Shown here: positions 1-64,000 of the stretch, piece by piece
How the letters are laid out: each line of letters opens with the position of its first letter
Numbering within the stretch: the first letter of the stretch is position 1
Source of the DNA: Ischnura elegans
Lineage: Eukaryota > Arthropoda > Insecta > Odonata > Coenagrionidae
Assembly (NCBI RefSeq): GCF_921293095.1
Contig: NC_060246.1
Coordinates: forward strand, 108,790,941 to 108,854,940
Direction: 5' to 3'
DNA length: 64,000 bases
Program-made: the position numbers and the translations under genes
The notes under the pieces: model-generated
Database searches by the model: none
What the model was told of the DNA's origin: nothing
What the model saw: the letters and a program-made list of their open reading frames with translations, nothing else

Positions 1-577
1 ATGACTGTACTATTAATATGTGCATAGTAAATTGATATGGCTGTTTAATAAAAGTGATGATCTCCCATATCTGTTTATAACCATTCAAGACGTTTTTTCA
101 GAGAATATAACGAGAGTAACGTTACAAATTAAAAGTTTGTTGATGGAGAGAATAAAATAGCATAGTTAGTGTAAAGGAGAGTTAACCTACTTCAGTTTTT
201 TACTTGCATACACAAATTTATCATTTTTTTATTTAGGAGACAAGATTTTTATCTTATCTCTACTGAAATATTTACTGATTGCCATCCATTTATAATTATT
301 TAAATAAGGTATGTATTTTAAATAAGGTAAAAATTACATAAAATATATAGAACAGAATCCATTTGCATTCAATTGGAAATCTTGCGGCGGTGTGGTCCTC
401 TAGTTCCCCATTCAAATTTATTTTTAAGTTAGCAATTAAAGTTTTTTTTTACATTTTGTTGTGTGAGATCTTTTGGAAATGGCTTTTGAAAACTTTCAAC
501 GCAGCTTAAGTAAAGACAAAAAAGCCACTAGATGGGTAATGGAGACCGGATGATGTATTCTTCAGGCCAGGTAAGGT
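1..577. other. AT-rich flank with a possible exon end
   Basis: No recognisable gene. A short open stretch beginning with ATG at 480 runs 24 codons to a TGA. The sequence then reads CAG followed by GTAAGGT at 568-577, a good 5' splice-site consensus. The outer hAT element inserted exactly there, since GGTAAGGT is its target duplication. This could be a host exon edge or coincidence; nothing else supports a gene. Confidence 0.25.
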
Positions 578-942
578 CAGAGATGGGCAAAATACACGTC
601 AAATGTATTTTAGATACAAAATACAAATTACTTTTAAAATCTGTATTTCAAATACAAAATACAAATTACTTCTAAAAATTGTATTTTCGATACTAAATAC
701 AAATGTAATTTCAAAATACATTCTTAAAATACAAAATACATACCTTCACCGAAGTTCTTATCTAATAAAAAATTAAAATCAATTCAAATATGAACTATTT
801 TTATAATGAGAAGCTCAAACATTCTTACAATGTATTTATAAGTAACTGGCAATCAGACCATTATCCAGGGCAAAATCTTTTAAATAATATGGGGAATATA
901 TGGTAATAATTTGTTTATTTCACTAGTCTCACTTACTCCTCC

Positions 943-1214
943 TTAATGCTCCTTTCCCTTCAAAAGCAATAATGTTTCAAACATAGAGACTGCTAAATTA
1001 CTTCTTTTGCAATTGTGAATAAATCCTGCAAAAGAAAATAACCTTTCCACAGGAGCACTGGATGTGAGGCCAGAGTTATAACGTACAAACAACTTTTTTA
1101 CAGCTGGATATGCACTTGCACATATCGATTTGTCACCTAGAAATAGCAATACTTCAATTTCATTCCTATTTAAAACATTGAATGAGGAATGTCCCGGGTC
1201 ATTTGAAAAGGTTT
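943..1214 (-). pseudogene. hAT transposase C-terminal dimerisation (hATC) exon
   Basis: The minus-strand frame holds the classical hAT C-terminal signature: a YPAVKKLF segment, then SSAPVERLFSFAG, an R-x-x-L step and MFETLLLLK before the stop. This region mediates transposase dimerisation in the family. The open frame reaches back to a TAA near 1215, where conserved noncoding element sequence begins, so only about 90 codons remain of a protein usually around 600 residues. The N-terminal BED finger and the RNase H-like catalytic core are absent from the hAT remnant. It is a broken transposase tail inside the outer hAT. Confidence 0.8.
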
Positions 1215-1562
1215 TTACAGAAGTAAATTAAGGGGCAATTTATTGTCCCATAGATGGCAGGCTAATACCGATTCGGTCAGAGTCCTCTGGATGGCAGTTC
1301 TCTACACTACTCCCTCATAGGGTCGAGTCGTTCCATACACTTCCACTATGGGAATTGAGACGTCCGCCATTTTAGTTCTTCCGTCTCTATAGAGTCTTAT
1401 GGGGGAAAGTGATATAATGCCAGTTTTTTCATAAATACGCGATTCCTGTCGCATTTTCGGTAATTATAAATTATAATATATTCAGTCTTGAGGTACTAGG
1501 AACACTTTACTATCAATTTGTAAATTTTAAATCGTGAAAAATAACAAATATTCGCGCTTCAG

Positions 1563-1841
1563 TTAAGTTTTGATTCTTTTCACAGGACGTTTTTCTAGAT
1601 ATGAAACTCTCATATTTATGTCTGAAACTGGGTAAATTATTTCCAAAACTACTATTACTGCTCTCAGGGCTACTATATAGCGATTTTTTCTCGTCAAAGG
1701 AATAATTTCAGATTTTGAAAAGTCCAATATCAGCTGAGAGAGAATTGTTATCTTCTGATCGGTGGAGATGTCGCATGTAATATCCGAGTAAACTTCCATG
1801 AAAACAGCGCAATGGATATTATACGAGGAATTTGAGGACAA
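1563..1841 (-). CDS. Unidentified 92-codon open frame
   Basis: The frame begins near TCC-TCA codons downstream of a possible AG acceptor at about 1850 and ends 285 bp from the left terminus of the inner element, where a final exon would be expected. The protein is hydrophobic and basic at its end (KRPVKRIKT). A central stretch with alternating leucine, isoleucine and valine could be helical. No family was recognised. It may be the last exon of the inner element's own gene, or a chance frame in AT-rich DNA. Confidence 0.25.
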   Translation of the reverse strand: MSSNSSYNIHCAVFMEVYSDITCDISTDQKITILSQLILDFSKSEIIPLTRKNRYIVALRAVIVVLEIIYPVSDINMRVSYLEKRPVKRIKT

Positions 1842-2639
1842 GTCTGGTCAATTTTTAGTGCCGACAAATCGGAAATATTATCCTACCCCAAAATTAGACA
1901 AGAAAAACTACAGAAGTCACAAGCTGACATGCAATTTTTGTACTTTTCACGAGAGTTGCAGATCATAAAAGATATCATCAAAGGAGGTATATAAAGGAAA
2001 AAATCACATTTTTCCAAAGTATATAATGTACACACACCGGAAATGTTACATTTTAAGATTTCCAGAATTATTTAACAATTTCATTGAAACTAAGATTATT
2101 TACATAATGCAAAATAAACAAAATAAATAAATCTGAAGTGCACATGATGTAACATTTCTATTAAAATGGATTCAAATTAGTAGGAGAGAATGATGTACAG
2201 GTGATGACAGCTGCCACACATCTTGCATTATTCTCAATTTTGCTATGTTCCTTTACCACCAATGACATTGACTACTCGAGTATATGAACCTGTAATTAAA
2301 ATTTTAAATAAAATTTCGTTAATTACACCAAAAGCATTAATTCACAAGTAATTTTAATGAACAGCATCTCAGTGATACATCAAATTCTCACAATCAACAG
2401 TCATGATAAAGTTCTATAATGTGTAGATGTTTATTAAACATGCAATGCATGCATTAAACATGCATAAACATTCTATATCATATTTCATGGTTTGAGCAAT
2501 AGGAAATTAATAAATTAAATTTCAATTGGCAGACAACTTTCGGGAAATTAATTCTATTACCAAGATGGCAATCTTCCTGTCAGCATACAAAATTATAAAA
2601 AGGAATAATATGACATTAACATTCCACAACACTGTTACT

Positions 2640-2865
2640 CAGTGGCATATCTACGGGGGGAGGAAGGGAAAGATCCCTCCCCAAAGCCTCAGAGAAATAA
2701 AAAAAGTATTTATAATTATTTTATATATTGAACTGCATCGACTAAAAGTTAAATCTTTAGTGCAAAATGATTTCAAATGTATTTCCAGGAATGTTATTCT
2801 TCAAAAATAGGCCATCCTATCCTTCCCAAAGCATATTCCTAGTTACGCCATTGCCATTACTCCTT
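2640..2865. mobile_element. Short MITE with GTGGC(A/G)TA..CTA ends
   Basis: The left edge reads CAGTGGCATATCTACGGGGG and the right edge is the inverse of GGCAATGGCGTAACTAGGAA. Both are followed inward by matching GGGAAGG and GGGAGGA runs. The roughly 225-bp AT-rich interior has no gene. G-rich openings of this sort are common MITE ends in arthropod genomes. The target duplication could not be fixed. Confidence 0.45.
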
Positions 2866-3069
2866 GACACAAATATTTCAACATTTATCAGATCATCTAA
2901 AAATATTATCAAATTGAAGACATACAGTCATATTAAACTACTCCATTGCCTAATCTCGACCATCGTATGCTCTCCCCCTTTAAAAAATATTTACATTTTA
3001 AAACATTCCAAACAGCGGAATAGGTTCATAGATTTCACATTTAATAGGTATTCTCAAACGTATCCCATA

Positions 3070-3660
3070 TTTTAACCCCAGAATACTGTTTAGCAAAGAA
3101 TTCATGTCAATGGTGAAGGTACCCCCCAATTAATGACCCTCATTATAACGATGAACACCATTTACCTATCTCCATTAACACCATCATGGAATGTGTCATA
3201 CAGTTTCCTCCGGTATTACATCCATTATAATAACATTCAGACCAGGATTAAGTAGTCAATAGTTATGGAAAAAAATTGACTGTATAATAGGAATCTCAGA
3301 ATAGTAGTGAATTTATGCACAGCAAGACCAAACTTGCTTATCAAAAGAGACACTAGTAATTATGAAGAACAGATTTCAACCCCAGAAACTGTTCAGTGAA
3401 GGGTTCAAGTCAATGTTCATGGTACCCTCAAATCAATGAGATGAACAACATTACACTCTCCATTAACACCGTCATGGAATATATATTCCTTTAAGTACAA
3501 CATATAATGTAGTAATTTGCCAAAAGGATTAAGCAATCCACACTTCTGGAAAGAAACTAACTTAAAAAGAGGAATCTTTGAATTGCAGTGCATTTATGCA
3601 CAAAAAAACTAAACTTACCCATCAAAAGAAGTATTCTCAATTATGAAGAAGAGACTTGGC
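3070..3660. repeat. Diverged tandem duplication, unit about 300 bp
   Basis: The block starting at 3072 (ACCCCAGAATACTGTTTAG) recurs at about 3379 (ACCCCAGAAACTGTTCAG). The same order of shared words follows in both: TCAAGTCAATG, GGTACCC, CTCCATTAACACC, CATGGAAT, ATTTATGCACA and CAAACTTGC/TAAACTTACC. The units are visibly diverged by substitutions and small indels, so the duplication is old. No coding content. Confidence 0.6.
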
Positions 3661-4480
3661 ACTAGAAAAAGCTTTGAAAGCAACTGAAGCTATACCAAGA
3701 AGGGCAAGTATCGAAGGAAAAATAAATATATTGGCCTATGCTGCTGATGTAGCCTTAAAAGCCTATAGTAAAAGTAACCTCAAATCAGTAGCCCAAGTAG
3801 AATAGTAATAAAAGTAGGATTACAGGTAATTGAAGATAAAACTAAATATATGAAAATTGGAAGAGTGGCAGAGCCTAACATTTCTCTGCTGGTATTTGGT
3901 AGTCACCATTAACTGCCAAAATGAAATAGATGAAGAGATACAAATGGGGATAAATTAAGCTAATAGATGCTACAGGAGCCTATCAAAATTATCATAGATT
4001 CAACTTCTCAATATACCAACTCCAGGTATATATCAACTCAAGATAGATAAAAATTAGAATGTATACTATCATAATACAGCAAGTGCTCTTAAATGAGGCT
4101 GAGGTAAAGACCCTAACAAAGCAGCCTTAGAAGAAGTAAATAACTGTTGGAAATTAAATATCGAGAAGGATATATGGTCCAACGTTTGACGAAGGGGTTT
4201 GGAGAATACTGAAAAACATAGAGCAGGAAACTTCATAAAACAAGATATTGTCACTGTGATCAGAAGTAGGAGAATTGCATGGCTTGGTCATGTAAGAAGA
4301 AGTGAGGAGTGTGGAGAGGTCAACCAGAGGGAAGACACCCACAAGAAAGACCAAGACTAAGATGCAACGACCCAGTGTTTGAGGGCATGGGATGAGTTGG
4401 GGAAAAGGTTGACATTATGGAGGACAGAGGAGTCTGAAGAGACAACTTGTTGGTGAGGCCAAATATCGACTTGGATTTGA
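3650..4480 (+). pseudogene. LINE reverse transcriptase 3' fragment, decayed
   Basis: Plus-strand frames give an RT catalytic region resembling ILAYA-DDVAL at about 3725-3760, then LQV-EDKTKYMKIGR. Further on come the C-terminal features of arthropod LINE ORF2: KIRMYTTII..VLLNEAEV, YGPTFDEGVWRI and LVGEAKYRLGFEYG. The fragment lacks the endonuclease domain and the front of the RT, so it is 5'-truncated. It is interrupted by several stops and frame changes (for example after TLTKQP), so it is dead. The clade could not be settled. Confidence 0.65.
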
Positions 4481-4870
4481 GTATGGAATCATATTACTTG
4501 CAATATTTAATTTGATTAAACATGTTTTTGGCTTGAATTCCCCCCTCTCTAAGAACGACTGTTGCACTTATTTGTAATTTGATTTCAGCATTAATCTCAT
4601 GAACATAATAACATTTCACACATACTAATTTCCTCTGCAAAAATAAGGGGGTACTTCGTAACTGGAACTTTAAAACTTGACTGAAGGATAAAAAGCAGTG
4701 GCTTCATAGTATGTGGTTTACAATATCATTGATTAAAAAATTCAACCATGTTGCAATGACCTATTGCAAAATTATTTTAACCATATGCTGAAGTAGAAAA
4801 TTGAAAGTAAGAATTACAACTCTACAGCATGCTTAAAACACTCTGTTGTACTTCAACCATACAGTATAGT

Positions 4871-7800
4871 CCCCAACAGCACACATTTGGATATACATTA
4901 TGTATTTATATTGTATTTTCATGGGTCACATACATATGTATTTTTGTTATGTATCACATGTGTAATACATATGTATTATTGAATGTATATTCTTTGTATT
5001 CATACATATGTAAAAGTGGTACGTGTTACACGATAAATACATTTGTATTTTTGAAAATTGAATACTTATGTAAATGTGGTCAAAAATACAAATGTAAATA
5101 TCGTGTAACACTTGCTACTTTTACATATGTATGAATACAGAGGAAATACATATGTAAATGTGGTCAAAAATACACAAAATATACATTATGTATATTTTCT
5201 GTAATTTTTGAGAGGTGGATTTTCGTGGCGTCTTGTGAAATGTTCATAAACATTTTTTCCAGAAATAATATGTTCACTGCAAACGCCAGATTTTCTCATT
5301 TCAATGATCATTCATCCATTCGATTTTATACCCAGAAAGCTTAAAAATAAATCATATACTGATCGATGTGAGCAAGGGTAATATGGCGACCATATTTATG
5401 TTAATTTGTAAATGCACGCGAAATACAGACGTATTACATATGTAAAATTCAGTTTCCATCCGCGAAATATACACATGGAAAATGGCTCACAATCCTCACA
5501 ATACATGAAAAATACAAAAAATAGTTCTTGCACAGAGCAAAAGTAAAAGCGAAGTTTAATTTTTTAAACAATATTTTAAATTAACTGTTTAAACAAAAAA
5601 AATAAATTCTCAATTCTGCGCCTCCACTGTCGCAATAAACTAGGGAAGTGAGAGGGAGTGATCCCTTTCGTTATAATCTCGTTAACAGTTAAGCTCGGCA
5701 TTTCGTTCGAGACTACGAGAACGTCGAGATCGTGCTGTAGGAGGAACTCCGGCTATTGATGTATAGTTAATTTTATATTTGTTTGCATTATTATACGTAT
5801 TGGAAGAATTGACATAGTGTTTTAATCCTCGATAACCGGTGCTTGTGGATGGTGTGCTCAACCCGAAGCTATGTTTTGCTGGAAATGTGCTTCAATGCTT
5901 CAATCCCGCAGGTTATTGCGATTCCTGCAAGCCAGCTCCAACAGTTTCCTGTCACTGGATAACTAAGGTAAGGTATGATTTATCTTTTATTATATTGTAC
6001 GCCTACAAAGACTACATTAATTATGTTATTTGAGTATATTTGGATACAACTATATTGGCGCAATGTGTTGACCACATTGCGCCAATTTTGTTTATGTTTG
6101 GCTATTGTTTTCCTTTTTTGTTGAGTTACGTATCGAGGAGACTGGTCTCCATTGAAGTTATATTGTAAAACGGGTAAAATATAGTGTAATGTCAACCTTG
6201 TACGTATAAATTAATAGATTATGCGTCTTATAGTAATTCCGTGCTTCGCGGCTGAAGTTACATTTTTTCTTCTCTTAATAAAGAGCAGAAAAAATTGTTT
6301 AAAGGGATGTTTTCGTTCACGTGTAAGTTGTTTTATCGCTGTTTATTACCACAACCTACTGTATTGTAGTTCTTGCATTCCTAGTTATCCTATGCTTTAG
6401 TCATAACATCTTTGACCGCAGACTTATCAGCGTAGCCTTGTCACTAATAGATTCCTCGAGGTTCCGAGCCGTTTTGCCCACTACTTCTAATTATTTAACG
6501 AACAAGAAGTATTGGTCGTGTAATATCGGTTCCCTTAAAGCCAAGTGTAATATTTCTTTCATCTTGAAAGGCAGTCAATCAAGGTGCATTTCGTCGTTAT
6601 TATTAACACAAGATAAATACGTAATTTTCATGCGAAAGTTTGTCATTATGTGTAAGAAAGAGATGCGTATGGGCCAAATTGATTAATTATAATTTTACTT
6701 TCATGCTCTTTCGCGCATACCCAGGAGGCGGCGACGATGTAAATAGCTTGGCCTGGACAAGAGGAGAATGGATTACGGAAAAAACGACGAAGCAAAGCCA
6801 GAAGACCATGTGGAATTGTTAATACCGAGGTAAGGTTTGAGGGAAAAGTTTTTTAAAATCCATAATGGAGAGGTTTCTTAAAGTTAAGCCTGAAATTATC
6901 GGTGGTATGAAATTTATTTGTTCGAAAATTTGATATCACAAGTTTATATTTTTTCTGTGTGAATCATCCGCTACTAAATCATGGTACTATTATATTTGTA
7001 TCATGTACTAAATAAGCATACCAATGGATACACTTTTTCCTAGTTAATTTATATTTAAAAGTAGTCATATGATCTTTTCTCATATTTCTCATTCTTCTTA
7101 AGAGAAAGGCTATAAATTTTGTAAAATGAAAGCATATCCCCAAAATATATGATTTCTCAAAGGACAAGGTCAAATCTGCGCTAGCTGGGACCTCGGCATA
7201 ATTGGTAAATGAAAAAATTTAAAACTCATGTCTGGAATCTAGCAGAGAAGCCAAACTTTCATTTGCATTCAGAATACAGAATTAGTACTAAAATTACAGA
7301 CTTCACAGAATACTGACTGCCTATATGAATTTAAAAAAATAAAATTTAAAGGCCTTGAGCTCCTATTCAGATCTTACAAAAAGATATATTTTTGCATGAC
7401 TATTAAACTTGACTTCTTCTTTTCTCCATTCAGGAAGTGGCTAATGGTGCAGAGTTGGTTTCCTGAATCCAGGTTTCTTCTTGTGCAATGGATTACAACG
7501 CTTGTTCCGTGCTAATATTTTTTTCTACTTTCCAACTCAAACCATTGTTTGTACTTGATTTATCTTTGTGCCATTTTTTAAAACTAAGTTTCACCTACTG
7601 TTTGCTGGCCCTTAATGCTTGTTAGCAATATTCATGGCCACACTTGTTCTTTGTGTGTATTATTTTATTTTTCTCTTTGAATAAATGTTTTATTATCTGT
7701 ATGTTCTGGTTTCCTTATATTTATTCATCCGTTTGATCCATATTGACATTAAGTGGATGTGGGTCAGAAAATCAATATGTATAATTCGTGCATGAGGGCC

Positions 7801-8149
7801 TGCAGATACATATGTATATTACATGTAAGGATATTCAGATTTCCAATTTGTAATACGCATGTATACATACATCCTGAGGGACTTTTGAGCCACTTTTACA
7901 TGAAATATACAGACGTAATACGGTTGTATTCCATCGTATACATATGTATAATTCATGTATGGGTATTCAGATTTCCAATTTGTAATACGCACGTATACAT
8001 ACATCCATAGGGACTTTTGAACCACTTCTACGTGAAATATACCGATGTAATACGATCATATTCCATCTTATACATATGTATTTGGTCACGTATTTTTTGT
8101 GTATTATTGATGTTATACAGATGTAATACAAATGCCGTGTTATCTGGGG
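4871..8149. mobile_element. TACATATGTA-rich element with CCCC..GGGG ends
   Basis: The left edge reads CCCCAACAGCACACATTTG; the right edge, inverted, reads CCCCAGATAACACGGCATTTG. Each is followed inward by 300-400 bp crowded with TACATATGTA, GTAATACATATGTA and ACATGTAA words in both orientations, forming long imperfect subterminal inverted repeats. The right side also contains two direct copies of a roughly 130-bp block (about 7810-7905 and 7940-8040). The interior (5530-7720) is ordinary DNA with a possible spliced transcription unit. Ends resemble the CCCAGATAGCAC termini of the element at 20959-21974. No transposase was recognised and the target duplication is unclear. Confidence 0.4.
5650..7720 (+). 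other. Possible three-exon transcription unit, mostly noncoding
   Basis: Three segments are bounded by good splice signals on the plus strand. Exon 1 ends at about 5968 (AACTAAG then GTAAGG). Exon 2 runs from after CATACCCAG at about 6724 to 6831 (TACCGAG then GTAAGG). Exon 3 starts after TCCATTCAG at about 7434 and reaches an AATAAA signal at about 7679. Exon 1 has a 43-codon cysteine-rich open stretch (5839-5968) without an ATG, which closes shortly after joining exon 2. No protein family is recognisable. It may be a long noncoding RNA or a decayed element gene. RNA evidence would decide. Confidence 0.3.
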
Positions 8150-10130
8150 TAGGCCCTTATAATGTATTCTACTGAAGACAAAATGATTCTTTGGTGTTCT
8201 ATACAACAAATACGAGAACTAAACAAGAAACCCAAAAATTACATTTAAATATGAATTATCTTCTGCATGTTTATCGATGAAGCCATAATATCTTTGGAAA
8301 AGAATGATGCCAATCTTAAAATGATAAAAATTCAGCCAATCAGTGATGTATAAAAAAAGTAAAGCTTATACTACAATTAAAGTTAAGTTCAAACTCAAAG
8401 AGAACCAATGTGTCTAATATTTATATGCCACTTTCATTATGAGGTTTTTGGCTTTTACTTTGCAGTGCACCATTTTCCTGTAGGAACTCTAATGAATTAC
8501 CTTCAACAAATATATTCAAAGCTACAGACACTAACCTCAACCCTTAAGAAACAAATAAATAGCAATGTGGTACCCTATTCATACATACTGGTGAGAAAGG
8601 GTAGTTGAACGTTCAATGTCAGGGTATTTCGTGTAAAATGTAGAACTTGCCCAATCAGTAATTTTAGCATCGTGCACTAGTTCCTCCTATGTTGCTCCCT
8701 CGCCAAATGACACCCTTGGAACCTGCTTGAACAGCAGCAGCAACATGCAAGTGATAATGCAAATCAAATTTATTCATTTATTCCAATGGTAAACATTACT
8801 AACCACTAGAATATAGAATCAACGCAAAAGGAAATGGCAGAAAGTCCCCCTACGGCTTAGGATAAACACCATAAATGGATTTAGGAGTACAATATCCTAG
8901 GTTTATCGCAACATATCACTAAGAAATGCATTTAAAGAAGTTTTTATTGCAACAGAAATCATGATATCTCCAAGATATCATTAAAACCGTATTATTTTCA
9001 CACAATACCGCATCAGGTCTTGAATAAGTTATATCTACACATTAACAATAAGCTTCCACTCCACTCTTAATAATCACTATTTATATAAGATTTATAAAAG
9101 CACAATTAAACGAACAGGCTTAATAAAAGTAAATATAAAAGTAAAACAATAAGTTCTAGAGAAATGTACATGAATAATATACACACTGACAATAACGCAT
9201 TGAAATTGAAATGGTGTACGAAGAAATAATCAAAAACTCCTAGTTATCCATAGCCATATTTTTTTAATAACTCTCCATAATTAGGCATGAATGGTACCGT
9301 CCTCTTTGATAATCACTGAAGCCATTTCAGAAAAACCTAATTAATTATATATTTCCATATTTTACAATTAGTTACTAAGCTCGAATACGTACCACAAGTA
9401 AATATTCGGCCAAAGATGTTGAAACTTCAAGTACACAGGAGCAGACAGCTGGGCCACGACAAAAGTTCGGTGTTGATGTATTTTTCCGTTTTAACCAGCC
9501 CTAGGAATGTAATCCTCTTCAAACAAAACTGGAATTAAAAATTCGGAATGAGTCAAGGAAAAGATTAGTCGCAAAAGCGACTTGTCGAGATTTTAATTGC
9601 ATCCTAAAATTAAGCATTCACACTACTTCGAAATATAATAGTCATTCTTCTCATGAACAACACACAAATAAAGCAATGAAAAGCGGAGTTTCGTCCACTA
9701 ATATGTATCCGGATATGCAGATTCTAGTCAAAAACGTAATTGTCTTTATTGTTGTAAATGACCGTAAGATTACTTCATACCGGCATTGACAAAAACAAAT
9801 ATTTTTATTGAATACAAAACTAGCAGCACTAATAGTTATTGTTACACATTCTGGTACGTAGTAAAGAACTAAGTCAATCATCTCTGCAACCCAGACTAAA
9901 TATTATATTTTAGTCACAAAATTTCACATATTCCATTGATGAATAGAAAACATACAAGCACAAAAACACTCGTCAAGAACCTCGCCGCATTATCTGAACC
10001 GGAATACATATTTTTTTAAATTACTACTTATACACAGTTCAAACCTAATAATTGGAATATGTGGATCAGCACTATTAAAAATTTAAGGTAATAGTATTAA
10101 AGGAACCATTATGTGTAGAAAAACTTACCT
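8150..10130. other. AT-rich interior of the inner element, nothing recognised
   Basis: The sequence is AT-rich with short open frames on both strands, none matching a known family. No tandem repeats, RNA genes or terminal repeats were seen. Confidence 0.4.
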
Positions 10131-10400
10131 CACGTAGGCGGGAAGACGTTGTTTGGTGTCACTTGTCCCTTCGGCATATTTGAAGCCATTTCGCTCTTCT
10201 CTCAATATTTTGAGGGAAAATAAAATTTTTAAACACGTCCTTGGTGCTAATGTAGCAATTAGGAGCCGAACTACAACTTATTGTGCCGTATTTCTACTAC
10301 AAATAACGGAAAATCTTGCCGAGCAACTGCCGGCCACATTCACTTTCATAACGTAAACAACGAGTGCAGAGAACAAAGATGGTAGGATGCGACGACTCAA
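10131..10400 (-). other. Possible first exon of the inner element's gene
   Basis: Reading leftwards from the right terminus of the inner element, the minus strand offers an ATG-led frame MKVNVAGSCSARFSVICS (short, ends in TAA). A second ATG-led stretch reads MASNMPKGQVTPNNVF and runs into a splice-donor-like CTACGTGAGGTAAGT at about 10130-10145. A promoter-proximal exon with a donor close to a terminal repeat is usual for intron-bearing DNA transposons. The downstream exons were not identified, so this is a weak call. Confidence 0.25.
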
Positions 10401-10779
10401 CTTTGTAGTGTATTATCAACAATCCAGAGGACTCTGGATTCGGTATCCCTGCCATATCGTCGCGCGCTCTTACAAATTACACGCAAAAAATTATTTGTAT
10501 TTTGATTTTGAATGTATTTTAAAAATACAAATTACTCTTTAGATGTATTTTCATTACAAAATACAAAATACTCTCAGAAAATGTATTTCCGATACAAATT
10601 ACAAACTACAAATGTATCGAAAATACGTATTTCAAATACAAGTATTTTCGATACTGCCCATCTCTGGGTAAGGTATTATATAAGATTAGGAGTTGAGACT
10701 TATCGCTCAGGTCGTCCTTGCCTAAAAATATTTCCTCACAATGTGGGCAGGAGAATCTTTCTACCAGTCTTCTAACCAA

Positions 10780-11020
10780 GTCATCATCATCACTGGTCAA
10801 CAATCCTAGGATTGGTTTGACGCAGCTCACCACTCAGTTCTCCTATCAGCTAATCTTTTCACACCTACGTATTTCTTCTCTTTCACATCTCTCTTTACTT
10901 GTTCCATATATTTTGTTCGAGGTCTTCCTTTTCCATTCTTGCCTTCCACTTGTCCTTCGACGATTGTCTTCATCAGGCCATCATGTCTCAAGATGTGGCC
11001 TATAAGGTTTCCACTTTTGT
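10780..11020 (-). pseudogene. LINE ORF2 C-terminus with TGATGA tail
   Basis: The minus frame gives GHILRHDGLMKTIVEGQVEG, then a GKGRPRTKYMEQVKRDV stretch and a stop after DRRTEW. This is the conserved C-terminal end of ORF2 in many arthropod LINEs. It is followed by about 35 bp of 3' UTR and a short (TGATGA)n tail, which appears as TCATCATCATCA at 10782-10793. Only about 75 codons remain, so the copy is extremely 5'-truncated. This tail type is known in RTE-like and related clades, which I do not separate here. Confidence 0.7.
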
Positions 11021-12700
11021 ATCAACTTATCAGCATGGATATATGCACTGATAATAATTCATTGCCTCATTAAATGGAGCCAAATAAGTTTCATAAAGTG
11101 GCATCGTATCATTTCTTCCGACAAAATACTATCGGCGATATTATCTTCCGAATTTGCCTTTATGCAAGCACTGTATTGGGGAAGGCTGCAGAACTTCGTG
11201 AAAGGCATTATTGGGTCTCGCATTTCTGAATATAAAACCCTCAAAACATCCCCTCGATATTCGTGCATATTTCCTCTTTCATCAATATTCCTGGAGGTTG
11301 ATTGGATACTTACCAGACGTTGTGTCACCGATAGCCTATTAGTTTAGTTCATGAATATAGAACTAAATTTCCTAAAGGAATATGGCTCAGAATGGTGAAG
11401 CATTCAGAATTTAAGAATCTGTTCTTTCGGATGGATTATTTTTTAGATTAATTTAAGGTTAGATTACATAATTTTGAGTTTTATTTTAGAAGGATTCTTC
11501 ATTTTTCACTTCCAATCATCAATTGGGGGTCCCGATCCGGCGAAAATTATCTGTCTCTCATGCCTTTCTTTTGGTCCTCTTCATCCATTGTTCCAGTCTG
11601 CCAAAACCACTCCCTCGTTTTCTTTTCAGTATTCATAGTGCCCATGTGGGAAAGAGCTGGTTTTTTAGTGAATACATCTGAAAAAAATCAAAGGATACCA
11701 ATGTAAGCAATCAAATAGCAGTTTTTAAATGAAAATATTTTTGAAACATAGATTCTTGAAAAATATAGGAAGACACACACCCATTATGGCATAGCATATT
11801 TTTTGTTCCCATGAACTTTCTCTTCTTTATCCCCTCAAAACTGGACTTTCCAGTGAGGCAGAAGTGCTTTGCTGCTTCATATGTCAATACAAAATATAAA
11901 ATTTTTTTCACTGAGGATTGCTCTTAATCATCACAATGTCTTCAGTCACTCATTAAGATAAATATTTTCCAAATAATGAAAATTTGGTTGAAATTATCAG
12001 AAAAGATTCAAAACACAAATGATTTAGGCCACACCAAATTTTTATGGAGAGATACATCATCTGACAATTCTCTCTCAAGCTCCTATATCAACCAATTTTT
12101 TCAGTGGGAGTTTCTGGTAGACGAAAATGCTGTCTTCATGTACTACAGACTTTGACTTCATCTGTTGCTTCAATTCTGTGAGCATGCTTAATGACATTCT
12201 CAGTTTTTCATCCAATCTCCTCTATCTTCCTTTCATAACTTCTCCTCTGAGCTTGCACAATCTCTAAAATTAGAAATGTCATAACGCAAAGTTTTCAAAA
12301 GTATCTTTATGTCAGACCGTGCACAAACATATCATAAAAACATTACCATACTCCTCTACTTTATCTGGCTGCTTAGTGTCTCTTTCTTTCCCTCCAGGCA
12401 TTTGAGGATGTAGGTATGTACATATGTAGTTATTTTCCTGCAACGAAAAAGTTTCAATCACTTCTAACTAGTGTGTTCGATTATACATTTCAATTGGACA
12501 AATTATCAAATTGTGACCCAAAGCAAAGTGAGTACACACGTTTACAGTCCAACATCAAATGGGAGATATTATCTACTGTTTTAAGCATAAGAAGCATATC
12601 ATGGTAGAGTTGCACAGACATCAGGCTTCATAACTTGAAGACCCAATGAACTGGTTGACTTCGGTTCACTTATGTTATATTCATCAATAGTAATTCTACT
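11021..12700. other. Intergenic DNA without recognised features
   Basis: Moderately AT-rich sequence. Open frames here are short and overlap one another on opposite strands; none resembles a known family. No RNA gene or repeat was recognised. Confidence 0.4.
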
Positions 12701-12740
12701 TTAACCCATTTACGGCCAACGTTGCGAAAACGCAACATTT

Positions 12741-13465
12741 TTTATTTATTTTATTTTTTTTATTTTTTTATTTTAAAGAAATATAACCACATACAGCATA
12801 TGCCATTTTATAGTGGCCAGGTAACAATACATAAATTAGAGGACGAAGACGCAATATAACATGTAGAAAACAACAATTACATTTACAAAAACAAAAGGAC
12901 AACAAGAAACTGCAGTAACAGACTACTTCGGTGACAGATAGGATAGGGAAAGGCTTATGAAGGATTTCAATGGAAGTGCAAAGGGGTCGATGTGTGGAGG
13001 GAGTGAGTTCAACACAGAAGTAATGCGGTAGAAAAACGAACGTTTAGTGAGTGAAAGTCTAGGAATGGGCATGTGGATTAGGGGATGAGAACGGGTGGGG
13101 CGGGGTGGAACTTTAAAATTGATAAAAGAGAGCAATGCTGGGCAGTCGATGGTGGAATTGAGAATCTTATAAATAAGTTTTAAATCAGCTGTGAGCCTAT
13201 GGGTAGTGAGATTAGGGATGAAGAGGGAGGAGAGAATAGCATTAGTGGACATGTTGCGTAAATGCGGTATTCTATTTTTTACTATATTGGCAAAGAAATT
13301 GCTGACACAGTCCAGGGATGAGAGGTTGGTTTGTGAAGAGATAGACCAAATGGGACAAGAGTAGGTAAGAATTGGAAGAATGATAGATGAAAAAAAAGTT
13401 CTAAGTGCCTGGGGGTCTTTAATTTCAGTGAAACGGAACAGGAGTCCTAAGAGGGACATTGCTTT
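12741..13465 (-). mobile_element. 5'-truncated LINE (jockey/CR1-like) copy
   Basis: A 178-codon minus frame (12923-13459) shows the C-terminal region of a LINE ORF2: LRTFFSSIILPILTYSCPIW, then LIYKILNSTIDCPALLSFI, VPPRPTRSH and FFYRITSVLNSLPP, ending in a normal stop. Downstream is a 3' UTR and an A-rich tail of AAAATAAAAAAATAAAA type (T-rich on the plus strand at about 12741-12778). The frame is uninterrupted across the remaining length, suggesting a fairly young copy. The RT core and endonuclease are missing through 5' truncation. Confidence 0.75.
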
Positions 13466-13800
13466 AGACTTGATGGATTATTGAGAAATGCAAAAAAAAA
13501 TATTTCAATTGAATTTTATTCATGTAGAATTAGCTTTTTTCGATAAAAATAAGTTTAAACTAATTTTTAGTGAGATTATAATGACATTTTATAAGTATTT
13601 CGATACTTATAAAAATACTCAAAAAGTGTCAATTTTCGAGTCTCCTGTTAAGCAAGATAAATAAGTTTTCCTAAGAGTAACTATTCCCTTTATTAAGTTT
13701 TTTATTCGTCCATGTGGACGTAGAAATTTAAATTAATAGATATTAAAGATTATATTTCGTCAGGGAGTCAACATTAAGCGAAAATCAGATCCGGAAAATA

Positions 13801-15830
13801 ATGTTGCGTTTTCGCAACGTTGGCCGAATCCGGTATCTATAGGCAGCTATGCAACCCGCATTACCACATATTTCCGTCTCGTAGGAATATGCCGTTTTTA
13901 ATGTCAGATATAATCCTACGCCTTTTTATGCCTCGTATTTGACAGATATCGTCATATTTGACAATTGAAATTCTTATATATTATATTTCCAATGAGATGC
14001 TGCATTATTTTACCTAAATCCAATTTAAAATAGAGATGCATTACGGCTTGAAAGAAATGAGTCAAAGTGAATATTTTTACAGAAGATAACGTATTTTCCA
14101 GTTTTTAATTGACATTTTTATCACAACAGATTGAATTACAACAAATAATGACTTTATGAATTACATGAAAGCATTTCGGGTGCAATGGAACGCAAAACTT
14201 TGTACATTCAATCCGAATTAGTCCTTCCTTACTTCACGATTCAGCGATATCACCGACTTCCACAACAGGATATTGTGTGAATGAAGACGATAAGACGTAG
14301 ATTTGGTTCGGAAATGATTGAACCAAAATATATTTAGATTAATAAAAAATAATCTACACGTTTCAGACAATTCCTGTCTGGACAAAAATGACAGATTTGT
14401 AAATTATGACCTCAATTTGACGAATTGAGTTAAAAATTATTACAATTCGGAATATTTGCGCATAAATTTTGAAATAATGAGAAATTGGTACCTTAATTTG
14501 GTCACTAGAGTGCATAAATGTTCTTTTATAATAAGCTTTTTAGATTTTGCTTTTAACTTTGGTGCTTATGTTATTCAGACGGTTTTAGGGTTCAACTAGG
14601 CGATAGAAAATTACTTCCATCGAAATTTAGGCTTGGAAGCAAGTGTTATTCTGGAATTACTCAAGGTTATCCGTGATCCCTCGAATCATAGTATGTTTTT
14701 CGATAACTTCTATTCATCTTGAAGACTATTTATTGTTTTGAAAGAAAAAGGATTATTTGTCCCTGGAGCCATCGGTGAATATATAACGGAGGAGTGTCTA
14801 ATAGAATATAATAAAACCATCGACCTGAAACCGAGAGGAACATGAAAACAAACATTTGGTAAAGCCGAAGGTCTTAGTATTGTTCGATGGAATGATAACT
14901 AGATTGTCCCTGTAGACAGCACGCAAGTTTTTCCATTCCATTGGGCACAGGGAAAATTTTCCGCGGAAAAAATAAAATACTATTTCACATACTATTCTAT
15001 GTTAATAAAAGAAAATACTATTCGTGTTATTGGGGAGTACAGTAAATATATGGTAGATGTGGACCTACTTGATAATGCAAATGCAAATTACCGCACTAGA
15101 ATTCAGGGGAAAAAAGATCCTAGCTTATCAACTTACTGGACAGCGTTTGCACTAACGCCAGGAGATTGTACAGGTTATGCAACGGAAGTAAATTTCACTG
15201 GTAGACTTCAAATCGTATCTAGAAGGGACGCATCTAAAAAGTGAAGTGAATCAGTCAGTAGATGACGTACCCCTATACAATTCGCGTCCATAAACATAGA
15301 AATAGTTAGGCCATTTATTCATCGCGGATTCGTGAAGCATGAAAGGACGAATTTGGCCATAGAGTTAAAAAAAAATTCAGTAGTTGCCGAAACAGTGTAA
15401 AAGTCAAACCAGGTATGAATGTACGAAATTTTATGTTCCATTGCACCCAAAATGCTTAAGTATTTCATAATTAGCCATTAGTTATTGTAATTCAATCTGC
15501 AATGATAAAATTAAAGTCAATGATAAAATGTGAAATACATGCTCTTCTGAGTAAAATTTTCGCTTTGACTTATTTCTTTCAAACCGTTAAGCATGTCTAT
15601 TTTATAGTAGATTTAGGTCAAATAACAACTACATCTCATTGGAAACATAATATCTAAGGATTTTATTTATCCAATATGACGATATTTGTCATATACGTGA
15701 CATAAAAAGGTATAGGATTATATCCGACAGTTAAAACAGCATATTCCTATAAGACGGCAATGTATTGTAATGCGGGTTGCGTAACTGCATACAGGTACCG
15801 GATTCCGCCAACGTTGCGAAAACGCAACAT
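13801..15830. repeat. Inner inverted repeats of piggyBac-like element 1
   Basis: The arm at 13801-14095 begins ATGTTGCGTTTTCGCAACG and is matched in inverse by 15545-15830. Shared blocks include GGATTC(G)GCCAACGTTGCG, TAATGCGGGTTGC, AGGATTATATC and TTTCTTTCAA. Identity is roughly 75-80% by eye. Such long subterminal inverted repeats are unusual for piggyBac and may mark a second set of ends. Confidence 0.6.
14600..15243 (+). pseudogene. piggyBac transposase C-terminal half, decayed
   Basis: The frame around 14680-14790 reads SNHSMFFDNFYSS followed by KEKGLFVPGAIGEY, the region of the second catalytic aspartate in piggyBac transposases (the DNFY motif). The 14999-15244 portion reads GEYSKYMVDVDLLDNANANY followed by RTRIQGKK, matching the GVD-x-x-D block that supplies the third aspartate. 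In-frame stops follow FDNFYSS and KPRGT, and after the RTRIQGKK block the family's usual KKWYW-type segment is lost. The protein is therefore inactive. The upstream half was not recognised. Confidence 0.7.
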
Positions 15831-16202
15831 TTTTTTTTTTACCATAAGCAAATTTTTTTGACGGTCCATATTTTCAATTTATCTTATTTAGCATGTTATT
15901 AGGTAAAATGAAGAGAAAAAATTATATATTTTCAAGTATTTCTTTACTCGGTCGGTAATGGGTTAACTAAAAAACTAAACAACTCGTATGCATACCCGAT
16001 TGAGGTGAAAAGGCACAAACAGAAACACTTCTTGATTGCCTGACTTGATTTAGTCTTAGGGGTGGGAGGATCTTTCCAGGAGCATTATCCTCATCAGAGC
16101 TGCTACTTTCTATCATGGGGAAGTATCACATTGACAGGGATTATATTGATGAGCCTTAGGGATCAGCAGATTATTGGTATTAAAAAAATATGTACCTAGT
16201 TC

Positions 16203-16491
16203 CAGAGATGGGCAGTATCGAAAATACTTGTATTTGAAATACGTATTTTCGATACTTTTGTAGTTTGTAATTTGTATCGGAAATACATTTTCTGAGAGTA
16301 TTTTGAATTTTGTAACGAAAATGCATCTAAAGAGTAGTTTGTATTTTTAAAATACATTCAAAATCAAAATACATGTAATGTTTTTGTGCATAAGTAGAAA
16401 GAGCGTGCGACGAGATGGCAGGGATCCCGAATGAGTCGGTATTAGCCTGCCAAGTATGGGACTATAAATTGCCCCTTAATTTACTTCTGTA
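16203..16491 (+). mobile_element. hAT end fragment, sister of the outer hAT
   Basis: It begins CAGAGATGGGCAGTATCG and follows the right end of the outer hAT (read inversely from 10666) for about 230 bp. At the point where the outer hAT holds the 9.16-kb insert, this copy passes directly (CCGAATGAGTCGGTATT) into the sequence matching 1277 down to 1215. It stops where the hATC exon would start. It therefore records the uninterrupted arrangement, with about four extra bases at the joint. Confidence 0.75.
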
Positions 16492-16967
16492 GCACCCGCA
16501 GGCGCTTGTATACTTGCAAAACGTAGCCGCGTGTGGAATAGTTTGCGAAACGTAGTTGTGCATTGCAGGGGCGCAGCTAGGAATTAAGGCTGGGGGGGGT
16601 TTAGGTGCAACTAATACCGGGGTGTGTGGGGGTATGGAATACCACCAGGGTAAGCGGTAGGTGCGAGATTAATAAATTACGGAATTTTAATTTTTTTATG
16701 CAACATTACCATGTTTATGTGTACAAGCAGGATAAGGTGGCTTTTCCTCATCATCTAATGTCTGAGCTCTCCGTTTTTTTCTTAGACCTTTTTCTTATGA
16801 TTTAGATGCATCCAATCCATACAGCATTTCAGACTCTCTTTCCAGCTCCAGCGCTTTAAGATGGTTGTCTGAAAAATTCAGAAATTCATCAAAACAGTTA
16901 GATATTGAATTATCCAATATTTTCAGTGGAAAAATGAGAGTAATTTTAACAAAAATTTTATAAACTC
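16492..16967. other. Intergenic; G-rich GGGGCGCAGCTAGG word
   Basis: At 16566 a GGGGCGCAGCTAGGAATTAA word followed by a G run resembles the start of common arthropod MITEs, but no matching other end was found. Otherwise the segment is AT-rich without recognised genes. Confidence 0.35.
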
Positions 16968-18044
16968 TTAACCCTTAACCAGTGACATGCAACTTTTGTT
17001 TCACGACTACCAGTGATGTGGGGTCTGAGAGACCGCAATAAATCAAAAATTCATAAAATGTTGCAACGCCATTTTTATTGTTTTTTTTAATTTTTCTTTA
17101 AAAGCTTAACTATTCTAAAACTTATATTATCATTTTTACGTTCCCACTACGAACCCATTTGTCAGTAAAAATTGTTATTTGAAACAGGATCAACAAACTG
17201 ATGACAAAAACACTTGAGTTATAATTATTATATTTATGTATCAATATTTCATCAGATTTAAAAATAAGGCCTTAAATGTTAAAGTTGGAAGGCTAAGTAG
17301 TAAGTAGCTATGAAGTTTATCCCGCATATTCCTTTTCTTGAAGTAGTGCATAAATGAAACTAAGCCTTATATATTTTGGGGACATTTGATATTGCAGTCT
17401 TGTTCTCGAAGAATCTGCAAAGTGAAGAGCCCGTTGTGTGTCCTTGGATGACGCAAAATCTTAAGGCCTTTTTATTTTTTTGATCGTACCAACGTATTCA
17501 ATTGTAAAATTTGGTCATCAAAAATCTGAGGCTAATAATCAAGAGGCTTTATATCCGTACCTAGTGATGTAATGTAATCCTTCAAACCAGGTTTCTGAGT
17601 AATGATATACGAATACGAGAAAAGGGTATACGAATTTTCCTCTTTGGCTCATTTGTTTACCACATATAGCGATTTCTCCTGTAAACAATTGTTCTTGCCT
17701 GGGGAGATCGTAAGTACATCGCTTCCGTCATCATCTGTGCTCCCTCCTTCACTATCAGTTGTATTTGTCAGCATTTGTCGACAGATTTTTGCACTACTTC
17801 AGAAACAACGCACCCGAGGATTTTCTGGTTGCTTGAATGATAGAATGGCCAAAAACACGCTTCTATTGAATTAAGTTACTTTTGGCTATTCAAAGCATTT
17901 CTTCCTCCCGGCTTAAACATCCACCGCTAATCCCTTAATTGCCTCAACCCACGTCTTTCCCCCCCCTCTTTGGACCCTACCTCCCCTCTATTTCCCCTTC
18001 CCTCAGCTATCCTTTACCCTCTACCTAAAGTCTTTTACCTAACT

Positions 18045-18072
18045 CTGAGGAAGGTGGTAATGCCACCTAAAA
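18045..18072 (+). ncRNA. Hammerhead-like motif upstream of the PLE frame
   Basis: CTGAGGA is followed by the hairpin GGTGG-TAAT-GCCACC and then TAAA. This matches the hammerhead core order CUGANGA, stem II, GAAA, with the final box degenerate. Position and order fit the PLE pseudo-LTR ribozyme. It is probably weak or inactive. Confidence 0.5.
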
Positions 18073-18104
18073 TTTAGTGAGTGTGAGTTTATAATCTTTT
18101 TCGT

Positions 18105-18998
18105 GTGTGTTCTGATACTGCCCATAAACAGCAATATCTACACTACAATAGCTGTCATCCGCCACACACAAAATGCTCCCTCCCTTTTTCTCTTTCCATC
18201 CGTGGTCACAGAATATGTAATAATCCAGACTCCCTTAATAGATTCCTTTCAAATTTACACCATGCTCTCAGGAGAAGGGGTTACCCGGAACCCCTCCTCC
18301 GGAATAAGATCCGAAAAAAATCATATGTCCCGAAAAAACTAGGCGGGGACAATTCGTCGCAGTTCCTTTCTCTCTGTACGACCTTTTTTCCGGGCGTGGA
18401 CGTACTGCGTAGGACCCTAAAAGACCTTTTCCCCATCCTCTCAGACAACACGGCCACTTCCAGATTTTTCCCGCGATGCCCTTCACTCGTTTTTAAAAGA
18501 CCACCAAATCTGGCCAGCATCTTAAAAACAACCAAACCACTGCCCAAACAAAGTACCTATATTAAACCACAGCCCTCGCCCTGCAACCGTGCAAGATGCA
18601 AAACTTGTCACATCCTCATCACCGAACCCCTTCCCGATCAATTCCTTGCCTTCCCTCTCCCCTCTGTGTCGGAAATTTCTTGCACAACAAAAAACATTGT
18701 ATATATACTGTTGTGCCAAAAATGCCCCGCTTTTTATATCGGCTTATCCACCACTCCCCTTTGCATCCGAATGAACGGGCATCGCTCTTCATGCAATAGT
18801 GTTTCTTCTGTTTCTGCTTCCCTTCCAGTCGCCGTTCATGCTTCCTCCCACAAAGCTCTGTTTGACCAATGCTATAAAGTGGGAATATTAGCCTCCCTCC
18901 CCCCGTCTACCACCCCCCTAGAACTGAAGGATTTGGAACAGGCATGCATATGGGCTTTCCGTGCGTTTTCTGGTCCAGGAATCAACCGCGCCCACTAG
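18105..18998 (+). CDS. PLE protein C-terminus with GIY-YIG endonuclease
   Basis: The open frame has no ATG at its front and is a C-terminal part of a PLE polyprotein. Residues 30-65 (SLNRFLSNLHHALRRRGYP) match the region after the RT thumb. A cysteine cluster (C160...RCKTC) precedes the nuclease, as in endonuclease-bearing PLEs. The GIY-YIG domain runs from about residue 195: NIVYILLCQKC, then FYIG at 210-213, R222 and the MNGHR block, and ends with a LEQACIWAFRAF helix and GPGIN. The nuclease would nick target DNA for reverse transcription. The frame has no stops, but without RT the copy cannot move by itself. Confidence 0.8.
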   Translation: MCSDTAHKQQYLHYNSCHPPHTKCSLPFSLSIRGHRICNNPDSLNRFLSNLHHALRRRGYPEPLLRNKIRKKSYVPKKLGGDNSSQFLSLCTTFFPGVDVLRRTLKDLFPILSDNTATSRFFPRCPSLVFKRPPNLASILKTTKPLPKQSTYIKPQPSPCNRARCKTCHILITEPLPDQFLAFPLPSVSEISCTTKNIVYILLCQKCPAFYIGLSTTPLCIRMNGHRSSCNSVSSVSASLPVAVHASSHKALFDQCYKVGILASLPPSTTPLELKDLEQACIWAFRAFSGPGINRAH

Positions 18999-19100
18999 AA
19001 AGAACAACCAATCCCCGTCCACCGTTTTTCCTCCCTCCATATTTGCCCTCTGCCTTGCACCCTTCCTTATGCCCTTTCCTCACTTTCCCTCCTCTTCTCA

Positions 19101-19135
19101 CTTGAGAAAGATGGGCTGCGTCCCATCGAAAATTT
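19101..19135 (+). ncRNA. Hammerhead-like motif downstream of the PLE frame
   Basis: CTTGAGAAA is followed by a six-base-pair stem GATGGG/CCCATC with loop CTGCGT and then CGAAAATTTG. The GAAA box and stem II are well kept; the CUGANGA box is altered. It is the downstream partner of the motif at 18045. Confidence 0.5.
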
Positions 19136-19741
19136 GTAAAAACAACCTTTCCCCGTAAGTTCCTCACTTTTATTTTATTTTTCGTTTTTCTGTCAATTTC
19201 TAAGTTTTTTTTTGTGTGCCCACCCCAGGGCAAGAAGAAGTTCCTTTACATTATTTATATATATATAGTGTTTCCTAAGCTTTTTTTATTTCTTCTTGCG
19301 ATTAAAATCGATGATAAGATGTTCTATCCTCAAATGCTGAAAGATAAAAAATTCAGACCAACTGCCGAAGGATGCCTGTAAATAAATGTTGTGCTCCAGC
19401 CATCGGCGTGCGAAATTTAGGAGAACAATTGCTACCAATTTACAAAGTACATTATGTGTGTACTGCCTGCTATAGGTGCGAGAAATTAACCTCTTTTATT
19501 CTAATTATTGATAACATCTATAAAAATGTTGGCATTTAAAGAACAAAATGATTGATTTCCAATAAAAACTGGATTTCATTTGTTTTGCGTTCGCCGTCAG
19601 AAACTACTTGAATGGTCATTTATTCGAACGCAATGAATTTTAGATAATTAAAGAGCTTAAATATCCACTTTGTACAACTAAAGATGCTTCCTAACAAAAT
19701 ATTAATTATTATTATTATGCGTGATAAATCATTACTAATTG

Positions 19742-20950
19742 CTTCAGCAACTTTTTTGAATCATTTCCACCAGCATTACCTTTATTGATTTTTCTAAGTT
19801 AGTGACGTGCATTGTCACAGACCGCGAATGGAATTCAATTGCAAATTTACCGAAATTAATAACAGGAATGTTGAATTTTAAGAGTGGGATGTCCTTGTTT
19901 TACAAAAATATGAAGCTAACGAGAATTATAGATATTTTGAAAGATTAATTTTTGAAAATATCTATATTTTTAGAAACGCAGCAGTCTCTCACACCGCACG
20001 CCACCGGTTAAGGGTTAATGGAAATATTTTTCTCCTAGAATTGCATTACTTTTAGTGGTTACATATAGGTTGACAATTTTGCAGTACATTTATGCTGGCC
20101 AAAATCAGTGATTGGTCAAGATTAACACATTCAGCGCGGAGCACGTCATTTGACGTGCTATCGGTCGTGACGGGAGTCCTTTCTCCGCCTCCGTACGTAA
20201 CTAATATCCACTCCTGAGTTTTTCCATCGTGTGTGTGGCCTTCAGCAAGGTTCCCTCTTTCGAACTGTGCTAAGAGCTCTGCCCGACATTAATTTACAGT
20301 CTACCTGTGAAATCCAGCGAGTCTTTATAACAGCTGAGCAACTGATTACAGATTTTCCTCTAAATAGAAACTTCAAGCGACTCGTTGGTGAAGATGCAAA
20401 GCATTATACACATAGGTACTTATTCCTCGTGGCAGAGAGAAAAATTTCTGTTGAAAATCGAATGTGTGACCCACCTGTCAGCACCGATGCATGCTAACCA
20501 CTACACCACTGTGCCAGTTAGGGATAAAAGAGTAGATACCAATTTAAAATCTAAGTATATAGAAAAACTTGTGAATGATTTTCAAGTTATGAATGTATGG
20601 TGTTATTTCTCCTCATAATATAGAACATCCAAGAATGAAATTATTATTCTTATGCATAAATGCCTAGACGAATACTCTAAAACGATGGAACAATAAGAAC
20701 ATTTACGGAAGTGCTTACAGTTAAGCCTACATTTTCTCATTACGTTGGATGGTTGTTAGGCTGGCTGTAGGAAACCCATAAGAAAAGGCCAACCTGCTTG
20801 CTTATATGCACCTTCCTTATTTTTTCCTTTCACCTTATCTTAATGACTTGTAATGTACTGGCTGGGATGACTTTATTTAGGACATTTTGAAACTAGGAGA
20901 ACATTCCAACTTTTCCAAATTCTGAAAAATAAGAAATTGGGACAAGTTGA
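19742..20950 (+). repeat. 1.2-kb direct duplication, copy 1
   Basis: This block matches 27558-28766 at about 97-98% by eye. It contains the right end of piggyBac-like element 2, about 190 bp of flank (with another TTAACACATTCAGCGCGG word near 20123) and a truncated CCCAG-ended element with a tRNA-like region. Because it crosses element borders, it is a segmental duplication and not a transposon end repeat. Confidence 0.85.
20205..20866 (-). mobile_element. CCCAG-ended element A, truncated, with tRNA-like core
   Basis: The right end is the inverse of CCCAGCCAGTACA. It is homologous along its length with the complete element at 20959-21974 but lacks that element's left end. On the minus strand at about 20446-20520 is a tRNA-like stretch: GTGTAGTGGTTAGCAT as box A and ACATTCGATTTTC as a worn box B. 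No protein is encoded. A second copy lies at 28022-28680. Confidence 0.5.
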
Positions 20951-20958
20951 CCCACACA

Positions 20959-21974
20959 CCCAGATAGCACAAAGTAAGTGAGTTAACCGTTTCTTATGGT
21001 TTTCTTACGGAAAAAATTGATAAGCAGCTTATCGTAAGCTAAGGGATTTATATAAGGCAAGGGTAAGTCGTTAGGGGCGTTTAGGTAAGGAATGCCGTCA
21101 AATATCCTCAGGCAATGTAAGTCACTTCTGTTGGAGCGCCAAAGGCGGCTGAACAGCGTACTACACATGCTACGAGGCTCATCTTGACATGAATTTAAAG
21201 GCTATTGGGGAAATTTAGCGAGTTTTTATAAGGGCTGAACAACTGATAACAGATTTTCCCGTAAATAGAAAAAAATTAATAACTGCAAGCAACCGGCTAT
21301 TGAAGATATAAAGCATAGCACAAGTACTCTATCCATGCGGCGGAAAGAAAAAAAAATAACATCTGGGTGGATCCGAACGTGCGACCCTCGGAGCTGAAGT
21401 ATTACACGCTAACCACTGCACCACGGCAGTTGTTGAAAACAGGAGGCGTAGTTACTAATTAAATATCCAATTATGTAAAAAAACTTGTTTGGCATGTGCA
21501 TGAAAAAATGAATTTATTCAAGGTCCATACATTTTAACATTTGTGAATTTTAAATTATGGTTTGATAACCCGATGCCTACAATACGTATATTAGATGTTC
21601 CTTCCGGCATTTCTATATTATTCTACGTTGGTATTCTTGTGAAATTGTGTTTTTCTTACGACCTTCGTTAAGCAATCAGTTCATAAATGTGAATGATTTT
21701 CAAATTATGGCGGTATGATGTTATTTCTCCTCATAATATAGATGCGCCAATAATAAAAACATTGTTTTAATGCATAAAGGCCTTAATTAACACTCTGTAA
21801 CGATGGGATAATAACAGCATCTACGGAAGTGCCTAAAGTTTGGCATCCATTTTGCCATTACTCTGGATGTTTGTCGCCCTGGCCGTAAGAAACCCATAAC
21901 AAGCTTACTTGAGAAGCGACTTCCTTATTTATTCCTTCCACCTTATCTCAATGACTTATAATGTGCTAGCTGGG
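20959..21974 (-). mobile_element. CCCAG-ended element B with embedded tRNA-like sequence
   Basis: Ends are CCCAGATAGCAC and the inverse of CCCAGCTAGCAC, 11 of 12 identical. Length is 1016 bp. The minus strand at 21365-21432 reads GTGGTGCAGTGGTTAGCGTG (box A region) and, further on, CGTTCGGATCC (box B region), with tRNA-like spacing. Elements A and B share both the tRNA-like part and the DNA on either side of it, so the tRNA-derived piece travels as part of the family. It may be an old SINE captured by a TIR element. No clear target duplication. Confidence 0.55.
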
Positions 21975-22623
21975 AATAAATCTCATTGGGTGCATTTTTC
22001 TGTTCATAGTTCAACTTTAAGTTACTGGTATGCTTAAGGTATCTCAATATATGTTTAACATCGTTGCAGTCCTTCTTTGTTGGGTCATTACACTTTTGAC
22101 TGATTTTACACACAGCATAACACAAATCAGGTCTGCTAGATCCAGATAGGTACAACAAATTACCAACTGCCTTGTGATACAGATATTGGTCACACTCATT
22201 ACTATCTTCTTCTGACTCTCCCCTCCCATTTACTTCCAGGGGTGACACACGACCTTTGCAATCTGACATACCATATTCACACAGAATTTGCTATAAATAA
22301 TATTATAATATTTTACATAATATTTACACCATATGGTGTTTATCAATAATAATTTCTCCATCATTAGGTTTCACAACATGCATGGATAACATCTGGTACA
22401 TATTACCCAATGCTCTGACTTCCAATACACTACATAATTGTTGTTTGGCCCACTCAACTTTACATTTCTTTCCTCACAATGCCAAATCATCTACATATAC
22501 TCCTATTATGAGTTTCTTCTCCTCATCACAATGCACACATGGATCACTTGTAAGTCTCTTTAAGTTTTAGGTCACAAAGTATCTTATCAATATGTTCATA
22601 CCACTCTCTCCCACTTTGTTTAA

Positions 22624-25098
22624 CCCTCCAGCAGGCGCGCCATATTCTCTGACACTAGCGGGCGCGCGTGGCACTCAGTGCAACACTTGGTTTTTCGCTG
22701 ATATTAATTACAAAAAATCGAATTAAGAAGCGCATATTCATTACCTTGTTTTTTAATAGAACTTTACATAGTTTAGACGTACAGTACAGATTTTTAAGCA
22801 CTTTTATAATTAAAACTTTTTATCACATTTTTTTTATGCAATGCCAAAAACTCAGTTTTTATGTCTTAAGGTTTTTAACGTCATTTATGCACACTTTTTT
22901 CAGGTAGTAACTGTTTAACAGTGCTTTCGAATAGAAAATTTATTGCACCTCCCACATTTGATTTTCGTTGATATGTTCTTTGCACGGCCACACAATACGC
23001 ACTTTCCGCGTTTCTTACTTGCTGTCTCGCTCACCTCTTCAACTTGCAAGTCTTCACTTCGATAACTTGGCAAGAATATTTTAATGCCAGCTGGTAGAGA
23101 TAATATGTTTGACCTGTTTTTCAAGTGTGCGTTCATCAATATGTATGATAAAGTTTTCAGGAATGTCCTCCTGCAATGTTCATTTGTAGGATTGTTTGCC
23201 CTTTATAATATGTGAGCATTGATTCCTGCGATGCCCAAAAATCTATAAAATAAAACTAATGGCCACCTTTTCGTAAATCTGGGCACAGAATACATACAAC
23301 CGTTGTCAACCGTGTCGACACCTGTTTTCGTTGCATCGTAATCTATTATAAGACATGGTTTATTTGAACCTTCATCTGTGATCCCCTCATCATGCATTGT
23401 TGAAAGCAACAACACCGCCTTGTTCTTCTTTGTAACATATGACAGTAGGGTAATGTCTTTCTGAAACCCGTAGAGAGATGACCCTACAGCGCGCGTCTTG
23501 TTTGGCAAAAATTCAGGCAGAAAATCTCTTTTATTTTTTTTCAGCGTGCCAATGGTTGTAATGTTTTTTCTGAGGAGATGCTTGGCAAGCGGATAACTAG
23601 TATACGTCTACTGGTGAGTTTGACACTAAATATGGACCGTTCATCTGCTTCCCGCAATACACTTCGAGATTACTGGTGAAGAATGTTTTGGCATCACACA
23701 TAGAATAAAACTTTATCCCATATTTCGCGGGTTTGCTCGGTATATATTGAATGAAACTTCAACGGCATCTGTATGTTTGCAGCATTTCGTCAATTGTCAC
23801 AAATTCACTCATTTTATATATTTTTTGACAAATTCCTATGAACGAGTTTATTATTGTTCGGATTGCAGCTAATTTATCTGTTTGTTTTCGGAAATCCCTA
23901 CTTGCTCTGTCGTCAAATCTTACTGATCGTACAATAAACAAAAATCGCTTGTAACTCATAGCTGCCCTTAGAATTTGCATTCCTGATCTATCTTCAATAC
24001 GCAAGTCTAAAGAATTAGCATGAAAACCTTTTTTCATGCCAATTAGAAAAAGTATTTTCAGCACAGCCATAAATTCTGTTCTTGTCGTTTCCTTACAATC
24101 CCTTTCCCTTGAATAGTGGACAAGAGCAATTTTATTTTGAATGTACTCGTTTATTTGCATCACAATTTCATCAATCATGTCTATATCTATACATTCTCGA
24201 AAAGCCGCAGCCTTATCAGGAGTATTTCTTGCACAGAGTTTTGTCCTTGGTAGGGTTTTCATAATGTTTTTGCGCTTGATCTTTGTAGCACCGCAAAAAG
24301 AAGTTTTTTTTCACTAGCAAGATTTATCAACTTTTCCAAAAAAATGATTATTCTCACCATCAATATCACAATCTTCAGCAGTTGTAGGTTCTTTCACGTC
24401 ACCATCAGACGGAGCTTCATCAGAGTCTCTGCCGTTATCACGAGGGGAAATATTTTCCTCCTCATCTGTGTCATCGCTTTCCTCAACGCCGACTTCCTGT
24501 TCCTCGTCCGACAGCTCTTGTAGTACACTCAGATAGTCTTCTTCGGTAATGAATCTTCGTGCCCTAAGCAGTGTGATAATTAGCTTTTGAATTTTTCTAC
24601 ATCGAAATCCCATAAAAGGACAGCAAAATATCCTATGGAAATCATTCCTAAAATGTATTCACATTATAGGGCTCACGTTGGAGAAAATGCCACAGGTCAA
24701 TTTCTCTCCACAAGCAGCTGCTTGTACACACCATACACTTAGCTGTTAGCTCAACCTGATTCAGAGAAGGAATGGTGAAAACTCTTGTGTTCCCACCAAC
24801 TCACCTCACGCTACATCGTACAGAAATAAACAATGTTGATCAATAATTGCCACTACGGGATAGTATTACATCACCAGGCGCGCGTTGCACAGAGTGCAAC
24901 TAAGACGACCAGTTCATCTACTCATTCGTTTTATTTCGAAATTCGAGAAGCTAGGCGCTTGAATCAATAACAGAAATCTTCATAGTGATACAAAGAAGGA
25001 ATAATTGGTGCGTTTGTTAACTGACCAACTACTATTAATAACGTGAGACCGAAACGGCACAATGTTGCACTTTGTGCCACAGCGCGCCCGCTGGAGGG
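22624..25098 (-). mobile_element. piggyBac element 3 with complete ends, 2475 bp
   Basis: TTAA duplications at 22620-22623 and 25099-25102 enclose inverted ends CCCTCCAGCAGGCGCGC and CCCTCCAGCGGGCGCGC (16 of 17 identical). The length is very close to canonical piggyBac. It sits inside the copia fossil, cutting its RT region, and so is younger than that fossil. The minus strand holds the whole transposase in order but in several frames. Confidence 0.9.
22915..24613 (-). pseudogene. piggyBac transposase of element 3, broken
   Basis: Reading leftwards, 24314-24613 is the acidic N-terminal region (runs of E, D and S). 23759-24262 is the start of the transposase domain: FMAVLKILFLIGMKKGFHAN, SYKRFLFIVRSVRFDD and FVTIDEMLQTYRCR, where the aspartate before EMLQ sits at the first catalytic position. 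23203-23508 covers the part around the third catalytic block (TGVDTVDNGC). 22915-23139 is the C-terminal cysteine-rich finger (CVLCGRAK...CGRCNKFSIRKHC). The pieces lie in different frames, with a gap near the second catalytic aspartate, so at least three breaks inactivate it. Confidence 0.85.
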
Positions 25099-26276
25099 TT
25101 AAGACCATAGATACTGTTATTTAGTTTACAGACATAATTTTGACCTCCCTCCTCAAAGTATTTAGGTTGTTTCATGTATATTTCCTCATGCAATGGACTG
25201 TTCAGATATGCTGAGAGAACATCCACATGCTCTTGAACCCATCCGTTTTCCACTGCTAAAGCCATTAACAACCTAATGCTTTTATGTTTAATCACAGGGG
25301 AATAAGTCTCTTTGAAATCTATACCAGGTATTTGTGAGAAACCTTGAGCTACTTACCGAGCTTTATATCATTCAACAGTACCGTCTGGCTTTTGCTTAAC
25401 CTTCAAAACCCATTTACAACCTAGAACATTCTTACCTGCGGGTTTCTTCACAATTTCATAGGTACCCTTCCTCTTGAGATTTACCAGTTCCTCCATCATA
25501 GCAGCTCGCCAGTGTCCAGCTTCCCCTCCACTCAACACCTCTTCCACGCTGCTAGGCTCCATGCTGCTGGGCTCGAAGCATGGCAGGATGTTGCTGAATA
25601 TTGTCATTTTGCAACAGGGACAATGCACTGGTTTTGGGATTCTGCTACTATGCCAGAGAGTCACTTCAGGTTGCTGTACGTCTACTTGTTCTATTTCATC
25701 ATTCTCCCATTCTATTAGCTCACCATGTTCCCTTTCTACTCCCACCAGATTCACTTCCTCAGACTCATTCTCTTCTAAACCTTCTTCCCACTCAAAAGTC
25801 CTCATCATACAGACCATCTACTCTGATTCGACCCTTCGCTTCCTCTCTCTTCTGGTCCCTTACATTTTCTTTAAATGGAAACTGGTTTTCCTCAAATACC
25901 ACATTACGTCCAATTACCACCTTTTTCTTTTTCAAGTGCCACTTTTTTGCAATCCTCAATGCAATAGCTTCCACACCGTCATCAGGATCTTCTGATGTGG
26001 TCTCGCTTTCACTTACCGCCACTGCCCCTCTCAATTCCTCTTAGCAGTCTAGCAAATACAGTCCACCTGACTCATGAGCAGTAAACAGAGGTTCGCCATC
26101 ATCGGAGCCGATAGCGCAGTTCTTATCAAATGTAACTCTAATTCCATTATCAGTTAGGCGCTTCACAGAGATCAGGTTGCACTCTACTTCGGGTACATAA
26201 AGCACTCTGGTCAATCCAAATGTCCAGCCTCCACATGCTTCCGTCAAATTGACGTTGACAGTTCCAACTCCTTTAA

Positions 26277-27375
26277 CCCCTCAAGCGCGGCGGGCATTTA
26301 ATTAAATCCCATCTCAGCAGCCAAATGAGATTTAAATGACTTCACCTTTTTGGCATACTATCATTCAATAATTTACATCTTTCATAATATACGATCAGTA
26401 TCGTTGAAAATTTTTGTAAACTTGCGTAATATAATGCGCTACTATATAATAATTTTTCGAGAGATTTGAAAAAATATTTATTGTTTTATATATCTCCTTT
26501 TATGAACTAATGAATAAATTTTCAATTTTGAAAGATTTTTATTTGGTTTCGAATAAGCTACGAAATCTCTAACATTTCATGCATTTAAAAAATACAATTA
26601 CATGATGTAATTTAGTTATTTGGGGTTGAAAATTTCATAACAGATTGGATACTTTCGATAGGATTACCCGCTTCGCCTACTATTATATTAATAATAAGTG
26701 AATATTCAAATGATTTACCTTAGAAAATCTGCTTTGTGTGACATGATTTGAAGCAATCCAAACATAATCCCACGGCACATTTTTCACACCAGTACATGCA
26801 GTCTCTTCATTTCCCATATTAGGCACAAACTGCACACCTCTTTTGAGACTTTGATTTCTTCCCAGCTGCAGGAATTGTCTTTAGGTAATGTATTTCTACG
26901 AGTCTTGATTCTAAATTGTGTATTGAATGACGGCCATGTCCAAACAGTTTGTATGACGTTGGATATTTCAAAAATATTACCTCGACCAATGACACGCGAA
27001 ATGATAAGTCAAATTTTTATACGTGTTTTTCCTATGAACAACATATCAATTTAGGACTGCCGCATTCAATAGTCTCCTAAATAACTTCATACACCACTTG
27101 TAATGGCTTTTTCTTTCCATTAGGTACGAATGCAATAACAGGTCCTTGAAATTCACCCCACCAATGAATTTATTATAACCTAACACACAAACAGACTTCC
27201 GAGTCTCTTTTTTGCCTTTCAATACTATTCCCATTTGGTAGGATCCCCAATTATAAAAAAAATGCCACACACAGGAAGTACACCTGATGAGAATTTCAAC
27301 ACACTGCCTGAAAGCACACCACATAGCATGAATGACTCTGGTGGACTGAAGCTCGTGGTTTAGAAGCTCCCTCAA
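26277..27375 (-). pseudogene. piggyBac-like element 4, C-terminal fragment
   Basis: TTAA at 26273-26276 is followed by a terminal CCCCTCAAGCGCGGCGGGC. The minus frame 27046-27375 contains GYNKFIGGVNFKDLLLHSYL and KWCMKLFRRLLNAAVLN. This is the block after the second catalytic region of piggyBac, with the GVD aspartate replaced by asparagine. The other terminus and the N-terminal two thirds are missing; beyond about 27376 the sequence is unrelated. A dead fragment of a family different from element 3. Confidence 0.7.
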
Positions 27376-27557
27376 GAGACGAGAAAATATCTCAAAGGGG
27401 CCCTGGTATACGCTGACTGTTTAGATGGAATCTTATCTTCGTTGATTACTGTCCAGAAAAAAAAATAAAAATATAAATGCAGAGTGAAGCACATGGCCCC
27501 TTCGCTTAGGACGCTAAGGACTAACGAGGCGGACCAAACACACTTGGGGCTCGAATT

Positions 27558-28766
27558 GCTTAAGCAACTTTTTTGAATCATTTCCACCAGCATTACCTTT
27601 ATTGATTTTTCTAAGTTAGTGACGTGCGTTGTCACAGACCGCTAATGGAATTCAATTGCAAATTTACAGAAATTAATAATAGTAATGTTAAATTTTAAGA
27701 GTGGGATGTCCTTGTTTTACAAAAATATGAAGCTAACGAGAATTATAGTTATTTTGAAAGATTAATTTTTGAAAATATCTATATTTTTAGAAACGCAGCG
27801 GTCTCTCACACCGCACGTCACCGGTTAAGGGTTAATGGAAATATTTTTCACCTAGAATTGCATTACTTTTAGTGGTTACATATAGGTTGACAATTTTGCA
27901 GTACATTTATGCTGGCCAAAATCAGTGATTGGTCAAGATTAACACATTCAGCGCGGAGCACGTCATTTGACGTGCTATCGGTTGTGACGGGAGTCCTTTC
28001 TCCGCCTCCGTACGTAACTAATATCCACTCCTGAGTTTTTCGATCGTGTGTGTGGCCTTCAGCAAGGTTCCCTCTTTCGAACCGTGCTAAGAGCTCTGCC
28101 CGACATTAATTTACAGCCTACCTGTGAAATCCAGCGAGTCTTTATAACAGCTGAGCAACTGATTACAGATTTTCCTCTAAATAGAAACTTCAAGCGACTC
28201 GTTGGTGACGATGCAAAGCATTATACACATAGGTACTTATTCCTCGTGGCAGAGAGAAAAATATCTGTTGAAAATCGAATGTGTGACCCACCTGTCAGCA
28301 GCGATGCATGCTAACCACTACACCACTGTGCCAGTTAGGGATATAAGGAGTAGATACCAATTTAAAGTCTAAGTATATAGAAAAACTTGTGAATGATTTT
28401 CAAGTTATGAATGTATGGTGTTATTTCTCCTCATAATATAGAACACCCAAGAATGAAATTATTATTCTTATGCATAAATGCCTAGATGAATACTCTAAAA
28501 CGATGGAACAATAAGAACATTTACGGAAGTGCTGACAGTTAAGCCTACATTTTCTCATTACGTTGGATGGTTGTTAGGCTGGCTGTAGGAAACCCATAAG
28601 AAAAGGCCAACCTGCTTGCTTATATGCACCTTCCTTATTTTTTCCTTTCACCTTATCTTAATGACTTGTAATGTACTGGCTGGGCTGACTTTATTTAGGT
28701 CATTTTGAAACTAGGAGAACATTCCAACTTTTCCAAATCCTGAAAAATAAGTGATTGGGACATGTT
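27558..28766 (+). repeat. 1.2-kb direct duplication, copy 2
   Basis: Same composition as 19742-20950, including the right end of piggyBac-like element 2 (ending at 27831), its flank and CCCAG-ended element A. Few differences are visible, for example GCATTGTCACAG against GCGTTGTCACAG. The duplication is much younger than the elements in it. Confidence 0.85.
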
Positions 28767-29984
28767 GACACACACATGGCGTCTTGCAGCATCCAACTCT
28801 GGGGGTTACAGCAAATTAAAGAAGTAAATCCAAGTGCAATGGTCATGCTACACTAAAAAGAGTAACCAGAGTAGGTAATGCTGAAATTATATCAAATACG
28901 AAGGTAATCATAAAAGTGAACTGAAATCCCTTCCCAAAGTCTGAAGTGTAGATGTACTTTGAAATGTAAGTGGTCCCCCAAATAGGTGACCGGAATTGAT
29001 TCTTCACTGATCGTCTGACTTTTAATGGCCAAATGATCCATATAATTCCATGGTAGCACCATAGTGCCCAGTCTTTAATATCGGTTAGAGGTTTTCAATA
29101 CTTTCATTTTTATTATTTTTTGTTTTTGTAGGTTACCAATTGGTCCCCAAGCTCAGATTTAGAGTTAATCCATTTCTTTATTTTTGCATTCATTGATGGT
29201 GCACAAGCGATCTACAATCCCCACTGAATGTAATACTCTCATCTAGTGGCCATACAATAGGAATCTGCTCAGCTGGCAGTAGCTGGAGCACAAATGCTCA
29301 TCTCCGAGTCTAGTAGTGGGTTGTGTGACTTTGTCAGCAGAATGGAAACTCTGCCTAGCAGAGACCCACCACATGCTTTTGTATCCCTCTTGGAGTACCT
29401 ACTTTACAGGAATTAAGATTGGGCAGTTCAAAGTTTTATTAATGCTTCTCAATTTCAGAATTATTGGTTCAAGGATTTTCTTTGGGAATTAATATTAGAA
29501 AAATTTTCAACTTCGGTATTAAGGGTTTACATTATTGATTGATTTCTGTTCATTTTTATACTTTCATAGATGCTGGCAATGTCAAGGAAAAACTTATAAT
29601 TTCAATGGAGATATACTGTGAGTAGTTGCTTGCGGTATGTACAAGTTTCAAGCCTTTTGCATAATATCCCATTAAGCGGTAAGGATATTTTTAATGCACT
29701 TCCATTTTCTTTTATCTTGGAGCATATGCTAGGTTTTCATGAGATATAATAGGTCTCTGGACAAAATTTTAATATCCCGTCAAATATTAACTAAAAATCG
29801 TAAACTGTCGTATAATTGTCATGAAGGCCTCTTAAACGCACTTATTTCACATATTTTCTGGCGAATTTACAAAAGAAATGACCGAAACCGTTCCAAAAAC
29901 ACACCCACTTCAAAACGTAATTCCATTGGCCAGCCGGAAAGTGACGACAGCTCATGCAATCAAGTGGGAAATCCAGTGGTTACC
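28767..29984. other. Intergenic DNA, nothing recognised
   Basis: No coding similarity, RNA gene or terminal repeat was recognised here. Open frames are short. Confidence 0.4.
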
Positions 29985-30480
29985 AATGCATGCATGAGGC
30001 ACAGAGCTCAGGGAAACATGTCTTAGTAATCACCTATTAAAACTGGCTAAGGTTGGAAAGTTTTCTTCGTTTGATAAGGTATTAATAATCCTTATTTAAG
30101 CAAACGCTAACAGCTAGCAGGGTACTCGACTACCTGCTAGCATCCTGCATCGTATCAGCGCTCAAAGCCTCGCCCCAAGGTCACCTCACTTGCGGCAGCG
30201 GGAACCAGAATGACGTTACATGGAGATTTCCCAGCATTCATACTTTTCTCATCGTGTTTTCGCGTGCTTAAAAATTTTCACTTTTCATTTAATCGCAAAA
30301 AATAGATATCGTCATTTAAAAATCTAAAAGCGTGAAATACATACTCCAGGAGTAATAATCTTTCAAATTAAGCAATAAAAAATAATAGGAAACCACCCTA
30401 TTATTTTGCAGAGAATATAATAAAAATTTTCAGTTATTTAATTTTAATTAATGCATCTAGATTTTTTCCCTACACATAAG
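29985..30480 (+). repeat. Dispersed repeat, copy 1 (about 440-500 bp)
   Basis: It opens GCATGAGGCACAGAGCTCAG, contains GGAACCAGAATGACGT and AGGAGTAATAAT, and ends near AATTAATGCATCTAGATTTT. Copies recur at 31478-31720 (partial) and 33040-33475. It carries no protein and has no obvious tRNA boxes. The class is unknown. Confidence 0.7.
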
Positions 30481-30485
30481 ATATA

Positions 30486-30976
30486 CAGTAGATTCCGGTT
30501 AATTGGGACGTATCGGGACTTGTGCACTTTACCCAATTAGGCAAACTATCTTGTATATGGGCATAAACAAACGTTGAAATGATAGTAAGAAGACTAAAGA
30601 ATGTTTATAATTCAACATAAGTTTATTAAACTATTAATTTGATTAATAAATCAGCGAGTTTAGTTAATTTATTATCATTTTTAAGAATAATAACAATTTT
30701 GCTAAAAATATTTTTCAGAGCGTCAGGCCACTCTAAATGAATGTCTTTTTAAAGAAAAGTCCTATCCTCTTGCGGATAGTATAACAACAAGAGCTTTCAA
30801 AATAAGGCAAGAATAGGAACATTTGTGAAAAATAAGAGTAAATCAAAGGGGGAAAATAAAAAATATAGTATTCTGAAAACAAAAATGTTTAATTTTGTCA
30901 CAAGTATGTAGTCTATATGGCTGACTTATGGCCCAACAAACCGGCATGCTGTCCCAATTAAGTGGAGATTCCTCTG
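30486..30976. mobile_element. pogo/Tigger-like MITE
   Basis: The left terminus CAGTAGATTCCGGTTAATTG and the right terminus, inverted, CAGAGGAATCTCCACTTAAT share the CAGTAGA.TC..GTTAATTGG pattern of the pogo branch of Tc1/mariner. A TA dinucleotide precedes the left end, as expected. The 491-bp interior is AT-rich with no transposase. Confidence 0.65.
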
Positions 30977-31019
30977 GGATATTCTCTAGTCCTTAGAATA
31001 CATGCTCTGAATCGGTTTG

Positions 31020-31475
31020 TGGCCACTTCACTCTTGTTTTCATTTTCCCCTCGGTTCCTGTTGATTTCAATCCTCTTTTGATTGCACTCTCTCGCTACAT
31101 GACAACGGTTGCCACAGGCATAGCACCTATAGGATTGTCACAGTTTCTGGCAACGTGTCCCCATTTTCCGCATTCAAAGCACTTGGAATCACTTGCGTTT
31201 ATCATCTCATTTCCGTTCACGCCATTTCTTCGCATCTTACCGTTTCCTCCGTGGTGGTTTTTCTTCTCGCCTCTGTTATCAGGCTGATTTCTGGCCTTTC
31301 GTCGATGTCAATGCTGTTGGACCTTCCTCTCTCTCTTTCTGATCATTTACTCTCTGAACCATCTCCTCTTCTACAAGTAACCTTGCTTTCACAGCTCTAG
31401 TTGTAAGGTTCCCTTCCTGTTGCATCGAACGGATTAGCCCATCATATTTACTAAGAGGCAATCCCATTCCAAGAG
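31020..31475 (-). mobile_element. Ty1/copia gag fossil fragment
   Basis: The minus strand encodes a copia-type Gag portion (31279-31467, with the KYDGLIRSM and VKARLLVEEE blocks) followed by retroviral-type zinc-knuckle sequence (around 31090-31190). It is short, broken and flanked by unrelated repeats, with no LTR visible. It may derive from the same family as the fossil at 21975-26272, but the parts do not overlap, so this cannot be tested here. Confidence 0.6.
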
Positions 31476-31477
31476 GA

Positions 31478-31720
31478 AGATCAAAGCAATTTGCTTCACC
31501 TCACTTTGCAGCAGCGGGAACCAGAATGACGTCACGCGGCGTTTTCCCAGCATTCATACTTAGCCGTAGTGTTTTCGCGCACTTGAAATTTTTCACTTTT
31601 CATTTTATCATGAAAAATAGATATCATCGTTTAAAAATCTAAAAGTGTGAAATTCGTACTCCATGAGTAATAATCTCTCGATTTAGGCAATGAAAAAATA
31701 ATAGGAAACCACCCTATCAT
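31478..31720 (+). repeat. Dispersed repeat, copy 2 (partial)
   Basis: It corresponds to the second half of the 440-bp repeat from the CACCTCACTT(T/G)GCAGCAG word to AGGAAACCACCCTAT. It is joined directly to the copia gag fossil. Confidence 0.65.
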
Positions 31721-33039
31721 ACAGTGGGCCTGTTTCAGGACAATATTCTTCTTATCTCCTGCATACAATCGATGATGTTTCCATGGGTCCCTGAGTCAGT
31801 TGCCTTTGCCCATCCAAAAAAACCTGCCAAATAAATGGAAATTTGTCTCACAGAGTAGATGCAACCGTTGCCATTTATCCTTTCTAAGTAGAGGTGATTT
31901 AAACTGTTCATTTTGATGAGCCATTCATTCACTTTCAACCTGTTCAATAAAAAGAACTGTTCAAAATCTCTGTTCATAGCGAACAGTCATGGTATTCAGG
32001 TAGAAAATACTGTTTATCATGCGTTTAGAGTAAATGAAAGCTAAGTGTGGTGTGTTATGGTCTGTGCAGCTGGTCCTAATATTTTCAAGCAAATTCTGTC
32101 CTGGGACTTTCCTTGGTTATTCGTGTGCAGGACAATAACTGCTCTCCACTCGTAGAATAAGCCAGAATTAATATTTATCTACTCAGCGTCTGATATTATT
32201 TGTGCATTCAGCTCGAGAAAAGTTTTTAATTGCTGCTCTTATGAGCAATTTAGACATTCGTACGCAGCTAACTGTTCTTTATAAATATTTTTACTACAAA
32301 CGTCATATGTGAATCTCTTTTTTAGACTCCTCGGTAAGATATTGCTTTTTATCTCCTCGTGTCGGCCTGTGTCTGGTATCTACCCATTCTAATTATGCAA
32401 TTAAATGTCAATAATAGCATGCATGTAATGGTGAGAAATGACCAGTTTCATTGCTAAATTAGTGCATTTGGTTGAATGTAAAAATATAGTGGAATATGTT
32501 ACACCCATGGAATTCTGTAACATATTGAAATATTAAATATGGAAAACAAAGGAAGATTTAATGCTTAGAGGTGTATTTATGTGCAATTAAGCTAAGTGGT
32601 CACAACATAACACATAAAAAGTCGCAACATGAATAACTTAGAGTCATCAAATATAATCGCCATAGATAATATATTTTTTCCCTTCTTTCGAAAATAGTAG
32701 GAATATGCCTCTGTAGACTTTCTCTGGAAAAGTACGAATTCCTTCCTATTCATTGTCAAATTATACTGCAAACAGAGATTTATCACTCCAAAAATTTGTA
32801 ATAGATCCTTCATTAAAGAAAAGGAAAGGCATTGATTGTGATTCGTTACCCACCATTGGTGTATTCATAACATACAAATTATTTGGTTTTAGAAATACCG
32901 GTTTAGACGAATGGTAATGGTCAATTTTATCCTCATATGAAAAAGGCCAGATTGGCGCCCATGCGATGGCACTCCACGTGACTTCACAGGGACCTAGTTT
33001 CTATACGAGTAGATAGGAGTTTTACATCGTCTGAGGTTA
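31721..33039. other. Intergenic, nothing recognised
   Basis: AT-rich DNA. A minus frame of 80 codons at 31735-31977 has no recognisable motif. No repeats or RNA genes were seen. Confidence 0.4.
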
Positions 33040-33475
33040 CAAATGCATTCATGAGGCACAGAGCTCAGGGAAACATGTTTTAATAATCACCTATTAATAC
33101 TGGCTAAGGACGGAAAGTTTTCTTTGTTTGATAAGGTATTAATAATCCTTATTTAAGCCAAGCGCTACCAACTAGCATGATACTCTGCCACCTGCTAGTA
33201 TCCTGCATCATATCAGCGCTCAGAGCCTCGCCCCAAGGTCACCTCAATTGGGGCAGCGGGAACCAGAATGACGTCACACAGAGATTTCCCGGCATTCATA
33301 CTTACCCGTCGTGTTTTCGTGCGCTTGAAATTTTTCACTTTTCATTTGATCGCAAAAAATAGATATCGTCATTCAAAAATCTAGAAGCGTGAAATGCGTA
33401 CTCCAGGAGTAATAATTTTTCGCTCTGAGCAATAAAAATATCATAGGAAACCACCCTATTACTGTGCAAAGAATT
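33040..33475 (+). repeat. Dispersed repeat, copy 3
   Basis: Close to copy 1 from GCATTCATGAGGCACAGAGC to ACCACCCTATTA. Compared with copy 1, about 300 bp of unrelated DNA (33476-33770) separates it from its terminal AATTAATGCATCTAAATTTT part at 33771-33830, so something was inserted here. Confidence 0.65.
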
Positions 33476-33830
33476 ATTTTAGGAATTACACAATTACTCA
33501 AGGATGATCCAATTTTGCAGCACAGCAAATGTTTACCAAAATCCTCGTTAAACATTAAGAGAAACTTTTCCTATGGTGGAATAAATCAATCTTCTCTGCC
33601 ACCCCTGACCATCATTCCATCAGAATATAGTGCTGTTATTGATATAAACCTTAAAATAACATATCTGCCACTCAACTGTAACATTCTCTATCTTAACTCT
33701 TTTCCTGCAAGCCCATTTCGGGATGTGCGAAGACTGCCAAGGCTATTTTCCGGAATTTGCAACATTTCAGATTTTTAAAATTTTCTATTACTTAATTTTA
33801 ATTAATGCATCTAAATTTTTTCCCAATACT

Positions 33831-35526
33831 CAAGATATATTTATATATTGTAAGCATAGATAGATTATGGGGGTTTACTTAAATTACAGCCGTTGAAAAG
33901 GCCGCAATCATGACAAGAGTGAAATCAATGGGCCGATAAATCGGCCCCTGTCAGTTTTCACTCAACTAGCCAGGGCCGATGGCAGTAAAAGGGTTAATTT
34001 GGCAGCCATGGGACTGGTTTAGCTACTCACCATTCACCCTTGCTCTCTGCCATCCTCCTCAGCTAACAATATAATACTGTGTTTATATTTCTCATGATCT
34101 GATGGATGTAGGCAAGTGGTGGTCATCCTCTTATATTCCTTCACTTTATTGTCCCGTCAATGATTTTGGGCAGTATCATAGGGGGATTTAAGAGAGGGGG
34201 AGGCACAGGGGCACGTGCCCCCTACAGACGCTTAAAACAGACAAAATTTGTAATCAAGTTCTCATTAGGTTGATTTTGTTTTATGCGTTATGGAGCCTCA
34301 ATCATTTTATATTATGTTGGTACCATTGGAATTAAAATAGAATATTTCGTTAATCTGGAACAGGGTTTCAAAATATAAACAGCACTAATGAAGAAATGAG
34401 CAATGAGGAACATGTTATCGGGTTGCAATCATCTGTTACCTCCAAGTGAGGCTGTTTTGCATTGCATGTATTGCAGTTAAATGTGTTTGCAGGATTTCCT
34501 TGCATTGAGCCTCAGGTATCAAGTGACTGACCGTTAGCAAATTAGGATATTATATTTTGGCACACGTTGACAATGGTGTTTGCTTCACATTAAAAGAATA
34601 AGGATCACAGGTTCATTTCATTTCAGAGCAGCTTGATTTTTTTGAGTGCGGGGGTGGGTACTTTGGTGTTTCTTTGGTCTCCTTTTTTTCTCGAATCCAA
34701 TTCTGACATCAAGAAAATTATGGAAGTCAGCATCAAAGATGCACACTCCCAGCCCTTGGACAATATTAGTGCAGCCAATACTTTGAGACCTTATTAGAAA
34801 TAATTCATTCTTGAAAATACTGAAATGGTCAGTGATCCACAGCTTGGACTCTTATCCAGGTCTGTAATATGCTATGTGTATTTCGCACCTGTAACAGGCA
34901 AGCTTTACAGAAATGAGCTTACTGGCTTTTATTCACATTGAAATGTGTAGTGTCCATAATGTGAAGACACTTTGTAGCCAATTGTGTGTTGAAAAACAAG
35001 GTAAGTAGACATATCAATGTAAACGAACCGACATTTTTTTCTGTGTAAGGCTAAAATGAAATAAATTCCGTGAATCATCAATGAGAAGTACACTTGGACT
35101 TGGATGATATTTGGAGCATCAAGGATTCTAAGACTGTGCTTGTGCTGCTCAAATGTTTCTTATCTTGGGAATGACACCTGTGGAACATTAGCAAGCTCTG
35201 CATGTCAGCTACTCCTTTAATTCCTATTGGGGGGAATTTGGCAACGATAATGTTGGTAAGCCTAATAAAATTAGGCATTTATTTGATATGAACGAATTCT
35301 GTTCACACCCAAATCTTATTCTATGTGCGGTTACTAAAACGCACTGACCATCACAAGCACTGGTGAGTCGAGAGAGACCATGAATCGTTAACGAGTGCAG
35401 AGGACTAGCTAGGAGTGACACTAATTTTACATTCTGTGACAGCGTGATGCATGTGGTAGCTCTCCCTGACAGAGTAATTGCATCTAGATGATGGAAGTTT
35501 CATCTCTCACTTCCAACCAACTGAAG
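33831..35526. other. Intergenic up to the inverted-repeat arm
   Basis: A G-rich MITE-like word occurs near 34180 (GGGGGATTTAAGAGAGGG). Otherwise nothing was recognised. The mirrored sequence of the right arm leaves the window at 64000, which maps to 35527, so part of this stretch may also belong to the inverted repeat. Confidence 0.4.
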
Positions 35527-35778
35527 AAGAGCAGTTTCTATGGCATGGGAATTTTTGCCATGTGATGGACGTACTCAAGGAGAGAGATTTCAAATCAGAC
35601 GGGAGCTGCAGCTAGCTGTGAGGAAAAGTTGTGCTCCCAGTGTGGAGGCTGATGAAAACTTGGGCGAAATCCATTGTGTGGCAAGCTGAGCCTCAGAAAT
35701 GGCAGTTGGAAATGCTGTAACTGTAGAAATAATGTATTTTCTGTTACGGTTTGTGTTTTGGGATTAAATCTCTGAATG

Positions 35779-36171
35779 TCATAGGTTTTGGCAACTTTTT
35801 GGTGGGATTACTAAAAAATTTCCAAACCATGTGGGCAGGATGAAGAATATGTATTCAAAAGTATGTATTGGTAGTTGTGTGATGTCTTTTTGTATTGGAT
35901 ACAATAAACAAAAATTCTTGGTAAGGAATGTCTGATGAGGATATAAAAACTGGTAACGGGGTCCTGTACGTGTAACATTGGAATTGATAAATCTGGCAGT
36001 TATCACCTCAAGTTGGACCGAAATGTCAAAGTTTTGATCTTTAATTAAATGGTGCTTCATCATTAATGGGATACATATGCAACATCCAAGCAACTCAAAT
36101 TCACAATCGCAGTAAAAACTCTGTAGTGATGAAAAACTGCCATTATTGTGACCGCTGGTGATGTCTAACAA
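35779..36171 (-). CDS. Unidentified 130-codon open frame (mirror 63356-63748)
   Basis: The frame is open from a TTG at 36171 to a stop at 35779 and is kept in both arms with one residue changed. It has a CDCEFELLGCC cysteine cluster and a hydrophobic C-terminal half (YIFFILPTWFGNFLVIPP) that could span a membrane. There is no ATG at its front. No family was recognised; it may be chance. Confidence 0.2.
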   Translation of the reverse strand: MLDITSGHNNGSFSSLQSFYCDCEFELLGCCICIPLMMKHHLIKDQNFDISVQLEVITARFINSNVTRTGPRYQFLYPHQTFLTKNFCLLYPIQKDITQLPIHTFEYIFFILPTWFGNFLVIPPKSCQNL

Positions 36172-36284
36172 GTTGAACTCACTGAGTATATTTCTTTGCG
36201 TTGTTTTCCGCCGCTGATTGGGAACCGATCGGTCTTCTCAGGTCATCGTCAAGTGATGAATGCATGTTGACAAGAGGCATTGAT

Positions 36285-36720
36285 GATTGATTTCAAAGAA
36301 GCATTTCAACAAGACGACAGAGTACCGCAAGTACAATTCCAAGAAGGGATTAAAAGGCACAATGAAGCGGAGACTCGGATGGAGCCTGCGATGCTACTAG
36401 CAAAATAAACTTTAAATTTACCTCATGCACAATTATTGCACGCATACGATGCGAGAGTTTGTACTTATACATACATACTTGCTTATTGATGTTTGTATGC
36501 TTCTTACATATTTGTCATTTTATAACTTTTTATATTGATTACATGCTATCTTTCGCTACCCTTTACTATATAAATGTGTTAAATTGTGCTTATTAATGTT
36601 TATATGCTTTTATATGTACTTAATTATGTAACGCTATGTCTACATGCTGTTTAATGTAACACTTTTCTGTACATTGGGTTAACACCCGTAAGAATAAACA
36701 ATTATTATTATACTGACGTG
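36285..36720 (+). mobile_element. Retroposon 3' end with TTATTATTAT tail (mirror 62807-63242)
   Basis: A short frame from ATG 36285 (IDFKEAFQQDDRVPQVQFQE and onwards) ends in TAA at about 36406. About 300 bp of AT-rich trailer follows, closing with AATAAACAATTATTATTAT. A trinucleotide tail of this sort marks the 3' ends of several LINE clades and their SINEs. The frame is too short to place. Confidence 0.4.
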
Positions 36721-36777
36721 CTATCATCGTGCGATGCATTTAGAAATCGTTCTAATTCTCTATTGTTCCGGTGAATA

Positions 36778-37119
36778 ATGAGACACAAAACAATCTTCAC
36801 ATCAGGCATGAGAGGGTATCGCTCGACCTATATCACTGAGACATCGTTTGAAATACGTGAACTAAAAATGTCACACGCGATGGCCTTAAAAATACGACCA
36901 AATCAAAGTTTAAGAAAACCTTTTCACTTGGAAACGCTTGCGGTAATTTGCTGGTGGTATAATATGATCTATATAATTTCTCCGAGCGAATCCGGTCACA
37001 TTGAACCTTTTAAAGTGGAAGTTGCCTATATTTTGGCAAGTGCGGTAACGCAAGGATTGGTGATGAGGATGCTCTTAAGTGTAAGCATTCACCGATTTTC
37101 ACCTTTATTCCTCTCGTGA
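36778..37119 (+). CDS. Unidentified 113-codon frame (mirror 62408-62749)
   Basis: Starts with ATG at 36778 and is intact and identical in both arms. The protein is basic at the start and hydrophobic around residues 60-95, with no recognised motif. It lies about 0.7 kb upstream of the U1 gene. It could be a chance frame. Confidence 0.2.
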   Translation: MRHKTIFTSGMRGYRSTYITETSFEIRELKMSHAMALKIRPNQSLRKPFHLETLAVICWWYNMIYIISPSESGHIEPFKVEVAYILASAVTQGLVMRMLLSVSIHRFSPLFLS

Positions 37120-37791
37120 AAAAAGTCCGTAATATCTCCAGCCCTTTTTAAGTTGAATGTCTAAGAAATCTCATTTTCAAGAATTCATTTTAGTAAAAGG
37201 TAAGACCTACCTAAAGCGATGATCGTGAAAGCCATGTGTGTTTACGATCAGGAAACTGCGGAAGTGGCGGGGATATAGGTTCGGTTCAAACACGGCCAAT
37301 CGATAGGAATACGAAAGAAACGAGGATCGACTCGCGGGGTAATACGCAAAAGGATCTTCGAATGTGAGTCCTTTGAATGAATATTAGATGGAATGAGACT
37401 TGGGAACCTGTAGTTCACCCTCAGTGCAAAATTTTCCTCCACCACTCACCGTGTCCTCTCCAAAATTACTCCATGATTCTCTTGTTCTTGCGTGGTTCTC
37501 TTGCGCGGAAATTGAGAAGAGTCGGCTCAATGCGTGAAGCGCGCTAGAGGTTCTTTTTCCCTTCGTAATGCGACCGAAGGGCGTTAAATACTGTGGTCTA
37601 AGGTCCTTAGAAAGGAATGATTTACATATTCTATATTGAGGTTCATCGTCGTTTCTTATTAAAAATCCAGCACTGGCCTTTTAATTCCAGAAAAGAGGTC
37701 TTCGTGCCATATACGAGAAATTGAAATGAAGTCACCGATATGTAAACGTAGGGGGTGTTGAACCCGGTTCTTCAAAATTTGAAAATCGAAC
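37120..37791. promoter_or_regulatory. DNA upstream of U1, likely holding the snRNA promoter (mirror 61736-62407)
   Basis: The roughly 120 bp before the U1 start would be expected to hold a proximal sequence element at about -60 to -40. The sequence there (around 37730-37752) does not show a consensus I can call with certainty. The region is the same in both arms, so both U1 copies have the same upstream control DNA. Confidence 0.35.
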
Positions 37792-37811
37792 ATACTTACC
37801 TGGCGTAGGGG
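37792..37811 (+). pseudogene. U1 snRNA gene, 5' part (left arm)
   Basis: ATACTTACCTGGCGTAGGGG is the 5' end of U1 snRNA, including the ACTTACCTG that pairs with 5' splice sites. It stops after 20 nt, where the truncated retrotransposon begins at the GGGG/CCCCC joint. The rest of the gene resumes at 41731. U1 nucleotides 21 to about 34 are missing, so this copy cannot give a functional U1. Confidence 0.95.
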
Positions 37812-37816
37812 CCCCC

Positions 37817-38557
37817 GTGTGCTACCGTGCTCCCTCCCCCGTGTATCACCGTCCCCGCTCCCCTGTGTACCACCGTGCCCCCTCCCCCGTGTATCGTCAC
37901 CGCCGCTCCCCTGTGGACCACCGTGGCCCCTCCCCCAAGTGTCACCGAGCCCCTTCCCCTGTGACCCACTACCCTGTGCACCGCCACCCAATTCCCCAAG
38001 TGCTGCAAGATCAACGCCTACCTCTGAATCTTACCCACCCCCCAGTGCCTAATGGTCACCAGTGGCAATCGGAACGTCGCCGTTTCCCTCCGGGAAGCTG
38101 TCGACTCGGCGCCAACCATCGTTCGCCCTCTCCACTGGGACGCCGAACCTACCCCTCCGAAGACCATCCTCAACCGATTAATCACCTCCCCACCCCCTCT
38201 GCCTTCCACCGACCCAACCCAGTTCGCCACCGTCCCCCCTCCCCGTCTCACCCAAACCAATCCCGAGTGCGCCCTCAATCCCCTGTGAATGTGCAGTGCC
38301 CGCCCCCACATGTGCATCCACCTCCCCAGCATGTGCAGCAAGGGCCTCGAAACCCAATGATAACACATCCAGCCGCATCAATTGGCTCCCACCTATTTCC
38401 GCTGCCGACGGACGCGAGCTATGTACCAGCTCCCCCAATGTGGAACCCCTACACCCAAGTGCCTCCCCGGTTTCTGCTGCAGCACCCCGGCCAGCCCCAT
38501 CCGATGTGGTCCCACCTGGGATGGGGCCTTCCAGTGGGGCCACACCTGCAAATGTAA
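37817..38557 (+). CDS. ORF1 C-terminal part, left copy (truncated)
   Basis: It matches the C-terminal 240 residues of the right copy's ORF1: repeated R(A/P)PSPVYHR-type units, then a proline-, histidine- and arginine-rich stretch, ending VGPHLQM. It has lost its start region by 5' truncation. It overlaps the beginning of the ORF2 frame by about 260 nt. Function unknown; see the right copy. Confidence 0.7.
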   Translation: MCYRAPSPVYHRPRSPVYHRAPSPVYRHRRSPVDHRGPSPKCHRAPSPVTHYPVHRHPIPQVLQDQRLPLNLTHPPVPNGHQWQSERRRFPPGSCRLGANHRSPSPLGRRTYPSEDHPQPINHLPTPSAFHRPNPVRHRPPSPSHPNQSRVRPQSPVNVQCPPPHVHPPPQHVQQGPRNPMITHPAASIGSHLFPLPTDASYVPAPPMWNPYTQVPPRFLLQHPGQPHPMWSHLGWGLPVGPHLQM

Positions 38558-41496
38558 GTGCTGAGACACCCTCCGTACCCCCACCCGTCAGACAGAGGCG
38601 AGCTCAAAGCAGGCCACGTGACGCCGGAGGCGCCACTTCTACCTTACCAGCAACATTGGAAAGAGAAGATAGGCCCCCGAAAACGAAAACCCGCCAGGAG
38701 CTTCCCACTGAGAATCAAATGATCTGGCAGATCAGATTGGGCATACTGCGGGATGGAGATATCAGGGAATTCGAAGACATAGTCGCCGAAATCACGGAGG
38801 AAGGGGCGGCGCTCAACCCGAGAAGCATAACCCGCGGACCAGCTTCCCGCACCCCTAGACCGCCATTGGAGCCCGGTAGGCTGCAACACCTATATAAAGT
38901 AAACAAAGGAGCGGCCGCAAAAAAGGTCATGGAACCAGCTTTGCCCACGTGTGACGTCCCATCGGATGAGGTGGTGAACTTCTTTCGCAAGCCAGGGCGT
39001 CCGCCCTCCAATACCCCCGCTCCATCGGTAATCCCTTCGTGGAACTTTATAAGGCAGGACCACGAAGTGGCAAAACTCACTCGGAAGATATCACCATCTG
39101 AAGTGACAAAGCGCCTACAGAAGGCAAAAAACACCGCCCCTGGCCCTGACCTGGTACCTTACCGAGCGTGGCGCCAAATCGATCCAGACGGCTCGGTACT
39201 CGCAAGCATATTTAACTGGTGCATGACGAGCAAAGCAGTGCCACAACAGTGGAAAACATCAAAAACTGTCCTGACTCTTAAAGGTGGTGACGAACACGAC
39301 ATATCAAACTGGAGACCCATCGCACTAATGCCCACCATGGCCAAGCTATTTACGGGGATTCTGGCGGACAGGATCTCCCACTGGGCCCTGAGGAGTCGTC
39401 GGCTATCATTTCCCATCCAGAAAGGCTTCATACCCTCCACTGAAGGATGTTTTGAACACAACTTCCTCCTGCAGGCCGCAATGGAGGACGCCCGTCGCAA
39501 CTACAAGGAAATCGCGATAGCCTGGCTGGATCTGGCTGACGCATTCGGGTCAGTTCCTCACGACCACATCTGGCAGACGCTGCGGGCCCTCGAAATGCCG
39601 GACGACATGGTCCAAGTGATTGCCTCTCTATATGAAGGGGCAAACACAACGGTACAGCTCTCCACCGAGGTTACGGATGAGATACCCCTTAGATGTGGCG
39701 TCCGGCAAGGTGACCCTCTCTCCCCTCTCCTATTTAACCTCGCCATCGAGCCCTTGCTTAGGGCTATCCTCCAGAAACGGGTCACGGCGGCCTATAAATG
39801 TGGCCCCACATCCCTCTGCGTCCTCGCGTACGCAGACGATCTAGTAATAATAGGGAGAAATGCGGGGATGCTGAGATCCCTACTATTCGCAGCAAGCAAA
39901 GCAGCAGATTGGTGTGGGCTCAAGTTTAAGCCCAGAAAGTGTGCAAGCCTTCACGTTGATTTCGGCAAAAACAGGCAGAGGCTGCCGGAGTCGACGTTTG
40001 ACATTCAGGGAGCAACGATGCATGCTCTCCGTGAAGGGGAAGCTTACAGGTATCTTGGTTGTCCTGTAGGGTACAAGGCAGGTACGTCCCCAACGGAAAC
40101 CCTGCAGGGCATGACCAGGGATACTACCCTCATCGCACAGAGTGACCTCCTCCCCTGGCAAAAAATCGACGCCGTTCATACATTCATCACCCCCAGAATA
40201 ACGTTCCCGCTACGAGTCTCAGCAGTTGCAATAAAAGATCTTGCCACCGCTGATAAGGTCATCCAGCATGCTATCAAGTCGTGGCTCTGCCTACCAGCCA
40301 GGGCAAGCCGGGAAATTGTGAACATACCAACCAAAGCCGGCGGCGGGGGATACGTGCCACTGACAGATGAGGCCAACATCCAGGCCATAATTCAGGCCTT
40401 CCGAATGTTAACGTGCAAAGAATCGGAGGTGAGGAAGGCTGCATGGTACGGCCTACACGACACAGTCCACCTAAGACTTGGCCGCAACGGTCAACCGCCA
40501 AGCAAGAAAGTGCTCTGCCAGTACCTAAATGGCTCAATGGAGGGGGAACTTGGTACAAGCTCCAAAGAGTGCGCGTCGACTTGGTCGAGGGCCAGGAAGG
40601 CGACCAGGGGGCTCGCGCCGCTATGCCTACCGGAGTGGGAATGGAGTGAAGCCAAAAAAGAAATCTCACTCCGAGTGAGGAACCCGCGCTCGGACCTGGA
40701 ACTCATCATTATCCCGCCGTCGGCTCGTCACCGCATCACAGGTCTCCTCCGAGGTGCAGTATACGAGGCCTACAGGCGCCGTCTAATTGCCAAACCAGAC
40801 CAGGGCAGGGTTTTCGAGCTCTCCTCTACCAGCGACGAGAGCAACCACTTCATCAGGTCAGGCGAGCACACGAGGTTAAAGGACTGGTGTTTTGTACATA
40901 GGGGAAGACTAAATGTACTCCCTCTCCGAGGGGCGCTACGGGGTAGTGCCACACCGGAAGACAGACGATGCAGAATCTGTGGAATGGCGGATGAGACCCT
41001 CGTCCACGTGTTGAACCAGTGCCTGGCCCATCGGCAGCTGCGGATAGCCCGACACAATAGAATCCAGGACCTCCTAGTCGAGCACCTGCCGCGAACGTGG
41101 GAGGTGACCATTGACAAAACGGTGCCGGGTGCCGACAGGAGGCTGAGACCGGACATCGTGGCTCGAGGAGGCCCAACGGGCAGGGTGTTCATTGTGGACG
41201 TCACCGTTCCCTTCGAGAACAGACGACAAGCCTTCCGTGCAGCGCGTGTGGCTAAACTGGAAAAGTACCGCGACCTCGCTTCCCAACTCCGTGCGGAGGG
41301 GGGATACAAAACCGAGGTCAGGCTAGGAGCATTGATTGTCGGCGCCTTAGGCTCCTGGGACAGCAAGAATGACCCTATCCTAACTGGCCTTGGCATCACC
41401 CCTCGAAAAATCCGGTCGCTGAGGAAGAAAATGTGCTCCACGGCCATTACATGTTCAGCGGACATATACAGGAAGCACATGAAGTTGCCAGAGTAA
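38296..41496 (+). CDS. ORF2: reverse transcriptase plus restriction-like endonuclease, left copy
   Basis: An open frame of 1066 codons beginning with GTG; the first ATG is codon 76 (38521). The RT spans about residues 260-560: APGPD at 281-285, LDLADAF at 411-417, QGDPLSPLLFN near 471-481 and the catalytic YADD at 512-515. A C-X2-C-X8-H-X4-C zinc knuckle is at C892, C895, H904 and C909. It is followed by a PD-D endonuclease core (RPD 951-953, D968, KLEKYRDL 987-994). This order, RT then knuckle then C-terminal RLE, defines the R2/NeSL/CRE/Hero group. The enzyme would nick the target and prime cDNA synthesis there. All catalytic residues are present and no stops occur. No N-terminal zinc finger or ULP protease was recognised. 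Confidence 0.93.
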   Translation: MPAPTCASTSPACAARASKPNDNTSSRINWLPPISAADGRELCTSSPNVEPLHPSASPVSAAAPRPAPSDVVPPGMGPSSGATPANVSAETPSVPPPVRQRRAQSRPRDAGGATSTLPATLEREDRPPKTKTRQELPTENQMIWQIRLGILRDGDIREFEDIVAEITEEGAALNPRSITRGPASRTPRPPLEPGRLQHLYKVNKGAAAKKVMEPALPTCDVPSDEVVNFFRKPGRPPSNTPAPSVIPSWNFIRQDHEVAKLTRKISPSEVTKRLQKAKNTAPGPDLVPYRAWRQIDPDGSVLASIFNWCMTSKAVPQQWKTSKTVLTLKGGDEHDISNWRPIALMPTMAKLFTGILADRISHWALRSRRLSFPIQKGFIPSTEGCFEHNFLLQAAMEDARRNYKEIAIAWLDLADAFGSVPHDHIWQTLRALEMPDDMVQVIASLYEGANTTVQLSTEVTDEIPLRCGVRQGDPLSPLLFNLAIEPLLRAILQKRVTAAYKCGPTSLCVLAYADDLVIIGRNAGMLRSLLFAASKAADWCGLKFKPRKCASLHVDFGKNRQRLPESTFDIQGATMHALREGEAYRYLGCPVGYKAGTSPTETLQGMTRDTTLIAQSDLLPWQKIDAVHTFITPRITFPLRVSAVAIKDLATADKVIQHAIKSWLCLPARASREIVNIPTKAGGGGYVPLTDEANIQAIIQAFRMLTCKESEVRKAAWYGLHDTVHLRLGRNGQPPSKKVLCQYLNGSMEGELGTSSKECASTWSRARKATRGLAPLCLPEWEWSEAKKEISLRVRNPRSDLELIIIPPSARHRITGLLRGAVYEAYRRRLIAKPDQGRVFELSSTSDESNHFIRSGEHTRLKDWCFVHRGRLNVLPLRGALRGSATPEDRRCRICGMADETLVHVLNQCLAHRQLRIARHNRIQDLLVEHLPRTWEVTIDKTVPGADRRLRPDIVARGGPTGRVFIVDVTVPFENRRQAFRAARVAKLEKYRDLASQLRAEGGYKTEVRLGALIVGALGSWDSKNDPILTGLGITPRKIRSLRKKMCSTAITCSADIYRKHMKLPE

Positions 41497-41730
41497 TTTA
41501 TGCGAACTTAAGTGCTAACAGTGATTTTTATTTTTTGTGTTTATGTTATGTTTCAGTGCCAGATATGAAATTTATGTTGTATAAAATCATTTGTACCACA
41601 GTGACAGTGACAGTAATGACTCAGAAAGACATTTAGGGAATTATCCCTTTCTATTTTGAAAGGGGATCATTCGCCAATGGCGAACACATTTGTACATTAA
41701 ATTGTATATACTTCTCAAAATTGAAAATAA
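41497..41730 (+). ncRNA. LINE 3' UTR with two stem-loops, left copy
   Basis: Stem 1 pairs ATCCCTTTC (41643-41651) with GAAAGGGGAT (41658-41667). Stem 2 is TTCGCCAATGGCGAA (41670-41684). In R2-type elements the RT recognises structure in the 3' UTR. The right copy keeps both stems with different bases, which supports function. Confidence 0.65.
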
Positions 41731-41860
41731 AAGGCGGTTCCCCCAGGACGAGGCTTGCCCATTGCACTCCGGGCAGGCTGACCCCTGCGATTGCCCCAAA
41801 TGTGGGTAACTCGGGCGCGTAATTTTTGGTAGTAGGGACTGCGTTCGCGCTGTCCCTCCA
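41731..41860 (+). pseudogene. U1 snRNA gene, 3' part (left arm)
   Basis: The sequence continues U1 from AAGGCGGTTCCCCCAGGACG through stem-loop II (TGCCCATTGCACTCCGGGCA, with the U1A-binding loop ATTGCACTCC) and stem-loop III. It then covers the Sm site (AATTTTTGG at 41821-41829) and stem-loop IV with a TTCG loop (GGGACTGCGTTCGCGC). Together with the 5' part it accounts for almost the entire gene of about 164 nt. Confidence 0.95.
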
Positions 41861-43011
41861 TAATCGTTCTCATGGTTCACTTCTACCCAAATGGTAGCGG
41901 CATGTTATTCAACGACACAAGTCCGCGAGGGTCTATGCTGTCCCTCAGCTTTTCCTCGGTAGACGAAGATTCCCGTTTCACAATAATAATGGGTTTGGTA
42001 GCGTGGAGTTGAGTTTGTTCCCTCCATTCGCGTGAAGATGTTGTGTGGGACTTGACCGTTGACCGACCGGCGTAGTAAATGATTTCCAATGTTGAGACTT
42101 CTCCATACTAGTCCAGGAAATGAAGTTCAAATAAGTGGAAAACCTTGCAATTTTTCGAACTGAATCGATTTGCATAAAAATTTGGGATTAGGCTAATCTT
42201 ACCCTCTATGTCATAATCTAGTTGTAGCCGATTGGCGCTTATTATTTTTTAGGGGTGAAAACTACCCCCATAATGCCAACGTTAGAAAAGAACGTTTTAA
42301 AACTTCAAATGGGTAAGATTTTGTTTGTCTAATTGAATAGCGATCTTTTAATGCTTTGGAACATAATTTCAGAATATTTCAAACCTTAAAAAGGAGTGAG
42401 TTAATGCGAAAAATTATTTACCCCTAAAAAGTAAATTATTCGTCACAGTGGTTTAAGAATTTTGTTGCTTAATACTAGTTTCCTTTTTGCAACTTTTCAA
42501 CCCGTAAAGACCACCCCATACAACATTTAAACTACTTTATTAGCTATAAATATGAGATAAGTAAAATTAAACCAAACGTTTATTTAATCAAAATTACACT
42601 AAATATTTACATACATAGGCGAAAATAAAATTTATCCAAACACAGATAGAAATAACATTTTTGATCATCCACATTAACATAATCATCGTCGTCGTGATCC
42701 TTGTCTTCGATACTGGACAGTCCTCACCAGAGCATCCAGATCAAATCGATTAGCAATATAATTCCTCTTTTCTTCGGCCACATGAAACGGCGCAGCCTTT
42801 TTTGTGATTGTAAAAAATTCGTTATGAGAAGTACATCAGGTGCAGGCGGTTTGTTCATTTTAATGGGGTGCGATGGTTTACAAATAAATGTATATTTATC
42901 AATAGATTACATGAAATTCAATCTATCGAATACTGCATGGCTTCCACTCTTCCCGCTACCTGCATGCACACACGTCACGCGCGTGCGAGCAAAGACATAA
43001 AAATGTGTATA
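41861..43011. other. U1 3' flank (mirror 55282-56433)
   Basis: No gene was recognised. The sequence is conserved between arms. A U1 3'-end box should lie just after 41860 but was not assigned. Confidence 0.4.
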
Positions 43012-43380
43012 CATGGTGTCCCATTTATCTTGACCACCCGAAATAACTCTTTGTCCAAATGCAAATTCCAAAATGTGTCAAGCAAATGCTCATTAGCCGT
43101 CAGGGGGACATTAATCGGCATGATTGCCTTCCTTGTAACTTGCAGCAACAGGAGGAGTTATAGGAGAGGAAATGAATTGCCCAATAAAAAATATAGGGTG
43201 CCATTTAAAAAAGGCGTACAGGCTGTTCTTATCTTTGTAAATCTACTAAAAGCTACAAGGAATGCAATAATGCTGATTAATGTCCCCCTGACGGCTAATG
43301 AACATTTGATTGACACATTTTTGAATTTGCATCTGGACAAAAAGTTATTTCGGGTGGTCAAGATAAATGGGACACCCTGT
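43012..43380. mobile_element. Foldback MITE, GGTGTCCCATTTATCTTGAC ends (left arm)
   Basis: Two arms of about 150 bp are inverted copies of each other at about 85% (GTGTCCCATTTATCTTGACC, CCCGAAATAACT, GTCAGGGGGACATTAATC). A 60-70-bp centre separates them. Both outer borders carry GTATAC. The long 183- and 128-codon frames across it are by-products of the palindrome. Confidence 0.75.
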
Positions 43381-44333
43381 ATACGCATCTTATGGGTGTG
43401 TGTGTTTATTTTGGAGTGAATCTGAGTGCATAAGTCAGTGCCGAACGTGTAGCACACAAAGTATATACCGGTAATGTAGATTATGATGCTCTGAATTGTG
43501 CTTTTCGAGTTTTTCGAACAAAATTGGTTTGATTCTTTAAGCATATCCCCATCCTTTTTGATGATAGAGAGTCCACTTAAAAACTATTTAGTAGATTTTA
43601 TTGAGAGGCTATATAAATTCCTTTTATTTCCTTAGTTTTGAAAAGGGGTGATTGTAAAGGTCTTAACTAAAGTCGTGCTCCGTGGTAAATAGAGACTTCG
43701 AACGGCCTTATCTCACCAATTATTTATTGCACAGAAAAACAAAGCAAAATCTAGAAATTATAGAAGCTACAATATGTTAGCCCTAACATTTTTCGTATCT
43801 CCAGCATTTTTGGAGATATTTTGAAAATAATATCATTTATTACGAAATTGTAGAAAATATTTTTGACTCCTAGCTCCAAATTTTTTTTTTCAAATTAAGG
43901 ATTGTAAATCGATGAAACTTTTATTATTCATTGAGAGTACCTGAATAAAGAGAACATTTAAATGAAAACGATCAAATTTAGTTGGGGTGGTTGCTGTTTA
44001 CACTCATTTCTTCATAGAAAAAAGTAGGGACGGGCCTTGTTTTTATCGCTCAAATTTCATGTTAACGACATTTTTTACGGTTATGAGTTTTTTAAACAAT
44101 TAATAAATGATGCTTAAAATTGTCCGCGAAAATGCAGTCTTCCCTTATTTTGATATTTAATCTGAAACGTTTTGCGTATGACAAACAAATCCAAGCCCAT
44201 TATCAAGCCCGAGCGTGAAACGGGTGGTTAGCATGATATAGATTTTGACTCTTAAGTCTATTCCCCACCCATTGTCAAAATTTCAACTTAATCGATGCAG
44301 TTTGTAAAAATTTTGCAAGCCTTCTATTCCTGG
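43381..44333. other. Arm DNA, nothing recognised (mirror 53960-54912)
   Basis: AT-rich sequence without a recognised gene or repeat, apart from being mirrored. Confidence 0.4.
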
Positions 44334-45045
44334 TAGTGATGAGCGATATATCGCTAACTGTGATTGAATCACCGTTACTGAAAAGTAGCAATCACTGTCG
44401 GTGAATTAATACTCGAAATCACTGTGATTGAATCACTAGATTCGTGAAGATAGCACAGGCTGCTACCAAGTGATTAGCGATATATCGCTACCTGTGATTG
44501 AAGAGAAGTAGCCGATCACTGCCGGTGACTAAATCACTGAATACTCGAAATCACTGCGACTGTGAATAGGTTGAGGATAGCTTCGGCTGCTACCACTGCT
44601 ACCAACAGTATAACAAAGGATGTCTTATTCATCTTTTATGATGAATAAGACATTCCTTACGAAATATAAAGCTATCGGTTTGAATCATGATGGTATGAGT
44701 ACAAAATATGTTTAAAAAATTCCGACGGGATTTTAATGATTGCCCCTCATCAATTACTTTACCATATCAAATTTACTTAATTAACGCAATATAAACTCAG
44801 AATCAGAACTAATCCCTAAAAAAAATATTTTTCCTAATTTTCTATAAGTTTATTCGTTCTTTTTTCGGAGAGCTCATCCATTGGAATTGGACAAAGTAGC
44901 AGGAATAGCAACGCAACAAATCACCGCTTAATTTTAAGAGTGATTCTCCTCGGTGATCACAATCACAGTTAAGAATCACCGTTACTGATGAGTAGCAGTC
45001 ACAGGTAACGAAGTGATTCAAGAATCACAGTTCCGCTCATCACTA
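44334..45045. mobile_element. hAT MITE with TAGTGATGAGC ends (left arm)
   Basis: Ends are TAGTGATGAGCG and the inverse of TAGTGATGAGCGG. They are flanked by ATTCCTGG and ATCCCTGA, an 8-bp duplication with two changes. Subterminal DNA is packed with GTGATTGAATCAC, AATCACCG and ATATATCGC words in both orientations, forming many small hairpins. No transposase. Length 712 bp. Confidence 0.75.
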
Positions 45046-45989
45046 ATCCCTGAACTCGCACACTTCTGGATTGATATATTTGGCCCAGCAGAGTATCTGC
45101 TGGGCACAGTCAAAAATTCGTTACAGAGCCATGAATGTTCCCCTCCACGGAAATCTTTAGTAAAAGGCGAAAGATTTATTCGCTTGAAGGGAAACAAGGC
45201 TTATCAATAACACGCCGAAATAGGGTCGTGAAATGTACTTGCGCGCCACTACATAGTGAGCGCTACGCTTCATCCGAATTATTATTCATGTGTATGGGAT
45301 ATTGTTCAAACGCTGCATCGTGTGGTTGTAAAAATATCTTCAGCATGAAGTGATACAATTATTTTAATGTTTAGTTGGTTTTTAGGTAAATGTTAGACTT
45401 GGATGTCGCTTGGGTTGAAGAGAAATTTTTTGTGCCATCTAGCGTCTGGATACGAATCTTGCTGCAGCTGGGTGCTGGAAAATTCGCGCGGCGGACTTAA
45501 ATTTGAACGTGGAGCGTGCGGATCAATGAAGAGAACACCCGACCGAGTGTTTCGAGGCTAATATGGAACAGGCTGTTAATTTGAAGTGGTAAGCTGAGGT
45601 AGTGATCGTCGTCAGTTGTCGTGATATGAAGTTTGGAAAGGAATTTCCAGTTCTTTGAAGAAAATGTCACACACGCACATGAGCAACTAAACCTTGGCCT
45701 TGATCGGAGAAATTCAGCGCACGGCGAATGTATGAAAAAGGTCGGGCTAAAAACCAAGGAGAAACGAATTGCAGTGCCTGTCGTGTTTCTCATGGGTGTG
45801 TAGGTTCGTTCCACCTGGAAAACCCAGCACCTATTTCTTAATATGAGGACCCTGTCAGATGACATCGGACGAAATGTGTTGAGATGTGCAACTTAGAAGT
45901 GTTACTCTAATTGAATTGGTACGTATGCAATGTATGCTGATGATAACCATAGAACAGCTGTTCGTCAGTATTGTTCCAGCGGTGGCGTA
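45046..45989. other. Arm DNA with an unassigned 122-codon minus frame (mirror 52304-53247)
   Basis: The frame at 45497-45865 (minus) is identical in both arms but has no recognisable family. It is likely part of an old LINE 5' region or chance. Confidence 0.3.
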
Positions 45990-46330
45990 ATGTGTAGATT
46001 CGTTGGCTTCATCTACATACAGTACAATAATGATCTATACCTACCAAGCAGCATTACTTCAGTCTCCATCTTATATGCCGATGATACATCTTTTAATAAC
46101 AACTTTGCAAACCTAACATGAAGAGCTGAAAGGAGTGAAACAGTAAGCTATTGACTTGTTTTCAGCTGATAAACTACTAGTAGATCACGAAGAAATGCAA
46201 CATTTAATGTGTAATAACAATTTTAGTAAAATTGAAACTTATGTTAAGCTACTATAGCTTAACTGGAATGACCATATTTCTACCTTTAGTAAAAAAAATC
46301 AGGGCAGTCGTGGGACTGGCCGACAGAAGT
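45990..46330 (+). pseudogene. LINE RT fragment (jockey/CR1-like), left arm
   Basis: The frame reads NNDLYLPSSITSVSILYADD followed by TSF, the RT catalytic motif (YADDTSF), preceded by the NDLP block. Further on are worn pieces (WNDHISTFSKKIRAVVGLADRS) of the thumb region. Stops interrupt it after FANLT and elsewhere, so it is a dead fragment. Confidence 0.65.
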
Positions 46331-46624
46331 GAAAACTGAAATAATTATTATTCATTTATTTTTTATATAGATTTAATATTATTAAAGAACTAATTTTTCC
46401 AGTAATACTCATTTTTCAACAAAAATTGAAATTATTTTTTTCAGCAAACTGTTTATTATTAAATATATATTAAAACTACGATGTGCACGAATAGAAAGTA
46501 ACATCATTTATATATTAAAATATAATATGCTTTTATTTAATATGCTCGAAACCTATAATTGTTCACTATGCACATAAAAGAAACTGCCTTAAATTGTAGT
46601 GACCTGTATTTTTATAGCGTGTAC

Positions 46625-47130
46625 ACTCTTCTGCACGTTCATGCACAAGCTCTTTATATTTAATGAACTTAAAAAATATACACTATAGATTTTTATTTTC
46701 AATTTAAATATTTTATAAACAAAAAGACTAACAGTCTATATATTAACAATATACTAACAAAGTGTATATATTAATCTCTATTAACAGTCTACAAAATAAT
46801 ACGCACTGTATAGAAAAAGTACATATGTACAGTATAGAACTAGAAGCAGACAGATGCCAGTATTCAGTATGTAAAAGTATAGCGGTGACCAAACCTATAC
46901 CATTGTATACACTATACATATGTATATCTCGCTGTAGCGATCGCGGTGTCGGGATATAGATATACGTACATTCTACGTACTTCTGCACGAGCTCTTTATA
47001 TTTAATGAACTTATACAATATACAGTATAGATTTTTATTTTCAATGTTAATATTTTTAAAACAAAAAATACTTGAACAGTCTATATGTTAACAAAATATT
47101 AACAAAGTTTATTTACTATACCTAGTCAGC
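46625..47130. repeat. Two direct repeats about 355 bp apart (left arm)
   Basis: The block near 46625 (CTTCTGCACG..AAGCTCTTTATATTTAATG) recurs near 46980 with the same following order (AACTTA, TATAGATTTTTATTTTCAAT, ACAGTCTATAT, TTAACAAA, TTAACAAAGT). The unit is about 150 bp. A CTCGCTGTAGCGATCG hairpin sits between them at about 46928. Confidence 0.65.
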
Positions 47131-47191
47131 CTGCGTAGTTGAAATATCCATTGTAAATTTTTTTAAATGTTATGAGATTGAGAAAAAAATC

Positions 47192-47263
47192 CTCCCCGGC
47201 GGGGAATCGAACCCCGGTCTCCCGCGTGACAGGCGGGGATACTGACCACTATACTACCGAGGA
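47192..47263 (-). tRNA. tRNA-Asp(GTC): tRNA-Asp (anticodon GTC), left arm
   Basis: A 72-nt cloverleaf. The acceptor stem TCCTCGG pairs with CCGGGGA, the D arm is AGTATAGTGGTCAGTAT, the anticodon loop CTGTCAC gives GTC, and the T arm CCGGG-GTTCGATTC-CCCGC contains a consensus box B. A run of seven T residues lies just 3' of the gene, a good Pol III terminator. No intron. Identical to the right-arm copy. It lies only about 40 bp from the inner border of the inverted repeat. Confidence 0.97.
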
Positions 47264-47774
47264 TGTGATTCAATGAGACGAATTTTAAGACGGACATCTA
47301 TGGACAACCCTATGACTCGGACAACCCTATGACAAACGACAACGACTCACGTGTACTTACTTTGATTTTAAATAAAGTCCTGTTCTTCATACCATGAAGT
47401 TTATTATTCCTTAAGGATCGTATATGCGTTACCAGAATAGTACTGTGACATAAGATAGCTCCGTAAACCCATCTTTTCCTCATTAATCTTAGATTTTTCA
47501 ATATACGTTCAATTCACCCAACTACGGCAATATGGCTACGGCAACAACTAACCACTGCTAACAATGCTAACAACAACGCAACGTGACGCAACGGCAATAT
47601 GGCTACCAAGCTGCCTACCTCGCCAGACCGGAGTATGCCGGTGTGGAAAATAAAAAAATAATAATAATTGTGGAGTATTCTGCGAACGATGCGAAATTGT
47701 TAGTGATATATTAAAACATAATTTTTCACATTTTTTGATACAGAGGATGTATGATCATCGATTTTTACGGATAC

Positions 47775-48375
47775 AATCACAGTTTACGACGGCATAATAT
47801 TTAAATATAATGTGCATATTATTCGAATTTTATGAACAAAATCCACGGAATATTATTTGCATTTTATGCGTATCCATTTATGCAACTTTTATACTGAATA
47901 GAATTTTGAATTTGCTGGGTGGCCGCTAATTTATGATTCTTATAAGAATCATAATTAACGATGAAATGTTACTAACAACGAAATAATATACATATTATGT
48001 CAATATTATTTATAGTTTACGGCGGCATAATATTTAAATATAATGTGCATATTATTCGCATATTATGTGCATAATCGACGGAATATTATTTGCATTTTAT
48101 GCGTATCCATTTATGCAACTTATATACTGAATAGATTTTGAGTTTGCTGGGTGGCCGTTAATTAATGATTCTTATAAGAATAATAATTAATGATGAAATG
48201 TTACTAACAACGAAATAATATACATACTATGTCAATATTATTAATAGTTTACGGCGGCATAATATATTTAAATATAATGTGCATATTATTCGCATATTAT
48301 GTGCATAATCGACGGAATATTATTTGCATATTATACCTATCTATTTATGCAACTTTTATACGGTATAAATTTTGA
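47775..48375. repeat. Tandem repeat, about 2.5 units of 231 bp
   Basis: Units start at about 47786, 48017 and 48249 with GTTTACG(A/G)CGGCATAAT. Each contains ATTTAAATATAATGTGCAT, TTTATGCAACTT, GAGTTTGCTGGGTGGCCG and GATTCTTATAAGAAT. Units are about 93% alike. Satellite-like, AT-rich. Confidence 0.8.
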
Positions 48376-48901
48376 GTGTGCTGTGTGGGTAGTTACACCA
48401 GATATAGGGTCCATATCTCTCGAAATGCATTGTCTGGTCAAGACTTACCAGTAAGTAAAATGCCTGATACAAATACCTCTGATGAGACCATTCTGAGCTC
48501 TGGCAACTACATGACAAGGAGCGGTCGTGTGATAAGAAAGCCTCTGTGCTATATACAAGAGTGTTTAATATGATGTATGTATTTACCTAACTGTTTTGTG
48601 TATTTATTTTGTTGAAAATATTGCTAAATAGTATTATTTTTTGTTACATTATTTTGATATGGGTATATATTTTGGTGAATTGTTAACAATTATTCTTGTT
48701 CAGGATCAGCTAAGTGACTTACTTAATTCAAATTTAAAAAGGGGAGATGTTGATGTAGTTCCCACAGTGGCCGTGAGGTGGTATCAGCTCCACCTCACTA
48801 AAGCACCTGTTAGCAAGTCCACATCAATCTTATGTAAGAGCTGGTGAGAACTCGAAGAATAAACATCTCAATGGCATATGAGTTTTAATTGATTACTGTC
48901 A
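48376..48901 (+). mobile_element. LTR retrotransposon fossil, 3' end
   Basis: A short plus-strand coding tail (TRSGRVIRKPL) resembles the end of a Gypsy-type integrase. A polypurine tract (AAAAAGGGGAGA, about 48736-48747) and a possible short LTR starting TGTTGATGTAG at 48748 with an AATAAA inside follow. Only this end is present. It is broken and the family is uncertain (Gypsy-like). Confidence 0.45.
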
Positions 48902-50991
48902 AACCCACGCTAAAATATCCAATTTAAAATACTAATTCAAAGAATATTGTGCATGGGTTGTTTGGTTGATAAAGTGTTCACAATGAAAACATCCTTGGGT
49001 ACTTATTTTTCAGAATACTATACAACCTCTACATAAATAATAACTTATTAGTTCTACTAGGAGGTTTACCATTTGTAGAGGCTTGGTTACCAGATACATT
49101 AACGTGCACGAGTTAATGTCTACATACATGTATGAACGCATGCATGAAGGCGAAAATGCACCGAGTAACCACCCAGCTTGTGCGAACTCATGAACAGAAA
49201 ATAGAACCTCTTCTAATTTGGTTCATGCATTCGTACATGTTCCGTTCTGCCAAACAATCCATCGTTTGAGCAATCGTGCATGCAATCGTTCCTTCAAGTA
49301 CATCATCGCTTGAGTTTCACTGAAATATACAAATGGTTGAACGAGAATGTAATATTATTTTGATATAGGGGAGTCTTCGTTATCGTTTCTTTACCTGGCA
49401 GGCAAGCGCAATGGTCATTTCAACCTGATCATCCTTATTTTATACTTCGCGGTCGATCAAATTTGGCGCCTGTCGCGCTGGCTACCCGGACAGAAATTTC
49501 CGTTGTGTCGATTGACGGGAACGTCAACGCTTTATATCTATTAACAGTTTTCTGTCACAATATCAATTAACTCTAAATTACTGGCGACAAATGAGACATC
49601 ACCTTGAAATATAATTTAAAGCGCAATATTAGAGCAGTAGCTCGCACAAAGTTGTTTGACGCACCTGAGCTACAGTAGCTTCGAAAATCACTTCGTTCCT
49701 TAAGATCATACTTCACAGGATCATTTCTGTAGTATGCATCTAGGCCCTCTTGTCACAACTTGAGAGTCGCTTACACCACGAGGACGATACGAAGTGTCCC
49801 GGCCTGAGCGTGAGAACGACTTGCACGTCCCATCTCGTATGGAATGTCAAGTCATCGATGATCGTTCAGCACCCGCTACGGGTGCAGATGGTCGAGACAC
49901 ATTCTGAGTGGTGCCCTAATAGACAATACGATGGTATTTGCCACGGGTGAGTAATATCATAAAGAAGCGTACTACGGATTCTTCAAATGTCGCCGTTGCA
50001 TGGATGCAAAAACGTTCAAGGAAATCCCGAGTAACGCGTGATGACAGCAGTACTCTCAGGCGTCGCATAGAAATAGTAACTACGGCGTGCCCACGAGTAC
50101 GGTGAATTACATCTCGCAAGTATCTACCTCAATTTGGGGGATGAGATATTCGCACAACAATTCTGACGGTCATGCAAATTTCGTTTGAAGTGTTCATTGA
50201 AAACGAAACGGACCGATAAAATTTTCTGGGCCAACTGTTTTCCAGATTTCATCAAAAACCGAGGAATTCCGTTAAATTCACTATCTTGAATGTATTGACA
50301 CATGAGTTGACCTTATTATTATAGTATTCTTTACTCATCATAAGAGTAACACATGTATGCCGTCAGAGAAGAACAAAACACAGACTATAAATTCACACTG
50401 GAAAAGTCAAGTTTAAAGCATCCCTCCAATGAGTATAACGGGTTTATAATAATCATTACTCAATAGCCTTTCGATATCTGCCTAAGCTTGTTCTTGAAGC
50501 TGCATGCGGCAGTTAATAGTAAAATTGATTTGACTGATTGTAGGTTTTCGTTAATCTATACTGAATGAATATAATATTAGTCCTGGTATTTTGGCCATGA
50601 ACATTAGATCTAAGGGAGAATTTAGTCAAATTTGTTCTAACATACAATAAACATTGAAAAATCCCACTAAAGGTAAAAAACTGTCGTCAAACTTAATGTT
50701 GCAAAAAGGGGACGGCCATGATCTCCGGAGCCAGAGCTGGTTAACAGCCTCACTGCTTTCTTTTTTAAATAAAGCAAAGTATACATGCTATGCAAAGTAA
50801 GTATGCACAAAGCAAAGTATTCCTCCGGAACACCGCTGTTAAGTCTTCTTATAAGGAAGGAACAGAGACTTTGAAAGTTTTTTTAAGTGAAAACTTCTTT
50901 AGCGGCGTTAAGCACTTTTGCGGGATGGGGAAGAAAGCATAGAATTCGCGTGAGCGTCACCGACCCGACACTGCGATCGCTACAGCGAGAT
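48902..50991. other. Spacer DNA, nothing recognised
   Basis: No coding similarity, RNA gene or clear terminal repeats. The last 30 bases share CGATCGCTACAGCGAGATAT with a site inside the right arm. Confidence 0.4.
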
Positions 50992-51029
50992 ATAGATGTC
51001 CGTCTTAAAATTCGTCTCATTGAATCACA

Positions 51030-51101
51030 TCCTCGGTAGTATAGTGGTCAGTATCCCCGCCTGTCACGCGGGAGACCGGGGTTCGATTCCCCGCCGGGGA
51101 G
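51030..51101 (+). tRNA. tRNA-Asp(GTC): tRNA-Asp (anticodon GTC), right arm
   Basis: Inverse copy of the gene at 47192-47263, with identical sequence. Acceptor, D, anticodon (CTGTCAC) and T arms are all intact. A T7 terminator lies at 51104-51110. The two genes point toward the outer ends of the inverted repeat. Confidence 0.97.
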
Positions 51102-51162
51102 GATTTTTTTCTCAATCTCATAACATTTAAAAAAATTTACAATGGATATTTCAACTACGCAG

Positions 51163-51668
51163 GCTGACTAGGTATAGTAAATAAACTTTGTTAATATTTT
51201 GTTAACATATAGACTGTTCAAGTATTTTTTGTTTTAAAAATATTAACATTGAAAATAAAAATCTATACTGTATATTGTATAAGTTCATTAAATATAAAGA
51301 GCTCGTGCAGAAGTACGTAGAATGTACGTATATCTATATCCCGACACCGCGATCGCTACAGCGAGATATACATATGTATAGTGTATACAATGGTATAGGT
51401 TTGGTCACCGCTATACTTTTACATACTGAATACTGGCATCTGTCTGCTTCTAGTTCTATACTGTACATATGTACTTTTTCTATACAGTGCGTATTATTTT
51501 GTAGACTGTTAATAGAGATTAATATATACACTTTGTTAGTATATTGTTAATATATAGACTGTTAGTCTTTTTGTTTATAAAATATTTAAATTGAAAATAA
51601 AAATCTATAGTGTATATTTTTTAAGTTCATTAAATATAAAGAGCTTGTGCATGAACGTGCAGAAGAGT
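51163..51668. repeat. Two direct repeats about 355 bp apart (right arm)
   Basis: Mirror of 46625-47130, same content. Confidence 0.65.
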
Positions 51669-51962
51669 GTACACGCTATAAAAATACAGGTCACTACAAT
51701 TTAAGGCAGTTTCTTTTATGTGCATAGTGAACAATTATAGGTTTCGAGCATATTAAATAAAAGCATATTATATTTTAATATATAAATGATGTTACTTTCT
51801 ATTCGTGCACATCGTAGTTTTAATATATATTTAATAATAAACAGTTTGCTGAAAAAAATAATTTCAATTTTTGTTGAAAAATGAGTATTACTGGAAAAAT
51901 TAGTTCTTTAATAATATTAAATCTATATAAAAAATAAATGAATAATAATTATTTCAGTTTTC

Positions 51963-52303
51963 ACTTCTGTCGGCCAGTCCCACGACTGCCCTGATTTTTT
52001 TTACTAAAGGTAGAAATATGGTCATTCCAGTTAAGCTATAGTAGCTTAACATAAGTTTCAATTTTACTAAAATTGTTATTACACATTAAATGTTGCATTT
52101 CTTCGTGATCTACTAGTAGTTTATCAGCTGAAAACAAGTCAATAGCTTACTGTTTCACTCCTTTCAGCTCTTCATGTTAGGTTTGCAAAGTTGTTATTAA
52201 AAGATGTATCATCGGCATATAAGATGGAGACTGAAGTAATGCTGCTTGGTAGGTATAGATCATTATTGTACTGTATGTAGATGAAGCCAACGAATCTACA
52301 CAT
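51963..52303 (-). pseudogene. LINE RT fragment, right arm
   Basis: Mirror of 45990-46330, with the same YADDTSF-containing dead RT piece. Confidence 0.65.
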
Positions 52304-53247
52304 TACGCCACCGCTGGAACAATACTGACGAACAGCTGTTCTATGGTTATCATCAGCATACATTGCATACGTACCAATTCAATTAGAGTAACACTTCTAA
52401 GTTGCACATCTCAACACATTTCGTCCGATGTCATCTGACAGGGTCCTCATATTAAGAAATAGGTGCTGGGTTTTCCAGGTGGAACGAACCTACACACCCA
52501 TGAGAAACACGACAGGCACTGCAATTCGTTTCTCCTTGGTTTTTAGCCCGACCTTTTTCATACATTCGCCGTGCGCTGAATTTCTCCGATCAAGGCCAAG
52601 GTTTAGTTGCTCATGTGCGTGTGTGACATTTTCTTCAAAGAACTGGAAATTCCTTTCCAAACTTCATATCACGACAACTGACGACGATCACTACCTCAGC
52701 TTACCACTTCAAATTAACAGCCTGTTCCATATTAGCCTCGAAACACTCGGTCGGGTGTTCTCTTCATTGATCCGCACGCTCCACGTTCAAATTTAAGTCC
52801 GCCGCGCGAATTTTCCAGCACCCAGCTGCAGCAAGATTCGTATCCAGACGCTAGATGGCACAAAAAATTTCTCTTCAACCCAAGCGACATCCAAGTCTAA
52901 CATTTACCTAAAAACCAACTAAACATTAAAATAATTGTATCACTTCATGCTGAAGATATTTTTACAACCACACGATGCAGCGTTTGAACAATATCCCATA
53001 CACATGAATAATAATTCGGATGAAGCGTAGCGCTCACTATGTAGTGGCGCGCAAGTACATTTCACGACCCTATTTCGGCGTGTTATTGATAAGCCTTGTT
53101 TCCCTTCAAGCGAATAAATCTTTCGCCTTTTACTAAAGATTTCCGTGGAGGGGAACATTCATGGCTCTGTAACGAATTTTTGACTGTGCCCAGCAGATAC
53201 TCTGCTGGGCCAAATATATCAATCCAGAAGTGTGCGAGTTCAGGGAT

Positions 53248-53959
53248 TAGTGATGAGCGGAACTGTGATTCTTGAATCACTTCGTTACCTGTGACTGCTA
53301 CTCATCAGTAACGGTGATTCTTAACTGTGATTGTGATCACCGAGGAGAATCACTCTTAAAATTAAGCGGTGATTTGTTGCGTTGCTATTCCTGCTACTTT
53401 GTCCAATTCCAATGGATGAGCTCTCCGAAAAAAGAGCGAATAAACTTATAGAAAATTAGGAAAAATATTTTTTTTAGGGATTAGTTCTGATTCTGAGTTT
53501 ATATTGCGTTAATTAAGTAAATTTGATATGGTAAAGTAATTGATGAGGGGCAATCATTAAAATCCCGTCGGAATTTTTTAAACATATTTTGTACTCATAC
53601 CATCATGATTCAAACCGATAGCTTTATATTTCGTAAGGAATGTCTTATTCATCATAAAAGATGAATAAGACATCCTTTGTTATACTGTTGGTAGCAGTGG
53701 TAGCAGCCGAAGCTATCCTCAACCTATTCACAGTCGCAGTGATTTCGAGTATTCAGTGATTTAGTCACCGGCAGTGATCGGCTACTTCTCTTCAATCACA
53801 GGTAGCGATATATCGCTAATCACTTGGTAGCAGCCTGTGCTATCTTCACGAATCTAGTGATTCAATCACAGTGATTTCGAGTATTAATTCACCGACAGTG
53901 ATTGCTACTTTTCAGTAACGGTGATTCAATCACAGTTAGCGATATATCGCTCATCACTA
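53248..53959. mobile_element. hAT MITE (right arm)
   Basis: Mirror of 44334-45045. The same ends and the same imperfect target duplication show that it inserted before the arms were duplicated. Confidence 0.75.
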
Positions 53960-54912
53960 CCAGGAATAGAAGGCTTGCAAAATTTTTACAAACTGCATCG
54001 ATTAAGTTGAAATTTTGACAATGGGTGGGGAATAGACTTAAGAGTCAAAATCTATATCATGCTAACCACCCGTTTCACGCTCGGGCTTGATAATGGGCTT
54101 GGATTTGTTTGTCATACGCAAAACGTTTCAGATTAAATATCAAAATAAGGGAAGACTGCATTTTCGCGGACAATTTTAAGCATCATTTATTAATTGTTTA
54201 AAAAACTCATAACCGTAAAAAATGTCGTTAACATGAAATTTGAGCGATAAAAACAAGGCCCGTCCCTACTTTTTTCTATGAAGAAATGAGTGTAAACAGC
54301 AACCACCCCAACTAAATTTGATCGTTTTCATTTAAATGTTCTCTTTATTCAGGTACTCTCAATGAATAATAAAAGTTTCATCGATTTACAATCCTTAATT
54401 TGAAAAAAAAAATTTGGAGCTAGGAGTCAAAAATATTTTCTACAATTTCGTAATAAATGATATTATTTTCAAAATATCTCCAAAAATGCTGGAGATACGA
54501 AAAATGTTAGGGCTAACATATTGTAGCTTCTATAATTTCTAGATTTTGCTTTGTTTTTCTGTGCAATAAATAATTGGTGAGATAAGGCCGTTCGAAGTCT
54601 CTATTTACCACGGAGCACGACTTTAGTTAAGACCTTTACAATCACCCCTTTTCAAAACTAAGGAAATAAAAGGAATTTATATAGCCTCTCAATAAAATCT
54701 ACTAAATAGTTTTTAAGTGGACTCTCTATCATCAAAAAGGATGGGGATATGCTTAAAGAATCAAACCAATTTTGTTCGAAAAACTCGAAAAGCACAATTC
54801 AGAGCATCATAATCTACATTACCGGTATATACTTTGTGTGCTACACGTTCGGCACTGACTTATGCACTCAGATTCACTCCAAAATAAACACACACACCCA
54901 TAAGATGCGTAT

Positions 54913-55281
54913 ACAGGGTGTCCCATTTATCTTGACCACCCGAAATAACTTTTTGTCCAGATGCAAATTCAAAAATGTGTCAATCAAATGTTCATTAGCC
55001 GTCAGGGGGACATTAATCAGCATTATTGCATTCCTTGTAGCTTTTAGTAGATTTACAAAGATAAGAACAGCCTGTACGCCTTTTTTAAATGGCACCCTAT
55101 ATTTTTTATTGGGCAATTCATTTCCTCTCCTATAACTCCTCCTGTTGCTGCAAGTTACAAGGAAGGCAATCATGCCGATTAATGTCCCCCTGACGGCTAA
55201 TGAGCATTTGCTTGACACATTTTGGAATTTGCATTTGGACAAAGAGTTATTTCGGGTGGTCAAGATAAATGGGACACCATG
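54913..55281. mobile_element. Foldback MITE (right arm)
   Basis: Mirror of 43012-43380, with the same borders. Confidence 0.75.
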
Positions 55282-56433
55282 TATACACATTTTTATGTCT
55301 TTGCTCGCACGCGCGTGACGTGTGTGCATGCAGGTAGCGGGAAGAGTGGAAGCCATGCAGTATTCGATAGATTGAATTTCATGTAATCTATTGATAAATA
55401 TACATTTATTTGTAAACCATCGCACCCCATTAAAATGAACAAACCGCCTGCACCTGATGTACTTCTCATAACGAATTTTTTACAATCACAAAAAAGGCTG
55501 CGCCGTTTCATGTGGCCGAAGAAAAGAGGAATTATATTGCTAATCGATTTGATCTGGATGCTCTGGTGAGGACTGTCCAGTATCGAAGACAAGGATCACG
55601 ACGACGATGATTATGTTAATGTGGATGATCAAAAATGTTATTTCTATCTGTGTTTGGATAAATTTTATTTTCGCCTATGTATGTAAATATTTAGTGTAAT
55701 TTTGATTAAATAAACGTTTGGTTTAATTTTACTTATCTCATATTTATAGCTAATAAAGTAGTTTAAATGTTGTATGGGGTGGTCTTTACGGGTTGAAAAG
55801 TTGCAAAAAGGAAACTAGTATTAAGCAACAAAATTCTTAAACCACTGTGACGAATAATTTACTTTTTAGGGGTAAATAATTTTTCGCATTAACTCACTCC
55901 TTTTTAAGGTTTGAAATATTCTGAAATTATGTTCCAAAGCATTAAAAGATCGCTATTCAATTAGACAAACAAAATCTTACCCATTTGAAGTTTTAAAACG
56001 TTCTTTTCTAACGTTGGCATTATGGGGGTAGTTTTCACCCCTAAAAAATAATAAGCGCCAATCGGCTACAACTAGATTATGACATAGAGGGTAAGATTAG
56101 CCTAATCCCAAATTTTTATGCAAATCGATTCAGTTCGAAAAATTGCAAGGTTTTCCACTTATTTGAACTTCATTTCCTGGACTAGTATGGAGAAGTCTCA
56201 ACATTGGAAATCATTTACTACGCCGGTCGGTCAACGGTCAAGTCCCACACAACATCTTCACGCGAATGGAGGGAACAAACTCAACTCCACGCTACCAAAC
56301 CCATTATTATTGTGAAACGGGAATCTTCGTCTACCGAGGAAAAGCTGAGGGACAGCATAGACCCTCGCGGACTTGTGTCGTTGAATAACATGCCGCTACC
56401 ATTTGGGTAGAAGTGAACCATGAGAACGATTAT

Positions 56434-56562
56434 GGAGGGACAGCGCGAACGCAGTCCCTACTACCAAAAATTACGCGCCCGAGTTACCCACATTTGGGGC
56501 AATCGCAGGGGTCAGCCTGCCCGGAGTGCAATGGGCAAGCCTCGTCCTGGGGGAACCGCCTT
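56434..56562 (-). pseudogene. U1 snRNA gene, 3' part (right arm)
   Basis: Mirror of 41731-41860. It covers stem-loops II to IV and the Sm site. It starts at the same base relative to the retrotransposon 3' end as in the left arm, so the 3' junction is identical in the two insertions. Confidence 0.95.
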
Positions 56563-56828
56563 TTATTTTCAAATTTGAAAAACAAGTATATACAAATACA
56601 TATAATACAAGGTTCGCCATAGGCGATGAATCCCCCCATTTTCAGGGTGGGGATGTTTCCCTAAATGTCTTTCTAGGCACTTCACATAAAAATTAGTCAC
56701 TTTCACAGTTACCCTTTGCACAGAAAAATAAATCACTCTGGTAGACTTCGCACAGATCATCACTCACTATTTCCCCTTATGGGTTAATGCACACAAACAA
56801 AAATATATATATATACAAAAGGAATAAA
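56563..56828 (-). ncRNA. LINE 3' UTR with two stem-loops, right copy
   Basis: Stem 2 is TCGCC-TAT-GGCGA (56614-56626). Stem 1 pairs ATCCCCACC with a TGGGGGGAT arm (about 56630-56655). The primary sequence is only about 70% like the left copy, but both stems persist. The final TTTGAAAATAAA abuts U1. Confidence 0.65.
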
Positions 56829-59800
56829 TTAATCTGACAAGTTCATATGTTTTCTGTATATGTCCGTCGAGTATCTTATGGCAGCGGAGCACATTCTCTT
56901 CTTCAGGGACCTAATCCTCCGTGGGCTGATTCCCAGGCCGGCGAGGACAGGGTTGTTTCTTCCGTCCCAGGAACCCAGGGCGCCGACAATAATGGCCCCC
57001 AGCCGGACGTCTGTCTCGTAGCGCCCCTCCACGCGTAATCTGGCTGCCAGGTCGTGGTACTTTTCTATTTTTGCTGCTCGCGCTGCTCGGAAGGACGGTC
57101 GTCTATTTTCGATGGGTATGGTTACGTCGATGATATAGACCCTCCCCATTGGGCCTCCGCGAGCCACAATGTCCGGACGCAGCCTCGTGTCCGCTCCAGG
57201 CACCGTCCTGTCAATGGTTACCTCCCATGTTTTCGGGATGTATTCCACCAAGAGGTCCTGGATGCTGTTGTGCCGGGCTATCCGCAGCTGACGGTGGGCC
57301 AGGCATTGGTTGAGGACATGAGTGAGGGTCTCGTCCCCCTCCTGGCAGATCCTGCATTTCCGGTCCTCAGGCTCGGCACTCCCCCTTAGTGCCCCACGGA
57401 GCGGGAGCACATTCAATCGGCCTCGGTGGACGAAGCACCAGTCCTTCAGTCTGGTGTGCTCACCCGACCGAAGGAAGTGGTTGCTTTCGTCTTCGATGGA
57501 GGAGAGCTCGAACACCTTACCCTGGTCCGGCTTGGCCACCAGCCGGCGCCTGTAGGCCTCGTGTACTGCTCCTCGGAGGAGACCGGTGATGCGGTGGCGG
57601 GCCGACGGCGGGATAATAATGAGCTCCAGGTCCGAACGCGGGTTCCTCACTCGGAGTGAGATTTCTTTTTTGGCGTCACTCCATTCCCACTCCGGTAGGC
57701 ATAACGGCGCGAGCCCCCTGGTCGCCTTCCTAGCCCTTGACCATGTCGACGCGCACTCCTTGGAGCTCGTACCAAGTTCCCCCTCCATTGAGCCATTTAG
57801 GTACTGGCAGAGCACTTTCTTGCATGGCGGTTGACCATTGCGGCCAAGTCTTAGATGCACTGTGTCATGTAGGCCGTACCATGCAGCCTTCCTCACCTCT
57901 GGGTCTTTGCACGTTAACATCCGGAATGCCTGAATTATGGCCTGGATGTTGGCCTCATCTGTCAGTGGCACGTATCCCCCGCCACCGGCTTTGGTTGGTA
58001 TGTTCACAATTTCCCGGCTTGCCCTGACTGGTAGGCAGAGCCACGACTTGATAGCGTGATGGATGACCTTATCAGCGGTGGCAAGGTCCTTTATTGCAAC
58101 TGCTGAGACTCGTAGCGGGAACGTTATTCTGGGGATGATGAATGTATGGACGGCGTCTATTTTTTGCCAGGGGAGGAGGTCACTCTGTGCGATAAGGGTA
58201 GTATCTCTGGTCATGCCCTGCAGGGTTTCCGTTGGGGACGTACCTGCCTTATACCCTACAGGACAACCAAGATATCTGTAGGCTTCCCCTTCACGGAGAG
58301 CCTGCATCGTTGCTCCCTGAATGTCAAACGTCGACTCCGGCAGCCTCTGCCTGTTTTTGCCGAAATCAACGTGAAGGCTTGCACACTTTCTTGGCTTAAA
58401 CTTGAGCCCACACCAATCTGCTGCTTTGCTTGCTGCGAATAGTAGGGATCTCAGCATCCCCGCATTTCTCCCTATTATTACTAGGTCGTCTGCGTACGCG
58501 AGGACGCAGAGGGATGTGGGGCCACATTTATAGGCTGCCGTGACCCGTTTCTGGAGGATAGCCCTAAGCAAGGGCTCGATGGCGAGGTTAAATAGGAGAG
58601 GGGAGAGAGGGTCACCTTGCCGGACGCCACATCTAAGGGGTATCTCATCCGTAACCTCGGTGGAGAGCTGTACCATTGTGTTTGCCCCTGCATATAGAGA
58701 GGCGATCACTTGGACCATGTCGTCCGGCATTTCGAGGGCCCGCAGCGTCTGCCAGATGTGGTCGTGAGGAACTGACCCGAATGCGTCAGCCAGATCCAGC
58801 CAGGCTATCGCGATTTCCTTGTAGTTGCGACGGGCGTCCTCCAATGCGGCCTGCAGGAGGAAGTTGTGTTCAAAACATCCTTCAGTGGAGGGTACGAAGC
58901 CTTTCTGGATGGGAAATGATAACCGACGACTCCTCAGGGCCCAGTGGGAGATCCTATCCGCCAGAATCCCCGTAAATAGCTTGGCCATGGTGGGCATTAG
59001 TGCGATTGGTCTCCAGTTTGATATGTCGTGTTCGTCACCACCTTTGAGAGTCAGGACAGTTTTCGATGTTTTCCACTGTTGTGGCACTGCTTTGCTCGTC
59101 ATGCACCAGTTAAATATGCTTGCGAGTACCGAGCCGTCTGGATCGATTTGGCGCCACGCTCGGTAAGGTACCAGGTCTGGGCCAGGGGCGGTGTTTTTTG
59201 CCTTCTGTAGGCGCTTTGTCACTTCAGATGGTGATATCTTCCGAGTGAGTTTCGTCACTTCGTGGTCCTGCCTTACAAAGTTCCACGAAGGGATTACCGA
59301 TGGAGCGGGGGTATTGGAGGGCGGACGCCCTGGCTTGCGAAAGAAGTTCACCACCTCATCCGATGGGACGTCACACGTGGGCAAAGCTGGTTCCATGACC
59401 TTTTTCGCGGCCGCTCCTTTGTTTACTTTATATAGGTGTTGCAGCCTACCGGGCTCCAATGGCGGTCTAGGGGTGCGGGAAGCTGGTCCGCGGGTTATGC
59501 TTCTCGGGTTGAGCGCCGCCCCTTCCTCCGTGATTTCGGCGACTATGTCTTCGAATTCCCTGACATCTCCCTCCCGCAGTATGCCCAATCTGATCTGCCA
59601 GATCATTTGATTCTCAGTGGGAAGCTCCTGGCGGTTTTTCGTTTTCGGGGCCCTATCTTCCCTTTCCAATGTTGCTGGTAAGGTAGAGGTGGCGCCTCCG
59701 GCGTCACGTGGTCTGCTTTGAGCTCGCCTCTGTCTGACGGGTGGGGGTACGGAGGGTGTCTCAGTACTTACATTTGCAGGTGAGGCCCCACTGGAAGGCC

Positions 59801-60029
59801 CCATCCCAGGTGGGACCACATCGGGTGGGGCTGGCCGGGGTGCTGCAGCAGAAACCGGGGAGGCACGGGGGTATAGGGGTTCCACAATGGGGGAGCTGGT
59901 ACATAGCTCGCGTCCGTCGGCAGCGGAAATAGGTGGGAGCCTGTTGATGCGGCTGGATGCGTTATCATTGGGTGTCGAGGCACTTGCTGCACATGCTGGG
60001 GAGGTGGATGCACATGTGGGGGCGGGCAC
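56829..60029 (-). CDS. ORF2: reverse transcriptase plus restriction-like endonuclease, right copy
   Basis: 1066 codons with the same architecture as the left ORF2: RT with YADD at 512-515, knuckle C892/C895/H904/C909 and PD-D endonuclease (PD 952-953, D968). The first ATG is codon 76 (59804). ORF1 covers the first 87 codons in another frame, so ORF2 is made either from that internal ATG or by a frame change from ORF1. Codons 1 to about 843 are about 96% identical to the left copy by hand count, but the last 222 only about 78%. The two copies thus differ mainly across the knuckle and nuclease. No inactivating change is visible. Confidence 0.93.
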   Translation of the reverse strand: MPAPTCASTSPACAASASTPNDNASSRINRLPPISAADGRELCTSSPIVEPLYPRASPVSAAAPRPAPPDVVPPGMGPSSGASPANVSTETPSVPPPVRQRRAQSRPRDAGGATSTLPATLEREDRAPKTKNRQELPTENQMIWQIRLGILREGDVREFEDIVAEITEEGAALNPRSITRGPASRTPRPPLEPGRLQHLYKVNKGAAAKKVMEPALPTCDVPSDEVVNFFRKPGRPPSNTPAPSVIPSWNFVRQDHEVTKLTRKISPSEVTKRLQKAKNTAPGPDLVPYRAWRQIDPDGSVLASIFNWCMTSKAVPQQWKTSKTVLTLKGGDEHDISNWRPIALMPTMAKLFTGILADRISHWALRSRRLSFPIQKGFVPSTEGCFEHNFLLQAALEDARRNYKEIAIAWLDLADAFGSVPHDHIWQTLRALEMPDDMVQVIASLYAGANTMVQLSTEVTDEIPLRCGVRQGDPLSPLLFNLAIEPLLRAILQKRVTAAYKCGPTSLCVLAYADDLVIIGRNAGMLRSLLFAASKAADWCGLKFKPRKCASLHVDFGKNRQRLPESTFDIQGATMQALREGEAYRYLGCPVGYKAGTSPTETLQGMTRDTTLIAQSDLLPWQKIDAVHTFIIPRITFPLRVSAVAIKDLATADKVIHHAIKSWLCLPVRASREIVNIPTKAGGGGYVPLTDEANIQAIIQAFRMLTCKDPEVRKAAWYGLHDTVHLRLGRNGQPPCKKVLCQYLNGSMEGELGTSSKECASTWSRARKATRGLAPLCLPEWEWSDAKKEISLRVRNPRSDLELIIIPPSARHRITGLLRGAVHEAYRRRLVAKPDQGKVFELSSIEDESNHFLRSGEHTRLKDWCFVHRGRLNVLPLRGALRGSAEPEDRKCRICQEGDETLTHVLNQCLAHRQLRIARHNSIQDLLVEYIPKTWEVTIDRTVPGADTRLRPDIVARGGPMGRVYIIDVTIPIENRRPSFRAARAAKIEKYHDLAARLRVEGRYETDVRLGAIIVGALGSWDGRNNPVLAGLGISPRRIRSLKKRMCSAAIRYSTDIYRKHMNLSD

Positions 60030-61489
60030 TGCATATTCACAGGGGATTGAGGGCGCACTCGGGATTGGTGTGGGTGAACCGGGGAGGGGGGACGGTGGCG
60101 AACTGGGTTGGGTCGGTGGAAGGCAGAGGGGTTGGGGAGGTGATTAATCGATTGAGGACGGTCTTCGGAGGGGTAGGTTCGGCGTCCCAGTGGAGAGGGC
60201 GAACGATGGTTGGCGCCGAGTCGACAGCTTCCCGGAGGGAAGCGCCGACGTTCCGATTGCCACTGGTGACCATTAGGCACTGGGGGGTCGGTAGAATTCA
60301 GAGGTAGGCGTTGATCTTGCAGCACTTGGGGATTTGGGTGGCGGTGCACAGGGAAGTGGGTCACAGGGGAAGGGGCTCGGTGACACATGGGGGAGGGGCC
60401 ACGGTGGTCCACAGGGGAGCGGGGGAGGCGATACACGGGGGAGGGGGCACGGTGGTACACAGGGGAGCGGGGACGGTGATACACGGGGGAGGGAGCACGG
60501 TAGCACACGGGGGCGCGAGGGGGATGAAGTACGCGAGGGCCTCTGTCGCACGCTTCGTCCAGCAGCCTCTGGTCTCGGATGAGGGGGGGGATGTTTCGGT
60601 GGTCATCCACATGGTCGTACGCCGGGCGCTTCTGGTAGCGCCTATTCCTTCTGCGTCTACGGCGACGGGGTGGCTCCTCCCTTTCCCTGACTTCGTCCGT
60701 TCTCTGCTCTCCAGTCGCCAGTGGTGGGTTTTGAGGACCTATCAAGTGCTCGTGAGGCTGCACTCTTTGCCTTACACTTCCCACACATCTGCATGTGCCG
60801 TGAGTGGCACTTACGGGTTCCCTAACATTGTGGGTTTGTGTGTTTGCACTGGTGACACTCGGGTCAAAAACTGCGATTACCCTGTCACTTCCACTGACTG
60901 CTAAGTCATCACTTTCACCCATGTCGATGGGTACATGGTTACCATTGTCACTTGGGGAAGGTTCACTAAGATCACTTAATGGTAAGTTGGGGGAAACGAT
61001 CGTGGTAGCGTTATTTTGACTTACCGGCTCAAGTTGAACCTCCGTCCTTTCTCCAGGGTGAGTGTCGTTGGCTTGCCGTTGAGACAGGTAACGCTCATCT
61101 CCCTCCTCCGTGGCAGCCAGGGGGGATAGGGGTTCCGGCGAAATAGGCTCTAAAATCTCCGTGTTGGCAGCAGTCTCCTCCTCTGTTTGCGTGCCTTTGT
61201 GGACAAGGCGAGGCACTCTATATGGCGGAACACTGCAACCTCTTTTTCTGACTACTGGCCGCCGAACGGATTCGCCTCCAGCCGTCAGGGCAGTTTCTTC
61301 GCCAAATATTTTCACCCATTCTTCGGCTATCCATTTGTCCACTTCTGCCTGATCAATTGACTTCAGCGTTGTGGATGCTGCTACTTTCCTTGCCCTTGAC
61401 GTGCTGCGCAGTTCCCGTTCTCGGGTCACCGTGGGCGGAAGTTTATGCACCGCCGTTTGCATCGTCGATGCTACTCCTTTACTCAGCAT
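59768..61489 (-). CDS. ORF1: proline/arginine-rich protein, right copy
   Basis: From the first ATG (61489) the frame gives 573 residues. The N-terminal third has a charged, probably helical part (TLKSIDQAEVDKWIAEEWVK). The middle is acidic and serine-rich, followed by a strongly basic patch RRRRRRRNRRYQKR. A tandem array of ten-residue units of R(A/P/G)PSPVYHR type (a 30-bp minisatellite, about 60375-60525) comes next. The last 200 residues are rich in P, H and R (HVHPPPQHV). No esterase, RRM, zinc knuckle or ULP protease was recognised. The basic patch suggests RNA or DNA binding. Its stop (59768) lies inside ORF2, 37 nt after ORF2's first ATG. Confidence 0.75.
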   Translation of the reverse strand: MLSKGVASTMQTAVHKLPPTVTRERELRSTSRARKVAASTTLKSIDQAEVDKWIAEEWVKIFGEETALTAGGESVRRPVVRKRGCSVPPYRVPRLVHKGTQTEEETAANTEILEPISPEPLSPLAATEEGDERYLSQRQANDTHPGERTEVQLEPVSQNNATTIVSPNLPLSDLSEPSPSDNGNHVPIDMGESDDLAVSGSDRVIAVFDPSVTSANTQTHNVREPVSATHGTCRCVGSVRQRVQPHEHLIGPQNPPLATGEQRTDEVREREEPPRRRRRRRNRRYQKRPAYDHVDDHRNIPPLIRDQRLLDEACDRGPRVLHPPRAPVCYRAPSPVYHRPRSPVYHRAPSPVYRLPRSPVDHRGPSPMCHRAPSPVTHFPVHRHPNPQVLQDQRLPLNSTDPPVPNGHQWQSERRRFPPGSCRLGANHRSPSPLGRRTYPSEDRPQSINHLPNPSAFHRPNPVRHRPPSPVHPHQSRVRPQSPVNMQCPPPHVHPPPQHVQQVPRHPMITHPAASTGSHLFPLPTDASYVPAPPLWNPYTPVPPRFLLQHPGQPHPMWSHLGWGLPVGPHLQM

Positions 61490-61704
61490 TAAGCATATAA
61501 ACCAACTGAAGGGCCGGATTACCCGTTCCAACGGTACTTGGCACAGCTCACCTCTCAGTGGTTATAAATTTCGAGGCTGAAGGCCCTTACGTAGGCGACA
61601 CAGAAACACTACTTAAGCACACTTACGTTTACCTCCCGAACGTCGGCAGTCAGCAGCTGTCAGCTTCCACAGGGTATTCAGGATTCCAGTTATTCCATTA
61701 TAAG
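61490..61704 (-). promoter_or_regulatory. 5' leader of the U1-inserted LINE
   Basis: About 215 bp between U1 nt 31 and the ORF1 ATG. R2-group elements often open with an HDV-like self-cleaving ribozyme at this place. The leader has GC-rich complementary pieces (for example GGAATAACTGGAATCC), but I could not establish the double-pseudoknot fold. Confidence 0.35.
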
Positions 61705-61735
61705 GATCACGGTAGCCCCTACGCCAGGTAAGTAT
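61705..61735 (-). pseudogene. U1 snRNA gene, 5' part (right arm)
   Basis: 31 nt of U1 from ATACTTACC to CTACCGTGATC, i.e. the splice-site-pairing tail and the ascending side of stem-loop I into its loop. The insertion falls inside the loop that U1-70K binds (GAUCACGAAG in known U1). It shows the sequence that the left copy lost (nt 21-31). Confidence 0.95.
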
Positions 61736-64000
61736 GTTCGATTTTCAAATTTTGAAGAACCGGGTTCAACACCCCCTACGTTTACATATCGGTGACTTCA
61801 TTTCAATTTCTCGTATATGGCACGAAGACCTCTTTTCTGGAATTAAAAGGCCAGTGCTGGATTTTTAATAAGAAACGACGATGAACCTCAATATAGAATA
61901 TGTAAATCATTCCTTTCTAAGGACCTTAGACCACAGTATTTAACGCCCTTCGGTCGCATTACGAAGGGAAAAAGAACCTCTAGCGCGCTTCACGCATTGA
62001 GCCGACTCTTCTCAATTTCCGCGCAAGAGAACCACGCAAGAACAAGAGAATCATGGAGTAATTTTGGAGAGGACACGGTGAGTGGTGGAGGAAAATTTTG
62101 CACTGAGGGTGAACTACAGGTTCCCAAGTCTCATTCCATCTAATATTCATTCAAAGGACTCACATTCGAAGATCCTTTTGCGTATTACCCCGCGAGTCGA
62201 TCCTCGTTTCTTTCGTATTCCTATCGATTGGCCGTGTTTGAACCGAACCTATATCCCCGCCACTTCCGCAGTTTCCTGATCGTAAACACACATGGCTTTC
62301 ACGATCATCGCTTTAGGTAGGTCTTACCTTTTACTAAAATGAATTCTTGAAAATGAGATTTCTTAGACATTCAACTTAAAAAGGGCTGGAGATATTACGG
62401 ACTTTTTTCACGAGAGGAATAAAGGTGAAAATCGGTGAATGCTTACACTTAAGAGCATCCTCATCACCAATCCTTGCGTTACCGCACTTGCCAAAATATA
62501 GGCAACTTCCACTTTAAAAGGTTCAATGTGACCGGATTCGCTCGGAGAAATTATATAGATCATATTATACCACCAGCAAATTACCGCAAGCGTTTCCAAG
62601 TGAAAAGGTTTTCTTAAACTTTGATTTGGTCGTATTTTTAAGGCCATCGCGTGTGACATTTTTAGTTCACGTATTTCAAACGATGTCTCAGTGATATAGG
62701 TCGAGCGATACCCTCTCATGCCTGATGTGAAGATTGTTTTGTGTCTCATTATTCACCGGAACAATAGAGAATTAGAACGATTTCTAAATGCATCGCACGA
62801 TGATAGCACGTCAGTATAATAATAATTGTTTATTCTTACGGGTGTTAACCCAATGTACAGAAAAGTGTTACATTAAACAGCATGTAGACATAGCGTTACA
62901 TAATTAAGTACATATAAAAGCATATAAACATTAATAAGCACAATTTAACACATTTATATAGTAAAGGGTAGCGAAAGATAGCATGTAATCAATATAAAAA
63001 GTTATAAAATGACAAATATGTAAGAAGCATACAAACATCAATAAGCAAGTATGTATGTATAAGTACAAACTCTCGCATCGTATGCGTGCAATAATTGTGC
63101 ATGAGGTAAATTTAAAGTTTATTTTGCTAGTAGCATCGCAGGCTCCATCCGAGTCTCCGCTTCATTGTGCCTTTTAATCCCTTCTTGGAATTGTACTTGC
63201 GGTACTCTGTCGTCTTGTTGAAATGCTTCTTTGAAATCAATCATCAATGCCTCTTGTCAACATGCATTCATCACTTGACGATGACCTGAGAAGACCGATC
63301 GGTTCCCAATCAGCGGCGGAAAACAACGCAAAGAAATATACTCAGTGAGTTCAACTTGTTAGACATCACCAGCGGTCACAATAATGGCAGTTTTTCATCA
63401 CTACAGAGTTTTTACTGCGATTGTGAATTTGAGTTGCTTGGATGTTGCATATGTATCCCATTAATGATGAAGCACCATTTAATTAAAGATCAAAACTTTG
63501 ACATTTCGGTCCATCTTGAGGTGATAACTGCCAGATTTATCAATTCCAATGTTACACGTACAGGACCCCGTTACCAGTTTTTATATCCTCATCAGACATT
63601 CCTTACCAAGAATTTTTGTTTATTGTATCCAATACAAAAAGACATCACACAACTACCAATACATACTTTTGAATACATATTCTTCATCCTGCCCACATGG
63701 TTTGGAAATTTTTTAGTAATCCCACCAAAAAGTTGCCAAAACCTATGACATTCAGAGATTTAATCCCAAAACACAAACCGTAACAGAAAATACATTATTT
63801 CTACAGTTACAGCATTTCCAACTGCCATTTCTGAGGCTCAGCTTGCCACACAATGGATTTCGCCCAAGTTTTCATCAGCCTCCACACTGGGAGCACAACT
63901 TTTCCTCACAGCTAGCTGCAGCTCCCGTCTGATTTGAAATCTCTCTCCTTGAGTACGTCCATCACATGGCAAAAATTCCCATGCCATAGAAACTGCTCTT
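61736..64000 (-). other. Outer part of right arm
   Basis: Mirror of 35527-37791. It holds the U1 upstream DNA, the unassigned frames 62408-62749 and 63356-63748, and the retroposon tail 62807-63242. Nothing further was recognised. Confidence 0.6.

What the first reader, a model, noticed from the sequence alone, without database searches (positions are those of the whole stretch)
37792..41860. Retrotransposon inserted in a U1 snRNA gene: candidate U1-specific R2/NeSL-like LINE
The left U1 gene is cut after nt 20 and resumes at about nt 35 on the other side of a LINE with RT, zinc knuckle and PD-D endonuclease. Sequence-specific LINEs with this enzyme type target multicopy genes (R2 in 28S rRNA, NeSL/CRE types in spliced-leader genes, Utopia in U2 snRNA genes). 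A U1 target would be a new niche as far as I know. The U1 identity is firm: splice-site-pairing 5' end, U1A-binding loop, Sm site and stem-loop IV are all readable.
Basis: partly seen in the sequence, partly recalled or inferred. Interest (0 to 1): 0.95.

Follow-up and report, generated by a model that had tools for sequence, protein, structure and literature searches.

The report
Jumping gene that targets U1 genes
A damselfly genome carries a retrotransposon that inserts at one exact spot in U1 splicing-RNA genes, while its relatives in the same genome use U2 genes, so it looks like a natural example of a site-specific jumping gene that changed its target.

Summary
Confirmed and extended. The window (inferred to be Ischnura elegans) holds two copies of a LINE with an R2-type endonuclease, one in each arm of an inverted repeat, both inside U1 genes. 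A genome search (best candidates only) gave six close loci. All five with a readable 3' end are in U1 with the same 3' junction (nt 35); the sixth is a decayed fragment without a 3' end. The four full-length copies share one 5' end; in the two whose U1 5' part is unmutated, the site is CCTT|AAGG (nt 34/35) with no duplication or deletion. Flanks differ between loci, and the palindrome pair differs in 5' end and 3' half, so the insertions look independent. All five occupied U1 genes are of one variant (5 of 10; 0 of 25 other listed U1 matches). Of 36 divergent relatives (41-47% identity) in or near a U2 array, 31 are followed by U2 at the published Utopia site and none by U1. In trees the U1 family lies in an odonate clade with U2-inserted elements. 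Best reading: a Utopia-lineage element whose target changed from U2 to U1. No U1-targeting LINE appeared in the paper lists searched.

The parts
37792..37811 (+). U1 gene, 5' fragment of the left copy (nt 1-20; nt 21 ambiguous)
   Evidence: exact match to intact U1 L064 of the same genome through nt 21
37812..41730 (+). LINE, left copy (L), 5'-truncated; boundary at 37812/37813 ambiguous by one base
   Evidence: alignment to the right copy
37817..38557 (+). ORF1, 3' part (5' part lost by truncation)
   Evidence: 92.7% identical to R ORF1 over 248 aa; frame
38182..41496 (+). ORF2 frame, stop to stop, 1104 aa: RT, CCHC knuckle, PD...D endonuclease; overlaps ORF1 in another frame
   Evidence: aligned with R and relatives
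41497..41730 (+). 3' UTR with predicted hairpins and a short A-rich end (TTGAAAATAA)
41731..41858 (+). U1 gene, 3' fragment, nt 35 to end
   Evidence: Rfam RF00003 88.9 bits
61701..61735 (-). U1 gene, 5' fragment of the right copy (matches nt 1-35; nt 35 ambiguous)
56563..61700 (-). LINE, right copy (R), full length; last ~600 nt of ORF2 and the 3' UTR from a divergent sublineage
59768..61462 (-). ORF1 from the ATG used in the I. elegans protein P0121 (open frame 59768-61561)
   Evidence: P0121, 95% identity over 94% of the query
56829..60143 (-). ORF2 frame, stop to stop, 1104 aa; overlaps ORF1
56563..56828 (-). 3' UTR of R, mostly unlike L except its last ~110 nt
56435..56562 (-). U1 gene, 3' fragment, nt 35 to end
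   Evidence: Rfam RF00003 88.7 bits
41712..47301 (+). inverted-repeat arm next to L (U1 3' part, U5, tRNA)
   Evidence: 100% complementary to 50992-56581
50992..56581 (-). inverted-repeat arm next to R
35527..37819 (+). outer part of the left arm
   Evidence: 100% complementary to 61708-64000
61708..64000 (-). outer part of the right arm (cut by window end)

Best explanation
This is a non-LTR retrotransposon family of the Utopia lineage (NeSL clade, restriction-like endonuclease) that inserts into U1 snRNA genes at one site, between nt 34 and 35 (CCTT|AAGG), in one U1 variant. SHOWN: identical 3' junctions in 5 of 5 readable copies; one common 5' end in the 4 full-length copies; no target duplication or deletion in the two of them whose U1 5' part is unmutated; U2 insertion of relatives in the same genome. 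INFERRED: the ORF2 protein, perhaps with ORF1, binds U1 DNA; its endonuclease nicks the bottom strand at nt 34/35; the freed 3' end primes reverse transcription from the 3' end of the element RNA (target-primed reverse transcription), with the last ~110 nt of the 3' UTR, the part kept between L and R, as the likely recognition part; top-strand cleavage at the same place and second-strand synthesis complete insertion, with occasional 5' truncation as in the left copy. INFERRED from the trees and the ancestral U2 target: the target changed from U2 to U1 in an odonate ancestor.
Against: Only five insertions, two of them in one palindrome. A sixth fragment (C10:94.53M) has no U1 next to it, but it also has no element 3' end. 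Only the best candidates were scored (42), so copies outside U1, above all ORF-less 3' fragments, could be missed; the search meant to find them did not complete. The place of the U1 family within the odonate clade has modest support (83/81), and the targets of the Ladona and Hetaerina elements are unknown. In C1:159.3M and C1:154.0M the U1 5' part differs from the reference U1 before the junction, so their 5' junctions rest on the common element end. Activity and DNA binding were not tested.
Confidence: 0.92

Rival explanations
1. One chance insertion in a U1 gene was copied with the gene by palindrome formation or segmental duplication, and the element has no target specificity.
For: L and R lie in arms that are 100% identical. 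The C1:159.3M U1 locus is an old paralogue (upstream 78% over 379 columns).
Against: L, C10:57.64M and C1:159.34M elements are 97.6-100% alike in 250-column windows (95.6-96.7% in the last, U1 window of 90 columns) while flanks are 65-78% in forced alignments or not found by blastn. L and R have different 5' ends and ~75%-identical 3' parts inside identical arms. U1 sites lie on two contigs. The relatives in this genome are inserted at one U2 site in 31 of 36 cases.
Confidence: 0.03
2. It is a loosely specific element that prefers a short motif such as CCTTAAGG and was only recovered in U1 because such copies survive.
For: The site is the middle of an 8-bp palindrome, and the U1 type used carries GATCCTTAAGG.
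Against: No copy was found outside U1 among the 5 with 3' ends, although an 8-bp motif should be very common in 1.7 Gb (inference).
Confidence: 0.05
3. The U1 pieces belong to the element (captured U1 sequence at both ends), so U1 is cargo rather than target.
For: U1 sequence borders the element on both sides in every full-length copy.
Against: The U1 halves carry locus-specific differences (for example C10:57.64M shares GGGCGGG with the intact U1 genes nearby on C10) and continue into differing flanks. Intact U1 genes join at the same nucleotides. The truncated copy still has the U1 5' end.
Confidence: 0.01

Closest known systems
Utopia (NeSL clade; Kojima and Jurka 2015, PMC4640811)
   Same: RT phylogeny; restriction-like endonuclease with CCHC knuckle; insertion in an snRNA gene with fixed 3' junction; no target duplication (as reported for arthropod Utopia); few copies. 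Copies with the published U2 junction are present in the same genome.
   Different: Target is U1 nt 34/35, not U2. Two overlapping ORFs and no N-terminal C2H2 finger by pattern; both are shared with the U2-inserted elements of the odonate clade in this genome, whereas the other U2 lineage here (L027) has a finger-like motif.
R2 (28S rDNA)
   Same: Fold of RT, linker and endonuclease; target-primed mode inferred.
   Different: Other target; 21-26% identity in structural alignments; sequence score 264 bits to the best R2 chain against 911 and 660 bits to I. elegans P0001 and Camponotus P0012 (residues 170-1104).
NeSL-1 (spliced-leader genes of nematodes)
   Same: Same clade (PMC4640811), small-RNA-gene target.
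   Different: Other target and host; the Ulp1-like protease described for NeSL was not reported by Pfam at E 0.001.
Keno (U2, Tx1 clade)
   Same: LINE in an snRNA gene.
   Different: Apurinic-type endonuclease and U2 target (PMC4640811).
Dada-U1 (DNA transposon, zebrafish; PMC3706591)
   Same: Inserts in U1 genes.
   Different: DDE-transposase element; proposed 6-bp duplication GCGAAT/GCGAAC, a site further 3' in U1 (passages).

Membership tests
Utopia | RT groups with Utopia / NeSL-clade elements | tested here: met
   No Repbase Utopia sequence was at hand; the anchors are U2-inserted copies of this genome and proteins from listed Utopia hosts (Ladona fulva, Camponotus floridanus).
Utopia | Insertion in U2 snRNA genes at the nt 39 junction | tested here: not met
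   0 of 5 copies in U2, 5 of 5 in U1. Hence described as a U1-specific relative on the Utopia branch, not as a U2-specific Utopia family.
Utopia | Restriction-like endonuclease with C-terminal CCHC finger | tested here: met
   CRICQEGDETLTHVLNQC at ORF2 residue 930; fold of the RT-to-RLE part like R2.
Utopia | One to three N-terminal zinc fingers | tested here: not met
   Pattern scan finds none N-terminally in ORF1 and ORF2. Also none in U2-inserted elements of the odonate clade (L006-L020, L025, L026; only L025 covers a whole ORF1), but one in the U2 lineage L027. A regular expression can miss atypical fingers.
Utopia | One protein (general, not universal) | tested here: not met
   ORF1 and ORF2 overlap in different frames in R, L, C10:57.64M and C1:159.34M. 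The same layout is seen in 12 of the 15 U2-relative loci L006-L020; three (L008, L011, L014) have one long frame.
Utopia | No target-site duplication (arthropod families) | tested here: met
   R and C10:57.64M, at most one ambiguous A.
R2 | 28S rDNA target | tested here: not met
   U1 target.
R2 | Myb domain N-terminal to RT | not tested
   No dedicated Myb search was made; Pfam reported only RVT_1.
Dada-U1 | DDE transposase and 6-bp duplication | tested here: not met
   RT element without such a duplication.
Site-specific LINE in general | Most 3'-complete copies at one target site | tested here: met
   5 of 5 found; the list of copies is a lower bound.
Site-specific LINE in general | Protein binds and nicks the target in vitro | not testable with these tools
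   no bench work here

The most novel reading that the evidence does not exclude
An old, U1-dedicated LINE lineage of Odonata that arose from U2-specific Utopia by a change of DNA target, and that reads U1 DNA closely enough to use one U1 variant (CCTT|AAGGCGGTTCCCCC) and spare the main one (AAGGCCGTTCCTCC and the like), so that the host always keeps intact U1 genes. The chimeric right copy, whose endonuclease end and 3' UTR belong to a sublineage with synonymous divergence ~1.5 yet sits at the same U1 nucleotide, would be a trace of long coexistence of several U1-specific sublineages.
Probability: 0.55. Interest if true: 0.82.

Novelty: new variant of a known kind. Interest (0 to 1): 0.75.

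Why it matters
Site-specific LINEs with this endonuclease are studied as natural machines for inserting DNA at chosen places, and how they change target is an open question. Here U2-inserted and U1-inserted relatives are present with long open frames in one genome, with defined 3' junctions for both. That gives a natural pair for asking which part of the protein or RNA sets the target. It also adds a second spliceosomal RNA gene to the targets of LINEs; a 2015 paper listed only U2 for LINEs, and for U1 only a DNA transposon (PMC4640811, part 3 of the text).

Tried and rejected
Loss of the N-terminal zinc fingers as the cause of the target change: rejected as sufficient, because U2-inserted elements of the same odonate clade show no N-terminal finger by pattern either (L006-L020, L025, L026); the other U2 lineage of the genome, L027, does have one. 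Two ORFs as peculiar to the U1 family: rejected, 12 of 15 U2-relative loci have them too. A U1 target deletion of about 14 nt as the normal outcome: rejected with the intact U1 genes; it holds for the truncated copy only. BLASTP of ORF1 against Hetaerina P0025 (E 0.24) gave nothing significant; against Ischnura P0001 the best piece (E 0.005) aligns ORF1 to the region behind the RT and looks like chance. No HDV-like ribozyme or other Rfam family besides U1 was seen at the 5' end (window 61500-61800, E up to 10). A -1 slippery site at the ORF overlap is not convincing: inside the overlap L has two heptamers of that form and R none. The 3' UTR hairpins are predictions only: z -3.9 for L and -1.7 for R, without a covariation test. 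Scans of viral contigs and genome contigs gave no relative.

A tree test holding all I. elegans U1 and U2 elements as one clade was rejected; this is expected, since one U2 lineage (L027) branches far away, and it says nothing against the U2-to-U1 change. One row labelled U2 in that tree (L026) has no U2 within 2.6 kb of its own ORF (L045). R2 was used as outgroup, so that tree is no test of its exclusion.

Full report

HOST. Contigs C1 (170,575,982 bases) and C10 (108,619,349) have the same lengths as the contigs of the Ischnura elegans proteins P0001 and P0121, and P0121 is 95% identical to the right ORF1, with its first half letter for letter the same. I infer Ischnura elegans.

ALL COPIES. 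ORF2 against the whole genome gave 44 matches at 42 loci (42 best candidates scored, so a lower bound). Eight rows belong to six close loci: the two in the window, C10:57.64M, C1:159.34M, C1:154.00M and a fragment at C10:94.53M. Rfam finds U1 next to five of the six and none at the sixth (L024). That fragment is about 72-78% identical to the others, internally deleted, and its 3' end is not there. In all five, U1 resumes at nt 35 after the same tail. The four full-length copies begin with the same element sequence, TAATGGAATA in three and TGATGGAGTA in C1:154. Against an intact U1 of the genome (L064), R and C10:57 match through nt 35, so the site is GTGATCCTT|AAGGCGG with nothing lost and at most one ambiguous A gained; C1:159 departs at nt 33 and the decayed C1:154 at nt 17 by base changes in the U1 part. 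C1:154 also has shifted frames and changes in the U1 3' half.

INDEPENDENCE. blastn with the R locus finds no match before U1 at C10:57, about 52 bases at C1:154 and about 470 bases at C1:159. A forced global alignment of the 390 bases before U1 gives 70-78%, and of 300 bases after U1 66-78% over 73-261 columns; one shuffled control gave 75% over 60 columns, so only values over most of the length mean much, and C1:159 (78% over 379) is an old paralogue. The elements of L, C10:57 and C1:159 are 97.6-100% alike in 250-column windows (95.6-96.7% in the last window, 90 columns of U1); C1:154 is 90-100% like them. L and R share arms that are 100% identical, but L is truncated, and R differs from the four others at its 3' end: about 72-76% there. 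Between L and R, dS is 1.48 and dN 0.13 over the last 209 codons, against 0.11 and 0.016 in the 770 codons before (own Nei-Gojobori script). R is thus a chimera, whether by template switching or by gene conversion. R is the only copy seen with that 3' part, so a second U1-specific sublineage can be suspected but is not shown.

TARGET CHOICE. The U1 search of the genome lists 35 matches, 33 over the cut-off (42 candidates scored, a lower bound); 5 are the occupied genes. I fetched and typed all 30 others: 5 of type A (GGCGGTTCCCCC), 21 of type B, 4 other. Some of the 30 are decayed, and two are below the cut-off. The 3' halves of all 5 occupied genes are type A. So 5 of 10 type A are occupied against 0 of 25 others (Fisher p 7.8e-4; the genes are clustered, so not fully independent).

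THE U2 RELATIVES. The other 36 rows (41-47% identity) all lie at C1:107.79-108.34M. U2 genes form an array at C1:107.97-108.38M (46 matches scored and listed, 32 at 159 bits or more and 14 at 116-130 bits), roughly 0.4-0.9 Mb from the window. Of the 36, 31 are followed within 2.6 kb by TCTGTTCTTATCAGC of U2, the published Utopia 3' junction (nt 39 in that paper; I did not number it on an intact I. elegans U2); 5 are not (L039, L045, L048, L052, L056); none is followed by GGCGGTTCC of U1. My first Rfam look at 15 of them with 1.5-kb flanks found nothing, because in those the junction lies about 1.5-1.7 kb behind the ORF match.

PHYLOGENY. The 57-row quick tree, the 35-row careful tree with R2 as outgroup and the 28-row careful tree all place the U1 family in a fully supported odonate clade. 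In one search this clade also holds four I. elegans elements from the U2 region (three with U2 read behind them, L006, L009, L012; not so for L026), Hetaerina and Ladona. Inside it, the grouping of the U1 family with Hetaerina and these elements, apart from Ladona, has 83/81. A second I. elegans lineage with a U2 flank (L027; flank in L063) branches outside the odonate clade and has an N-terminal finger-like motif that the odonate clade lacks. With U2 as the ancestral Utopia target (PMC4640811, text parts 1-3 of 5 read), the simplest history is a change from U2 to U1. The targets of the Hetaerina and Ladona proteins are unknown.

LITERATURE. In the lists returned by searches of the held open-access library I saw no paper on a LINE in U1; searches found more papers than they listed. 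PMC4640811 states that for snRNA genes only Keno and Utopia (U2), Dada-U1 and Dada-U6 had been reported. Passages only were seen of PMC3706591, PMC13188248, PMC8869645, PMC5678591 and PMC10781644. Repbase and most subscription papers were not searched, so an earlier entry there cannot be excluded.

JUDGEMENT. This is a known kind of mobile element (a small-RNA-gene-specific LINE of the Utopia branch) with a target new to LINEs as far as the searches reach, in a genome that also holds U2-inserted relatives. I call it a new variant of a known kind.

Noticed in passing
window 35527-64000: Near-perfect inverted repeat (arms over 7.8 kb readable at 100%) with U1, U5 and tRNA genes in both arms and U3 in the middle. 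Several U1 genes elsewhere in the genome also lie in inverted pairs (coordinates), so this may be the usual layout here.
   Followed up: partly
61760-61741 (-) and 37767-37786 (+), against 56583-56565 (-): Twenty bases ending five bases before U1 nt 1 (GTTCTTCAAAATTTGAAAAT) are nearly the same as the element's 3' tail (GTTTTTCAAATTTGAAAAT); 1 of 5000 shuffles for R and 18 of 5000 for L reach the score, but a few other windows of the sequence do too. Meaning unknown.
   Followed up: partly
G000:C1:107.79-108.38M (L025-L063): A tandem U2 array, units of about 1.8 kb where empty, in which many U2 genes are split by several Utopia families, at least two deep lineages.
   Followed up: partly
U1 genes L064-L093: The genome's U1 genes differ mainly in stem-loop I, the part bound by U1-70K (recalled): two main types, with free variation at the bases between GATC and AAGG.
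   Followed up: partly
window 23759-24310 (-): Fragment of a piggyBac-type transposase (type recalled; Pfam DDE_Tnp_1_7, E 1.8e-21).
   Followed up: no
window 18087-18998 (+) and 12923-13477 (-): Two open frames that look like parts of other retroelements (Penelope-like and jockey-like, recalled); no Pfam match.
   Followed up: no
window 47781-48373: Three imperfect copies of a 126-nt repeat spaced 233-234 nt in the middle of the palindrome.
   Followed up: no
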